Shown one piece after another: positions 1 to 64,000 of a stretch of 64,000 bases of DNA. This stretch comes from Zasmidium citrigriseum. Taxonomy: Eukaryota; Ascomycota; Dothideomycetes; Mycosphaerellales; Mycosphaerellaceae. Under the pieces are notes generated by a model. That model did not search any database, was not told where the DNA came from, and worked only from the letters and a program-made list of their open reading frames with translations. The number at the start of each line of letters is the position of its first letter. Within the stretch, counting starts at the first letter, position 1. The stretch covers positions 186,001 through 250,000 of the forward strand of contig NHNW01000033.1 in assembly GCA_002786025.1 (NCBI GenBank). Direction: 5' to 3'. The translations under genes were made by a program, and so were the position numbers.

Positions 1-2968
1 GGAACAAGTTAATCCGCTTCTTAGTCTACTTCTAGGTACTATATAGTAAAGAGGGTATAGAAATTCGAACGTCGAGCTTACCGTATAGAATAGGCTTCTA
101 GTTAGTATCGTACTTCTTAGTATCCTCTAGTATCTATATCTTCTTATTAATAGTCTCGATCTTAGCTTTAGATTATAGTCCTCGGCGCTCCTTAAGTAAC
201 TTTACCTAGGGATTCTACTTCTTACGCTTATATATACTAGGGATAATAATAGTATAGTCGCTAGTATCTTCGGCTAGAAGAGTAAGTAAGCCCTATATTA
301 TATTCTACCTACCCTTAGGCGTATGTATACGCTCGATATTAAAATCTAAGTAGCGGAAGGCTTAAGCTCCTATATTACTCTCCTTAGTACTACTAGCCCT
401 ATATTAATCCTTAATGTAGTAGGAGTATAATATAAGGGTAGGGTAAGAGTCTAGGCGTAGTAGTATATAGAGGAGGTAGTAGATAGGGTTAGTTCTTATT
501 AACTACTAAATTAATCCGTAAACTATAGTACGTCCCTATCCTAGGTTATGCTTCTCTCGAATTAAGCGCTAGTACTATCGATATATCCGCACCTTATCTA
601 TAGTAACATCGTAGATAGTATTCCTAGCTAAGGCTAGATTGTTTCTAGGGTTCTTAGCGTAGAAGGGACTCTCCTACTAGTTAAAGAGGCCTTTTAAGGT
701 AAGGTTACCGTTCTTCTCCTAGTTGTCCTTACTTAGTTCGCCTACTATATACGATATAGCTAGGGCTAAGTTTAGAAAAGGAATCTTCTAGCTTATAGGT
801 ATATTATATGTTTAGGCTATAAAGCGATAGGGACCGAGAGTATTAGAAGGGACGTTAGGGCGGTAAAGTATATCGAACTAGTTAGGGTTCTAACGGCGGA
901 ACCTATTAAGGTTATCTTTAGTAGTAACTATAGCTCTAACCTTACTCGTTAAGGTAGCGTAGTTACCTTATCGGTTTAGTATTCCTAGGATCCTACTTAT
1001 AAACAGTCGCAAGTAATTATAGTAGAGCGGGCTCGCGTATTAGCGCTTACCGTTCTCGTTATAATCCTTAAGATACTACCGGACTTAATTATTAGTAAAT
1101 TTCGGCTTATTCTTGTTAGTATAATTAATCTAAGCGATTAGGGTAGTATCTACGAATCCTAGGTACTTGTTATAGATCTAAGACTTCTTATTACTAGGTA
1201 GTAATATGCCGCTATAATTAGATACTATAGGAGAGTTGCCGAAAGTACTAGATATAGGACGAGAGAAGTTACTAGAGCTAGATTAGGGAAGGTTTCCTAA
1301 TCTAGTACGAGGAAGACTGGAGTTAGTTCGGCTATAGCTACTAGAGCGAGGAGGAGTAGGCGACTATTACGTAGGCGTAACTTAGCTAGAAGTAGGGTTA
1401 CTCTTCGGACGGTTAGGTAAGGTATTAGATATAGAGCGCTAGTAACTAGGTCGAGGAGGATTCTAACCCTATCCTAAGTTTAAAGGCAGTAGCTTCGTAT
1501 AAGGGCGTAGGTTTCTAGTAGGACCTTATTAAGATAGAGCGGCTTTCTCTTAAATCGAAGGAGGAGTAGGGTTAGTATTAGTTCGAGGACGGCCGCTAGT
1601 AGGAGAAGGTCCTCGCTACTTATTCTAATTTAAGAAGCTAGTATTAGGTGCGAGTGTCTATAACTCTTCCTAGATACGAGGATCGACTAGGTAAAGGAAC
1701 TAATCTTCTAAGTATAGTCCGAGGTTATTCTTCGTTAGCTAGTCTTATACTTCCGCTAAGTTAAGATCGATAGTATTAATAAGATGCTTCTTCTTGCTAT
1801 TATCGATAGTATCTAGATTAGTCTACTCGACCTAATAGTTGTTACTTAGGCCACCCTTACCTCTCTAGTCTATAAGTCTCTAAATAAAGGCCTTACTAAT
1901 ACGAGGAGCGACCGCCTTCTAATCCTTATAGCTAAGGATAAAGGTAGTAAACTCTTTCTGTCGCTAAGGCGGTGCGCTAATGTCGAGGAAGTACTATATA
2001 AAGTAACGCTTAATAGGTAAAGATAGCTATAAAGCTATAGCCTTCCTTAGTACTATATACCGATTACGAGCCTTTTCTCCCTACGTTAATACTTTATCTA
2101 GCGCCTTATATTTACGACGATTAGGCGCTATATTAGTAGCTTTCTTAATACGATCTACTATTTCTAGTATACCAATAGACCGCCCCTCGATAAAGTAGTT
2201 AGTATATACGTAGATAAAGTTAGTAAAGTTAGTCTTATTCTCGTCGCTTAGAGTCTTAAGGAAGTCGCTAAGCTAATTCAAGTTCTTGTTAAGCACGCTT
2301 AGGGAATCGTCGGTAACTAAGGGGAACTAGCGGTCGTAGAAGTCTCTAATATAGTCTATAGACCTAAGGAGTTATAATACCTTAAGTTTACCGGGCTTTA
2401 CGAGACTATAGGCTAGATTAGAGCTAGCTAGTACGGCGGGTATTAGCGCTCTACCTCTAGAGCGCGCTATAGCGTCGGAGTAGGTAGAAGGTAATAGGGT
2501 TATCGGTAGGTATTCGGTAAAGTCGGTAAGAGTAGAACTATTAATAGAGGAAGAGCTCGAAGAAGTCGGAAGGTTCGAGGTACTAAAGGCGGTAGTATTG
2601 TCGGTATTATTAAAGTTAAGAGGTTAGCGGAATAGAAGGGGGCTTAAGTACCTATAGCGGTAGCTAGCTTTATAGGCTAAGCCGCTATAGTTATACGTAG
2701 TATCTTTAGCAAACTATAAATATTTGCGCTTCTAAATTACTCGTATAGGTTCTACGTATTCGGATACCTTATAACTAGCTAGCTATACTATAACACGTGC
2801 TATATATAGTAGTTAATTAGATAACGGTATATCGAGAGCTAGTATCGTAAATCCGGAAGCGAGGGGGTCTAGTTTAGTTCTTAAGCGAGAGAGGCGATAA
2901 TAGTATCGTCCCTATATATATACGTAGCCTATAGAGTCGTATAGGTAGCTAGTTAGGGAGGTTAGGCG
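1..2968 (-). pseudogene. Long accessory ORF of element 2, related to ORF3 of element 1
   Basis: A RIP-degraded minus-strand frame that leaves the window at base 1. Near 661-740 the conceptual product has a W-x-x-N-G-x-L pattern followed by a stop-interrupted tryptophan pair. The same pattern occurs near 34,380-34,450 in the third ORF of element 1. The part from about 1,900 to 2,350 encodes a helix-rich stretch with many Lys, Asp and Asn, as does the N-terminal half of that other ORF. I recognise no known domain. It lies downstream of pol and the short helical frames, as ORF3 lies downstream of pol in element 1. The homology was read by eye and needs an alignment. Confidence 0.45.
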
Positions 2969-2990
2969 TTCGTACCCCGGCGGGGTATAA
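2969..2990. repeat. Boundary palindrome of element 2, copy 1
   Basis: Inverted repeat of the form GTACCC...GGGTA, followed by GTAAAAG. All copies fit arms GTACCCCG and CGGGGTAC around one central base, with CG pairs changed to TA in some. It separates the long left frame from the next short frame. Confidence 0.7.
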
Positions 2991-4084
2991 TCGTAAAAGC
3001 GATATCCGAAGGCTAACTACTTAACTATAGGTAGTCTAATTTAGCCTAAAATAGGTACTCCGTTAAAGGCCTTCCCTACAATCCTTAGAATATCTCTAGT
3101 ATATACCTATTCGTAGCGGGAGTACCTACGGAGTCGAGTAGGGGTAAGAACTTAGATCTAATCGTCTAGAATAGCGCTAAACTCTAGGCGTTATTGTCGG
3201 AGAGGAGGATCTAAGCTAGCTACTATTCGGAACGTAGCCCTCTATCGGTAGTCTAGTACCTAAAATAGTACTAATTATAGGTCGGGGGAATTAATAAGGA
3301 GTATCTTACGCCTATCGATTTGTCGAATACGCAAGCTAGTTCTAATAATAAAGGGTAGGCTAGTAGCGGTTCTAGGAGTCCGTCTAGTATAGTCGTTAGT
3401 ATACCTAAGCTAATAGATTAAGCGGCGAGAATCTCGAGATCTAGGGGTAGGGTATCTTCGCCGATTCTCTAGCTCCTATTATAGATCTACTATCTAACGC
3501 CTCTACGTATTACCCTTAGTAGTATATTTAGTAAGTATCGCCTCCTATAGCTCGATCTCTTCTTATAGTAGTTATAGTTTAGCGTCGATTTCGTTAGTAT
3601 TAAAGCGTAGGTATCTATTATTATCGCGCTAATCTCTAGCGCCTCTCTATATAAGCCGGATAATAGGCGTTCGAGGGCGACGCTAGGCGAGGCGTAGTTC
3701 GATAACATCGATTCGGTATCGTTCCCTAAAGTCCGTAGGAATCGGTTAGGCTAACTACTAGGTAGCTTCTTCTTCCCGAGCTTAAACATAGCGTAGTTTA
3801 GTCTAGTTACGTTCCAAGTACTTAATTAGATCCTTAATTTCGCGTACTCGCTATCGACGAGTTTCCTATATAGAGTAAGGGGTAGACGGTAACTAGAGAA
3901 TATAGTTTCGTTCTATCTAGAGCTCTAGAGATTCGGTCTCGATAACCGAGATAAGTTTCCTAAATACGGCTATAGCGAAAGGTACAATCTATATTATTCG
4001 GATATAAGTAGCACGTATATAGAGAGAATATACTATCTAGCCGAGCGGGGTTATTATAGATCGTCTAGGGATCCGGCTCTTACG
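2991..4084 (-). pseudogene. Accessory helical ORF of element 2 (third after pol)
   Basis: Minus-strand conceptual frame between two boundary palindromes. In about 3,490-3,710 the best frame reads as a charged, helix-rich sequence with many Glu, Leu and Gln (as TAG), likely coiled coil, interrupted only by RIP-type stops. A different minus frame is open for 72 codons over the same bases but is rich in Ser, Tyr and Arg and looks like chance. No family recognised. Confidence 0.35.
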
Positions 4085-4106
4085 TTCGTACCCTAGCGGG
4101 GTATAA
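4085..4106. repeat. Boundary palindrome of element 2, copy 2
   Basis: GTACCC and GGGGTA arms with centre TAGC. It matches copy 1 apart from one CG-to-TA change. It separates two accessory frames. Confidence 0.7.
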
Positions 4107-5706
4107 ATTATAGGAGGTGCTAAGCTACCCTAGTAATATAGTACTATTACGGAAGTTATAGTCTAGAATCGATAATATACTTCGGAGGATCCTCGATAAA
4201 GGTAGGGAACTTGTCTTATCTAGATAGGAAACCGATAAAGCTAGACTAGAATAGAAGGGAAAGGATATAATATAATCTTCCCGTACTATATAGATAACGG
4301 GAACATAGATAGATATAATAAAGGAAAGAAGGAGAAGGTAGAAGTAAGCTATATTACTAGTAGACCTTAAAGTTAGAGGCTCGATATAATTAGCAAACAG
4401 CCGCTACTATATATCCTGTCTATACCTCTATCTTTAACTCCTAGGCCTAAAGTTATCTATACCTCTCTAAGCTTAAAGTATTAGAGTACCTATCCTAGGC
4501 TAGGCGGATAATCTTATAGCGACAACTCGGTATTACCCTTATTATATTAGAAGGTATATAGAAATACCGAGCTAGCTATAGGCCCGTTAGGCGGTTAACC
4601 TCTTTACGCTAGCGCTCTAGATTAGTATACTAGCGAGTAAGGTTAGCCTTATACTCCGTCTAGTTTATAACTATACCGTTACGAATTCTCTAGCGAATAG
4701 ACACCTATAGCTAGCTAGGGAATAAGTAGGTGCTAGGCGCTAGCGTCGTTAAAGGAGGAGTACCGAGGCGAAAGATAGATCGATAGCTATCGAAGGTATA
4801 GGGGTTAGGCTAGGTACGGTAGCGCTCTAGATCCTACTATATACTAAGAGTCTAGCGTCCCTAGAAGTCGTCCCTAGCGTAGTACTTATCGATAATACGA
4901 TCCTATAGGCGAGTATTAGAATTACTAGCCTAAAGTAATAGGTAGATCTCGTTAAGGTTAAAGGTAGGGTTAGGCTCTCCGAGCCTCTAGTTCTACGCTC
5001 CTATACGTAATAGGCGGACGATAGAGGTATTTAGCCGCGAAGCTAGAATATAGGGCTCGACCGTATTAGCGTAATACTACTATCTCTTAGTAGTAGAAGG
5101 TAAGTAGTACTAGCGGTTAAGGAAGGTTTACTACTACTCGTTTATTATCCGATTACTATCTTAAGTCTTATCTTATAGCAAGTTATCTAGCTCCTCCCTT
5201 ATATCCCTTAGTAAGCGAATAGTACGCTTAAGTTCGCTAATACGGCGCGTAGTTGCTTCTATATAAGTAAGCGCTCCTTAGTTAGTATAGGTAGGGGAGT
5301 ATAGGTACTATATTTCCTATATAAGCTTAGCTTCCTCGAGGCGGACGACACCCTTTAGAGCGCGGATATCGCTTATATTAGCGGTGTCGGCGGAAGTAAT
5401 TCTTGTACGGTAGGCGTTTAGCTTTTAATAAAGCTCTCGCGGCTTTAGAGGAGGAAAGCTTAGATCTATCGTAAAAGGTACGAGTCGTAGTACGACGCGG
5501 AGAAGGTTAATATTCGAGTAGCGGCGGGAAGTTATACTAGCGACAGCCGCTAGGCCTAATTAGGAAATTACTATATATAATCTATTAGAAGCCTTTAGTT
5601 CCAGACCTAGTTACTTTAGTAATAACTTTAGATATACTAACAATCTACGAGTATTACCTAATAGCGTAGAGGCGGCGTAGGTACCGGGTAGCGGCGGTTC
5701 TAACCT
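4107..5706 (-). pseudogene. Accessory helical ORF of element 2 (second after pol)
   Basis: Minus-strand frame between palindromes. Around 5,120-5,450 the conceptual product is rich in Arg, Glu, Leu and Ile with a long run free of non-RIP stops, consistent with a coiled-coil protein of several hundred residues. No enzymatic motif seen. Function unknown. Gag-like or structural roles are possible but unsupported. Confidence 0.35.
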
Positions 5707-5729
5707 TTTATACCCTAGCGGAGTACGAT
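5707..5729. repeat. Boundary palindrome of element 2, copy 3
   Basis: TATACCC...GGAGTACGA arms, in the flipped orientation relative to copies 1 and 2, again followed by CGTAAAAG. Confidence 0.6.
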
Positions 5730-7260
5730 CGTAAAAGTAACGAGCCGTTCTTAATATTACTTCTCCTATAGGTACGAGACGTAGGCAATAGATATAGGAG
5801 TAGCGACTAAAAGGAGGGATAAAGGTTTTTATACTAAAGAGCCCTAAACTAGAAGGTTCGCGGAGAAGAAGTAGCTATTACTATAAGCTAACTCCTAATC
5901 CTTCCGTCTAATTCTCCCTAGTAATATCCCTTTTCTATTCCTAATATACTTCTTTTAATACTACTTACTTAGGACGCAATCTTATCGTATAGTACTATTC
6001 TTATAGGCGCTTAAGGCGGCGGCGATTAGCCTATATAGTACGACTCTAATCCTTAGTAACTCGATTGTTCTCGGGCCTCTCTTATCGAAGTAGGCTATCT
6101 AGACTAGTACGACTACGGTAGGTATTCCTTTCTTACGTATTAAGCTAGCGAACTTAGGCGTCGATCTAAGTAGCTTACTAGTTTAGAGGGTTTAGGAACA
6201 GTCTATCGACACTATCGATGTTTCTTATAATAAAGTTAGTATTAATAGGAAGTTAAGGACCGTAGGTAGTACTATTAGTACGGCTAGTAGTATTATTACG
6301 ATAGCCTAGACGATAGATAGAGCGGCGAGATTTATAATAGCTAGGAGGATAGTAAGTACGACGACTCTCGAGCTTACGCTATAGATCGATATCCTAGCGA
6401 AGACGGGCGTTCCCTACGATAGTATACTCGTTAAGGATACGTTCCTATAGAGTAATATCTTACTAAAGCAGATCTAGATTAGCGCGGATCTCGTTAATAT
6501 TAAAGCGAGGGCCCTAATCGTCGTTACGTTATCCTCTAGTACCTTGTTCTATAAGGCGGAAGATCTAATACTATAGACGAGAGGCCTATAGTCTTAGTTC
6601 TACTACTCGAAATATATAATCCTCGGTAACCGTAGTAGAAACAACCGTCGCTCCTAGGTAGGCGGCGAGGTAGTCGTGGATAAAGGCATCTATAATGTCC
6701 GATATTCTATTCTATTTACCGATTAGAGTAGAGCGGATCTAATTACGATCTATTTTAAGGTGCTCGATAGTATTCTCGATATCGCGGATACGCTATCGGC
6801 GAGCCTCTTATTTATAGCCGCTATTTATAGGCAAGCTAAGGATATAGTTACGCTCTAACTAGAGCTCCTTAGACTCGGTCTCTAAGACTAACTCGACGGC
6901 TTCGAGATCTAATATCTTAGCGAATAGGTAAGGTAGATCTAATAGTATAGGGTTCGAAGGCAGTAGCTAGTATAATAGCGATCTTTACTAATAGGCGGAG
7001 GCGTAGATTAAGTTACCGCTTGAAAGTATCGGTCGTTACGTAGTAGAAGAATAGCTAAAGGCGCGAGGGTAATAGGAAGTTATACGTAGCTAGCGCTATT
7101 CCTAATACGGAAGTTACGGCTTATAACTACCTTAGGGAACTATTTTATATTCCTTGCTCCCCCCCTTTACTTATTACTACAATCGCAATTCTAGAAGAGC
7201 TCGCGGATAGCTAGTACCTATCTATTACCGAAATTATAGCTAGTTTTCTACCGTTAGACG
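5730..7260 (-). pseudogene. Accessory helical ORF of element 2 (first after pol)
   Basis: Minus-strand frame just downstream of the pol boundary palindrome. From about 6,560 to 6,960 the conceptual product is helix-rich (Leu, Glu, Ile, Arg), with internal stops mostly TAG where Gln or Trp is expected. No known domain recognised. Its position directly after integrase is unusual for Gypsy elements. Confidence 0.35.
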
Positions 7261-7283
7261 TTCGTACCCCGCTAGGGTATAAA
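7261..7283. repeat. Boundary palindrome of element 2, copy 4
   Basis: GTACCCCG arm, then CTAGGGTATAAACGTAAAAG. Lies at the end of the pol frame. Equivalent in position to the palindrome at 36,538 in element 1. Confidence 0.7.
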
Positions 7284-10200
7284 CGTAAAAGTACGGGATT
7301 ATCGATATCGTAATCCCTTAGAGGCGTATAGAGGTCTAGCATGTAACGAGGAGGTTATAGATAGTAATAAAAGGCGTATACGTATAGACTATCGTCTTAT
7401 CTATAAGGAGTATATCGAGGAAGATAAAGACGGCGACTAGGACTACGAGCTAGCGTAGAAGCGAAAGCCTATATCGTATAAGAGTACCCCGTTAACTTCG
7501 GCTTACGCGCGATCTAGAGAGTAATAGGTTTCTAAAAGTATATAGCCCTTAGTTATAAGGCCAATAGGTCGAATAGAGTATTAAGTAAGAATTTCGAAGA
7601 AAATCTAGCTAGTCGTACCTCTAGTAAAGAAAATCTAGCTAGTCGTACCTCTAGTACCCTTCCCTTTCTTTAGAGCTTAGCCGCGGGAGGCTTAACTACG
7701 GATAAGCGATACCTAGCTTAGTAAACTATAGGTCTTCTTCCTTAAGATTATTATTATCTTCCGGTTTATCCTTATCTTTAGCCTTAAATAGTCGCGGCTA
7801 ATTAGCTTTAGCGATATTAGGGGTAGGATCGCTAACATTCTCTTCTATCGTACGGAATAGGTAGGTAACCTTCTTAAGAAGATAGTACGCGAAGGTCCTA
7901 TCTATCTTAGTACTATCTAGTTCCTCTAGTAGATAGGAGTATAGCCGTTCTAGCTTCGAGAAGCTAGTTATGTCTCTTTCTCTAATACGGAAGGGACCTT
8001 TCTAGCGGAAGGACAACTTGTCGGATTTGTTATATTTGTCTTCGGTACGATATATAAGGACCGTATCGCTAGGCTAGAATTCCTCGAAGCTAATATTGTT
8101 ACGACTATTATAGTACTACTTCGTAGTAGCCTTTATCCGCTTTTAGCGAGCCTAGAGTTCCTTAAGTAATCCTTCTATTCGCTAAAGTTGTTTAGCGCGA
8201 TACTATAGAAGTGTTCTACGGTTACGAACTATACCCTAATCTCGGATAGTAGTAGTAGGGTATTCGACTTTAATAGGTAGTACTACTTTATACCCGAACA
8301 TAATAGTATAGGGAGATTAGCTAGTTCGACTATTAGTTATCGTTCGATCCGCCTAGGCAATAGTAGGAACCTATTTCCTCTACCTAGTTAGGGTGCTATT
8401 CGTAAGTTTAGTAAGGGTATCTAGTAACGGCCGATATCTAACTTTAACTTAGGTATTCGAATAGGGATTATATAGGGAGATACGAACTCTCTTAATACCT
8501 AGGCTAGTAAGTAGACGAGCTACCTTACTAGCGTACTACTTCGTATTATTAAGAATAATCTCTAGAGGGGTTCTATACCGGCAGAAGACATCGGTATATA
8601 GCTAGTCGGCGATAATCCGGGCTATTACTTTCTTAGAAGAGTAGTTAACATACTTAACTTCGATCTATCTACTAAGTACCTCCCTTACTACGAGTAGGCA
8701 CCTATAGGCATTAATATAGACAGGATCTATAGCCTATCTTTCGCTAACGAAGTTCTATATAGTAGGGCGGAGTTTAGCTAGCCGAGGGTGTCTATTCCGG
8801 TAGTTACATAGACCGTATAATTTAAAATGCTTAGAGTAAGATAGATATAGCCCTTCCTACTAGTATCTACGCTAAATTATATTAAACATAATGTTAGTGC
8901 TACGGTAGCTATTCTTCTCGTAGAAGGTATATAGGATCTAGTCCTATACGTAGGGTTAGTCTATAACACGCTATAATAGAGTATACTTATAAGGTTGCCG
9001 GAACAAGACACTACCTTAGACTACGAATTTCCTTAACTATAATACTAGTATACGGTATCGTTAGCGTATTATCCCTCGCGGGCGGCGGCGTTTTACTATA
9101 ATCTAGGCTAGCTATTAGGAAGTCTTATTATAATACTCCGGGTAATTAAGAATACTAGTATCCTCCTATAGAGGATTAGTTCGCTATACTAGGTATATAA
9201 GGTAGAAGTCGTCGTCGATTATAGCCTTAATATCCTCTTCCTCTACTAGCTCTTCGTAATCTTGTTCTATAGCCGGCTTACGAGACAGGCTATTAGGAGT
9301 AGAGTATTTAGTTCTAGGTACATATCGAACTTCGAAGGTAAATAGCCGAATCTATATAATCTATCGGGTAATAGCTATATTCGGTAGATCCGATAAAGCC
9401 TTATTAAGTTAATATATTAGCGTATTAGTATCTACTTCTAAGATAAAGTAGACACTAAACAACTATAGCTTTAGTTTCCGTAATGCTTTTAGTACGCTAA
9501 GGTATTCGCGTTTTCTAGTATTATACTTCTACTTAGGAGGACTAAAAAGGCTAGATTCGAATCGGACTAGATATCGAACTTTAGGGTTCTTCGGATCGTA
9601 TTATATAAGGACTACTCTAAAACCTTCGCTAGAAGTATTAACTATAAGTACGATACCTCCTCCTTCCTTAGAGTAGTCGATTAACTTTAAGGCTAGAGCT
9701 TCGACGAGGAGACGGGCAATAGTATCCTTAGTATCCTAATACTTCTATTCCTAGACAAACTCCGTATCCTTCCGTAGGAGTTAGAAGAGCGGCTTTCCTC
9801 GAATAGCTAGTTTAGGCACCTAGATCCGGAAGTATATAACTAGTCCTATCTAGATCCTAATATCCTTCTAGTAGGTAGGGGTAGGCTATTCTAGTATCTT
9901 TCGTACTCGTACTATATTAGGGTAGCGACTAAACTTATTAGTTATATAGCTTATAATCTTAACCTTCTTATAAAGAAGTTAGAGCTTCTTCCTAGCTATA
10001 GTACACCCGGCACGTTCTAGATCCGTAAGGACTTTATCGATTACTATAATATGTTTAACGACGAATCTCCGTAGGCTAGGCTTAATATATTCCCTATTAT
10101 AATCTATCTTCGGGCCCTTAATACTAATATCGTCTAGAAAAGGCCGAGCTCGATAGGAGATATAGGCTATTAGTACTTAAGTAATAGCCCTTATAAACTA

Positions 10201-11276
10201 AGTAACTAAGTTTGTAGCTCCTTACGGAAGAGTAGTCTATTAGAACAATCTAAGCGGCGTATCGAAAGCTATAATGTCTCTATAGGACTTATATAGAGTA
10301 ACCTAATTATATCCGGAGAAGATATCGATTAAGCTCGCTATCTTATACCTAGTAAAGTCTTCCGAGAAGCTATTAGTATCCGGGGGTAAGTTAGTATCTC
10401 GAATAGTAACCTTATTAATCTTAATAGTAGTATTAATAAGCCGATAGGTTCTCTCTAGCCTAGTAGACTTCTTCCTAACTAGGAAGTAGGGATTCCGATA
10501 GCTCGAGTAGCTAGATTCGATCGTCTACGCTTTAAGCCGTTCGCGAATTATACCTTTAACTATAGACCGAAGTAATAGGTTTAAACGGAAGCCTAGGTAT
10601 TACTATAGCGTATACGGTATCGTCCGAATATACTATAGTCTAATTACTTCTTCCCGAATTCGTCCTAGATACTTAAAGCTATAGGCTATAGTAGCTTCTC
10701 TATTATAGAGTATCTCGTAGATTATTTCTAGCTCTAGAGGGAGTAAGTCTATACCGATCTTAATAGTATCTAGACGTTCCTAGGTTAGCTAGCTTCCTCT
10801 AGGAATATTAGAAAACTTCTTAATTAAGTATTTCCTATTAAACTTACTAGTTCCTAGGGGTAGTATTACTTCGTAGGCTAGGCAATCGTTACGCTAGGTA
10901 AGGGATCCGCCGGGTTTTAATCCGTCGGTTCTCGAACTATCTTCCTTAATAGGGCGAACTTTCTTAGCCTTCCGTTTATATATAGTATATATATCGGCGG
11001 TTATACTAATAGGCGGGCGAGTATAAGCCTATCTCCTTAGTCTTCGAGCCGCTTTATTAATAGTTGCGGCGAGGAGAATGCCCTTAATATTATCGTTATC
11101 CTAGTCCTCGATATAGAGAAATCTAGCTTTAGCGATATTAGGTAGTAATTTAGCGGCGGTAGTAACGTTAAGGTAAGAATTTTCAACTCCCCTCCCTCTT
11201 TTAAATACCGCGAACGCGGATATAGAAGATCTAGAAGGTAGAGAATTTAATCCGGGAGCGTAATAGTTAATTCCTA
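7284..11276 (-). pseudogene. pol: Gypsy pol of element 2 (RT, RNase H, integrase), RIP-degraded
   Basis: Reverse transcriptase is recognisable on the minus strand around 10,000-10,150: the catalytic F-L-D-D motif is at about 10,129-10,140, followed by I-K-G-P-K, a signature shared with element 1. Both catalytic aspartates survive because GAC GAT contains no TpG. An integrase block near 8,520-8,560 reads P-x-E-I-I-L-N, where the catalytic Asp has become Asn, as in element 1. The rest carries dozens of TAG/TAA stops, so the gene is dead. A 29-base direct duplication lies near its 3' end (7,598-7,655). The clade resembles non-chromodomain Gypsy elements with a DDIPxKGPK reverse transcriptase. 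Confidence 0.75.
7598..7655. repeat. 29-bp tandem duplication
   Basis: Two adjacent copies of AAGAAAATCTAGCTAGTCGT plus nine further bases, identical across both units. The copies have not diverged despite the surrounding RIP, so the duplication probably came after most of the mutation. Confidence 0.7.
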
Positions 11277-11303
11277 CGTTCGTACTCTAGTAGGGTACGA
11301 ACG
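11277..11303. repeat. Boundary palindrome of element 2, copy 5 (gag-protease/pol junction)
   Basis: Near-perfect palindrome with outer arms CGTTCGTAC and GTACGAACG, the most complete copy in this element. It lies between the protease-bearing frame and the reverse transcriptase frame, the same junction as 40,799 in element 1. Confidence 0.75.
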
Positions 11304-14300
11304 TTAAAAACTTAGGTTCTCCGTTAATCTCGGGGCGTAAGCCCTTTAGAGGGTCCTAAGATCCTTAGGAATCCGAAGATTTATTATAAATACTATCCTA
11401 ATAGATAGTATATACTCCTACTAAGATAGGGGAGACTAGCGTAGGCATCGATTCCCCTATAATTTTAGGGCTAGCCTAGGACTACGAAGGATATTATTAG
11501 TTCGTTTATATCTAGTTATGTTAGCCTAGATACTAGTAAAGTAGACGGAATTCCCTCGCCGATCGGTAATAGTTCCTTCCTATACGCTATTATCGTAGTT
11601 AACGCTAGTTAGTCGAACCTTCCGATACTATAGACGTCCTAGAATAAATAGAGTAGAGGGAGAAACCGAAACTAAGAAATCCTAGAAGAAGGTTATACTA
11701 TAGATAGTAATCTTTAGATTGCGAGTTACTCTACTAAACTAGTATAGCCCGCTAGCTCCGCTTATATTTATGTTTATATTACCTATAATAGGAAGCCCGA
11801 GTTAGGAAGCTAGCTTATAACTAATAATATAGCCTTTAGATCCTTCGTCGATTAAGGCGCGGACGGTATATTTAATGTGTCTAATAGTAGCTATTACCTA
11901 AGGGCTAGGAGTAAGAACTAGATCCGTTATTACTCCGGAAAGATTAATTTTCGTACTATCCTTATATAACTTACTAGCCTTAGGTAGTCTAGAGTATCTT
12001 ATATTATCTTACGGGAGTTAGACGGCTATAGACATATATCGATTAGGTAAATCGACTTGTACTATAGCGCTCGTCTACGGTGTCTCCCTATACTTCTTAA
12101 GCTCGTCTATAAATTCGGAGTTATTAAGGATTCTCTACGACTAGTACTTCGTAAAGGTAGCGTTATAGGTTATTATATCGCCGACTATAATATTAAGAGG
12201 AGCATTTATTACCTGTTTGCTCTAGAATAGCTTGTCGTTTCCCCCGCTATAGGCGTAGACGTAATATAGAAATGCCTTACTCTTAGGCTTACCTCGGCGA
12301 GCCGTAACTAGTATGTTAAGAGGTACGGTATCCTTAAACTTATTATTACCCCTATCTGTTATAGATTCCTTACGCTAGGAATAGTTCTAGTCTATAGTCT
12401 AAGTTTGTGTCTAAGAATCCTTAGTTATATCCTTAACCCTAGGCTAAAGATCCGAGCGGCGAAGTTAGTTATAGGATTCTAGAAGGTTAGCGATAGGGGT
12501 ATTATTAGTACGAAGTTACCGAGTCTTAGCTACTAAGGACTACTTACGTTCCTTATTCTTAAGAATTCTAGTAGGTGTAAATCGTATCTTCGGAGTTAAG
12601 CTTATCTTCTCCTACGAGCGGGTAGTAGTATTAGAGTAATAGTCTCTATCTAGTAAGTACTTAGGAGTAACATAGAAGGATCTATATTTATACTAATCGA
12701 AGGTATCCGTAGCTTCTTCGATAATCTTAGAGCGTTGTATATACTAGAAAGTAGGATTATACGGTTCCTTAGATTCGCTAACCCCGGCGAAGTAGACCTT
12801 AGCCGACGATAACGTAGGTAGCGCTATAGAACTTAGAGTAGAATTTCTAGTAATAGAGCTATTATTACTTCTCTATTTAGCTAGAAACTTATTAGTATTA
12901 GTTCCCGTAAAGGCGATCTTCTTAGTAGGCTACTCTATTCGAATAGCTAGTAGTATGCTATATAACTTTAGTTTAGTCCTATCCTATCGCTAAGTTATAG
13001 ACTTCGGGTTATAGCTACCCTTCGGTCCTAAGTACTACTTGTTATCTAATAGGTAGTAGTAGCTAGTATTAAGGAATATCTTAAATATCTCGTAGGAGGC
13101 GCTAGTATAACTAGGCTTACCGTAGTTCTAGTACTTGTCGGCTATAGTAGGACCTATTAGGGGAGCTTTCCTCTACTATATAGCGAAGACTCTAGTATTA
13201 TATCTACTAGAGATATTTCTTATCTAATCCGTAGCTTAGGGGTTAAGTAGTATTACTCTACTTAGGTACTAGCGTTACATTATAGCGATTTCTATACGGT
13301 AAAGTCGATCGGTAAGTAAGCTAATCTTAGCATTATAAGAAGCCGGAGTAATATTCGAAATATAAGACAAGCTAACATCTAATATAGGTTATCTATCTTC
13401 GACAGACTTCTATAGAGTCTTTATTTATATAGTCGTCTCCTTCTAGGCAAGATTGTACCCTTTATTCCCTTCGATTAGGCGTATAGCTTTATCGAAGATC
13501 TTATCGAACTCCCGGAAGCTATACTCGCGCAAAGGGTATAGGTTAAACTTCTAATATAGCTTCCGCTATAACTAATTAGGGAGCCCTTAGAGGAATAGTC
13601 GGGTACGGGAGTTGTCTTCTATATCTACCTTCTTAATCTTCTCGCTTACGGTAATAAACTAGCGGTAGTAGCTAGACAAGTCGTCCCCTATAGAACGATT
13701 AGTACTAGTAAGTTGCTCTAGGTACTAGCGGGTTCTAAGGAGTATAAAGGTATTAGTCTAGGTAAACTCGCGAGCAACCTCGATACGAAACTTCTTATAG
13801 TCCCTATCTTCGTATTCTAGAACTCGAGTTACACGCGGGCGAGTTAGTAGGTCGGTGTTTAGTCGGAAGCGAGACAGCTTCTTAGTATCGGTTAAGTCGG
13901 GGTTATACTCGGCGATTAAGTTATTAAAGCGATCGATAAAAGCGGAGACATTCTTCCTATCGAAGAGAGGATTCTTACTTAAGCCTAGTATAGGCATTTT
14001 AGGCCGTAAGTTAGGAAGAACTAAAGCTAATTACTAAATAATAGCCTAAGGATCGGCCTACTAAGTAGTACTAGTAGAAGACCCGGTAGTCTAGCTACTT
14101 CCCCTACTATTACTATTACTAGCATTAGCGGTAGTAATAGGAGTAGCTATCTAGGAACGATAGGATCTCCCGCGGTTAAGAAGTAGAGGACGTAAAGTAG
14201 GGACTCTAGTAGTAGTACTTATACTCGCTCTAGTTAGTAACTATTCCGAGGTAGGAGTCTTAACCTCTTTAGAGCTAGAAGATCTGTCGGTAGTAGATAC

Positions 14301-14537
14301 CTTCGGCTTAGAAGGACTAAGGTCTACTAGTAGGTTACGGAACTCGGGGTTAGCGTTAGGATCTTCCTATCTTAAAGGTTAATCGATCGGAGACTCTTCT
14401 CCTAACCTAGACTCTTATAGCGGCGAGCTACTTATAAGAGGTAACTTAGATCTGCTTAAACTACTTCCTCTAGTAAAGTATGTAGTAGAAGGTAGTTAGT
14501 CCTAGGGGCTAGTAGTCGGAATCCTAGTAGTAGATCG
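11304..14537 (-). pseudogene. gag: Gag-protease frame of element 2, RIP-degraded
   Basis: The N-terminal gag block is open at 13,758-13,997 on the minus strand. It carries N-P-L-F-D-R, then a helical stretch, and matches the gag block at 43,630-43,869 of element 1 (N-P-M-F-D-R, with the same spacing to E-Y and R-F). A retropepsin active site reading A-L-I-D-E-G-S lies at about 11,821-11,860 with its aspartate intact, unlike in element 1. Many TAG/TAA stops lie elsewhere. The start was not fixed; the frame begins below the palindrome at 14,538. Confidence 0.65.
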
Positions 14538-14560
14538 TTCGTACCCTAGTAGGGTATAAA
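14538..14560. repeat. Boundary palindrome of element 2, copy 6 (5' of gag)
   Basis: GTACCC and GGGTA arms with centre TAGTA, at the upstream side of gag, as the palindrome at 44,441 is in element 1. Confidence 0.7.
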
Positions 14561-15690
14561 AGCAAGATATAAGGATTTGTTACTTGTTTAGTAACACGAG
14601 GGATACAAATTGGATACGAAAGCGTCCTTGTCAATTAAAACAGGCAGAAGTAATGTTTTTGTAAGGCTTTTACAACTTAGGTAACAATAAGACATAGCCT
14701 TAAGCCGAGTATAGTAATAGGGTATAGATATAGATAGATAGATATAAATCAAATAGTTTAAATAGCAAGCGTGTAATAGAAAGTAAGGATATAGGTATGT
14801 ATAGTACAAAGTAATATACAAGAGTAGTACTAGTTATAGTACAGGTGTAGTACTAGTAACGAGTTCGCTATTACTAGAAGTATAAGGTACTAATTAATAG
14901 TAGTTCTTCTTAGCGAGGTCCGGAGGTAAGGTTGTATATTAATACTTCCTTCCTATACGTATAGGCCTAATAGCTATTACTATGTTAGGCAGCTACGATT
15001 TAGTTAGCGGCTTCGATCTAGAGAGACAAACCTTATTCTAGGGATCGTAGCCTTACGAGTAGTTACCCCTTTCTAAGCTCCTACCTAGAACGACTCTTCT
15101 AAATGCCTTATCCTATAGCGGTTTCGAATCTTAATAGTCCGAAGGTAGTTAAGTCGGGGCGCGATCTCGGCTATCCGTAGATAGTATCTAATTTTAATAA
15201 AGGAGAGCGTATTACCGAGGGTAGTTATCGTGTTCGCGAGAAGTAGTTATTAGGGTTTCTACTATGCCTACTTCCGCCGAGTAGTAAAGTATAGCGTTGC
15301 CCTTCTAATTTCCTAAGGTTTCGAGTGTTCGTATAGTACGTGTTTAAGCTTCGCCTATTAGATACGTCTACCTAATAATATAATCTCTAGTTTTCCGTGT
15401 GTACCTATTTCGTTTAACTAACTACAGACTCGAGCCTTTTTCTATAGCTAAACTATTGTATCTATTATTCTATAGTGCTAGGTTGTTCGTACCGAAGCTC
15501 CTATATACCGAATATCGTATATCTCGTATTTCTTATATTCTTATATCTTTTCTTAATATAGCTACGCTAGCGTTGCTCTTATAAATACTCTTATTTATGT
15601 CGAATCTGTTAGGGTGCGATATCGCGAGGGCGTATTGTCGAACGCTCGAAGGTTAGAAGTTAGAAGAAGACGGGTATGTCTTCTACCCTC
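14561..15690. other. Gene-free stretch, possible leader/LTR of element 2
   Basis: This stretch keeps more CpA and TpG than its neighbours, mainly at 14,580-14,830. It sits where the 5' LTR and leader of element 2 should be. No partner LTR is visible in the window, so LTR identity is only positional. Two short open frames (14,588-14,821 and 15,399-15,584) are Leu/Tyr/Ile-rich and unlike any protein I know. Confidence 0.3.
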
Positions 15691-17047
15691 GTACTAACTA
15701 CTAAAAATATAACCCGGCGCCTATAGACTAACCCACCTATAGTCGCTAAGTAGGTAATAGAGCTAAAGAAGGGTTATAGGCGGTAGATCTTAATAGAGGA
15801 TGTAACATAGCTCTATTAGTAGGTTCGGATATATAGAGGTATTCGTATATACTAAGGTACTTCCGAAGGAAGCTATAAAAGAAGAGAAGAAGTTTAGTAT
15901 ATAGGATTTTACTATATCTATCTATATCGCATAATATATAAGAAGCTAGTCGTATATGTGTAAAGTAGGTGTCGTAATAATAATAAGGGTACTCGTAGCT
16001 CGGAGGTTAAAGGTAGGCGCTAGTAGCCTCGGCATTTACCGTAGAAGCTAGCTAGCTAGCCTATACTAGGCTTAATATAGTAGGCTTAGCGATAACGACC
16101 CGCGATTTCGAAATTATTAGACGAGGTATCTACTCTATACTTTAACGCTATCTTACTATTAACGCTCGCTTATCTTTTTATAGTTAAGCGTATAATAATC
16201 TTTATTATAAGGAGCTCGTATAGTATAGCTAGCGTAGCGAGTAGCGAGTAGCTCTAGTAGGTAGTCTACTAAGTATTAAAGTAGTAGTAGGAGCGTTCCC
16301 GTAGCTTCCGGAACTTCTAGTAGGAAATTTATAACTATTTCCTTCCTCCTTCCTATACTATTATTTACGTATACTATCTAGCGCGTTTCTATACTATATT
16401 ATAGTTAATACTCCCTCTTATACCTACTCGTAGTACTAGCCGAGCCTTTTCTACTACCTACCTCGACTCTAACGACAATTTATCGTTTACTATATCGCTA
16501 ACGAATATACTACGGCGTTCTCTACGATATTAAGCGGTAGCTTCGTTATAAGAGCCTACGAATAATAGTCCTTCGTTAAGGACGCGTTTACGAGTCTCTA
16601 ACTCCCTCGATAGCTAGCGTACGCCTATATATAATACTAATAAAGATAATACCCGAGTAGCTATAATATTTACGAAGAGAGAGGACTACTATATCTTCGA
16701 TCGAGAATATAAGAAGTAGTTTATCGACTTCTATAGTTACACCCCCTATACTAACCTAATATATTTACGAGTCGGAGAAGAGAAAGCGAAGAAGCGATTT
16801 ATATAATAGGGCTCTACGAAAAAGGCTACGGAATAGACAGTATTCGAAGAGGGTATATAGATCTCTAACGGCGAGCCTAAGGTTATCTATAAGGTCTATC
16901 GTACCGTACTAAAGTACCCGAGTATTAATAATATAGGCAACTCTAGATTAAAGCGGCACCTAGAGAAGAAATCTTATAAGGACTTATAGGTATCGACTAT
17001 AAGTAGAAGGAAACGCTAGCTCGACCTTAACGAGGGATTTCGAGTTT

Positions 17048-17096
17048 AGGTACGCTAACTAGTACGCTAACTAGCACGCCGACTAGTACGCTAACG
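17048..17096. repeat. Short tandem repeat GTACGCTAACTA within hAT
   Basis: Four imperfect 12-base units (ACGCTAACTAGT and variants) lie between the BED finger and the catalytic core of the transposase. The reverse-complement motif occurs at about 18,910-18,955. Confidence 0.6.
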
Positions 17097-18909
17097 ATTT
17101 ATAGAGGTAGAAGCTAGCCGAAAACGCGGTATATAAAGACGGATTCGAAGCTAATAGCTCTTACGACTTTAGAATCTATTAGGTGAACGCTTGTATTAGT
17201 ACTAGCGTACTAGTAACGTTTTTTAAGAATATCTATATATAGAGGAGCCTTAAGTGCCTATATAAGGACGTAAAGATACTATTACCGTTAACGGTCCGCC
17301 GCCGGATTAAGGACACTACTAGTAACATTATTAAGAAGATTCGTAACAAACTATACTATCCTAAGAGTATCGATTCGAAGGTAGCTATTACCCTCGACGC
17401 CTAGAGTACCTCTAATCGTCGACTAGCCTTTCTTAGTATTAAGGGCTTTTAGATCGATTAAGACTAGACGTACTATAAGGAGCTCCTATCCTTCGCCGAG
17501 ATTAAGGGGTAGTATACTAGCGTAAACCTCTATTAATACGTAGATTAGATAATAATAAACTTTAACCTAAAGGAGCGGATCTCGGCGTTTACGACTAATA
17601 ACGCTTCGAATAATAAGATGCTTTATACTACTATATAAGCTCGAAAAGCCTACTACCCCTATTTCCTATCTAATATTACTATAGCCTCTCTTGTCTTCGA
17701 GCGTATACTAATAATACCTACCTAAACGGTAGTATAGGTACTAGGGACGGCTAGGTAGCGCTACTAGTAGTATAGGTTACGACTCTAGATAGGTAGAGCT
17801 TAACTATAACTATTATAGGCTTAGAACTAACCGAAGAGGAGTTAAAGAAATAGCCGCAACTAGTACTATACCTCGTACACGTTATTTAGCTCGCTATTAG
17901 TAATCTATATACCGCCCTTAAGATTCGTCTATCGAACGATAAGTTTAAACGGAACTATAATAAAAAGGAGTAGAAGTAATTTATCGAAGACGCTAGGACC
18001 GCTAACGAAGAATATAGATATCTATATATTCTCGCTAAGGTAAGTATAATTCTAAGCCGTACTAGTCGTACTAGTTAAGCTTATATCGCCTAGCTCTAAG
18101 CCTCTGTTTTATGGATTCTCGCTAGTACGTAGCGACTTAAGAAGTTCCTAAAACTCTAAGAAGACACGCTACGTATAGAGGAAACGTTTAGCGATAAGTG
18201 TTACGGCTAGGGTGCATTTAATACGAAACGTCGACAAATAAGACCGTTAGTACTAGTATAAGATATTAAAACCCGCTAGGATTCTACTACCTATATACTT
18301 ATCCGATATATTAATCTATACCGCTTTATCGACTAGTATCTATATTAGGAAGGTTAGGATCACCTCCGTATTAATAATACCGAGTTGCTCTAAGTCTAGG
18401 AAATCCTCCACCTCGCGTAGCCGTTTACTTACTATACGTCGTTAATAAGCTCGTCGATAGGCCTAACTCTATACCTTATATACCTATACTACTCTAACCT
18501 CTTCGTTCAACTCGAGAAAGCCGAGTTAAACCTACGTAGGAAGTAGAACTAGTAGAAGCACGCCCTACTTAATATAGTTAAGCTTATAAAAGCTAAGCTA
18601 ATTAAGTATTATTCCGCTATAGCCTCCGTACTTAGCTATTTATATAGGCACGCGACGTTGCTTATACCTATACGAAAGAATACCTTCTTTAAATTAGCCG
18701 TATAGGGAGATAGGTTATAGGAACCGAAATACTAGTTATTAATAAGGACGCTCTTTATTAAGAAGTACTCCGACTTTATCCCCCGCGCTAGACTATTACT
18801 AGCGACATAGCCTTAATAAGTCGATAGTAACTTTAGATTTAATAAAGACGAAGCTATTTATAATAAGGAGATATTAGTAGAGGATAAGTTCGATAAGTAT
18901 AGGCGCTTA

Positions 18910-18955
18910 GGTACGTACTAGTTAGCGTACTAGTTAGCGTACTAGTCTATCTTTA
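18910..18955. repeat. Short tandem repeat GTACTAGTTAGC, inverted relative to 17,048
   Basis: Three units of GTACTAGTTAGC, which is the reverse complement of the 17,048-17,096 array about 1.8 kb upstream. Related ACTAGTACGGC motifs recur at 19,725-19,755 and 20,568-20,595. Confidence 0.6.
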
Positions 18956-19451
18956 CTAATATCGATTATAGATTAAAAGCACCTTATCTAAACGTATAGT
19001 AGCGATCCGATTAAACAATAGAAGGCTATCGAACCTAAGTTTCCTCGGGTAGCTTAATTAGCTCGAGATATCCTCGCGGTACCTAGAGCTAGAGTAGCCG
19101 TTAAGCGCCTTTTTAGCGTAGCTAGATATTAATGCCGTTATAACCGTAACTATACTAGTACCTCCCTCTCGGCGTTAATAATAGCCCGTACTACCCTTAA
19201 TAACGATCGGCGCGAGCTCGAGGCTAAGTCTATAAGCCTCCTCGATAACGATCTACTCTTTAACGACGACGAAGAGAAGGCTTAGGAGGAGTTCGAAAGC
19301 CGGTTGTACGAAGCGTAGCGAATCCCCTAGGTATAGTCTAATCTACCGCTAAATAGACTATCGTTAAGGACTCTTAAAAAGCGACCCGTTAGACGGCCTA
19401 TTAGACGTAGGTTAGGCGGACGGCCTAATCTATATATCCTTTAAAGTCCTC

Positions 19452-19643
19452 TTAATTAACCGCTAGATTAACCGCTAGATCTTTAGCGAGGCTATTACTA
19501 TAATACGTCGATCCGACTATCTATATAACCTTTAAAGGGATCTTCCCCTACTTAAGTAAGATTATTTCGAGAAGTTCGGCGCCTTCCTCTTAATTAACCG
19601 CTAGATCTTTAGCGAGGCTATTACTATAATACGTCGATCCGAC
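19452..19643. repeat. Direct repeat of about 55-65 bp
   Basis: The block beginning TAATTAACCGCTAGAT and ending ATACGTCGATCCGAC occurs at 19,452-19,517 (with a small internal duplication) and again at 19,590-19,643. Confidence 0.7.
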
Positions 19644-19842
19644 CTTTCTGTTACCTTTAAGTACGGTCTTCTTAACTAGAAGCTCGCGGGCTACAAAAAA
19701 GCACTTTACGGTAGACTAGTACAACGACTAGTACGGTAACTAGCACGAAAACTTATCTAATTGCTAAACGATTATTACTTAACAAAACGTAAGTCTATTA
19801 ACGTTATAAAAAGATATAGAGTATATCTAACTACTACATAAG

Positions 19843-20480
19843 GCTAAGAGTAGCAAAAAAAAGGACACCGTAGTGTCTTTCTCTTCGCGACTCTTATTAG
19901 ACGAAGGCGAGTAAATTAGGTTTAATAATAAGTATTAGGTAGGTTAGGAGAATATTAAAACGATAGACAAGGCTAAGAATAGCAAAAAAAAAGGTCGTCG
20001 TAAGCTAGAGTCTCGCCGTCTTCCTTATCGGGTTAGAACTCGTCGGGCTTTACGCTTACTTAGCCTAGAACTACTACCTATATAGCGATACCGGTACTAG
20101 AGTAGCTATATCGCCCTTAGAGACTCCTTACCGCTAGGTTAGGCTAGCTCCGATTAGTAGAAGGCGAGGTTATTAGGTTTAATAATAGATATTTAGCTTA
20201 GTTAGTATATTAAAAAGGATAGATAAGGCTAAAGAGAGCGTAAAAAGATAGTACTTATAGAGCTTCTTTCGGATACGACCCTTCTTTCCCTCCTCGCCCT
20301 TATCTATAGTTAGGCGTAAAGCTTATAGGGGTTTACGCTTACTTAGCCTAGAACTGCTACCTATATAGCGATACTAGTACTAGAGTAGCTACGCGCCCTT
20401 CTAAGGCTCTACCCCCTACTATATTAGGCTACCGGGTCCTTTTATTAGTAGAAGGCGAGGTTATTAGGTTTATATATATA
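19843..20480. repeat. Three-unit imperfect tandem repeat
   Basis: Units start with the phrase AAGGCTAAGA(A/G)TAGC at about 19,840, 19,965 and 20,225. They share GAAGGCGAGGTTATTAGG, and the last two share TTACGCTTACTTAGCCTAGA. Unit length varies (about 125-260 bp) by internal deletion. No coding frame recognised. Confidence 0.65.
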
Positions 20481-20530
20481 GCAAATAGTAGTACTTAAAT
20501 CGTTCAAGATCGTTAATCGTTTAAGATCGT
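20478..20530. repeat. 16-bp tandem repeat GATCGTTAATCGTTTA
   Basis: About three units of GTTTAAGATCGTTAATC in a head-to-tail array. Confidence 0.65.
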
Positions 20531-20567
20531 TAATCGTTTAATTTACGTCGTTTCTATAGCCTTTAAC

Positions 20568-20740
20568 TAGTACGGCGACTAGTACGGCTTCTAGCCTTTC
20601 TAGCCTTTCTATACTTCTAGCCTTTCCTATAGGAAGGGAAGGGATAGAAGGGATTTCTATTACTTCCTACCTTCCTACCCTTCCTATAGGATACTATATT
20701 ACTTCCCTTCCCTATAGGGAAGGGAACCTTCCCTTCCCTT
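20568..20740. repeat. Low-complexity CTTCC/GGAAG tract
   Basis: Dense CTTCCCTTCC and AGGAAGGGAAGG runs form local inverted repeats (for example CCTATAGGAAGG and CTTCCCTTCCCTATAGG). No gene. Confidence 0.65.
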
Positions 20741-21856
20741 AGTAAGGTCTACGCCGCCTAGAGTACCTAAGATAGGGTTAAGTATAATAAAAACTTCTAC
20801 TATATTACTATAGACTATACTACTAGAGCCCTCTATAGCTAGACTTAGGCTAAGTTTAAAGCGGATTAGAGTAGTACTTCTTAGTAAGTTTACCCCTCTC
20901 GATTCGTTATTCGCCCTACTTGTCCTCCTTATATTTAAGCTACGTCTAAGGAACTAAGTTAAGCTAGTTAGAAGCGTAAACGTTCTACGAGCCCTTACTA
21001 TAATACGACGCTAGTCCTTAATATAGCTAAGACTATTACTAAGAGTAACGAGAGTCCTAAGAAGTTAAAGTAGTCTTTTACCTATATTAAGCTACTATAT
21101 TATTAGAGCCTAGATAAGAAGTCGAGGACTATAAACTTATAGATCCGCGGTTCGAGGACGCTATTAGTAGCCCTACCTAGTATTAATAGCGAGGACGAAC
21201 TTTAAGATACCTAGCCCTTTATTAAGGATTCTTAGCTAGAGCCTAAGACGTAGACTTAGTAGTTACTTTAGCGCTAGCCGTCCCTAGCCGCTCTAATCGA
21301 TAACGATAATAACGAGGATAAGGAAATAGTTAATACTTAGAAGAGCTTAGTATTACGGAGCTACGCCTAAAGCTTAAGGGTAAGGTAAAGGTCGTTAATA
21401 ACTTCGAAGACCTCTTCGATAGTATAAATCCTAAGCCTAACCTAGCTTCGCGCTTTATATAAAGAAGTACTTACTAAAATCCTACCCCTAAGCCTAGAAC
21501 CTAGCTATTTCTATCGACTAAAGGAGAGGAGGATAATACTAGCTCTATCGAAAGCGAAATTCGTTAACTTAATAGTACTAGTTAAGATAACCTTCCTACC
21601 CCTAGTAATAAGGATAAAGATAAGGATAAGGATATAAACGAGGACTCCCCTACGCTAGAAACCGACTCTAAAGCGCTACTAGTACCGCTTATTAACCTTA
21701 GCTAGCTCCCTAACGCTAGTAATAGAAACTCCGAGAGTATTAGTATTCTACTAAACTATAAGCGCGCTTTCTACGAGTCGGAGTAATATAGATACCTACC
21801 TATAAAGGGATCTAAGTATAAGCGTATTAATACCTAGGCTTTCTAATAAATAGTTA

Positions 21857-21861
21857 CTTAG
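21857..21861. repeat. Target-site duplication, left copy (CTTAG)
   Basis: CTTAG directly before the left LTR of element 3; the same five bases follow the right LTR at 28,826-28,830. Confidence 0.85.
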
Positions 21862-22034
21862 TATTATAGGGTAGTAGGAACGAGGGTTACGTATAGGGTT
21901 TTAAACTATCGAGAGATAGAGTTTCGAAGAAGAGCGCGAGAGGCGCGGGCTATTTAAGAGAATACTAAGCCGCTAGTAGGTATTAGGTACGTAATAAGCG
22001 GGGTTAGATAAATAGCCGCGATAGGCTCGTAATA
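21862..22034. repeat. Left LTR of element 3
   Basis: Pairs with 28,653-28,825 at equal length. The two differ at five bases: one G/A, and two places where CG in one copy is TA in the other. Confidence 0.9.
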
Positions 22035-22069
22035 GTACCCCTCCCTCTATTAAAGGAACTCCTATAACG

Positions 22070-22112
22070 TCTATATCTATATCTATATCTATATCTATAT
22101 CTATATTTATAT
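22070..22112. repeat. ATATCT microsatellite
   Basis: About six to seven head-to-tail copies of CTATAT just inside the left LTR of element 3. Confidence 0.85.
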
Positions 22113-22394
22113 CGCTTACGTTAGATATTAACTACGACTATCTACCCGAGGGGTTAAGGCGATAGTACTTTTATCGGGTTATTATATATAGAGGCGCTAT
22201 TACGAACGGTCTATCTAAGCGCTAGTCGCTACGGCGCGGAAGTACGACTATATATAGAGTAGCTAGGTCCTATATACTAGCGTTAGTAACGACGTCGGAG
22301 CTAGTATTAACGTTAGTACTATAGTTAGACGGAAGGACGTCGTTACTAGTTAGTATAGCGAGGCTATACTATTATAGAGGGGCTAGCTCGTATA

Positions 22395-25300
22395 CTCGAG
22401 GTCTAGGCTTATCTAGATACCGCTAATAGAAGGCGTTAATACTCTTCTCGTAGCTAGGTAGTAAGTTATACTATAGTTCTTCTATAATCTTATTATATCC
22501 CTTCTACCTAATCTTATAGTATACCTTACGGTACTTAATACGTAAGTCGACTACTTCTTATACTTCCTACTCGTTAGAGCCGAGGTTATCTTTAGGGTCT
22601 AGCTATATAGGTAGCGGCGGGTCGAGTCGCTAGCCGGGTAGCGGGTTGTTCTTATAGAGTCGTAAGACTAAGGTATAATAGACGTTATAAATCGCTATAC
22701 CTAGGCTAAGCTTAAGTCGATAGGAGCGACGGCTAACGGGTTTAATAACTTTAAACGGGCTAAGGAACTTATTATTAAGTTTCTTCGCGGGTCGAGTAGT
22801 CTAGATATTACGGGTATCGAGCTATACTATATTACTAGCCCTATAGGCGGGTACTATTACTCTTCGGGTATTAGTAGCGTTAGTATAGCGGGCTTATATT
22901 AGTACGTACTATACCGTTAGTTCCTTAAGTCTCTCCTTACGTAACTACTTAAGTACGGTCTATAAGTAAGTCTATATATTACGTATATTATCTACTAGTA
23001 CGTCTACTACCTAAATCTAAGGAAGTTAAGTATTAGGAACTTAAGGTAGCGTCGCTAGCGAGCTAAACTCTATACGTAGGTAATAGCTATAATTAGCGAA
23101 GAAAGGAGTTATCCTAGTACTTATAGATTCGTAGTTATTAAGCGCGAACTCCGCTAAGGGGAGTATTACGACCTAGTTGTCCTATTAGTAATTAACGAAT
23201 ACTCGAAGGTACTATTCTAGCGTCTAGTTTATACGTTCTAACTACCTATCCGTTTCTAGGTAGAAGGCGGTAGAGATATTCTATACGATACTAAGCCGAG
23301 TATATAGGCGTTTAAAAAAGGCGCTAATCTACTATATACTACGATCCGAAGTTATAACCTTAGGTAGACCGTAAATGTAGAAAATATACTTATAAAAGAG
23401 GTTAGTAGCGTATTCTACTTCGAGGCTTATCGTAGGAATTAGCCTAACCTATTTAGTAAGTAGGTCCGTAATAGTTATAATATACTTATAGATTATACCG
23501 GTTTTAGTATCTTCGCTAGAAGGTAGTTCGATAATAAAGTCTATAGATAGGTATTTCTATTCGCTTCTAGGGGTAGGTATTATAGATAAAGTCCCTTATT
23601 TCTTAAGCCTTAAGGAATTAGATCTTCTATAGATATAGTAGTTCCTATAATAGCGTACTATATTAGCGGATATAAGTAGCTAGTAGAGGTTCTATCGTTA
23701 TATTAGTTCGAAGGTTCGAGTAGGTCCTTAGTAGCTAGTAGCTTACGGATTATAGTATCGCTAAATAATTCGTATACGGAGATTCTTAAATTTAGGGATA
23801 TAGAGGCGCTTATTAATATAGAGCCGATCTAGAGCTACTTAGTAGTTAGAAGGCTCGATCTTCTAACGCTATAACTAGGTATTAGGTTTGCTAGTAGCTA
23901 AATTACTAGCGAGGCGTTTAATTCGTAAGGCGATACTCGGGTACTAGTAGGCTTACTATAATATATCTTCTTCTAAATCGGAATCGTCTATAGAATCGTT
24001 TATATTACTATTACCCCCGTCCCTAGGGGTCGCGTTATCCTTAACTAGTATACCCCCCTCGTCTTTATTAAGATCGACAACTAAGGGCGGTTAGTAGTTA
24101 GTAGTAGCTAGCTCCTTAACGTCCTTAAGTCTATCTAATACGGCCTACTTAGCCTATAGCGTAAACTATATAATAATATCGAGGTTATATAGTTTAAGGA
24201 TCGTTTACTACTAGTACTAGAGGTAGGCGTCTATTACGCTACTTAGTAGATCCTATAAGCGTTAGGTTAGACTATCGGGCTTTTATCCTTATTTACCTAG
24301 GCGGTAGGTAATTTTAAAGTTAAACTAGCTAAGGAATTTAGCCTATCGTACTTACTAGTAGTTAAGCTTCTTAGTAGTTATAAAATATTTAAGATTCTTA
24401 TAGTTAGAGAGGATACGGACGGGCTTATTATAGCCTATAAGCTCGGGTTACTACTCCTTAAAGGCCTTAACAATTACGAGTAGCTCCTTATTATATATAT
24501 CGTAGTTATATTTATAAGGGTTTATCTTCTTAGAATAGAAGGCGACTAGTCGAAGGATACCGTTATCTCCTTTCTATAATAATACGCTAGCTATTACCTA
24601 GTTGGACGCGTTAGTTTCTACCTATACGAGTAGGTCTAGATTAAAGTATATAAGTATAGGCGTAGTCGTAAAGCGGCGTTTAAGTTTATCGAATATATAT
24701 TAATAACGGGTAGTCTACTTAAATAGTATATCTTTCTTCGTTATATCTATAAGCGGCGTAGTAACTCTAGAGAAGGAGTTAACGAACTAGCGATAGAAGC
24801 CTATAAATCTAAGGAAGGCGAGGATATCTTTAGCGTTACGTAGTATAGCCTAGTACTAAATCGCTTCTACCTTAACTAGATCTATTTTAATACCTTTAGT
24901 AGTAACGATAAGTCCTAAGTATTTAACTCGCGTAATACTAAATTCGTACTTATCGATATCGATAGAGAGGCTAGTATCTCTTAGCTTAACTAGAACTTGT
25001 CGGACCTTCTACTAATAATCCTCTAATAATCCTAAGGTGTAGATAAGTACGTTATCTAGATATACCGTAATATAGTTATCGAGAAACTCGCGTAGTACTC
25101 TATTAACGTACCGCTACTAGGAGCTAGGCCTATTATATAGGCTAAAGGGCAAAACTTTATACTAGTATAGGCCGTATCGTATAATAAAGGCGGTTATCTA
25201 CTTATCGCCCTTACGGATACGAAGGTTATTAAAGGTAGCTACGATATTAAGCTTAGTAAAGAACGTAGCTTTATAGAGTCGGTCTAGTATCTCGCAAAGT

Positions 25301-25700
25301 AGTAGAATAGGATATTAGTCCTTAATAGTAAGAGCGTTAACACCTCGGTAGTTAACGTATACTCGTAATCCTCCTCTAGGTTTAGTAATAATTAGTATAG
25401 GCGAGGCGTACCTTAAGTTAGACTTCTTAATAGTACCTTAGGTAATACTATCGTCGATATACTTCTTTATAATAGCTAGCTATTCTAGGCTTATAGTATA
25501 TACTTTCTTATAGGGTATCTCGGCGCTAGGTTTAAGATTAATAGTATAATCTAACGGACTATACTTAGGCACCGTAAACTTAGTCTTATACTTAAAGGCG
25601 TTAGCTAAGTCGTAATAGGCTAGAGGTAGTTTAGTCCGTAGGTTAGTCTTTTTAGAGGCTATAAATTTCTTAATATCTTCTAGTAATAGCGCGTTAAGAG
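22395..25700 (-). pseudogene. pol: Pol of element 3: RT, RNase H, integrase, chromodomain
   Basis: Around 25,020-25,090 the minus strand reads V-Y-L-D-N-V-L-I-Y. This is the YLDD catalytic box of Gypsy reverse transcriptase with the second Asp changed to Asn by a GAC-to-AAC transition at a TpG site. At the C-terminus (about 22,395-22,585) the pattern V-D-x-R-I-x-Y-R-K-x-Y-Y-K-I-R, stop, K-G-Y-N matches a chromodomain with its K-W-K-G-Y core, the W being TAG. It ends with D-K-P-R-P. A chromodomain is the mark of chromoviruses such as MAGGY and is used to target chromatin. Many TAG/TAA stops make it non-functional. Confidence 0.8.
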
Positions 25701-26849
25701 CTTCGTTAACCGCGAGTATAAACGACTTTATATACTTATTATTATTAGTAATAGAAAGATCTTTAGGCTATAAGACAAAGAGCTATTCTAGATTCTATTT
25801 AGCTAGCTTAATAAAGGCGTTAGCGCTAATAAAACAGATATCGAGATTAGGATTAGGTTCGTCTTTGTTAACTATTAGGTTATAGTCGCGCGCTCGGTTA
25901 TTAGTATCGACTAATACTATATAGGCGCGATTACTATAGTTGTATTATAGGCGGTATTACTCGAAGTTAAGCGTAATCGTATAGTTACTAAAATCTAACT
26001 AAGGATTATACTCCTTAAACTATAATATACTAATAACGAGGTTATATTAGTCTAGGTTAGTAATATAGTAGAGTCCTTAATCCGTATAACCTCCTATACT
26101 TATAGTAATTATAGTAGCGTATATAAGCTACGATTTTCGACTATTAGCGAGGCGGAGGTTCTTTAATAAGGAGAGGCGAAAGGTAGGTAACTTATATACG
26201 CGAACGAAAGAAGAATAAATAAAGAGGGCTAAACTACTAGTATCTAGAAGGGCTTTTACTTTTAGATTTCCTACTACTACTACTAAACTTATATATACGA
26301 GGTATCGACCGTACTTTAGTTCGACTAAGATAGATTAATATATTATAGTTATAGTAGTAGAAGTATAGAAGATAGCGGTAGTATAGGAGATATACTCCTC
26401 GTAATCTCGTATATACTAGTATCTCGGTAATAGTAGTAGCTTATATTCGTATTTATATTCTTCTTCGTATGTTTAGGCCTTATTAACGCGACTTTGTTAT
26501 AAGGCTAAGTATTTCCCTACTCGGAGCTATTAGTAAGTAGAGGACGCTTAGTAGGTACTTCGATTTATAGCTACTCGTCGTTTATAGCGTTAAGAGCGAC
26601 GTTAGCCGCTCGGGCGTTAGCTTCTATATAGGGAGTATTAACGGACATATCCCTATACGTAAAGCGTCCCTTATCTTAATAAAGAATATATTATATATTA
26701 GTACTAGTATAGCTAGGCTCGCGATACTAGAAGTACTTATTCTACTACCTTAAGACTTAATAGTCTACTTTAGAGAGCTTAGAGAGGTTCTTATATTTAC
26801 GAGGAATAATACGTATTAGAGTTCCGAACTAGCGTCGTCTAGAACCCGT

Positions 26850-28500
26850 ATTACCGTTAGAACCTTAGTTGTTATTAGAGCGCTAGTTACCTCTACCGTT
26901 ACTAGTACCGCCGTTATTATTGTTACTAGGGCTAGGATTTATACTTCTTATAGTCTAATACGTGTCTTTTTCGGTCTTAGCCGCCTTATAGAACTTATTA
27001 AAAGATAGGTACTAGAAGTACTTTATCTCCCGTATATAGACCTTATTAAGTTTAAGCTATAACTCGTAGGTATTAGGTTCCTTTATAGCTTTAGCGAGGA
27101 GTAACTAATAGGCGATAATAAACTCGGAGAAGGGCTAACCTTCTTTCTAGCGGATCTAAGTTAATTTAGCGGCTACCTTAAGAGCTATATTACGTTCGCC
27201 GAAGTTAGAGTCGAGCTCTACCTATATATTATCTAGACTCTTCTAGGAGTATTTAGAGTATAGGTTAATTAACTCCTAAGGGGTACTCTTAGTACGTCGT
27301 AGGACATAGTTAAAGATTTCCTAGATATTCGTAGACTTATTAAACTAAGCTATAATCTTACTAGTTACTTACTTATACTAGACCTTATACTCGGGTATCT
27401 TACTATTAAAGATATTAGAGTCTAGGAACTTCGTATTACGTATAGAGTAGAAGTAAGTACTAGTAGTAGTACTAGCGTAGGTAGGCGTAGCTAACGTAGT
27501 ATAGGCGAATAGATAAGCTAGTATAGACTAAGTACGTTATATAGATAGTATAGTAGTTATTATACTACGCCGTATTTACTCGAGACGGCTTAGAGGTAGA
27601 GGCTTAGTAGCGGCTACGTTAGCTATAGTTAACTATACCTTAATATTGTTAAGCTCGTCTCGTAGGTTAGAGATTTCTTAGTTCTTATTACTAATAATAC
27701 GCTAATACTCTTTAAACAAGTTATTACTCTCTTTCTTAGCCTCCTTACTCTTTCTAATAGCTTTATTAAGCTTATTAGTAACTTCTCGTACGCGCTTTTC
27801 TCCGTTATTATTAATAATAGCTTATACGAGGTTATCTTAGGTATTAGCGAGCTCTTACTATAGGTCCTATACCTACTTCTCTAGACTATTACGCTTCTCT
27901 TTTAACTTCTAGTATTTATTAGCGAGGTTATAGATACTATAGTACTAGAAGCGAGGACGCTCTTAAACCGCTTAGAGGAAGTTATTAGAGCTGTATACTT
28001 AGAAGTTAGTAGTAGTAGCGTTCGAGAGTTCTTCTAGGAGCTAGGTAATAGTACGCTCGTTATAGTATAAGGAGAGGTCGAGGCTAGTACCTTCTCTACT
28101 ATAGCGTATAGTATTCTAGAGGAACGTGTCTTTACCGTTAGCGTCGGCGTCTTCGTTAGATTTAATTTTATCTAGTCTATTAGTAGCTCGAGTTACTAGC
28201 CTCTACTATATTAAATCGCGGAGGTAGCTAACCGAGCGAGAGTAGCTAACTAAGTAAGAGCGAGCGCGTTAATACGCTAGCTTATCGTAGTCTTAGGTTT
28301 AAGATTTAGGAAAGGGAGTAACTAGTATACTATTACTATCTATAAGCCCGTAGCGGGTATCGTATAAGGTAGGGATACCTAATATACTAGGCTAGCTCTT
28401 CTAAGCCTAGACTTATAGGAGTTTCTAAGCGATCTAATTACCTACCTTCTTCTTCTACTCTTCTAACTTAGTAGTCGAATATTAGTAGTATTAGAGTTCG
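26850..28500 (-). pseudogene. gag: Probable gag region of element 3
   Basis: Located between the RT/protease region and the right-hand LTR on the minus strand. The conceptual product is charged and helix-rich, with Glu/Lys runs near 27,700-27,950 suggesting coiled coil. Asn/Arg/Gly-rich sequence near 26,860-26,930 is typical of the nucleocapsid end of gag. A clean zinc knuckle was not seen. Assigned mainly from position. Confidence 0.45.
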
Positions 28501-28652
28501 TAGTCGAAGAGTAGTCGTTAGGGTCTAAGTAATTCGAGGTCGTATTACTAGGTATCTATATATAATAGGGTATTCGCGGTGTCGAGGTATACTAGTAAGG
28601 CGTATAGTAGTATAGAGTATATTACTCTACGCGATTAAATAGTCTCTCGAAC

Positions 28653-28825
28653 TATTATAGGGTAGTAGGAACGAGGGTTACGTATAGAGTTTTAAACTAT
28701 TAAGAGATAGAGTTTCGAAGAAGAGCGCGAGAGGCGCGGGCTATTTAAGAGAATACTAAGCCGCTAGTAGGCGTTAGGTACGTAATAAGCGGGGTTAGAT
28801 AAATAGCCGCGATAGGCTCGTAATA
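28653..28825. repeat. Right LTR of element 3
   Basis: 173 bp, paired with 21,862-22,034, followed by the CTTAG duplication at 28,826-28,830. Confidence 0.9.
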
Positions 28826-31048
28826 CTTAGGCGGTTAGTTTACCTCCTCTAGACTATAAAGGAGCTTAGGCCCGCCTATAGAAGTTCTTCTAGGCTATTT
28901 CGAAGCGCCTTCTCTATCCTTATTAGCTATATCTTAAGTAGTCGCTATAGCCCTTTAGGTACCTATACGACTCTCTAAATAGAGTTAATAGCGACTAAAT
29001 TCGAGGATTTATAACGGACTAGCTTAAGGCTATAGAGTCTAGTACCTATTTCCTTAACTACCTTAATAGCTAGGATAAGAACGAGCTGTTTATTACTCGC
29101 TTTATAATTAAGGTTACTCCTACTTAGCGCCGCTATACGCTATATAATAGATTTATACCTATAGAGATAGATCCGACCTTTAGGCCTACTATAACTAACT
29201 ATAATTACGCTCTTAAGAGCCTTTACCCTTAGCTCTAGAACTAATTAAGTGCTTCTAGTACTATAGTTATTAATGCTATAAACTAGCTAGAACTCGTACG
29301 CGCCGAGATCTCTTCTTACGCCCTTCTTCTATAGTAGATTTACTCTAATATACCTAGATTTTAGCGAGAACTAGTAGTTTTAAACTCCTACTACTCTTTA
29401 ATTAGTTAGATTATCTCCGCGGACCTAGCGCTTTACCTTCTTTCTATTTACCTTAGCGAGAGTAAGAATTACTAAGTTATCGCCTATCTATAACCCTTCG
29501 AGCTATATAAGAATAATACGTCTTATTATACTAATATTACCTTCTAGTATATAGAGGTAGACATTAAGGCTATAGGTAAGGATATTCTTCGTAATTTCGT
29601 CGTCTATATAGGCTATAATAATTAGGGCGTAGAAGCGGTTAAGCCTTAGAAGACTAGTACTAGAAAGGTTACTCTAAAGCCTCTAGCTAGCTTCGATAAT
29701 AAGTCTTTAGTAGTTATTAACGGATTTATAAATAGCTAGACTAGCGATTCTTACTAACTAGTCCTAGCTAATCTAAAGAGAGCGAATCCGGGTATAACTA
29801 TAATACTAATAATTACTCGTTACGAGGAGATACCTATTATAAGGCTATACCTATAATACGCTATAAATAGAGTATCTCTATAGAAGCTTACTAGTAATCT
29901 CTTTAGTAATATTAGTATCTTTAAGGTACGTATACTACGCGTTAATATCTACTTTAAGCCGAATACCTCTTAGGTTTAGTATACCGCTCGTTTCCTACCT
30001 ATTAAAGATAGCTATATACTTAGAGGCCTAAAGTACGTTAGAGACCTTCGAGAAGCTAACGTTACACTTTCTCTACGTCTTTCCTACCTACTAGAGATAG
30101 CTTTAAGTACCCTCCTATACTCGCTACTCTACTAGTCTACCCTATATCGTTCCTATACTATAAGCTTCTACCTATTACTAGAGCTCTACTTAATAGAGCT
30201 AGCTAGGACTATTAGGTAACCGTAAAGGATATAGTAGTACTATTTAGAGACGATAATAAAGCTCGCTATACTCTTATTATTAAGATTCGCTATAATAACT
30301 TACTAGTCTTTAGAGAGCTCTTCGAAGAACTTACTACCCTTATTCGTAAAGATACTACTTATCTTAATAGCTATAAAGGTTTTAAGATTAGAGATAAGAG
30401 CTTTCGAGTCCTACTTAGATTACCTATCTAGGGGGAGCTACTACTCTATAGTAATTTCTACGCCGCTTAAGCCTATAATACTAAAAAAGCTTTACTATAT
30501 TAAAGCTTTTCGTTAGAGACTAGAACGATCCTATAGACGCGTAAGATTAAGGAGCCTCGTAATAACGAGTAGATAAGAGACTAGTCTAGCGAATACCTAA
30601 ACGATACTACTAACTTACCTATCTTTAAGGGTATAGTTTAACGTTACTACTAAGGACTCGAGCTATAGCTAGACCTTAAGAAGCCTAGGCCTTCGTAGTA
30701 GGCTTAGAAAGTCTTAGCTACCTCTACTTAAGCCGCTAGAGCTAGCTCTAAGGATAATAATAATCTCGGTAACGAGGAGGCTAACTTATAGCCCGTTTTA
30801 ACTAGTAGAACTACTCGATCTAGTACTTTAGCTAGTACTAGCTAGAGCTAGTCTTCGTCTTAGAAGAAGGAAAAGACACTAAAGAAGGCGCCTATAAAGA
30901 AGCCGCGTAGTAAGAAGGAGACTAGTAAGCCTACTACTAAGGATATATAGTTATTTAGAGTAGATAGAGAGCTAGTCGAGGAGCTAGCTAAGCTAAGGAG
31001 AACTCTATAGAGTAAGGGTAAGAAGGACGCTAGAGATTCGGGTTTTTA

Positions 31049-31739
31049 AAGACCTTAGGGTTTAATAAATAGTTAATTTAAGCGTTTTAGAGTATAGTTT
31101 AATAGACAAGGGCGCTAGATTAAGGCGTATATAGGTTTAATAGATTATATAGCTACTAGCGTTTCTTCGCGCGCTACGCGAAGGTTAGTTAGACTCTAGG
31201 TTTAAAAATTTAGGCGTTTTAAGTACTTTTTACGATAATTTACGAGCGATTTAATACTCCTTTACTATCGTTATCGTAAGGGCACGACTTCTCTAAGTAG
31301 CGGAGGTATATAGTAGGAGATCCTATTAGCCTACCTTAGGCTATAACGGGTTACCTAACCTTCTTTAAGCTTAGCTTTTCTAAGCTTCTTCTTCGTAGAT
31401 AGCTTAATATTTATAGCTATATAGCCTATAGGTTATATATACTACTTCGAGCCTTCTATAGCGTTTTAAGATAGGCTAAAGGGGGTACCCTTTACTAAAG
31501 GCTCTAATTTTAGAGCGTTTCTTTAAGCTGCTAGCTAGTTTAGCTACTACTACTATAGGTATTACCTCCTAGAGCCGAGCCTAGGCCCCGCTATACTATC
31601 CTTACTACTACTACTACTATCTATACTACCCTTTAGTTTATCCTCTTCCTAGCTACTCCCCTCCTTTTAATAGTAGTAATTTAATAGGTAAGCGTCTTAC
31701 TAATATTAAGACTACTATAATAGTATAAAGAGTAAGCTA
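31049..31739. other. RIP-mutated stretch without a recognisable gene
   Basis: CpA/TpG-depleted sequence between the unidentified plus-strand frame and the Tc1/mariner remnant. I see no coding block, LTR or inverted terminal repeat. Probably the end of one or both neighbouring repeats. Confidence 0.5.
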
Positions 31740-32386
31740 TAAAGCGCTAGAGCGAAGAGTAGACGAGCTAGAGTAGGTATTAAAGAAGTTATTAATATCT
31801 AGAGTACTAAAACTAAGCTAGAGCGTAAGCGGCTATATTAATACTATTAATAGTATAGCGAAGGAAGTTACTAAAGGATAGGTAGTAGTCTACTTTCTTA
31901 ATATTACGCCTAATCTATAACTTTAAGTAGTTAAAAGACTACTTAATAGGATTAAAGTCTAGTAAGTAAGGTAGTAGATATTCGAGTCGAATACTAGCTT
32001 AATTATATAACTCTTAAACCTTCTTACTATAGTAGATTACTATATTATCTATAATAAGATAAGAGCCTCTCTTAAAGTAAGGGATAACGTCTAGTTTAAG
32101 CTAGATTTTAAATACTTTAGCGTTAATAGTTCCTTAGTATATAAGAGGGTTTAGAAGGTATCTACTATCTATAATTATAGCTAGTAGAATAGACTACTAT
32201 TTAGATCTCTTTATGCTACTTTTATCTCTATAAGAGGTATTAATTAGTAAGTATCTATACTTCCGCTAGCTAGTCCTTTTATTTAATCTACTCTTATTAA
32301 TAATATAAACCCTATAAGTAGGTATTATCTTCTACTTCTTACGCTACTTATTACGTAGCTCTTAACTTACTTTAAGGGCTACCTAT
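31740..32386 (-). pseudogene. Tc1/mariner transposase, C-terminal part (DDE_3), RIP-degraded
   Basis: Minus-strand translation gives the catalytic half of a Tc1/mariner-type transposase. Y-Q-G-T-I-N-A-x-V-F, with Gln as TAA, is followed by L-I-I-D-N, which holds the second catalytic Asp. Then R-L-E-Y-L-x-P-Y and D-F-N-P-I-K follow. The last motif should carry the catalytic Glu; Lys at 31,942-31,944 fits a GAG-to-AAG change at a TpG site. The frame is cut at 32,386 by insertion of Gypsy element 1 and resumes at 45,204. Confidence 0.75.
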
Positions 32387-32827
32387 TGTGGGAGGGCAAC
32401 ACCGACCACACAATAGTAATCTTGTTCCCTCACTAGCTACGAGGCCCAAGATGCTTCCAGGTCCTCCTACGAAGGAGGATTGTCGATAGCCTCGTTGAAG
32501 GAAGGAATCAAACAAGGAGTAACAAGAGAAGTTCAAGGCTCGCTAAGACTAAAGCAAGAGAACAAGGCAAGGCAATCAAGGTAGAAAACAAGGCTCAAGC
32601 AAGGGATAACACAAGGCTCTCAATTTAATAGGGTCAAAATCACAATCTTCTTCTCGCAGAACGCTTCAATTCGAATTCAGTACATAGCATGTGTTATATA
32701 AGAGTCTGTTGCCTGCCCATAAGAGATCTCATCTTAAACCCCTCGCCACAAGATAATAGGCCACTTCCCCGGATCAGAATCAGGCTGGGAACCCCTAAGT
32801 TGAAGGAAGTAATGTTGCTCGCTAACA
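32387..32827. repeat. Left LTR of element 1
   Basis: 441 bp. Differs from 44,759-45,199 at 16 positions by my alignment, every one a CpA/TpA or TpG/TpA difference. The element reads on the minus strand, so this is its 3' LTR. Confidence 0.9.
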
Positions 32828-33191
32828 TCCCTACCCCATCTTAGGTGTCTGTCCCTTAGACACCTCCTTTCCTACGCGCGAAGGCAACTACCCATGGCAG
32901 CTACCGCTAGTATTTCCCGCTCGCGCTCGCGCCAGCGCAGTATAAGAGGCATCCAAACTTCCATTCCAAACCTTTTCTTCTTCCCCACTGGACGATGAAA
33001 TGGTGTCGCCGCACTGCTAGAGAGCAGTCGCGAGCGTGCTAACGGATCATTGTATCAATAGGGCCACTATGGTTCCTAGGATCCAGAGATTCCTTATGCA
33101 AGGCAACAACCCCAAAAGCAATCGCATCGTGAATTTTGACCCATGGCCCATGAATAACAAATGAAATCTTCATCAAATCCCCAATCAATAA
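32828..33191. other. Non-coding stretch between third ORF and LTR of element 1
   Basis: Follows the last palindrome in element orientation. No ORF or clear motif; a polypurine tract would be expected next to the LTR but was not pinned down. Confidence 0.4.
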
Positions 33192-33215
33192 TTTCCTAGC
33201 CTATGGGCTAACAAA
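33192..33215. repeat. Boundary palindrome of element 1, copy at 3' end of ORF3
   Basis: Arms TAGCC(C/T) and GGGCTA, flanked by TTTCC and ACAAA. On the minus strand the frame of ORF3 reads GTT TGT TAG into it, so the palindrome supplies the stop. Confidence 0.8.
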
Positions 33216-36200
33216 CCGTTTCCCACCCATTCCGCCCATTCCATCCCCTTCATCCATACAAGATGACACCTCTAGCATTCTTGGTCGCCTCATCGATATC
33301 CTTAGAAGCAGCAAAATCCTTAGTTGGCGCAGGTTGCTTGTCCTAGTCGCAGTTGTTCGCGAAGCAGCTGTTCTTGCCGTATGCCTCTCGCTCCAACTGC
33401 TTAACAATCTTCCACTTACGCTTGAAGACCTCCATAGCACGGTTTCTCTACTTATTACGCATCTTCTTAAACTAGCTTGGATCCCACCACTTGATGCATT
33501 CCTACTAAACCTCCGGATCATTCTATCTACGCCTCCCTACTAAAGCATTACTCACTGGGCCAAGCCCATCGAGTTGAACAGCAGCAGGGAATCGATATAG
33601 AGGCAATCCATAGCGAACAGGATGTCCAGAAGGAGTTGAAGGAGTAGGTTCCATGTCGCGATGGGAACGAGAAAGATCATCCTAGTTGCTAGCTTTAGCA
33701 ACCTCAAGAATTCTAGACTCCCTGTCGAAATGCATGAACTAGGGGAAGATAGTACGTCGCTTGCCCTTCCCCTTCAATGCTCCATACGGAAGTTGAGGCT
33801 TGCTAACCCGCACACCTAAAGCAGAGCATAGCTAAGGCTTCCACTTTATGCGGTACTTGTTAAGGAATTCATTAGGCAGCATGGTCTTTGAGATTGCCTC
33901 AACATAACCATTCTTAATGCTACCCTTCTCCTACATAAGCTTGTACTACTCTTCCATGTGCTTGTGCATGCCTACAACCATCTTAGTGTAGTCCTTCTCA
34001 TCTTCGTCATCGAGAGAAATAGTACCTTAGATCATGTTCGCTCCGATGCCTTTAGTAACCATCTTCTAAACATTCGAATCCAAGTGACGAAAGCTAGTAT
34101 TAGACATGTTCTTCTCATTCTGGCCTGTAGCAGGATGCTAGTACTTGCCATAGTATCTATAAGCAATGAGCTCATGAATGGCTATGTTACGATTCTAGTT
34201 CTCCTAACTGTCGTTATTCTCTAGGCGAAGAGCAAGGTATATAAGCTAGTAGATAGGATCTTAGCGAGCAATCTGCTAGGTGAGGGAGAACTATATGTTG
34301 CGAATCTAGCCTTGGTTGTTCGAATCATTGATTCTGCGTTAATGCTAGTGGTACATATCGAACTCCTTGTCCATAAACTAAAGAATGCCCTTGTCCTTCC
34401 ACCATTTGAAGACATTGGGAATGTTAAGAGTGCCTTCATTATCCTACTTCTGTAAGTTGTTGTCTCCGAAGCCAATAGTCTTCGCAATCTTGCTCCTACT
34501 AACAAAGGTGATTCTCTTTAGGCCTGCAGATTGAAAGGTAGTGTTGAAGCGATAGACTCGTAAGGAATCTCCTGGAACTCTCGGTCTCCTGTCTTAGCTA
34601 AACTAGAATAGGTAGGCTTCTATCTTTGCCTTCATTCCTCGCTTGTCCTTAGCCAAGGTCTTAATTCTCTAAATGACTAAGGCACGAGTTTAACTGTGGC
34701 CTGTTATTATGCCTAATCCTCTATTCGTAAGAAGGCGAGTGTGCAGAACATAGAAAGGATGAAGATTGTTTAACTCCTTGAATGCCGTATTGTATATAGC
34801 AAGAGCTCGATCCTAATCCTCGTATGTCTACTTCTTGCATGCACTCTTATCGCTTAGAGCATAAATAAATGCAGGCTTAATACTACTGTGGCATTCGTAG
34901 GTGATAGGCTGTTACTAAGGAGACTTCGGGGAAGACATAGGTTGCTCTTCTTCATCCTCTTCTTCTTTAATGTCTCCGAGATCTCCCCTGCTACTACTGT
35001 CTCTACCTCTCATAGATCTAGAGCTATTGGCTCTACTATGGCGAGTTCCTCGCTAGCTTCCTGCCTTTAAGCGGGTAAATGGGCCTAGTAGGCCTCCTAG
35101 AGAAGGTGACTGTTGTTAAGGTAACTTGGGATTAGAGAAAGCTAGACTAGGCTATCTCGAGTTCGAGCTACTTCCTCCTAATCCTCCTCGAATAGGCAAT
35201 CCTCTACTAGGAGGAGTGGATTTAATGGTTCTCGCTCTGCCCTGCTTCTTCTACAAGAATGGCCTCTTTCCCTTCGAGTCCACAACAATCTTAAAGTTGT
35301 ACTTATCGAAGAGAGCTTGCGTAGCTTTCGGAAGAGGATTCTTGTGACATGCTATAGCTAGAACAGATACCTACTTCTCGCTACTAGGATTCTTCTCTCT
35401 TCTCTCCGAGAAAGGATGACTATAAAGCTTAATGTAAGTTCTCGCCTTGTTAAAGTCATTGGTAGTGAATCCTTCATTCGCACGAATTCCTCGGCTAGTA
35501 AGGCTTAGCCTATAGAAGAAGACATCTAGAAGAGCATAGACATTCTAGGTACTGCGATTGGCATTAACGAAGGTTTGAGTAGCCCTCGCAATGTTGGCTA
35601 CCTTCTAAACCGTAGCGAACATGTCGGAGTTCTCGTAGTCTTCTCCCTATTCCCTCTTAATGGTGTTCCTCGCAGCTTAAATTCTCTAATTCGTATCCCT
35701 GCCCATCTTAATTAAGTTGTCGAGAGCAGGAAACTCCTTGTCGAATAACTTGTTCTTTAGAACTTTGCTGCTAAACTTAGTTCCTAGCCACTCTTGCAAC
35801 TCCTCGAAAACTGCGAGGACAAATTAAGAAAGTGAACTTGAACTAGCGTCGAGGCGCTCGAACAGATTACGTGTTGCAACAACTCGGTTTAATCTAGCAT
35901 ATGCCTATTTGAATGCCTGAAGGAATTGCTCCGCGGTAGTCGATTGTGAAAGGATGCGAACTAGTAGATCTTGCTCGTTCTAATTGCGAGGAGTTGCTTT
36001 AAGAACCGTAACGAGAGACTAGTCGCCTCCTAGTGTGCTTAGAGTTCCTAACATTAGTAATGGTAATCTCTACGGATGAAATCTTTGCTGCTAATATACC
36101 TTAACAGAGAGGTTTGCCGCCTCGATGGAAGGTTCCACCTTAGCAAAGGGTCGCTTTAATTCTCTCTGGAAGAAGGTCGTTTGCTCGGAAGGTGGAAGAA

Positions 36201-36537
36201 TGCTCTCGGGCTCTAGAACAGTTAATGTTCGATAGTTAAAGGAAGAGGTTTGTTCTAGAAGTTTGCTAGGTTTATATACCTTCGCAGAAACAGGCTTACA
36301 TGCATCTGCAGAAGATTCTGTAGCCTTACATGCATGCTTATGTTACGCTTCAGATTCATTGTCGTAATCTATTGTCGATTTAGTATTACATGCGGCATAT
36401 AATGTTCTAGATTCACCTTAGCACGTGCTAGTTCCTCGCATGTGATTCCTTTTAATGCAAAGCCAATCCGTGAAAGCAATGTGTGCAAACAGGGCGTCGA
36501 AATATCTAGGTGATGTAAGAAACGTAAAGGTAAACCA
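33216..36537 (-). pseudogene. ORF3 of element 1, about 1,100 codons, function unknown
   Basis: A minus-strand frame with scattered RIP-type TAG stops and otherwise protein-like sequence. N-terminal third (about 35,450-36,050): helix-rich, charged, reminiscent of gag-like or coiled-coil domains. Middle (about 34,930-35,300): Ser/Pro/Gly/Arg-rich linker. C-terminal third (about 34,000-34,900): a globular-looking block with N-V-F-K-W-W-K near 34,400 and A-x-N-R-A-M-E-V-F-K-R-K-W near 33,430. I do not recognise any domain; it is not an RT, integrase, envelope, chromodomain or tyrosine recombinase as far as I can see. A related frame lies at 1-2,968 in element 2, so the gene is conserved between two elements. 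One TGA near 33,266 is not explained by RIP. Confidence 0.55.
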
Positions 36538-36561
36538 TTTCCTAGCCCGTAGGCTAACAAA
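36538..36561. repeat. Boundary palindrome of element 1, pol/ORF3 junction
   Basis: TAGCCC arm, centre GT, AGGCTA arm. One minus frame reads ATT TGT TAG into it, as at the other two junctions. Confidence 0.8.
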
Positions 36562-39500
36562 TGGCAATTCGGGAAATAAGGCATACAATCGATCTAGAAT
36601 CGTTTCTCTTTTACAGAAAGGAAGTTCTTCGTTCGTAAATGAGTGTTATTAATCGTGTAGAGGTATCTAGTAAGTTATAGCCTTCGAAATAGTGCGATAC
36701 CGCGGGCTCTTATACTCTTCAGGAGGTTAGGGTTCATTTCCTAGGAAGGTTTTGCTTTCTCTGGTTCCTTCTCGTTACAGGCATAATCTATAGCTTCCTC
36801 GAAAAGCATCTTCTTCACTCCGTAGGGTAGAGCTCCCCCTACGATAGCATGACTCTTCTCTATCTACTAGGGTGCTAATAGGGCATCATCCTAGAACACT
36901 TCCCAATCTTCCTACCTAATATTACCCTCAAAATACTCCTCCTCACTATTATTATCCTCCTCTTCCTCTCCTACCAATTCCTATATCTACTGCTTTAATC
37001 CATCTAGTCCCTGCAAATCTCCCCTATTTAGATCTTCTATTAATTCCTTAAACGAAGGCAATTGATCTTCTCGCAACATCGCAGCCGCACGCAAGACTCG
37101 CCTCGTAGTAACAACTTCCTCCTTCTCGCCTTCCTCCTTTCCTACTTCTTCTATTTCCTTCATCCTCTAACCGATTAAAGTCTTCCCTGCTTCTCTTACT
37201 ATTAAACCTAACCTCGCTTTTAACTCCCTTTCCCGCTCTAATTCCTGCGGCCCTTTAGCTACCACCCCATCTCGGACAAATTCCCCTTTAAAATTTCCTC
37301 TCCCCCTCGTTCTTCTCGCAATAGGCTCATCCTCCTTAACCCCTTCTATATTAACTTCTTCTTCTTTAGATTCCTCATCGTTAGCTTCTTCTCTATTAGA
37401 AACCATTCCGCTATACTCTCCCTTAATACCGCGTTCGCGGAAGGGAAGAACTCGTTTCAGCCTTTCCTAAGCAAAGGTCGTTCCTATTAATGTAGTGCTA
37501 TCTAGTTCCTCGAGCAGGTAGGTTGTAGTTGCTTCCTTTACTTTCCGAATGCGATATGGCCCTCTCCATCGATATGTAAGCTTGTGCGATCGAGACATCT
37601 TTAGATCATCCCTATAAACTATAACAAGATCACCCTTCTTAAACCTCTCGAATAATGCATTGTTCCTCTCATCGTAGTAATCCTTCGCCTTAGCTCGCAA
37701 TCTTTTCATTCTGCTAATTAATTCTTCCTTCTTACCCTCAACTCTCTCTAGCTGCATCGCTCTGTACTATAACAACGTTGCTCGATCCTTTACTTCTCCC
37801 TAATCGTAGTTCCTAAAGCTCGGGTATTTAGCCTCAATGGGCAAGATTGTCGTGAAAGCTAGAAACAGTTCCGTAGGAGTCTTGTTTGTAAGCGAGCTTA
37901 CTATTATTCGATTAGCCCAGAGCAATAGATGAACCTATTTCCTCCACCCTTTCCCTGTTCCCCCTATTAACTTCGACAATGCATCCAAAATTAGCCTATG
38001 CCTAACTTCGATATGCCCATTTGCTCTTGTATTGTAGGCTAAGATCTTAATCCTTCTCACACCTATGCTAAGCAACAACTTCTTAACTTCCCCCTTATGC
38101 TGCCTTAATCTATTAAGAATGATTTCCTTAGGCACCCCATACCTGCACATTACTTCTTAATAAAGGAAGTCCGCAATCTAGAATGCTATTAACTCCTTCG
38201 TAGCACAATCTCTAGTCTTTCCTTCCACCTAGCCACAGAATGTCTCCCTCGCTATTATAATGTATCCCTTCCTATCTACATGTATAGGATCTGCTACCTA
38301 CTTCCTTCTAACAACTTGCAGGTAACTCGGATACAACTTAGTTGCTCGCTTCGATCCATTCCGGAAGTTGCATTCTACGTAAGATCGACAATGCTAGGAG
38401 ACTTCTAACTACAAGCCTTCCTACTAGTATCGAGCAGCAACCTTCTGAAACGTTGCTTCTGGTCCTCGGTGTCCCCCTTCTTTATACATTGTATACATAA
38501 TTACCTTCCTCGCATCCACATTATCGATAACCCTCTACAATAGGCTATTTGGCTTCGTCTACCTCTACAACTTCTTCCCCTTTACAACATACTTCCTCGC
38601 TTGCTTCTACAGACTCCGATATCTTGACCTGCTTATTCCTGGGGGTCTCCTTATCTTCGTAATAATAAAGGCAAGCTGCTAATGCTCTTCGCTATACGAA
38701 TTATCTAGAACATCCCCCTTATCTAAGATATTACCCTTATTATCAACTTCTTCAACTCTTCTCCTTCTAGCGAAGAATAAAGATGCATCCACAAACTCCT
38801 TAATATCTTGCTCTTCTTCTATCTCCCTTACTTCCTCCGTAGTTAGAGGCTTCCTTAACAACCTATCTGTAGCAGAATTCTTCTTCCTAGGCACATGCCT
38901 TACCTTAAAGGTAAACAATCGAATCCAAGCCACCTATCTTACTATCGAAGAGTTCGGCAAATCCGAGGCTAGCCTGTTCAATTAATGAACCAGAGTCTTC
39001 GCATCCGTCTTAATGAAGAAGAACACCCCAAACAGCCAAGGCTTCAACTTCTTTAATGCCTTCACAATCGCAAGGCATTCTAGCTTTCCCGTATTATTCC
39101 TTCCCTCCGAAGGATTCTATAGTCTACTCTCATACCTGCAGATCTTCCGAACTTCCCCTTCCATCTGCATTAACACTGCTCCCTATCCTTGCAGGCATGC
39201 ATCTACTGCCATAATAATATCCCCTGCATTATCCGAGTAATCTACGGTCTTTAATGCGGGTGTACTCGTTAGAGTAGCCGCAAGCACATTCTTCGCCTTC
39301 TTCTAATCCTTTCCCTATAGGAATGTAGCATTCTTCCTTATTAACTTGAAGAGAGGATTCGCCTTAATGGCAAACTTCTTAATGAAGAATCTGAAGTAGG
39401 TGCACACTCCCACAAAACCTCTTACTTTCGAGATATTCTTCGGCTCTAGCTACTCGAGGATCTTCTCTACTTAATGGGGATTTAGCTTCCTTCCTTCCTA

Positions 39501-40798
39501 ATTCACAACGTATCCCACAACATCTATCTCTATTGTAAGGAAGTAAGTTTTCCCCCTATTAATTGTTAGCCCTGCCCTCTCTATATCCGCTAACACTTCA
39601 TCTATCCATATAATGTGCTTAACAACAAACCTTCGCATTCTAGGTTTAATCTCCTTACCCTCGTAGTCTGTCTTCGGCCCTTTAATAGGAACATTATCTA
39701 CGAATAGCTTGCATCGATAAGAAATGTGATCGAGAAGAATTACATCTATAATCCTGTAGCACTAACCTACAGAATTCGTTGCTCCCTAAGGAAGTATTGT
39801 TATCCTATACATTCCAAGAGGTGTAGAGAATCTAGTTAAATCTCTATAGCAAATGCATAGGCCGAACTAATTATATCCTAAGAATAGATTAGCAAGGGTG
39901 AAAACTCTACATCTAGCAAAATCCTCGGAGAATCTATCGGTCTTAGGTAGCAAATACCTATCCCGCATAGTAACTCGATTAATCTTAGTTGCTGCATTAA
40001 TAAGCTAGTAGTCATCCTAGGGCTGCTTCTTCTTCTTTGGATCCACAACCTTCTTCTTGTTTACATTCTTCTTCACAAGGAACCATGGATTCCGGTAAGC
40101 TCCGCAACATGGCTTAATTACCCTATTCTTTAGCCTTTGGCGTAACATCTCTTTAACAATTGCCTTTAAACTCGGGTGCAGTTTAAATCCAGGATGCTAC
40201 TATAGTTCATGCGGAATAGTAGCAATTGGCTAAGGTCGAGCAACTTCCGGTTTCACTCTCCCAATGTGAGTAAAGTCCTATGCGAGAACCTTCTCCCTAT
40301 TATAGAGCATCTCCGTGAATAACTTCCATTCTCCCTCCTTTAGATCCATCCCAACCTTTAAATCTTTTAATCTCTGCTTAGTTAACCTGCTTCCTCGCGC
40401 AATTTCCGAGAACTTCTTAATTAAATACTTCCTATCAAATAGCCTAGTTCCCTCTAGCAACTTCGCTTCCTTCGCTAACATCTCCTTCTTCTAATGAATG
40501 TTCACCCATAGCGAATAGCTCTTCGTCATAGATACATCCGCATCGACAGGTCGTATCTTGTTAGCCTTCCTTTTGTAGAGAGTAAAGGCTCTAGGAAAAT
40601 CTAGTCTAAACAACGAATGCACTCCCGGGAATCCGGGCAATGACCACCCTTTCTTACGTTTCTCGGCATTTACGATATTGTTAATAAGTCCCTGCCTGTA
40701 AATCGTGCTTAGTTAACGATCCTAGCTAAGAATGCGATCCTCTGAAACCGATAGGAACGCGTGATGTTGATTTGCCTCGGCAAACTTGCCTCTAGGGA
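36562..40798 (-). pseudogene. pol: Pol of element 1: RT, RNase H, integrase
   Basis: Reverse transcriptase near 39,650-39,710 reads C-K-L-F-V-D-N-V-P-I-K-G-P-K. The second catalytic Asp is Asn (AAT at 39,693-39,695), a TpG-to-TpA change. RNase H follows: F-F-I-K-T-D-A near 39,010, then R-H-V-P-R-K-K-N at 38,885-38,910. Integrase has the H-C-x3-V-E-C finger remnant near 38,375. Its first Asp lies in P-I-H-V-D (38,270-38,290). Its second Asp is Asn at 38,112-38,114 (E-I-I-L-N). Its Glu survives in G-H-I-E near 38,010. The integrase C-terminal barrel, with Y-R-W-R-G-P-Y-R-I, is at 37,467-37,757. A charged tail follows (37,167-37,406) with no chromodomain. Stops are mostly TAG where Gln or Trp is expected. 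Confidence 0.85.
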
Positions 40799-40822
40799 TT
40801 TCCTAGCCCGCGGGCTAATAAA
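40799..40822. repeat. Boundary palindrome of element 1, gag-protease/pol junction
   Basis: The unmutated form: TAGCCCGCGGGCTA is a perfect palindrome. The upstream minus-strand ORF (from 41,018) ends GTT TAT TAG, with TAG being the first bases of the palindrome. Confidence 0.85.
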
Positions 40823-43800
40823 CCCCATCATCTTCCTTATCCTTAGGATCCAGCTCAACTATGCACCCCGCAATAATCTCCTTATCTTCATGAACTCTCG
40901 GAACCCCTTCTACCTCCCATGTGATGTCTAGGTAGATAGAAGGCCTAACAAACCCAGCTACATATCCCCTTCTAATCCTTGCGCTAGCAAAGTTCCTACT
41001 ACCTGTCTTCTCGAGCACTTCTTCTATCGTTTGGCATGCCGTTCGATCATTTCTAGCTAAGAAGGTTACAGTCTTGCTATTCTCATTCGCAATGGTTCCT
41101 TCCTAGCTTCCATTATTACAATTTTTCGTAAGAAGTCGAGTCTTTATAGTCTATGGCCTCCCGAGAATTAAGGGCATTCTAGGTTAATCTGCAACAAAGA
41201 AATCTATATAGTAGGTAACTCCAAAAACATCCACTAAGACATTCTTACTTACTCCCTTGAAAACCGTAATCCCTCCGAGCCCTTGTATAGTTATGTTCGA
41301 CACAGGCTGCATAGGCAATCCTGCATTTCGCAACACTGTTTAACTTATTAAACATGCCTTACTCCCTTTATTAATTAATCCTCTGAAGCAATACTTCTTG
41401 CCTACTCCTAGCTTTACAATTACCTATAGGCTTGGAATAAGAGCATATGTCTACTTTACCGTAGAAAGGTTATATTCCTTATTAACTCTTCCCTTCTTCA
41501 TTTTAGTAGGCAGCGTAGGTAACTTGCTATCGTATTCGACAAGTCGACAAGTTGTCTAGTTCGGAAGTTAATTACCTGCCTTTATGCATCTTCCTATCTA
41601 TCCTCCCTATACGGAGAATCCACTTCCAATTACAACTGCTTGCTCCCTTTTAGCCTTCGCCTACTATTCCATTACGCTTATCCCTTGCAAGATTTCTTCG
41701 GCTTCTTCGTAATAAGTGCTTTCCTCGAGAGGAATGCCTAGTTCTACCTCCTTATCTAACTCTCGTAGATACTTGTATGTGGCTTGGAAGTAGAATGAGC
41801 TCGATCCTTTCATCGTTCCTATCTACTTTCTCCGATGCGCTCTCTAGAATCTTAATGCCTCCCTAAATGCTTCCGTGTTCTNNNNNNNNNNNNNNNNNNN
41901 NNNNNNNNNNNNNNNNNNNNNNNNNNNNNNNNNNNNNNNNNNNNNNATCCGTAGCAGCTTGTTCCCCAAACCTATACTCCTTCCTATATCCTTTTAATCT
42001 AACAGTCTTCGGCTTCTTCTTGTTCGGGGGATTGACAGGTCTCGGCCCAAGTTTAGGTTCAACCCTCAATTCTTTACTCAATCCTTCCGAGAACAAGATT
42101 CCCTTATCCTCCATTTTCTTATCTTTATCTTGATTACGCCCTTAAGTCTGAGATTGAGACTAAGACTAGGAAGCTCCTTGCTTCGAAGACTCCGCTCTTA
42201 ACGCCTTATTATGTTACCGCCTTACTACATCAATCCTTTCCCTCTCTTCCTCCATTACTTTATCTAACCTCTCCTTCTTAGCTTGCTTCCTGCGATTATT
42301 CTTAAGGATCACCTTCGGATGATTACCTGGCTTGTTAACTCGATTCTCTCGCTAGTTCGGCTTCAATAGATTAATAGCCTTCTGCTTCCCTTTGTGTAAC
42401 GGCATCCTCGCAGGCATTATAGTCCTAATGGGTTCCCCTCTTCCTTCATCCGTAGGAATCTTATTAACAGCTAAAACTCTTGCTCCCTAATCTTTATGCT
42501 GCAAATCCTTAAGCGCAATAATAAACTCTTCCTTATCTAGGTAGCTATCCCTTTATAGAGAAGCTAAAGTTCCTCGTGCCTAGGCATTCTTCGAAGATTC
42601 TGCAACATTGCTTATATCTCCTCTCTCCCATCCCTATTCCTTCAACTTGTCCAGCATTAGGCTTCCGCTATACTAAAACACTCGCTTTCCAGTCTTGCTT
42701 TCTAATACAGGAATAATATACTTTAGCTTTGGGTAGTTCGCATCCTATGTGAAGCGAATCACTTCCTTGTTTAGACTGTTAGGCCCTCTAGTATACCATC
42801 TTCCCTTCTCCTAATGGCATTGCTTCGAATGCTCTAGGAAGCTGTACTCGCTGCATTCTCTAGCAAAATGATTCTTGTCACCGTAGAGCTAACAGACTCC
42901 CTGCATGTAATCTAGAATGTCCCTCTTCTTCCCCTTGTACCCTTTACTTCTATTTGCCCTATTCTAAGCAGCAAAGCTGTTCCATTCCCGCAATGACTCT
43001 TCTCTTCTCGCCTAATCCGCATTGACAGGCTAAACTATCGAGGGGTTCACTACATTCGTAACCTTCTCTATAAATGCGAGCCCCTTTCCGAAGTTTAGGG
43101 TCATTTACTCTAGTCTCTAACCCATCTGCTCAATCTGCTCCTTAATCGCATCTTGCCTATCCTTCGCAAGGTACTTGTCTTGTGATTTAATAGCAAAGGG
43201 CGAAGTCTTCTAACCTGTTACCCTCTCCTTCTGCGAATCTACAATGCCTTACACCCTATTAATAATTGGCTCTAGCCTATATACTTGTCTTACCCCTTCT
43301 TGTCCACGAATTAACTTCTGAGCTTTAGCATAGATCTTCTCGAACCTCTAATAACTCGCTGGATTGCTGGGTGAGATCTTAAGTCGTGTGTAGACCTTCT
43401 TCGCAATACTAACTAGCAAACCTTTCAGGAATAACCTGCTCTTCTAATTCGGAGAAAGCTCTCCTTCTAGCAATTTGTTGCAGATTGCTCTAAACTATCT
43501 GTAGTATTTAGCAGGATCAGATTTAATAGGCAATAACTTCTTACAAAACTTGCCTAGATACTTAACTATACTCGTTTGAGCAATGCTATCTCTACTAAAG
43601 TACTCCTGTAGGAAGTTCTTCCAGAACTCCTAATAGTTTCCTTCCTCGAATCTAGCGATTGTCTTTACTGCATCTCGCGTATGCGTGTCGCAGTTCCGAG
43701 CAAACCTCTTTAACTTGCCTTTATTATTTTCCAATGGCGCATATTCTTCAATTAGCGCCTTAAATCTTTCGAGGAAAGCAGTTGCCTCACTCCTATCGAA

Positions 43801-44400
43801 CATTGGATTCTCTATCCCTCTAGGAGCTAGCCATCTTCTTCCTCCGAGAGTAGTAACAAGTTGCATCATCTCTTCTATTGCTTGTAGCCTCGCTAATGCC
43901 TTGTCCTTCTCGATTCCGGATTCGGCAGCAGATGGCTTAGGATTAATATCTACAAGGGGTCGTTTGCCTTAGGCCTTTACACCTAACCCGCTACTGCCTT
44001 CTCCCGTATTATTAGCTACAAAGGCATCTACATCACTCGATTCGCTTACAACCCCAGCAGGGTGTAGCGGATCTCGCATGGTTCGAAATGCTAGCTCCAT
44101 AGGAATTAGTTAGCTACTCGGAGCATAGGTAGAAACCTCCCCCTAAGCAACCCTAGCATTATCTATAGCTCCAGTTCCAGAATAGGAATTAATTAATCCA
44201 AAAAGGTAGTCGTAATTAATGTTAGTAGCTTCTCCCTACTTAATCCTAAGCTTAGAGCGGGAAGTTGCGGGCTCGTTGCTAGCTAGGTAGAATCCTCGTA
44301 GGTAGGGCAATTGTCGGGGTTAAAGTAATGCCCTCTCTAGAAGATTTTCTCACCTAAGAATGTCGAGCTCGCCTAAACCTCCAGAAACACGTGCTCGTCG
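40815..44400 (-). pseudogene. gag: Gag-protease ORF of element 1
   Basis: The gag N-terminal block is open at 43,630-43,869 and shares N-P-M-F-D-R plus downstream spacing with element 2. A zinc-knuckle remnant lies at about 42,840-42,900: C-x2-Y-G-D-K-N-H-F-A-R-E-C, where the second Cys is Tyr through a TGC-to-TAC transition. The retropepsin site near 41,360-41,385 reads G-L-I-N-K-G-S, the catalytic Asp being Asn (AAT at 41,370-41,372), again TpG to TpA. The ORF ends at the TAG inside the 40,799 palindrome. In-frame TAGs and a 65-base N run (41,882-41,946) interrupt it. The start is uncertain: in-frame ATGs lie at 44,100 and 44,079, with coding-like sequence further upstream. Confidence 0.8.
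41882..41946. other. Assembly gap (65 N)
   Basis: A run of 65 N within the gag frame of element 1. The frames on both sides agree with gag coding, so the true gap is probably short. Its length may be arbitrary. Confidence 0.99.
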
Positions 44401-44440
44401 CAAAATCCTTAGCGAAATGGTAGTTCTTCTTGCCGATGGA

Positions 44441-44464
44441 TTTCTTAGCCCATAGGCTAGGAAA
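44441..44464. repeat. Boundary palindrome of element 1, 5' of gag
   Basis: TAGCCC arm, centre AT, AGGCTA arm. Its outer flanks (TTTCT and GGAAA) are fully complementary apart from one base, unlike the three copies that end an ORF. It sits about 300 bases inside the 5' LTR in element orientation. Confidence 0.8.
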
Positions 44465-44758
44465 TCACTAAGTCTAGAATTCCTTCGATTCCTCGCTATC
44501 TTCGGCCTAGTTCTAGTTTCCGCAAATGTCCAGGCAATCCAGAAGGTGTTAATGCCTTCCCGGAGTCCAATTCTAGTTTAGTTTCTAGTCAATGGCCGAG
44601 ATAAGGTCGAAATCCGAAGGAGAAATCTAGCAGCTTAGTGATCCCGCATACTAGTAAGCCTCAAAACCCTTAACAGATCAAAACCAACTAAAGCCTCAAA
44701 TCCACAACAAACAACACTTGATTTTTCGCAGTTGAGCCCCGCCTTCGGCTCCAGAAGA

Positions 44759-45199
44759 TGTGGGAGGGCAACACCGACCACACAATAGTGATCTTGTTCC
44801 CTTACTAGCTACGAGGCCCAAGATGCTTCTAGGTCCTCCTACGAAGGAGGATTGTCGATAGCCTCGTTAAAGGAAGGAATTAAATAAGGAGTAACAAGAG
44901 AAGTTCAAGGCTCGCTAAGACCAAAGCAAGAGAACAAGGCAAGGCAATCAAGGTAGAAAACAAGGCTCAAGCAAGGGATAACACAAGGCTCTCAATTTAA
45001 TAGGGTCAAAATCACAATCTTCTTCTCGCAGAACGCTTCAATTCGAATTTAGTACATAGCATGTGTTATATAAGAGTCTGTTGCCTGCCCATAAGAGATC
45101 TCATCTCAAACCCCTCGCTACAAGATGATAGGCCACTTCCCCGGATTAGAATTAGGCTAGGAACCCCTAAGTTGAAGGAAGTAATATTGCTCGCCAACA
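44759..45199. repeat. Right LTR of element 1 (5' LTR in element orientation)
   Basis: 441 bp, same length as the left LTR with no indels. By my alignment 11 of the 16 differences are mutated in this copy and 5 in the other, all C-to-T at CpA or the complement. Confidence 0.9.
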
Positions 45200-45203
45200 C
45201 TAT

Positions 45204-45690
45204 TAAGCCTTCTTCCTTAAAAACCTCCTTCTAATAAGTATCTCGGCTACCTATATCTTAGATACTATAATATTAAACTCGTTATAGATAAACTAAGCTA
45301 TCTTATTATAATAGAAGATAGGGCGATTATAGAGGTAGTCGAGTATACGTAGTTTTTACTCTTCTAGAAGTAACTATAGCCGGCCGCGTTTACTAAAGGA
45401 AAGTAGGTATAGCTTACTATAGAAGGCTAGGTTAAGCCTTATCTTATCTATATAGCGTCTATTAATATTTATACGTCTTAATACCTCGCGGTTACTTAAT
45501 CCTTTATTAAAGAAGGATTATATCTAGCTAACTTAATAGGGGGGGATTTAGTTCGCTAGCGGCAGCTTAGATACCTCCTTTAGAGCTATTAATAATACTT
45601 AGGACTAGCCTATACTAGTTATAATATAGTAACAAGTTAATATCCTTAATATATGGACGTAGAAGTACATAGTCCCGTGTTTACATAGAA
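45204..45690 (-). pseudogene. Tc1/mariner transposase, N-terminal part, separated by element 1
   Basis: The other side of the transposase at 31,740-32,386. On the minus strand it ends in frame at the element 1 insertion point. The recognisable part (about 45,210-45,400) fits the helix-turn-helix and linker region, followed toward 32,386 by the catalytic domain. The base composition switches from CpA-poor to normal at about 45,690, so that is the likely end of the transposon. Inverted terminal repeats were not found. Confidence 0.6.
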
Positions 45691-46440
45691 ATTTAGTATG
45701 AGAAGCTGGGATGGCGTTAGGGCGGCTGCAGCCGCAGGTGGGCACGAAATTTCCGTCAGCACAATATCGAACCCCATACCCCATCCCCGCGCGGAGAAGG
45801 TCGAAGCGGCGCCATCAAAGTCTGCTCGTCAGGTACGACCACATGTTGCCGAGCCGAGAAGGTCCTTCGACGCCGCAGCAGCTTCTTCGCGCGAAGCTCT
45901 TCCACCAGATGCAACGCCGCCATACGACACTATTTTGCAATTCGTCACGCGGTCACGATTTGATTCAAGCCTCGCCGAGGAGCATGGCTGATGAAGTGGG
46001 CTGAAAGTTAAGTCTAAGGTGTAAGTTTAAACGAAGCGTGTTCGTGACTTGGTTCCTGAGGGTTGCCGAATTCTGGACAAGATCATCGACAAATGCGGAG
46101 ACCGAGGGAACTTTCAATTCGAGATGTCTGCGATTGGACCGACGACTTGCCTTGCGAGCACGAAACGTCGACGCCGTCGAAGGTGTCTTGTGGGTTGGTC
46201 GCGTTTTTTGTCCCCGCTCTGTGTGAGATGCTTCCATGCTAACCACAGTTCGGCGGAAGATGGAGAGTGATCTTCATGTGTTTGCCAGTAGCCTCGCTCT
46301 ATGAGGAAAGTATTAAAAGGTGAGGAGGGTTCCTTTTGTGTTTTGTTCAGTTGTGAGACATACCGCCAGCCTGACCGCAGTCCTCCCATATCTCGACCAC
46401 ACACAATCCATATCGATATACCTATTAAAAAACACTCAAG
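45690..46440. other. Upstream region of the HsbA-like gene; no convincing gene
   Basis: Normal composition. Two overlapping 97-codon plus-strand ORFs start at 45,698 and 45,711, both Ala/Arg/Pro-rich without a known domain. One might be a remnant of a gene broken at the repeat boundary. A TATA-like GTATTAAAAGG lies at about 46,309-46,320, some 120 bases before the HsbA-like start. Confidence 0.4.
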
Positions 46441-47082
46441 ATGTTGCCGGCACTCTTCCTCGCGGCCCTCGCGCCACTGTCTCTTGCTACTCCAGTCAAG
46501 CGCGACGCCGCTTCGATCGTTGCCTCGATCAACACCATTTCGAGCAACATTGTCACCCTGAACAACACCTTGAACACTTTCAAGAAGGGAGACCTCGCCT
46601 CTGGCCTCAAAGTGCTTAAAATTCAATCACAGAGAAAGTCTCCCAATAGCAGATAATACGCTCTGAACATGTACTAACTTTCACTTACAGCCGACAAGCT
46701 CGGAAAGTCCATCGACAGCGGCAAATCGACCGCAGACGCCTCCGCCCCTCTCAACAGCGACGACTCCTTCACCGTGGCCTCAGCCGTGATCGATCTCCAG
46801 CCAAAGGTCATCTCCCTCCTCCAGAACATCGAGAACCACAAGCCCGCCTTCGACGCCGCCATCATCAACCTTGTCTCTGTCACTCCTCAGGTCGAGCAGG
46901 ATCTCAAGAACCAGAACGCCTCCACCGCCGCTTTCTCGGACGCCGTCACCGCTAAGCTCGCTGACCCTTACCCAGGTCTTGCTGGTCTCATCACTGGTCC
47001 TATCTACTCCAAGTTCAACGAGGCTATTGCTCTGTTCGCTCAGCCTGGTGGTGTTATTGCGCTGCCACCGCTCCCGATCTAA
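46441..47082 (+). CDS. Hydrophobic surface binding protein A (HsbA)-like secreted protein
   Basis: About 185 residues. A signal peptide (residues 1-16, M-L-P-A-L-F-L-A-A-L) is followed by V-K-R, a Kex2-type dibasic site. The body is a helix-rich, Ser/Thr/Asn/Ala-rich domain with paired Asp/Ile repeats, as in the HsbA (PF12296) family of secreted or wall-bound fungal proteins; in Aspergillus HsbA binds hydrophobic surfaces and recruits cutinase. It carries one intron: donor GTGCTT at 46,612, branch-like TACTAAC at 46,671, acceptor at 46,690 or 46,698. Only 46,698 keeps the frame with that donor, so the exact junction is unsettled. The second exon (from about 46,699) ends at TAA 47,080-47,082. 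Convergent with the P450, 187 bases away. Confidence 0.75.
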
Positions 47083-47269
47083 GCAATGCGGCGAATCAAA
47101 AGCGTTGATTTGATTCTATGATGTGTTGAAATGAAAACGAAGAGTGGTGTTGACCACTATAGATACATGAAAGGCAATGAGATATGAGAAAGGAAACGAT
47201 ACCTTATTGTTCGACGACGATTCCACCATTTTCATTCTTGTCTTTTGATTGTCTTTAACTCGTCTGACG

Positions 47270-49007
47270 CTATTGGTTCTCGATGAACTGGATATTGCAG
47301 GCGTGTTCCTGTACGATCATCGTCAGCCCCTGTTAACTCGCCTGAGGAAGAGATCACTTACCTCGACACGATCGTACGTCTCATCAGCAAAGATCTCAAA
47401 TCGTGAGGTAATACCCGGGGCAACGCCCCGAAACGAGGGCGAGATACTCGTCTTATACTTCCGATAGATCGCAGGAACCAGAGTCATCTCCGCCAGAGCA
47501 AGGCTGCTTAATGCATCAGCCATCATCTCGACGCCATATTCATCAATCAAAGCATCATCGAGAAAGCGACTTACTGCATCCCAATACACATTCTTCCTCC
47601 AGACGAGAACGCCCACCACCACTTCTTCATTTCAGCTACTTGAGCTGGGTCACCGAGCCATCGATCAGGATCGAACTTCAACGGATTAGGGAAGACTTCT
47701 GGGTTCCGGTGGAGGCTGTATGGAGCCATGCAGACAACTGTACGAGCCGGTATCTCATAGCCGTCGATGATACTGTCAACAGAGGAGTGCCGTGGCTCGG
47801 ACGCTGGGAGAGGGGCGTAGAGGCGAAGCGTCTCTTTGATGACGGCGTCTAGGAAGGGAAGCTTGTCTGCTGCTTCCACCGTTGGAGCTCCATGACAATC
47901 TAACGAGGATTCGGGAAGGCTTTTTGCTTCATCGATGAGTCGTTGTTGGTAGGATTCGTTTTCTCGGAGCGAAAGAGCCCAGATGAGGAACATCAATGTG
48001 TCGCTCGTCGTATCGATTCCTAGTGCCCATACTCATCAGTGAAAGTTATAATGGTCTGATCGCGAATACAAACCTGCGAGAAAGTGGTCAGCCACCTCAG
48101 AGGCGATCTCCAAATCGTCCAGGTCGGCCATGCCACTCGACACGGCTTTGTACAGCCGTCCAATGATTGTGTTGCTGGGATTTGTGCCACTCTTCACTGC
48201 CAACTTGTAATCCTGCATCGCTTTGAGAGCGTGGGCTCTGATACCAGTGTACGTTGCCGGTTTCCTCATGGGCAGGAGAGGGGCGACAATGCGTCCAATC
48301 AATCCGATCCTGGAGTATAGCCACTTCGTGAAGCCAGGAAAGTGCACGGCAAACCAGCTCAGACGTCTTCGAGCAGGATCCAAAATATCGTTCAGAAGAG
48401 CTCGATGAGCCTTGTTGCCTTTCATCGCTTCAGTGCCTCCAAGACCAGATCCGTAAAGGAAGTTCGTGATCGAATCCAGGGAGTAGTAATGCAACGACGT
48501 AAAGATCTCATCTGCTTCACCCGTCTTCACCTTCCCTTCGGCCAACTTCAAGTACTCTTGGATCTTCTCAGACACCATTTCAGCCACAGGTCCGCGGATA
48601 ACAATCGACTTGCTGTAAGCGTTCGCGAGCAATTTCTTCCTCCCCCCATGAGCCTGTGAAGAGTGAAACGTGAAGAGGTTCTGCTTCCCGTAAACATCGA
48701 ACATTCGGTAGAAAGATGTCCGACCAAAACCGCTTCCTGGTCCGTAGATCGTTCGGAGGGCAGAGAGTGAGTTGAAGTGGACTTCATTGGGTCCAATGCG
48801 AACGACTGGGCCGTACTCATGGTGAAGGCGGTTGATAGTCATTGTTCGACGACCGCACCAATCTTCCCACGCGAGGCGCCATTTCGTGAGAGCGTAGAAT
48901 TTCGGACCTGGGATTCGGCTCAACGGACTGGAGAGTAGAGGATGCAGAAGGAAGTAGTGGATGGCTGCTATAGAAGTAGCAGCTAGAAGGATCGAAAGCA
49001 ATGCCAT
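47270..49007 (-). CDS. Cytochrome P450 monooxygenase (fungal class, about 519 aa)
   Basis: Four exons on the minus strand: 49,007-48,074, 48,019-47,575, 47,503-47,362 and 47,308-47,270. Introns are 54, 71 and 53 bp, each GT...AG, and the frame closes to 520 codons. An N-terminal membrane anchor (residues 1-25) precedes the I-P-G-P hinge. I-helix A-G-I-D-T-T-S spans the first intron. K-helix E-T-L-R (ExxR), F-D-P-D-R-W, and the haem loop F-S-S-G-G-R-M-C-I-G with its Cys ligand follow; the second intron falls two residues after. The C-terminus ends C-N-I-Q-F. All landmarks are intact, so it is probably an active ER-bound oxygenase. Substrate cannot be told. It diverges from the permease across 336 bp, suggesting shared control. 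Start chosen at 49,007 because the anchor begins there; an upstream in-frame ATG (49,073) would add 22 polar residues. Confidence 0.9.
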
Positions 49008-49343
49008 TGTATCCGTATGCCAATGGCCTCGCTGACGATAATAAGCAGTGCTGTCGTGAGTCAGTAGGAACAAGTGAAGTGAAAGAGAGCTGGCCCTGCT
49101 TGGCTATTCCCCGCGATGCAAGATAGGCAGAGCTTAGATGGCTGATAAAGTCCCCTTGTATCGGAGGAGCGCAGACTGATAGGGAGATCCTGCGTAGAGA
49201 TACCCGACGGGCAACGAAACGACCAGGGAAAATGGGGGACTTGGGCAATCCTTCTTTCACCGTGGCTGAAGCGCAACCGAATCGTTCTTCCGGATAGTCC
49301 AATCCCATTGAAGCCATTACTGAATACCATCCGAATTGAAAGT
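49008..49343. promoter_or_regulatory. Divergent promoter region, P450 and permease
   Basis: 336 bases between the two start codons. Contains a CCAAT at about 49,300 close to the permease start. No clear TATA box. A shared region fits co-regulation but nothing here proves it. The permease start at 49,308 instead of 49,344 would shorten it. Confidence 0.45.
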
Positions 49344-51264
49344 ATGGAAGCCGATTCCGAAAAGTCGAAGACAAACATCAACCATGCGTCTCAGAAGCCT
49401 GGCTTCGACGAGTCTGCCGCCGAAGCAGATGTCGAAGTTGGCAGTGCCCAGCTCATCACAGCCGGATCTCAACAGCTGCAACGAAAGCTTGGTTCGAAAG
49501 AAGTCCAGATGTTCGCAATCGGAGGTGCCATAGGGACCAGTCTGTACGTCCAGATGGGTTCTGCCTTGCCCAAGGGTGGTCCGGCAGGGATGTTCCTCGG
49601 TTTTGTGATCTGGGGAATCGTTATGTTATCAGTTAATGAATGCTTTGGTGAGTCCTCCAGTCGATGTATTTCGATCGTGGCAATCGCCATCGACTGACCA
49701 ATGTGCTAGCCGAAATGGTCTGCTACGCTCCAGTCCCATCACCGTTCATTCGACTTGCCGGCCAATGGGTTGATCCAGCCCTGGAGTTTGCCATGTCGTG
49801 GAACTTCTTCTTGAACATGGCACTCTTGATCCCGTTCGAAATAGTCGCCTTTAACATCCTGCTTGGATTCTGGACAGATGTCGTACCTGTAGAAGCGATC
49901 ATCATTATCATCATGGTGATCTATGCGTGAGAACAACCATGATCGATCGTCTTGATGATGACTGACATGATACAGGCTGCTGAACACCGTCTCCGTCCGC
50001 TACTTTGGCGTTGCTGAATTTTACCTCTCGATCTTCAAGGTATTACTCATCTTGTTGTGCCTCGCTTTTACGCTCGTCACGATGCTCGGAGGCAACCCTC
50101 TCAACGATCGATATGGGTTTCGCTACTGGAACAATCCGGTAAGACAGCCTAGTAACACGCAGTTCTCGACTAACGATATATAGGGCGCTTTTGTGGAACA
50201 TCTGGTCTCTGGAGGCACTGGCCGGTTCCTGGGCGTCCTGTCGTGTATCGTGCAGGCCACTTTCTCGATTTGTGGGCCCGAGTACATCGCAATGGTTGCA
50301 GGCGAGACGGCCATGCCGCGAAGGGTTCTTCCAAAAGCGTACCGATCCTTCGTCTGGAGGATTCTTCTGTTCTTCATCTCGTCCTCGCTTGCCATGGGCA
50401 TTGTCATTCCCTATGATGATCCAACGCTGAACGCAGTCCTCAACGGAGAAGTCTCAGGAAGTGGCACCGGAGCTGCATCGCCGTATGTGATTGGAATGAA
50501 CCGTCTCAAGGTATCTGGCCTACCACATCTCGTCAATGCTCTCATCATGACATCTGTGCTGAGCTCGGGAAATGGCATCTTCTTCGCGGCGACAAGGACC
50601 ATGTACGGAATGGCTCTGGATGGGACAGCGCCGCGAATCTTCTCGAGAACGTTGAAAAATGGCGTACCAATATACTCGGTGATAATGGCACTAGCTTTCT
50701 GTTGCCTGGCGTTCCTGCAAGTGAAGAGCTCTTCCGCGCAGGTCCTTACATGGCTCGTCGATCTAATTACAGCCTGTCAGCTGCTCAACTACTTCTCAGG
50801 TCAGTACCCGTATGTGGAGCATGAGGTGAGGGTTTATTGCTGACTTCGTCTTTTGTGAGATAGTGGCCCTGACTTATAGACACTTCTATGCAGCGATTCG
50901 GAAGCAGGGTATCGATCGGAGAGCCATGTCGTACAGAGGCAAGTTTCAGCCATATGCGTCCTATGTAGCCATGTTCGGCTGCGGACTGATGCTCCTACTC
51001 CTTGGCTATGATCTCTTCATCACTGGGGTTTGGGACATAACATATTTCTTTTTGGACTACACCTTCCTCGCTGCGTTCCCAATCGCAGTAGTCTTCTGGA
51101 AAGTGTTCAAGCGAACCAAATACGTTCGTCCAGGGGAAGGAGACCTCAAAGTCGGCGGGTTGGTCCAAGAGATCGACCAGTATGAATCGGCTGCGGCAGT
51201 GCTGTCACCAAGACGAAGGAAGAATATTTTTGCAGGACTCCTGAGGAGAACAAAGCTGACATAA
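49344..51264 (+). CDS. Amino-acid permease (APC superfamily, YAT type)
   Basis: Five exons: 49,344-49,647, 49,710-49,926, 49,976-50,138, 50,184-50,799 and 50,864-51,264; introns 62, 49, 45 and 64 bp, frame intact, 566 residues. A hydrophilic N-terminus is followed by the first helix with F-A-I-G-G-A-I-G-T-S-L, the family's conserved TM1 motif, then about twelve hydrophobic segments. G-N-P-L-N-D-R-Y-G-F-R-Y-W, the conserved loop after TM5-6, and G-P-E-Y in the next helix region are also seen, both typical of fungal plasma-membrane amino-acid/H+ symporters. The C-terminal tail is basic. The specific substrate is not deducible. An upstream in-frame ATG at 49,308 would add 12 residues. Divergent from the P450. 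Confidence 0.92.
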
Positions 51265-51693
51265 CGGCCTCCCGTGGCCGGTCGAGACTTTGGTGGTTTA
51301 TGAATAGAGCATCTTTTGCTCCAACGGCAGCACCTCTTCCAGCACTTGGGAGTCCGCCGATTGAGATTCTCCTGCGGGAGGAACCATGGCAAACGCCATG
51401 CCTATGCACGCGATGCTCTGGTAGCCCGCTATCCTTGATAGGTATCTGCAACACATGTGTTTCTTTGTTCAGTGGATATTCTGTGAATTGGCCCTTCTCA
51501 ATGGTGTGGAGGATATACAGCCGCTTAGTGGAGCCTTGAGGGGTTCGAGGTCGAGGGAGCGAGGTATCCCGAGAAGTATTTGAAGTCGTTGCAAGTATGA
51601 TCAGTAGTGATGCAGACGTTGAAATAATGCCGATGCTTGGGAAAGTCTTCGCTTCTGTGCTTTCCTCGTGTATGCAAGACCATATCCTCGTAC
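51265..51693. other. Intergenic between permease and bZIP (tail to tail)
   Basis: 3' ends of two converging genes. A minus-strand open frame continues here past the bZIP stop. A good donor GTATGT lies 9 codons before that stop, near 51,720, so an alternative spliced C-terminus is possible. Its translation is Ser/Thr-rich without a known domain. Confidence 0.4.
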
Positions 51694-52223
51694 TCAACTC
51701 AAAGGGAAAACCGACCACATACCGTTCTCTGCAGCTTCAGGTATCTCATACGCATGTTTCAGCATCCACTCAATCGACTCTTGCCGAGATGACTCCTTTT
51801 TCCCCTCAAGCTCACGTTGCACGTCCACCAAAAGTTTGTCCCAAGTCTCGTCCTGGTATTGGCTCAAGATTCGGTTCTGGGTCTCGAGCACCCTGCAGTA
51901 TGCTTGGAGACCCTCAGCCTGCTTCTCGAGCTCCTCGATGCGGCGCTTCTGGCGTTGGCGGTAGCTTCGTTGCCTGTGCTGGTGTTTCAGCAAAGGAGTG
52001 TTGTTTTTGAGTGTGTTAGGAAAATGACGTACGAGATTCTGTTTTGTTTTCTCCTATATTCTCCTCTTTCTTGTGATCCAACCCTTCGAACGAGTTCTGT
52101 GGAATGTACGTGTAGCTTCTGCGTGTGCACGCTTGAGGACGGGGACGTAGGTGGTGTTGAAGTCCATGATTGCAATCCTGAAGCTGGACTTTCTGGTGAA
52201 GGACAGAGCAACTCCCATGGCAT
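51694..52223 (-). CDS. Short bZIP transcription factor
   Basis: Two exons, 52,223-52,033 and 51,973-51,694, with a 59-bp intron (GTACGT...CACAG); 156 residues. The splice rebuilds a fungal bZIP basic region: R-R-K-Q-N-R-I-S, then Q-R-S-Y-R-Q-R-Q-K-R-R, followed by I-E-E-L-E-K-Q and a heptad region with L, L, V and I at coiled-coil positions. The spliced match supports this intron over the unspliced frames. Nuclear DNA-binding regulator; its place among metabolic genes makes it a candidate local regulator. The start is uncertain: M-P-W-E-L at 52,223 is the first in-frame Met I see, and the C-terminus might be extended by another intron near 51,720. Confidence 0.7.
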
Positions 52224-53188
52224 GTTCTGGTCGACATTTCAGCTCTCGTCGTCGCAGCAAATTAGGAATGTCAACTGATGACTTACGGCTGCATCCAAGA
52301 TCTCATCGGTTGGGTTTATTGCGAGTTGAAAGTCTATCCAGCCTGGAGCAAAGTCCAGGAATGAGTCCATTGATAATGTAAGAGCAGGCGTTCAATGCTC
52401 AGCGCTTTTTGAGACGGCTAGGAAGAAGATTGGTTACCAGAGAAGACTTGAGTCGTCGAGATGCTCTGCGTGCTGCTCAGATAGCACTGCGGGGCTATAT
52501 GTATCCTGTCCCATCTTCGCCAGGCCGTGAGCAGCCCTAGAGTTGTGCCCAAAGCGTCGAGGAAGAGATGTCCAGTGTGAATTTCTAAGTGAGGGTTAGA
52601 TTTCGCTCGACAAAGAAGTCTGATGGAAGGATCATTTCGAGGCGCCGCAGGGACATGAGGGGTACAGACTTGACGTCGGAGGATGTGAGATGAATGGTCC
52701 TGCATACAAGGTATTCTGTTCAAAGTGCACGAGGACATGTCTGCCCTACTCTTCCTTCGCTCTTTCCAACCTGCATTAGTGCCGAACCTTAAAAGGACCC
52801 TTCTTTACGGCTGGTCGCACCTGCCCCTGTCTGCTTCCATGCCACTACCATTGGCACTACCATCCTGAAGAAGGATTGCAGGGCACACAAAAATTTCGAT
52901 ACGCTACGGCACATTTCAGAGGGAGCGACAAAGAGCAAGAGCACCTGATTCTGATCACTAATCCCAGTGCGAGACGAAGCCTCTGAACAATCTCTAATAT
53001 GTAATCATGGATCTGTTTGTGCTAAGCATCTGTCGACTCTGAATGGTAAGCAACACTTGATAGAAGAGGACGAACGGTACATACGCTCTGATGTCTCCCA
53101 GTGCGAAGTTTTGGCCGAATTTCACTCATCTGCACTCGTGAGAAAGCTCACTTCTAGCAAGAAAAGCTTCAGGAACAGCCTCAGCAAG
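52224..53188. other. Intergenic, bZIP to NmrA-like gene
   Basis: 965 bases between divergent genes. Short open frames exist (for example minus 52,418-52,738 and the in-frame upstream extension from 52,967 plus) but none looks like a protein. A TATA-like CCTTAAAAGG is at about 52,787-52,797. Confidence 0.5.
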
Positions 53189-54180
53189 ATGAATCCACGA
53201 CAGATCAAGAACGTAATCGTTCTTGGTGCCTCTGGCAACATTGGAAAGCCGATATTGGACGCACTTCTCGCCCACGAGTCTGGCTTTCAAGTGTCAGCAG
53301 CCACACGAGACAAGACCAAAGCACACCTTCATGAAAAAGTGCATTTAATCGAGACGGACTATACACCCGACTCGTTGAGGAAGGCATTCACTGGCCAGGA
53401 TGCGGTGGTCTCGACCGTAAATTCCTCTTTTGCCTCACAACAGCGCGACATCATCGACGCCGCCATCGATGCTGACGTCGTTCGATTCATACCGACGGAG
53501 TACGGCGTCGACACATCCGATGCCGAGCTGCTTCATCAATACCTACCCATGGCCAAAAAGAAGCCAGAGATTGTCCAGTACTTGAAGACCAAGGAGAGCA
53601 AGATGTCTTGGAGCGCCGTCATTGTGGGGAGCTTCTTCGACTGGTCACTGGCCATACCGGGCATGATGGGTTGGGATATACCAGAGAGGAAGGCGGTCAT
53701 CTACGACGGGGGACAGCGAGAATACGAGGCCACGAACACAGCACAGATCGGCAGAGCCGTAGCTGCGATCTTGTCACCCAGATGCCAGGAGATGACGGCC
53801 AATCAGTACATATACATCAACAGCTTTACGTTGACGCAGCAAAAGGTGCTGGCTGGTCTTGAGAAGGCCACTGGCAAGGCATTTTCAACGACTCAAGGGT
53901 CTACTACGGAGGTATACCATACTTCCATGGACAGGCTGTCACAAATTCCAAAAGAGGCTGGCGCGGGATTGATAGTTGCCAACTTATGTAAGTCACCACC
54001 ATGGTTTGAATGTGGTCTCACATTTGATCGTTCGCTAACAGGTAAATCTATCTAGACAATGTTGGGGGACTCAATGAATACTCCAAATATAAAGATGGCT
54101 TGTGGAACGACCGATTGGGGCTGCCAAAGGAAGACCTCCAAATGGCGATTGACGAGGCTGTACAGAAATACAATGCTTGA
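53189..54180 (+). CDS. NmrA-like / isoflavone-reductase-like NAD(P)H oxidoreductase
   Basis: Two exons, 53,189-53,987 and 54,056-54,180, with a 68-bp intron (GTAAGT...TCTAG); 307 residues. Rossmann fold begins at once: V-I-V-L-G-A-S-G-N-I-G (GxxGxxG). I-P-T-E-Y-G-V-D matches the P-S-E-F-G motif of isoflavone and pinoresinol-lariciresinol type reductases in atypical SDRs, and a Lys about 35 residues later (K-T-K-E) is in the position of the usual catalytic Lys. Length is right for the family. It may reduce an aromatic or lactone substrate, or act as an NmrA-like redox sensor; sequence cannot separate these. Start at 53,189 is chosen because the fold begins seven residues later; the open frame extends 74 codons upstream without homology. 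Confidence 0.85.
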
Positions 54181-54798
54181 ATGCCATATTTGATGCGTGA
54201 GTGCTGCATATATGAGGCCTGTTGCGTTGGAAGTCAATTTACTCGTTCACGGATTGAAGACCCCCTACTCAATTTCAGTTCGCAGCCTGTGGAGGTGTAC
54301 TTGGGAAGATGACAGAAGCCAAATATCATTGTCTCCGCCGAGCTCTAGAGCCGATTGGGGTGATTCAGGCGACCGGCACTTGAAGCTCTCTCGGGCTAGG
54401 AGTTTATAAGCAAGAGCTAATGCATATTTACTGTTGACTAGCCATTACGCAATTCCAAGGCTGACTTTGCCGTGCCGATCAGGCTGAATACCTGCGGCAG
54501 GCCCGTTCTGCTTGCTGGCCAGACAGCTCCATTACTAATCTGTGTATTTCGTCCGAAATCGTACACTCCTCAAGCTGTACAGTCATCATCGTGCCGAGGC
54601 TGCACTGTTTGTTACCTATCACTGCTTCAGTCAAGTAGCTCATGCTGTCCGTTCAATCCACAGCTGTCGTTCCGGCCTGGACAAAGCACACTTGCAACAC
54701 AATCACCACGACTTGCCATCGAAGCCAACTTTCGAAGAAGAGCGAAAGACGTCAAGAAGAGGTCGCGTGGCAGCCATACTGGTCTTTGCGAACTACCG
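54181..54798. other. Intergenic, upstream of alpha/beta hydrolase
   Basis: 618 bases. The open frame of the hydrolase extends back to 54,472 but the extra residues look like translated leader (Cys/Ser/Pro-rich). A TATA-like GTTTATAAG is at about 54,404. Confidence 0.45.
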
Positions 54799-55701
54799 AT
54801 GGCCTCTACTCTGCAAATGCCCGTCCTTCCTCCATTCTCCGAACAAAGAATCGAACAAATTGGAGGCAGTCTCCACGTTCGTGTCTTTGCCGGCAGCGAG
54901 CCTGCGTTCGTCCTGCTCCATGGATTCCCCGACTATTCGAAGATATACGACTATCTCATTCCCGAGTTGGTGTCGGCAGGCCGAAAAGTCGTTGCTCTGG
55001 ACTTTCTCGGATTTGGCAGCTCTGACAAGCCAGAAGGACTGGATTACAATTTCAACCAGCAACTGGGAGATCTGGAGGCAGTCATCTCAGCATTGGATCT
55101 GAAGAAAGTGATTGTTGTAGGCCATGATTCCGGCGGTCCTACTGCAGTCAACTTCGCGCTGAGACATCCGGATAAGACGGCTGGCGTCGTGCTCCTGAAC
55201 ACTTTCTATCACGACTCTCCTGGCCTTCTGGTACCTGAAATCATCGACTTCTTCTCGATCAAACGATTTGAATTCCTCCATCGTTATATCCTGTCCAGTC
55301 CACAGCACTTTGCATGGCTGTTCGGCTTCCAGCGCTACGAGATGCAGAAGAATTTGACGGCCGAGCAAAAAGAGCGCTACAGCAATTTCCTTGGGCCGGT
55401 CATTGATCAGAACTTCAAACAGCAACCCAGTGCAATCCCGGCATTCGCTAGCATGACATCGCATCTTGGCGATGAGCTTGCAGCAAACGCAGCACAACTG
55501 GCGGAGTTGAGGAAGTCTAACATTCCGATGACCTTGATCTGGGGACGTGGCGATCCATACCTTCATGTTACGATCGCTCGAGACATTCAGTCGCAGCTTC
55601 ATGAAGGAGAGCTGCATGTATTAAATGCGGGTCACTGGCCACAGATTGATTGCCCTACGGAGACTGCGAATCTGATGCTTGCCATGAAAGTGAAGGACTA
55701 G
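54799..55701 (+). CDS. Alpha/beta hydrolase with Asp nucleophile (epoxide hydrolase/haloalkane dehalogenase-like)
   Basis: 300 residues, no intron seen. Oxyanion strand turn H-G-F-P-D (residues about 42-46) is typical of epoxide hydrolases. The nucleophile elbow reads G-H-D-S-G-G, so the nucleophile is Asp rather than Ser, as in epoxide hydrolases, haloalkane and fluoroacetate dehalogenases. Catalytic acid candidate is in W-G-R-G-D-P-Y, and the His in N-A-G-H-W-P. Cap region spans roughly residues 125-215. Start at 54,799 is placed just before the core; a second Met lies six residues later. Likely cytosolic, as no signal peptide or anchor is seen. Neighbouring P450 could make epoxides that this enzyme opens, but that link is inference. 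Confidence 0.85.
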   Translation: MASTLQMPVLPPFSEQRIEQIGGSLHVRVFAGSEPAFVLLHGFPDYSKIYDYLIPELVSAGRKVVALDFLGFGSSDKPEGLDYNFNQQLGDLEAVISALDLKKVIVVGHDSGGPTAVNFALRHPDKTAGVVLLNTFYHDSPGLLVPEIIDFFSIKRFEFLHRYILSSPQHFAWLFGFQRYEMQKNLTAEQKERYSNFLGPVIDQNFKQQPSAIPAFASMTSHLGDELAANAAQLAELRKSNIPMTLIWGRGDPYLHVTIARDIQSQLHEGELHVLNAGHWPQIDCPTETANLMLAMKVKD

Positions 55702-56243
55702 GAAGGAAAGTGGCTGTTTGATTCAACAATTCCGGGTTAGCTCCATGCTTGAACATGCTGTGTAAGATCGTTCTTCGAAAGTTTCCAGGCCAAGATAGAT
55801 GGGTGATATTGTTGATACGTCCCTTCTCTCGTGTCCCTTTGCGTGTATAACATTTCATGTCGTTCAGGCTGAGTGTGCAGTATGTTTCAAAGATTACAGA
55901 GATTATAGATCCAACCAGGTTGATTCCAAGCGTGATTCTTCCAGTATAGTCTTGACGTAATGTTAGCAAAATGCTAACTTACCGGACTCTCATGGTCGAT
56001 CAATGTACAAAGGGCTCACGCTGCATCGACGCAGGGTCATGATAGAGGTAGTCGATGTCTTCTGAATAAGCGAATAGTCCATGATGACATGCATAGATTT
56101 AACCTTGACGAGCACCAGACTTCTGCACCACGAGGAAGACCATTACAATCGTCATAGCTCTCCGTGCAACAGTATAGATATCAACACATGTTCTGTCCCT
56201 CATGAACCGCTAATTGCTTGAGAAGCGCTCACGACTAGTCATT
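55702..56243. other. Intergenic, hydrolase to SDR
   Basis: 542 bases with no coding signal; a minus-strand open frame (55,655-55,969) overlaps the hydrolase end and looks random. Contains the inverted repeat listed separately. Confidence 0.55.
55962..55978. promoter_or_regulatory. Inverted repeat GTTAGCA-aaa-TGCTAAC
   Basis: Perfect 7-base arms with a 3-base spacer, 265 bases upstream of the SDR start. The spacing would suit a dimeric regulator, but no second copy was seen at the other promoters. Low confidence. Confidence 0.3.
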
Positions 56244-57468
56244 ATGTCGAAGGGTCTTGTTCTGATCACTGGTGCAACCGGCCACCTAGGCTTCCGAACT
56301 CTGGTAACAGCGCTACAAGCTGGATGCAACGCCAAAATTACGGTTCGAGATCTCAGGCAGGTCGACGTTCTGAAAGAAAAGCCGAGTTTAAAACCCTTCA
56401 TAAATGCTATAGAGGCTGTTCATGTGCCGGATATCACGGACTCAGACGCATATCTGGAAGCAATCAAGGGAGTGGATGCGGTCATCCATATCGCCTCCCC
56501 AATACCGCATGCTTTACAGGATGACGCAGTACCGGAGGTACGTCTTGAAATCAGATAATGCGACATTCTATCAAAGACTAACAGCAGAACACTCACAGTC
56601 CGACTGGAGGAAGCTCTTGTACGATCCAGCAGAAAAGGGAATTTTGAGCATGCTCAACGCAGCGTCAACGGAGCCAAGCGTTAAAAAAGTAATAGTGACG
56701 CTTTCCATTGCCGTGCTTGCAACGGAGCCTAAGCCTGGATGTACCACGGTGGGACGTAAGTCATGAGGGTGTCACTTAACAGTTGAAAAAATCTGAATGT
56801 CTCATGGCAGCTTACGACCTGCGACCAATCCCAGATGAGGCAACATTGCAAAGCTTGAAGTCTGCATTCTTGGCCTACGCTGCAGTGAGTCAACTACACC
56901 GCAAACGCATTTTCTCAACAACGCTAACAGAGTCCAGGGCCATGTGCTCAAGTACGCTGCCGGCATCAGGTATTGTGAACAGAATACAGTACACTTCGAC
57001 ATGGTCAACATCCTCTCTGGATATATCCAAGGATGAAATGAACTTTACAACCATGTCGAAGACATGGAAGAGATCGCAACGCTGGGCTCGAACGAAGGTG
57101 TCATGTACACTGCCTTGGGAAAGTCCCTGGCATTTCCTCGATTGACCCATCAAGCTTTTCTTGACGACGTTGCCATGGCGCATGTGGTTGCGCTACAGAG
57201 AAGTAAGCATCTCGACAACTTCATCGTCGCGGGAAATGAGGGCCGGGGGACTCCATGGTCGGACATTATTCCCATCATTCAGAGAATGTACCCTAAGGAA
57301 GTTGCCGATGGCTTGCTGAGACCGGAAGTGAGTGATCCTGACCGCATTGTCAACTACGATGTGAGCTCCAGCGAGGAGGCTCTGGGCATGAAGTTCTCTG
57401 GCATGGAGACGATGGTCAAGAGCGTCATTGATCAATACCTTGAGCTTCGAAATCGCGCGAGAAAGTAG
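56244..57468 (+). pseudogene. NAD(P)-dependent epimerase/reductase (extended SDR), interrupted by TGA
   Basis: Exons 56,244-56,537, 56,599-56,755, 56,811-56,884 and 56,938-57,468 join with introns of 61, 55 and 53 bp to 351 codons. N-terminal L-I-T-G-A-T-G-H-L-G is the extended-SDR TGxxGxxG motif; V-I-H-I-A-S-P and the later V-K-K-V-I-V-T-L-S match the dihydroflavonol/cinnamoyl-CoA reductase-like group. An in-frame TGA at 57,034-57,036 falls in the G-x-N-E-L motif, where Arg (CGA) is usual, so one C-to-T change explains it. The downstream 144 codons stay open and protein-like. In this model the usual Y-x-x-x-K is also incomplete (Y-A-A-G-H), so the third junction may be wrong or the gene decayed. 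Translation without readthrough would give 207 residues. Confidence 0.65.
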
Positions 57469-57840
57469 GGACTTCAAAGCAACAGTGGAAACAGTCATCA
57501 CCAAGGACGTGCTCCACACTGGTTCAAATGTTCCACCTTCTCAATTGGGTAGTCGCTAGCATGGCTTGGCAATCACATGGCGGCTTGGCATTCACTTCGG
57601 CACTCAACTTTAGATTGAAACATGGCAGACCATCATGCCACGACTCGACGAAGCTAGATCGACTCTGGGCGTGCAAGTCGGATTAGATGCGGGCATGGTT
57701 TGGGTTGCCAACGAGATCGCATTCCTTTCTAGGTTTCTAAGTTCTCGGTCAAGTGCGGACCGAACTACGGGCGACTAGTGCGACGCTTACTGCAACAATT
57801 CAAAAATAGTAGCACGCTTGCGGAGCTGTAGCACCTCTAG
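57469..57840. other. 3' flank of SDR up to the repeat boundary
   Basis: Normal composition, no gene found. The switch to CpA/TpG-poor DNA is at about 57,835. Confidence 0.55.
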
Positions 57841-57939
57841 CCTATAGTAGTATTCGACGGTGTTATTTCTAATACTCTATACAATGTACAAAACAAAGGG
57901 AAAAACGATTACAAAACAAAAATGTAGTAGACATGCATT

Positions 57940-58030
57940 TATCCGAGACTAGGCTTATATACGCCTATACTAACCTAAGGAATCGAACTAAGTAGGACTA
58001 ATATCGCGATACTAACTAGGTCACTAGACC
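57940..58030 (-). repeat. tRNA-like repeat, unit 1
   Basis: Minus strand carries a B-box-like GTTCGATTCC (57,979-57,988) and, upstream of it, TGACCTAGTTAGTA, an A-box-like element. The spacing is shorter than in a normal tRNA. Probably a tRNA-derived repeat (SINE) or decayed tRNA gene. Confidence 0.4.
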
Positions 58031-58128
58031 GATTAGTAATTATATAGAAGTTCAAACGATTAATATACTTTTAAAAAGGTATAGAAGAGTAAAACAAAAG
58101 GTTATAGCGTATATAATAGCTAACTAGG

Positions 58129-58216
58129 CTTATATACGCGTATAAAGTACTACTACTAGGAATCGAACTATAGCTAGAAGGGTACGTAGCTCCGACTAGA
58201 CTACCTTAGTTAGTAA
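58129..58216 (-). repeat. tRNA-like repeat, unit 2
   Basis: B-box-like GTTCGATTCC at 58,159-58,168 on the minus strand and GTCTAGTCGGAG upstream. Shares more than 50 bases almost exactly with unit 3. The phrase TAGGCTTATATACGC next to it also occurs by unit 1. Confidence 0.45.
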
Positions 58217-58304
58217 TAATTATATATAATAATAAAAGATAGATATACCTTAAAAGGCTATCGAAGAGTAAAATAAAAGTAGTACGTATATATTAAACTA
58301 GCTT

Positions 58305-58392
58305 AATATATACGTACGATACTACTACTAGGAATCGAACTATAGCTAGAAGGGTACGTAGCTCCGACTAGACCACCTCGGTTAATAATAAT
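58305..58392 (-). repeat. tRNA-like repeat, unit 3
   Basis: B-box-like GTTCGATTCC at 58,331-58,340 and TGGTCTAGTCGGAG upstream on the minus strand. The unit pitch is 172-180 bp, so the three form a loose tandem array. Confidence 0.45.
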
Positions 58393-58439
58393 TATATAGT
58401 ATTATAATACTATATAAAGGTTAATTAAAGGTCTTTAAG

Positions 58440-60540
58440 GCATTATACTTTACTATAGACGTATACGTAAGGAGAAAGGGCTAATCGATAAGTATATCCT
58501 CTTATATAGGGAATACCTTACTTCCGTATAGCGTAACCTCGTATATAATTAGTAGGCGGCTTATTAAAGATAGTTGTAAACTCCTCCTATACCTAGTTTA
58601 GCCTATCGCTTCGATCCTAAGTAGCGAGTATATATAGTAATACCTTATTAATAGTAGAAAGGTTACGCTTATATATTTAGCGGACTAGAGTCGACGGTAG
58701 GCTCTAGATTTCGTTAGTAACAACTTTATCGATTATATAGAGCGCGTACGTATAAATTAGGCTTAGTAGAGTCTATAATGTCGTCTTTAGGAACCGGCGG
58801 TAATAAGTTAGGCTTATCCGCGTTAGTACTATTATCCTACTATATTACGAGTTAGCTTTAACGTACTATATAATTATATAGTATACCTTAGAATCGTCTA
58901 GTATAGTAGGTACAATAGCTAGCTTCTTATTAACCTTCTTAACCTTAATCTTTCTTTAAGCTTTCTTCTCCTTTTTAACCTTAGGCTCTTTCTTAATCTC
59001 CTACTTAATCTCCTTCTTAATTTTAGGCGCTAGTAACTCCGCTTTTGTACTATATAATAAGGTGTCTAGAGTCTTATTTATCTTCTTCGACGGTCTCTTA
59101 ATACAAATAAAGAGATCTATAGTTAGTGTTTTTATATTTACCCCTTACTTCTACTCGATATAATTTCTAAGCGTAGTATTAATAAAACTAGCATCTTAAA
59201 TACGTAGAGGCCCTTTTCCGTTATTGTACGTACTAGTAAGGAGGATATTAATATTATTACTACGTACTAATTCGTCGGAGAGGTTTATAATCTTCGTAGA
59301 GAGGAGGGAAAGTAGTTACTAGCAAGTCTCGAGTTTATAATCTTTTACGGTAATTCCTTCGCGGTAGCCTATATACGATAATTGTATATTAGTTATATAG
59401 TTTAGCAAAAGCGATAAATAGTTAAAAGCGCGCGCTAAATAGTATAAGACAGACCTTTCTTTCGCTATATTTCTATTATAGCTTCTTCCTCTATATCCGT
59501 ATTGTTATTAACCTAGACGCGACCGATAACTAGTTATATATAAAGGCTATACGTCTTTATAGTACTAGTTGCCGTTAGAAGTAGCTTAGTCCGGGTACGT
59601 ACGCTTAGTAGAGTAGAGCTAGCGTAAGTTTAGTTTTTACGCGGTTTCTCCGCTTAACTACGCTCGACGGCCTACTAACGATACTCTAAACCGATTGTAC
59701 GCGTTAGTAAGATATCTCTTACGCGCGTTTAAACCGCGATTCCGGGTAGGTTACCCTAGTCTTCGAAGTCTAAGTCCGTAAGATCGATTATAATCTAAGG
59801 CTTCTTCTTCGAAGGCGAGAGCTCTAGTAGTACGCTATTATTACGTATAATCGGATCGGTATCCTTTAGTTCGATAGTCGGGTTCTTTTCGAGATAGATC
59901 GGGTATTTAGCTCTCTTAGAGAAGCGCTTAGTATAAATAACGCTAGGCTCTAAGGGGTAGAACTAGTCCTAGTACTTAACTTCCTTAGTAGGTATAGGGT
60001 TAGGGTTACTTAGGGTAAGCGAACAATAATAACATACGATTGTATAGTATAGTAACGTTACCGTATAGGCTATTTGTTATAGAAATAATTAATAGTAGGC
60101 CTTAAGACGACAACTATAATAATTCTTATATATAGAGCGTTACCTAACTCCTTATGCCCTCGGCCTAATCGTATAAGACTACATTATTTTTACCGCTTAT
60201 TATATAGCTTCTAAATATTAACAAATGCCCGCTATCGTAAATACTATACTTATAGGAGCCTATTATTATCTAGACCTTAAGCTTCCTAAAAGGGGCTATT
60301 TCTTACGAGATACTATATAAGTCTTTATAACTAGAAGACCGATTACTAAGTTTATTATAGGTTAGCGGCCCTTAGTAAGCATTATATAGAAAGCGGTAAG
60401 TACGAATAGTATAAAATAGCGAGCGGGGAATACGAAGTATAAGTCTCGATCGAAGTCTAACTTATAACTTAACGAAAGAGGTAGTTTTAATAAACGGTTT
60501 ATTCTTATTCTATACAAAGCGTATGAAATTAATAAAGACT
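58440..60540. other. RIP-mutated repeat DNA, not identified
   Basis: CpA/TpG-poor. Minus strand near 58,900-59,030 would encode a Lys/Glu-rich stretch. No LTR, transposase or RT motif recognised. Confidence 0.45.
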
Positions 60541-60559
60541 ATTATCCTTAACCGAGGGG

Positions 60560-61720
60560 CATAGAATCTAGGGATTAATTAATCTATTCTACTACTTATT
60601 CTCCTCCTTAGTAGGGTTATCTTTATAGACCTCTTCTAACTACTCTACGAGCTCTTTTATAGACTAATTAACGTTCTTACTTGCTTTTAGTGCATTGTAT
60701 AGACCGTCGTTTATACTAGGTAGGCGTTCGGGCCTAAAGGTAGGCTTCTCGTCCTCTTCTTACTTTACTAAGATTAGAGTATTATTAAAGGAGAAGTATT
60801 ACTCGATAATATTATTTAGGTTATCGAGGTCCTCTTTATTCTAATATCTCTTTCTATACAATTCGGTAACCTCCTTTTTAGGTAGAGTCTACGCTCGGCC
60901 GCCGTATAGTAGAAGAGTTTTAGATAAGTTATCGATATTAACTTCCTAAAGACGAAACTAGAGACGGCGATATACGACGTCGTATTCCTATTAATTGTTG
61001 TCGTGTATAAAGCGATTATAGCGCGCCTTACTATTCGGAAAGCCTTTATGCTCGAGTATCTACTTATAGAGCTTTATCGTTTCTTTAGGTAGAAACTCGT
61101 CTAGATCTACGTAGCTATAAGTTAGCTTTCGAGCTACCTAAGGTCTTGCCGCTTTTAAGAATAAACTAGCAAAGATTATATATTATAGTATACCCTAGCC
61201 GTCGGTTATAGCTACTAGCCGCTCGATATACTCTCTATTAATTAGGGTCCCTTACTCTAGATTCTTAGAGTAGTAGTATAAGTACTTTAGTATACCTAGC
61301 TTAACGTAAGGGCGATTCTTCTATAATCGAATAGAATATATATTCTACGTCTCGATAAATCGATAGAGCTAGTACTAGATAATAGGCGTAAATATATACT
61401 TTATCGTAATCCGATTACGTTTGTCGCCTTTATCGAATAGTCTAGTATTACGGAGTATATAAAAGTAGTCCTAAACGTTTTCGTTAGTATTATATAGACT
61501 AGTACCGTTTAGAAAGCGCTAAAGAGTCGGTATTATAGATAGGGGATAAGGGAAATTTTAATATACCCGCTAATACTTTAGTATTAATTAACTTATCTAA
61601 TTCTACTAACTCTCGATCCGTATATTGCGTGTACTCGTACTAAAGTAGAACGTTTCCTTAAATTTCGTATATAGGCCGCGAGTTTATAGGGCGTACTAGT
61701 ATTATATATCTACTAAGAGA
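60560..61720 (-). pseudogene. Unidentified RIP-degraded ORF
   Basis: On the minus strand one frame stays protein-like for roughly 380 codons if TAG/TAA are taken as former Gln/Trp codons. It includes R-L-V-A-I-T-D-G near 61,200, Y-V-D-L-D-E-F-L-P near 61,100, T-L-P-K-K-E-V-T near 60,870, and ends K-E-E-N-K near 60,600. The C-terminal part is Glu/Lys-rich. I do not recognise a family. It may extend further upstream (above 61,720). Probably a transposon-borne gene since it has been mutated like one. Confidence 0.4.
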
Positions 61721-64000
61721 ATTGTCTTATAACCCTTATTCGTATAAACGAGTCGAGGAGTAATACTAAGAGCTTAGATAGTAACGGAGTATTACCGAAG
61801 TATAGATATTATTATACGTAACGAGGGTCTATAGTAGATCTAAAGAACGAAGCGTAATTCGGCATTAATAGTAGTATATATCTAGAAGCTAAAATCTTCG
61901 AGTTTATAGTAGGTATTAAGCGACTAATAATAATTCGGTCTAGGGGTTATAAATACGCCGCGAAGTCGCGTAAACTCTTACGTGCGATTGTATAGAGCGT
62001 TAGGATTAGCGGCTTTAACTTCGCGAAAGAGTATATCTCTAAGTAAAGAAAGTATAGTTAGCCTTTAAAACTATCTATACCTTAACTTCTATTACTCTTC
62101 CTATACTATATAATACTTACTAGCTAAGGAAAAACGATCGTAAACCTAGCGTTCGAAAGTGTGCCTATAGAAGGCTTCGTCCGTAGCCCTTAATATAGCT
62201 ATATTTAATCTTAGCCTAAATAATCCGCCGAAACTCGAGCCTTTACTACTTATACTCTTCTTTCTAGTAACGCCGCTTAAGACTAATATCTCTCCTAAAT
62301 TATACGAGAGTCCGCTATACGATATTCTACCCTTCGTCGCGTAGAACCTTTATAATCGTCTTATCTAGTAAAGCTTCTTATAAAAATAGGGAGGCGACTC
62401 GAACCTAGAATAACGAATCTATAATAGGCGGGTTCCGACGTCGATTAGTACTATGCGATTTTAATATTAAATAGATTATACGGGTTAAGGGTAGTTTACC
62501 GTTAGTCGTATAGTATCGCTAAAGGGTTAGTATAGAGGCACCGTTATTCTATATCTTAATAATCTCGAGCTATATTTCTAGTACGATTAAGGGGGGGCGG
62601 CCGGCTATAATAAAGAGGCTATACGTTTAATAGATTATATAGTTAAGGAAGAAAGGTGTTAAGTTAGTAAGAGCAAACTACGACTAAGAAGGTTTATCTT
62701 CTAGCTTACTAAAACGAAGGTAGCTAGATCGATATTTTTAGGAGTTAATCCTCTACCGAGGTCTATAGTACTAGATATAACTCCGCTCCTTAGCGCTTTA
62801 AACGTTACTTCTTATACTATATAATAATAGTAGCGTTAGCTACGATAACGACCGCGAGGCTACGAGTAGGATATATAGTAGTAGATTTATAACCTCTAAT
62901 CCCTATAGCTACTAAGTTTGAAAAATTAGAACGTACTTTCCTACGCTTTTTTAGCGCTCTCTTACGCTATATAATACGTTCTTCGCCGTAAGATTATAAG
63001 CTCTTATACGAAAATACTTATTACTAGGGAGATAACGCTAAAGATCTTTAAGTTTAATATAAGAATCTAAAGTTAGGCTTAGGGGTATAAACTTAGGCTA
63101 AGTATTATAGCTTTTAGCTAATTATCTATATTTCCTATACTTGTAAGAAGATTAAGATACTTTTAAACTATTATATACGCTCGTAAAATTACTTATCTCC
63201 GCCGAACCCTTACCTTTCCTCTAAATATATATACCTTCTTAGCTATAGAATCTTAGCCTATACCCTATTATATCTTATTACTTATACTACTATATTCCCT
63301 CGAATAGCTTCCTCGGTAGTAGCGTTCTTTTATTTATATCGTTACGATTAAGAATCGTCCCGCTCGACTCCTTAAACTTCTCTAAATGCTACTAATCTAG
63401 GCTATAGGTACTAGCTCGATTAAACTACTTATAGTTTCCGTAGTATCCGTCGAACTCGCCCTTCTACTTAACGTATCGCTATTTCTCGTATTAGCTTATC
63501 TATTATATAGCGTAGGAATAATAGAATAAGGTACGAATATCGAAGGGACCTAGGTCGTTATAGTAGTTCTAGTAGGCGGCCTAAGTATTCGTCTTTTAGC
63601 GGACGTTACTACTATATTCCGTTAGTTCTCTATCTAAGCCTACTATATATACTTTATATAGACCAAGACTAGATAAGTAAAGTATCGATCTTACTCTTAC
63701 GCTTCGTAATATCCGAAGCGAACTTAGTAGTATTTCTACCCTTTATAGTAATAAGCTAGCCTTTAGCCTTATTTATCGCCGCTTACTAGACGTCGTCGAG
63801 GGTTCCGAACTAAGTTTACAACTACATTATATAGAATTAGTAAGCCGTTAATGCTTAGAATTTCGAGCTAGGTATCTATTTACCTAATTACCTATTATAT
63901 TAATCTTAACTACCCTATCTTCCCTTCTCTCCTAGATAGTAAGCGTATTTATATTAAATAAGGCGCTAGTCGCGGGTTATACTTATTAAGACATAATTGT
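61721..64000. other. RIP-mutated repeat DNA, not identified
   Basis: Same depleted composition to the window edge. Minus-strand frames can be followed for short stretches (for example 63,340-63,640) but give no recognisable motif. No terminal repeats seen. Confidence 0.45.

What the first reader, a model, noticed from the sequence alone, without database searches (positions are those of the whole stretch)
33192..44464. A palindrome punctuates the ORF junctions of Gypsy element 1 and supplies stop codons
Four copies of a 24-base palindrome with core TAGCCC...GGGCTA lie at 33,192, 36,538, 40,799 and 44,441: after ORF3, between pol and ORF3, between gag-protease and pol, and before gag. At the first three, a minus frame enters as GTT/ATT TRT TAG, the TAG being part of the palindrome. 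For gag-protease (41,018 to 40,815) this is the actual end of an open frame. A hairpin that both stops one ORF and precedes the next could serve termination-reinitiation, readthrough or internal entry on a polycistronic RNA. Fungal Gypsy elements normally use one fused frame or a frameshift, so this layout is unusual. Function is inference; positions and sequence are seen.
Basis: partly seen in the sequence, partly recalled or inferred. Interest (0 to 1): 0.88.

Follow-up and report, generated by a model that had tools for sequence, protein, structure and literature searches.

The report
Palindromes mark retroelement gene boundaries
In one fungal-type genome, several related jumping genes carry the same kind of short palindrome at the borders between their genes, which looks like a punctuation mark whose reading mechanism is not yet known.

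Summary
Four near-identical palindromes (core TAGCCYRYRGGCTA) sit at the stated places in a 12.8-kb Gypsy-like element: 5' leader, gag-protease/pol, pol/ORF3, and after ORF3. Genome-wide the 25-base form occurs at 50 places, all at these four positions of this family (control 0). Only one of the four supplies a real stop codon; pol and ORF3 end about 115 and 35 bases before their palindromes. Close copies are too young for their agreement to show selection.

The stronger evidence lies outside the given coordinates. A second Gypsy family in the same window, not alignable to the first in the DNA compared, carries its own palindrome (CGTTCGYACCC...GGGTRYRAACG) at the same landmarks plus extra ones. 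Two more groups do likewise. A pattern drawn from both families gives 183 matches, control 0. In 10 of 10 diverged elements checked, RT and the ORF3 homologue keep their places relative to the palindromes, while 0 to 3 extra segments lie between pol and ORF3.

I read it as a conserved boundary element, probably a hairpin on a multi-gene RNA. The mechanism is inference; covariation tests were negative, and DNA-binding and recombination remain open.

The parts
44441..44464 (-). J1: palindrome in the 5' leader, upstream of gag; halves in opposite order to J2-J4
   Evidence: present in 12 of 12 other copies aligned there, one with a changed core base
40799..40822 (-). J2: palindrome between gag-protease and pol; its TAG (40817-40815) ends the gag-protease frame
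   Evidence: present in 10 copies aligned across it, deleted in one more (C148)
36538..36561 (-). J3: palindrome between pol and ORF3, about 115 bases after the pol stop
   Evidence: 11 of 11 other copies
33192..33215 (-). J4: palindrome about 35 bases after the ORF3 stop, before the 3' LTR
   Evidence: 12 of 12 other copies
40818..44109 (-). gag-protease region of element 1 (gag in one frame, protease part in another; start of gag not established)
   Evidence: the name protease is recalled, no Pfam match
36675..40799 (-). pol region of element 1, ending at TAA 36677; start not established
   Evidence: RNase H piece 38985-39116, Pfam PF17917 E 1.4e-7
33250..36419 (-). ORF3 region of element 1, between the shared TAA at 36420 and the TGA at 33252
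   Evidence: homologues in diverged families of this genome
44759..45200 (-). 5' LTR of element 1 (ends approximate)
32383..32828 (-). 3' LTR of element 1 (ends approximate)
14535..14563 (-). P1: palindrome of the second family, in its leader
   Evidence: 2 substitutions from the motif; C76:200536
11276..11304 (-). P2: second family, between gag-pro and pol
   Evidence: 0 substitutions
7258..7286 (-). P3: second family, after pol
   Evidence: (0 substitutions)
5704..5732 (-). P4: second family, between segments A and B; halves in opposite order
   Evidence: (3 substitutions)
4082..4110 (-). P5: second family, between segments B and C
   Evidence: (3 substitutions)
2966..2994 (-). P6: second family, between segment C and the ORF3-like segment D
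   Evidence: (1 substitution); among the rows shown not seen at this place in other family-2 copies
15708..16065 (-). 5' LTR of the second-family element, which runs left out of the window (its last palindrome is at C76:185395)

Best explanation
A lineage of Gypsy-like LTR elements in this genome carries a conserved cis-acting palindrome that marks the borders of its segments: in the leader, between gag-pro and pol, after pol, between further segments, and after the last ORF. Within one element the copies are alike; between families the sequence has changed on both arms together. Most likely it is read as a short hairpin on the multi-gene RNA, as a processing or end-forming mark that separates the segments into usable messages. 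Shown: the sites, their positions, their restriction to these elements, the two-sided change between families. Inferred: that the hairpin forms in RNA, that it is cut or otherwise read, and that segments A-C of family 2 are genes.
For: Confined to these elements: 50 of 50 places of the 25-base form, control 0. A second family with a different palindrome at matching landmarks: 6 in window 1-16100 against a mean of 0.14, largest 2, in 50 shuffles (the motif was drawn from three of the sites). Fixed spacings in copy after copy. Pattern from both families: 183 matches, control 0. RT in the interval after gag-pro and the ORF3 homologue in the last interval in 10 of 10 diverged elements checked by coordinates. 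Arms change together: family 1 A-G-CCC with GGG-C-T, family 2 A-C-CCC with GGG-G-T. All four family-1 sites fold into one shape. Centre length varies by one base within one element (C6), which a loop tolerates.
Against: Folding is no better than chance at several sites (z: P1 -1.6, P1 on C90 -0.6, P4 +0.2, P5 -1.0, P6 -1.0). J1 and J4 are not among the 14 most stable hairpins of element 1. Flanking pairs show no covariation (family 1 p 0.17-0.42, family 2 p 0.75-0.96); on 12 sequences the covariation score is reached by 206 of 500 shuffles and exceeded by a one-column slide. Strand preference is mixed: coding strand more stable at J2-J4 but not J1, and at P3, P4, P7 but not P1, P2, P5, P6. Order of the halves is inverted at J1, P4, P7. 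No RNA data.
Confidence: 0.4

Rival explanations
1. A DNA-level site: a dimeric protein (from host or element) binds each palindrome, giving internal promoters or insulators so that each segment is transcribed on its own.
For: Two-fold symmetry, both orientations occur, no strand preference, all sites of an element alike as if one reader binds them.
Against: Centre is 2 bases in family 1, 3 in family 2 and both within the family-4 copies on C6, which a rigid dimer tolerates badly; a site after the last ORF and one in the leader are not expected of promoters.
Confidence: 0.25
2. A recombination or template-switching mark: segments are cassettes gained, lost or exchanged at the palindromes during reverse transcription or repair.
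For: Number of palindrome-bordered intervals between pol and the ORF3 homologue is 0, 3, 2 and 1 in families 1-4; alike copies within an element fit exchange among sites.
Against: Segments of families 3 and 4 could not be fetched, so their homology is untested; intervals are defined by the palindromes themselves; among copies seen here none had lost exactly one palindrome-to-palindrome segment.
Confidence: 0.2
3. One reading: the hairpin stops one ORF and promotes restart or readthrough into the next.
For: In-frame TAG at J2, and pol follows in the same frame in family 1.
Against: Not at J1, J3, J4; two in-frame TAGs at J2; in family 2 gag-pro and pol are in different frames.
Confidence: 0.07
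4. A tiny palindromic insertion that spread into spacers of an ancestral element and has no role.
For: Short, palindromic, many sites, both orientations.
Against: Hardly found outside these elements; matching positions in diverged families; arms changed together.
Confidence: 0.08

Closest known systems
Ty3/Gypsy LTR retrotransposons of fungi
   Same: LTRs, gag-protease-RT-RNase H-integrase order, RNase H Pfam match, RIP-like decay
   Different: An ORF after pol without a Pfam family above cut-off, extra segments in families 2-4, and palindromes at segment borders
GC-rich palindromes of fungal mitochondrial DNA (Neurospora PstI palindromes, yeast GC clusters; recalled, one search gave listings only)
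   Same: Palindromes lying between genes, proposed (recalled) as RNA processing marks
   Different: Mitochondrial and scattered; here nuclear and confined to retroelements
Leader and body repeats (TRS) of coronaviruses and arteriviruses (recalled)
   Same: One repeat in the leader and one before each downstream ORF
   Different: Here palindromic and also after the last ORF; no RNA evidence of leader joining
Integron attC sites (recalled)
   Same: Imperfect palindromes at gene-cassette borders, tolerant of loop length
   Different: No integrase of that kind seen; no cassette exchange demonstrated

Membership tests
Ty3/Gypsy LTR retrotransposon | Paired LTRs | tested here: met
   300-base stretch of the two LTRs 97% identical
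Ty3/Gypsy LTR retrotransposon | RNase H of the LTR-element type | tested here: met
   PF17917 E 5.5e-17 in copy C148, 1.4e-7 in the window piece
Ty3/Gypsy LTR retrotransposon | Integrase after RNase H | tested here: inconclusive
   Only a sub-threshold SH3_Tf2-1 match (E 0.023); no integrase family on the 196-aa piece; the label is recalled
Ty3/Gypsy LTR retrotransposon | Reverse transcriptase | tested here: inconclusive
   Pieces too short: no Pfam match, no PDB match; the label is recalled
Ty3/Gypsy LTR retrotransposon | tRNA primer binding site | not tested
   Not examined
Stand-alone palindromic repeat | Copies spread through the genome outside the element | tested here: not met
   25-base form: 0 of 50 places outside the family; core: 2 of 49
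RNA hairpin element | Compensatory changes and coding-strand stability | tested here: inconclusive
   One pair changed on both arms between families; flanks do not covary, pair count within shuffles, strand preference mixed
Known RNA family (Rfam) | Match above gathering score | tested here: not met
   0 matches in the window
Coronavirus-like TRS system | Subgenomic RNAs joined at the repeat | not testable with these tools
   No RNA data

The most novel reading that the evidence does not exclude
A previously undescribed group of large, multi-gene Gypsy-like retroelements in which every coding segment is a cassette bordered by a family-specific palindrome recognised by one reader, so that segments can be expressed separately and gained or lost as units.
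Probability: 0.3. Interest if true: 0.85.

Novelty: new variant of a known kind. Interest (0 to 1): 0.68.

Why it matters
How LTR elements with several genes express those after pol in fungi is not obvious, since fungal nuclear messages normally carry one gene (recalled). A palindrome that diverged families keep at each border, while the surrounding DNA compared here no longer aligns, names a concrete cis-element to test: RNA ends, transcription starts or protein binding should map to it.

Tried and rejected
Conservation between family-1 copies as evidence of selection: rejected, because the close copies differ from the window copy almost only by transitions (0-1 transversions over the parts they cover), so agreement follows from recent copying plus RIP-like mutation.

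TAG as a sense codon: considered because in-frame stops shared by the covering copies are nearly all TAG (gag 12 of 12, pro 3 of 3, pol 20 of 21, ORF3 17 of 19). Rejected as first choice: in the element CA before G is strongly depleted after T or C (TCAG 12 against TTAG 161, CCAG 29 against CTAG 230), so saturation of a preferred RIP-like context explains it.

Extended stems through site-specific flanks: looked convincing by eye, failed a permutation test.

Wrong first patterns: a 12-base gap in the core gave 0 matches; a 4-base centre for family 2 gave 1 match with control 1; the right centre is 5 bases as written there.

Other negatives: 0 Rfam matches, no tRNA, 0 viral contigs with the palindrome, no homologue of an ORF3 piece of 101 aa or an integrase piece of 196 aa (only proteins of similar length are candidates); PDB: none for the RT piece, weak matches to ARP9 and SNF2 for the other, not taken as meaningful. 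Papers: listings and abstract starts only; nothing on this layout; no paper was opened.
Full report
Observation. The window lies in an unnamed 44.4-Mb genome of 148 contigs; RIP-like decay (CpA to TpA) suggests a filamentous ascomycete, which is inference. The element of the finding lies between LTRs near 32383-32828 and 44759-45200 and is coded on the minus strand. The four palindromes are where stated. Their core TAGCCYRYRGGCTA occurs nowhere else in the window.

Abundance. In the genome the core occurs at 49 places, reversed control 1, 47 of them in copies of this element. The 25-base form with up to 3 mismatches gives 61 matches at 50 places, control 0, all at J1-J4: 49 by alignment or in the window, one (C72:2876) by spacing. 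Spacings repeat: 3346 and 4261, then 3642 or 3716; C144 has 4458 because of a local duplication. In other copies aligned over the junctions it is present at J1 in 12 of 12 (one with a changed core base), at J2 in 10, with one further copy (C148) deleted there, at J3 in 11 of 11 and J4 in 12 of 12. This agreement says little about selection: the close copies C144, C148, C60, C76b, C3 and C9 differ from the window by transitions with 0-1 transversions each over the parts covered, and full-length copies of the second subfamily have 49-51.

Coding frames. Stops shared by the covering copies were used to find ORF ends. In the coding frames they are TAG apart from a TAA at 36677 (pol), a TAA at 36420 (before ORF3) and a TGA at 33252 (end of ORF3). 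So pol ends about 115 bases before J3, and ORF3 about 35 bases before J4. The protease frame runs into the TAG of J2 (40817), shared by 10 of 10 other copies. J1 lies in the leader, about 300 bases after the LTR and some 340 before the likely start of gag, which is not established. The palindromes are thus spacer features; only J2 doubles as a stop.

A second family. An RT piece of element 1 finds 53 places in the genome, 13 of family 1 and 40 diverged ones at 40-58% amino-acid identity; an ORF3 piece finds 34, 12 of family 1 and 22 at 27-42%. One relative fills the left of this window: 5' LTR 15708-16065, RT at 9937-10191 (52%), ORF3 homologue at 92-397. A copy of it nested in a family-1 element on C90 gave its two LTRs and both ends; these match the window's left element (88-90%) and have no blastn match (E 1e-6) to element 1. 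A scan for stable hairpins showed one shape recurring at the places expected from element 1 (near 11300, near 7280, and on C90 after the last ORF), among other stable hairpins that do not recur. A motif drawn from these three was then found at 14535, 11276, 7258, 5704, 4082 and 2966 (0-3 substitutions), in both C90 ends, and as three weaker matches elsewhere in the window (26614, 45634, 52121; 3-4 substitutions). With the 5-base centre fixed, window 1-16100 holds 6 against a mean of 0.14, largest 2, in 50 Markov shuffles. Genome-wide, TTTAYACYYNNNNNRRGTRYGAACG with up to 2 mismatches gives 160 matches against 5 in the control (about 100 rows shown, a site can count on both strands).

Further groups. 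A pattern drawn from both families, TTNNYASCCN{4,5}GGSTRNGAA, gives 183 matches (80 and 103; family 1 included, symmetric sites count twice) against 0 and 0 (first 100 rows shown). From the rows shown I recognise family 3 (C73 near 448-459 kb, C120, C94, C43, C20, C130) and family 4 (two copies on C6, probably others on C64, C75, C61); these groupings rest on spacing and RT identity alone. A few rows (for example C75:317727, C23:6870) I could not place. Intervals: family 2 about 3259, 4082, 1553, 1620, 4688, the last split 1116 + 3572 in the window copy only; family 3 about 4010, 1638, 1054, 3500, its first palindrome not seen; family 4 3255, 3999, 3088, 3477. In 10 of 10 diverged elements checked by coordinates (C76, C57, C90, C5, two on C73, C120, C94, two on C6; on C94 the palindrome after pol was not in the rows shown), RT lies in the interval after gag-pro and the ORF3 homologue in the last. 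Between pol and ORF3 lie 0, 3, 2 and 1 intervals in families 1-4. Since intervals are defined by palindromes, that count is not independent evidence; the fixed place of RT and ORF3 is. Segments A-C of family 2 show no clear coding frame in the strongly mutated window copy, so I do not claim they are genes.

The motif. Each site has a conserved half (family 1 TTCCTAGCCC, family 2 TTCGYACCCC) and a looser half. One pair near the centre is G-C in family 1 and C-G in family 2, changed on both arms. The centre is 2 bases in family 1, 3 in family 2, and both in family 4. The halves are in opposite order at J1 in family 1 and at P4 and P7 in family 2, so first and last site face opposite ways in both; in family 4 it looks the same but is less clear. 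That is too few to weigh.

RNA or DNA. The four window sites of family 1 fold alike, lower stem, 1x1 mismatch, upper stem, tetraloop, z -1.8 (J1), -2.3, -4.7, -1.9; J2 and J3 rank among the most stable hairpins of the element, J1 and J4 are not in the top 14. Family 2 is uneven: P2 -4.2, P3 -3.0, P7 -3.5, but P1 -1.6 (on C90 -0.6), P5 -1.0, P6 -1.0, P4 +0.2. On 12 sequences the covariation score is reached by 206 of 500 shuffles and is higher with a one-column slide; flanking pairs failed a permutation test; strand preference is mixed. The evidence supports a symmetric boundary element and leaves open whether it is read as RNA or DNA.

Mechanism. I commit to a hairpin on the multi-gene RNA that marks segment borders for processing, at 0.4. 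Reasons: borders in leader and tail as well as between ORFs, tolerance of centre length, symmetric change. A DNA-binding dimer (0.25) and switching points for segment exchange (0.2) remain serious.

Kinship. LTRs and RNase H (Pfam 5.5e-17) make an LTR element of Gypsy type the right shelf; RT and integrase pieces gave no family match and are named from recall, and the primer binding site was not examined. The paper searches made (listings and abstract starts only, open-licence library) did not show this layout; that is no proof of absence from print.

Noticed in passing
C144:56743-57158: The start of pol is duplicated by about 200 bases just after J2 in this copy, which explains its longer J2-J3 spacing of 4458.
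   Followed up: partly
window 41882-41946: A run of 65 N lies where gag and protease frames change over; the window copy is 74 bases shorter between J1 and J2 than several others.
   Followed up: no
C90:133853-151069: A complete-looking second-family element is nested inside a family-1 copy; on C100 a family-1 copy appears to sit inside a second-family element (coordinates).
   Followed up: partly
window 32900-44800: RIP-like decay here is strongest at CA before G and after T or C; the palindromes also show CG to TA changes between copies.
   Followed up: partly
window 21862-22034 and 28653-28825: A 173-base direct repeat, 97% identical and 6.8 kb apart, perhaps LTRs of a third element without the palindrome.
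   Followed up: no
window 58284-58315: A 32-base A+T-rich near-perfect palindrome.
   Followed up: no
ORF3 (window 33250-36419): No Pfam family above cut-off in its open pieces; only a sub-threshold CPL match (E 0.005). Homologues in this genome's other Gypsy families.
   Followed up: partly
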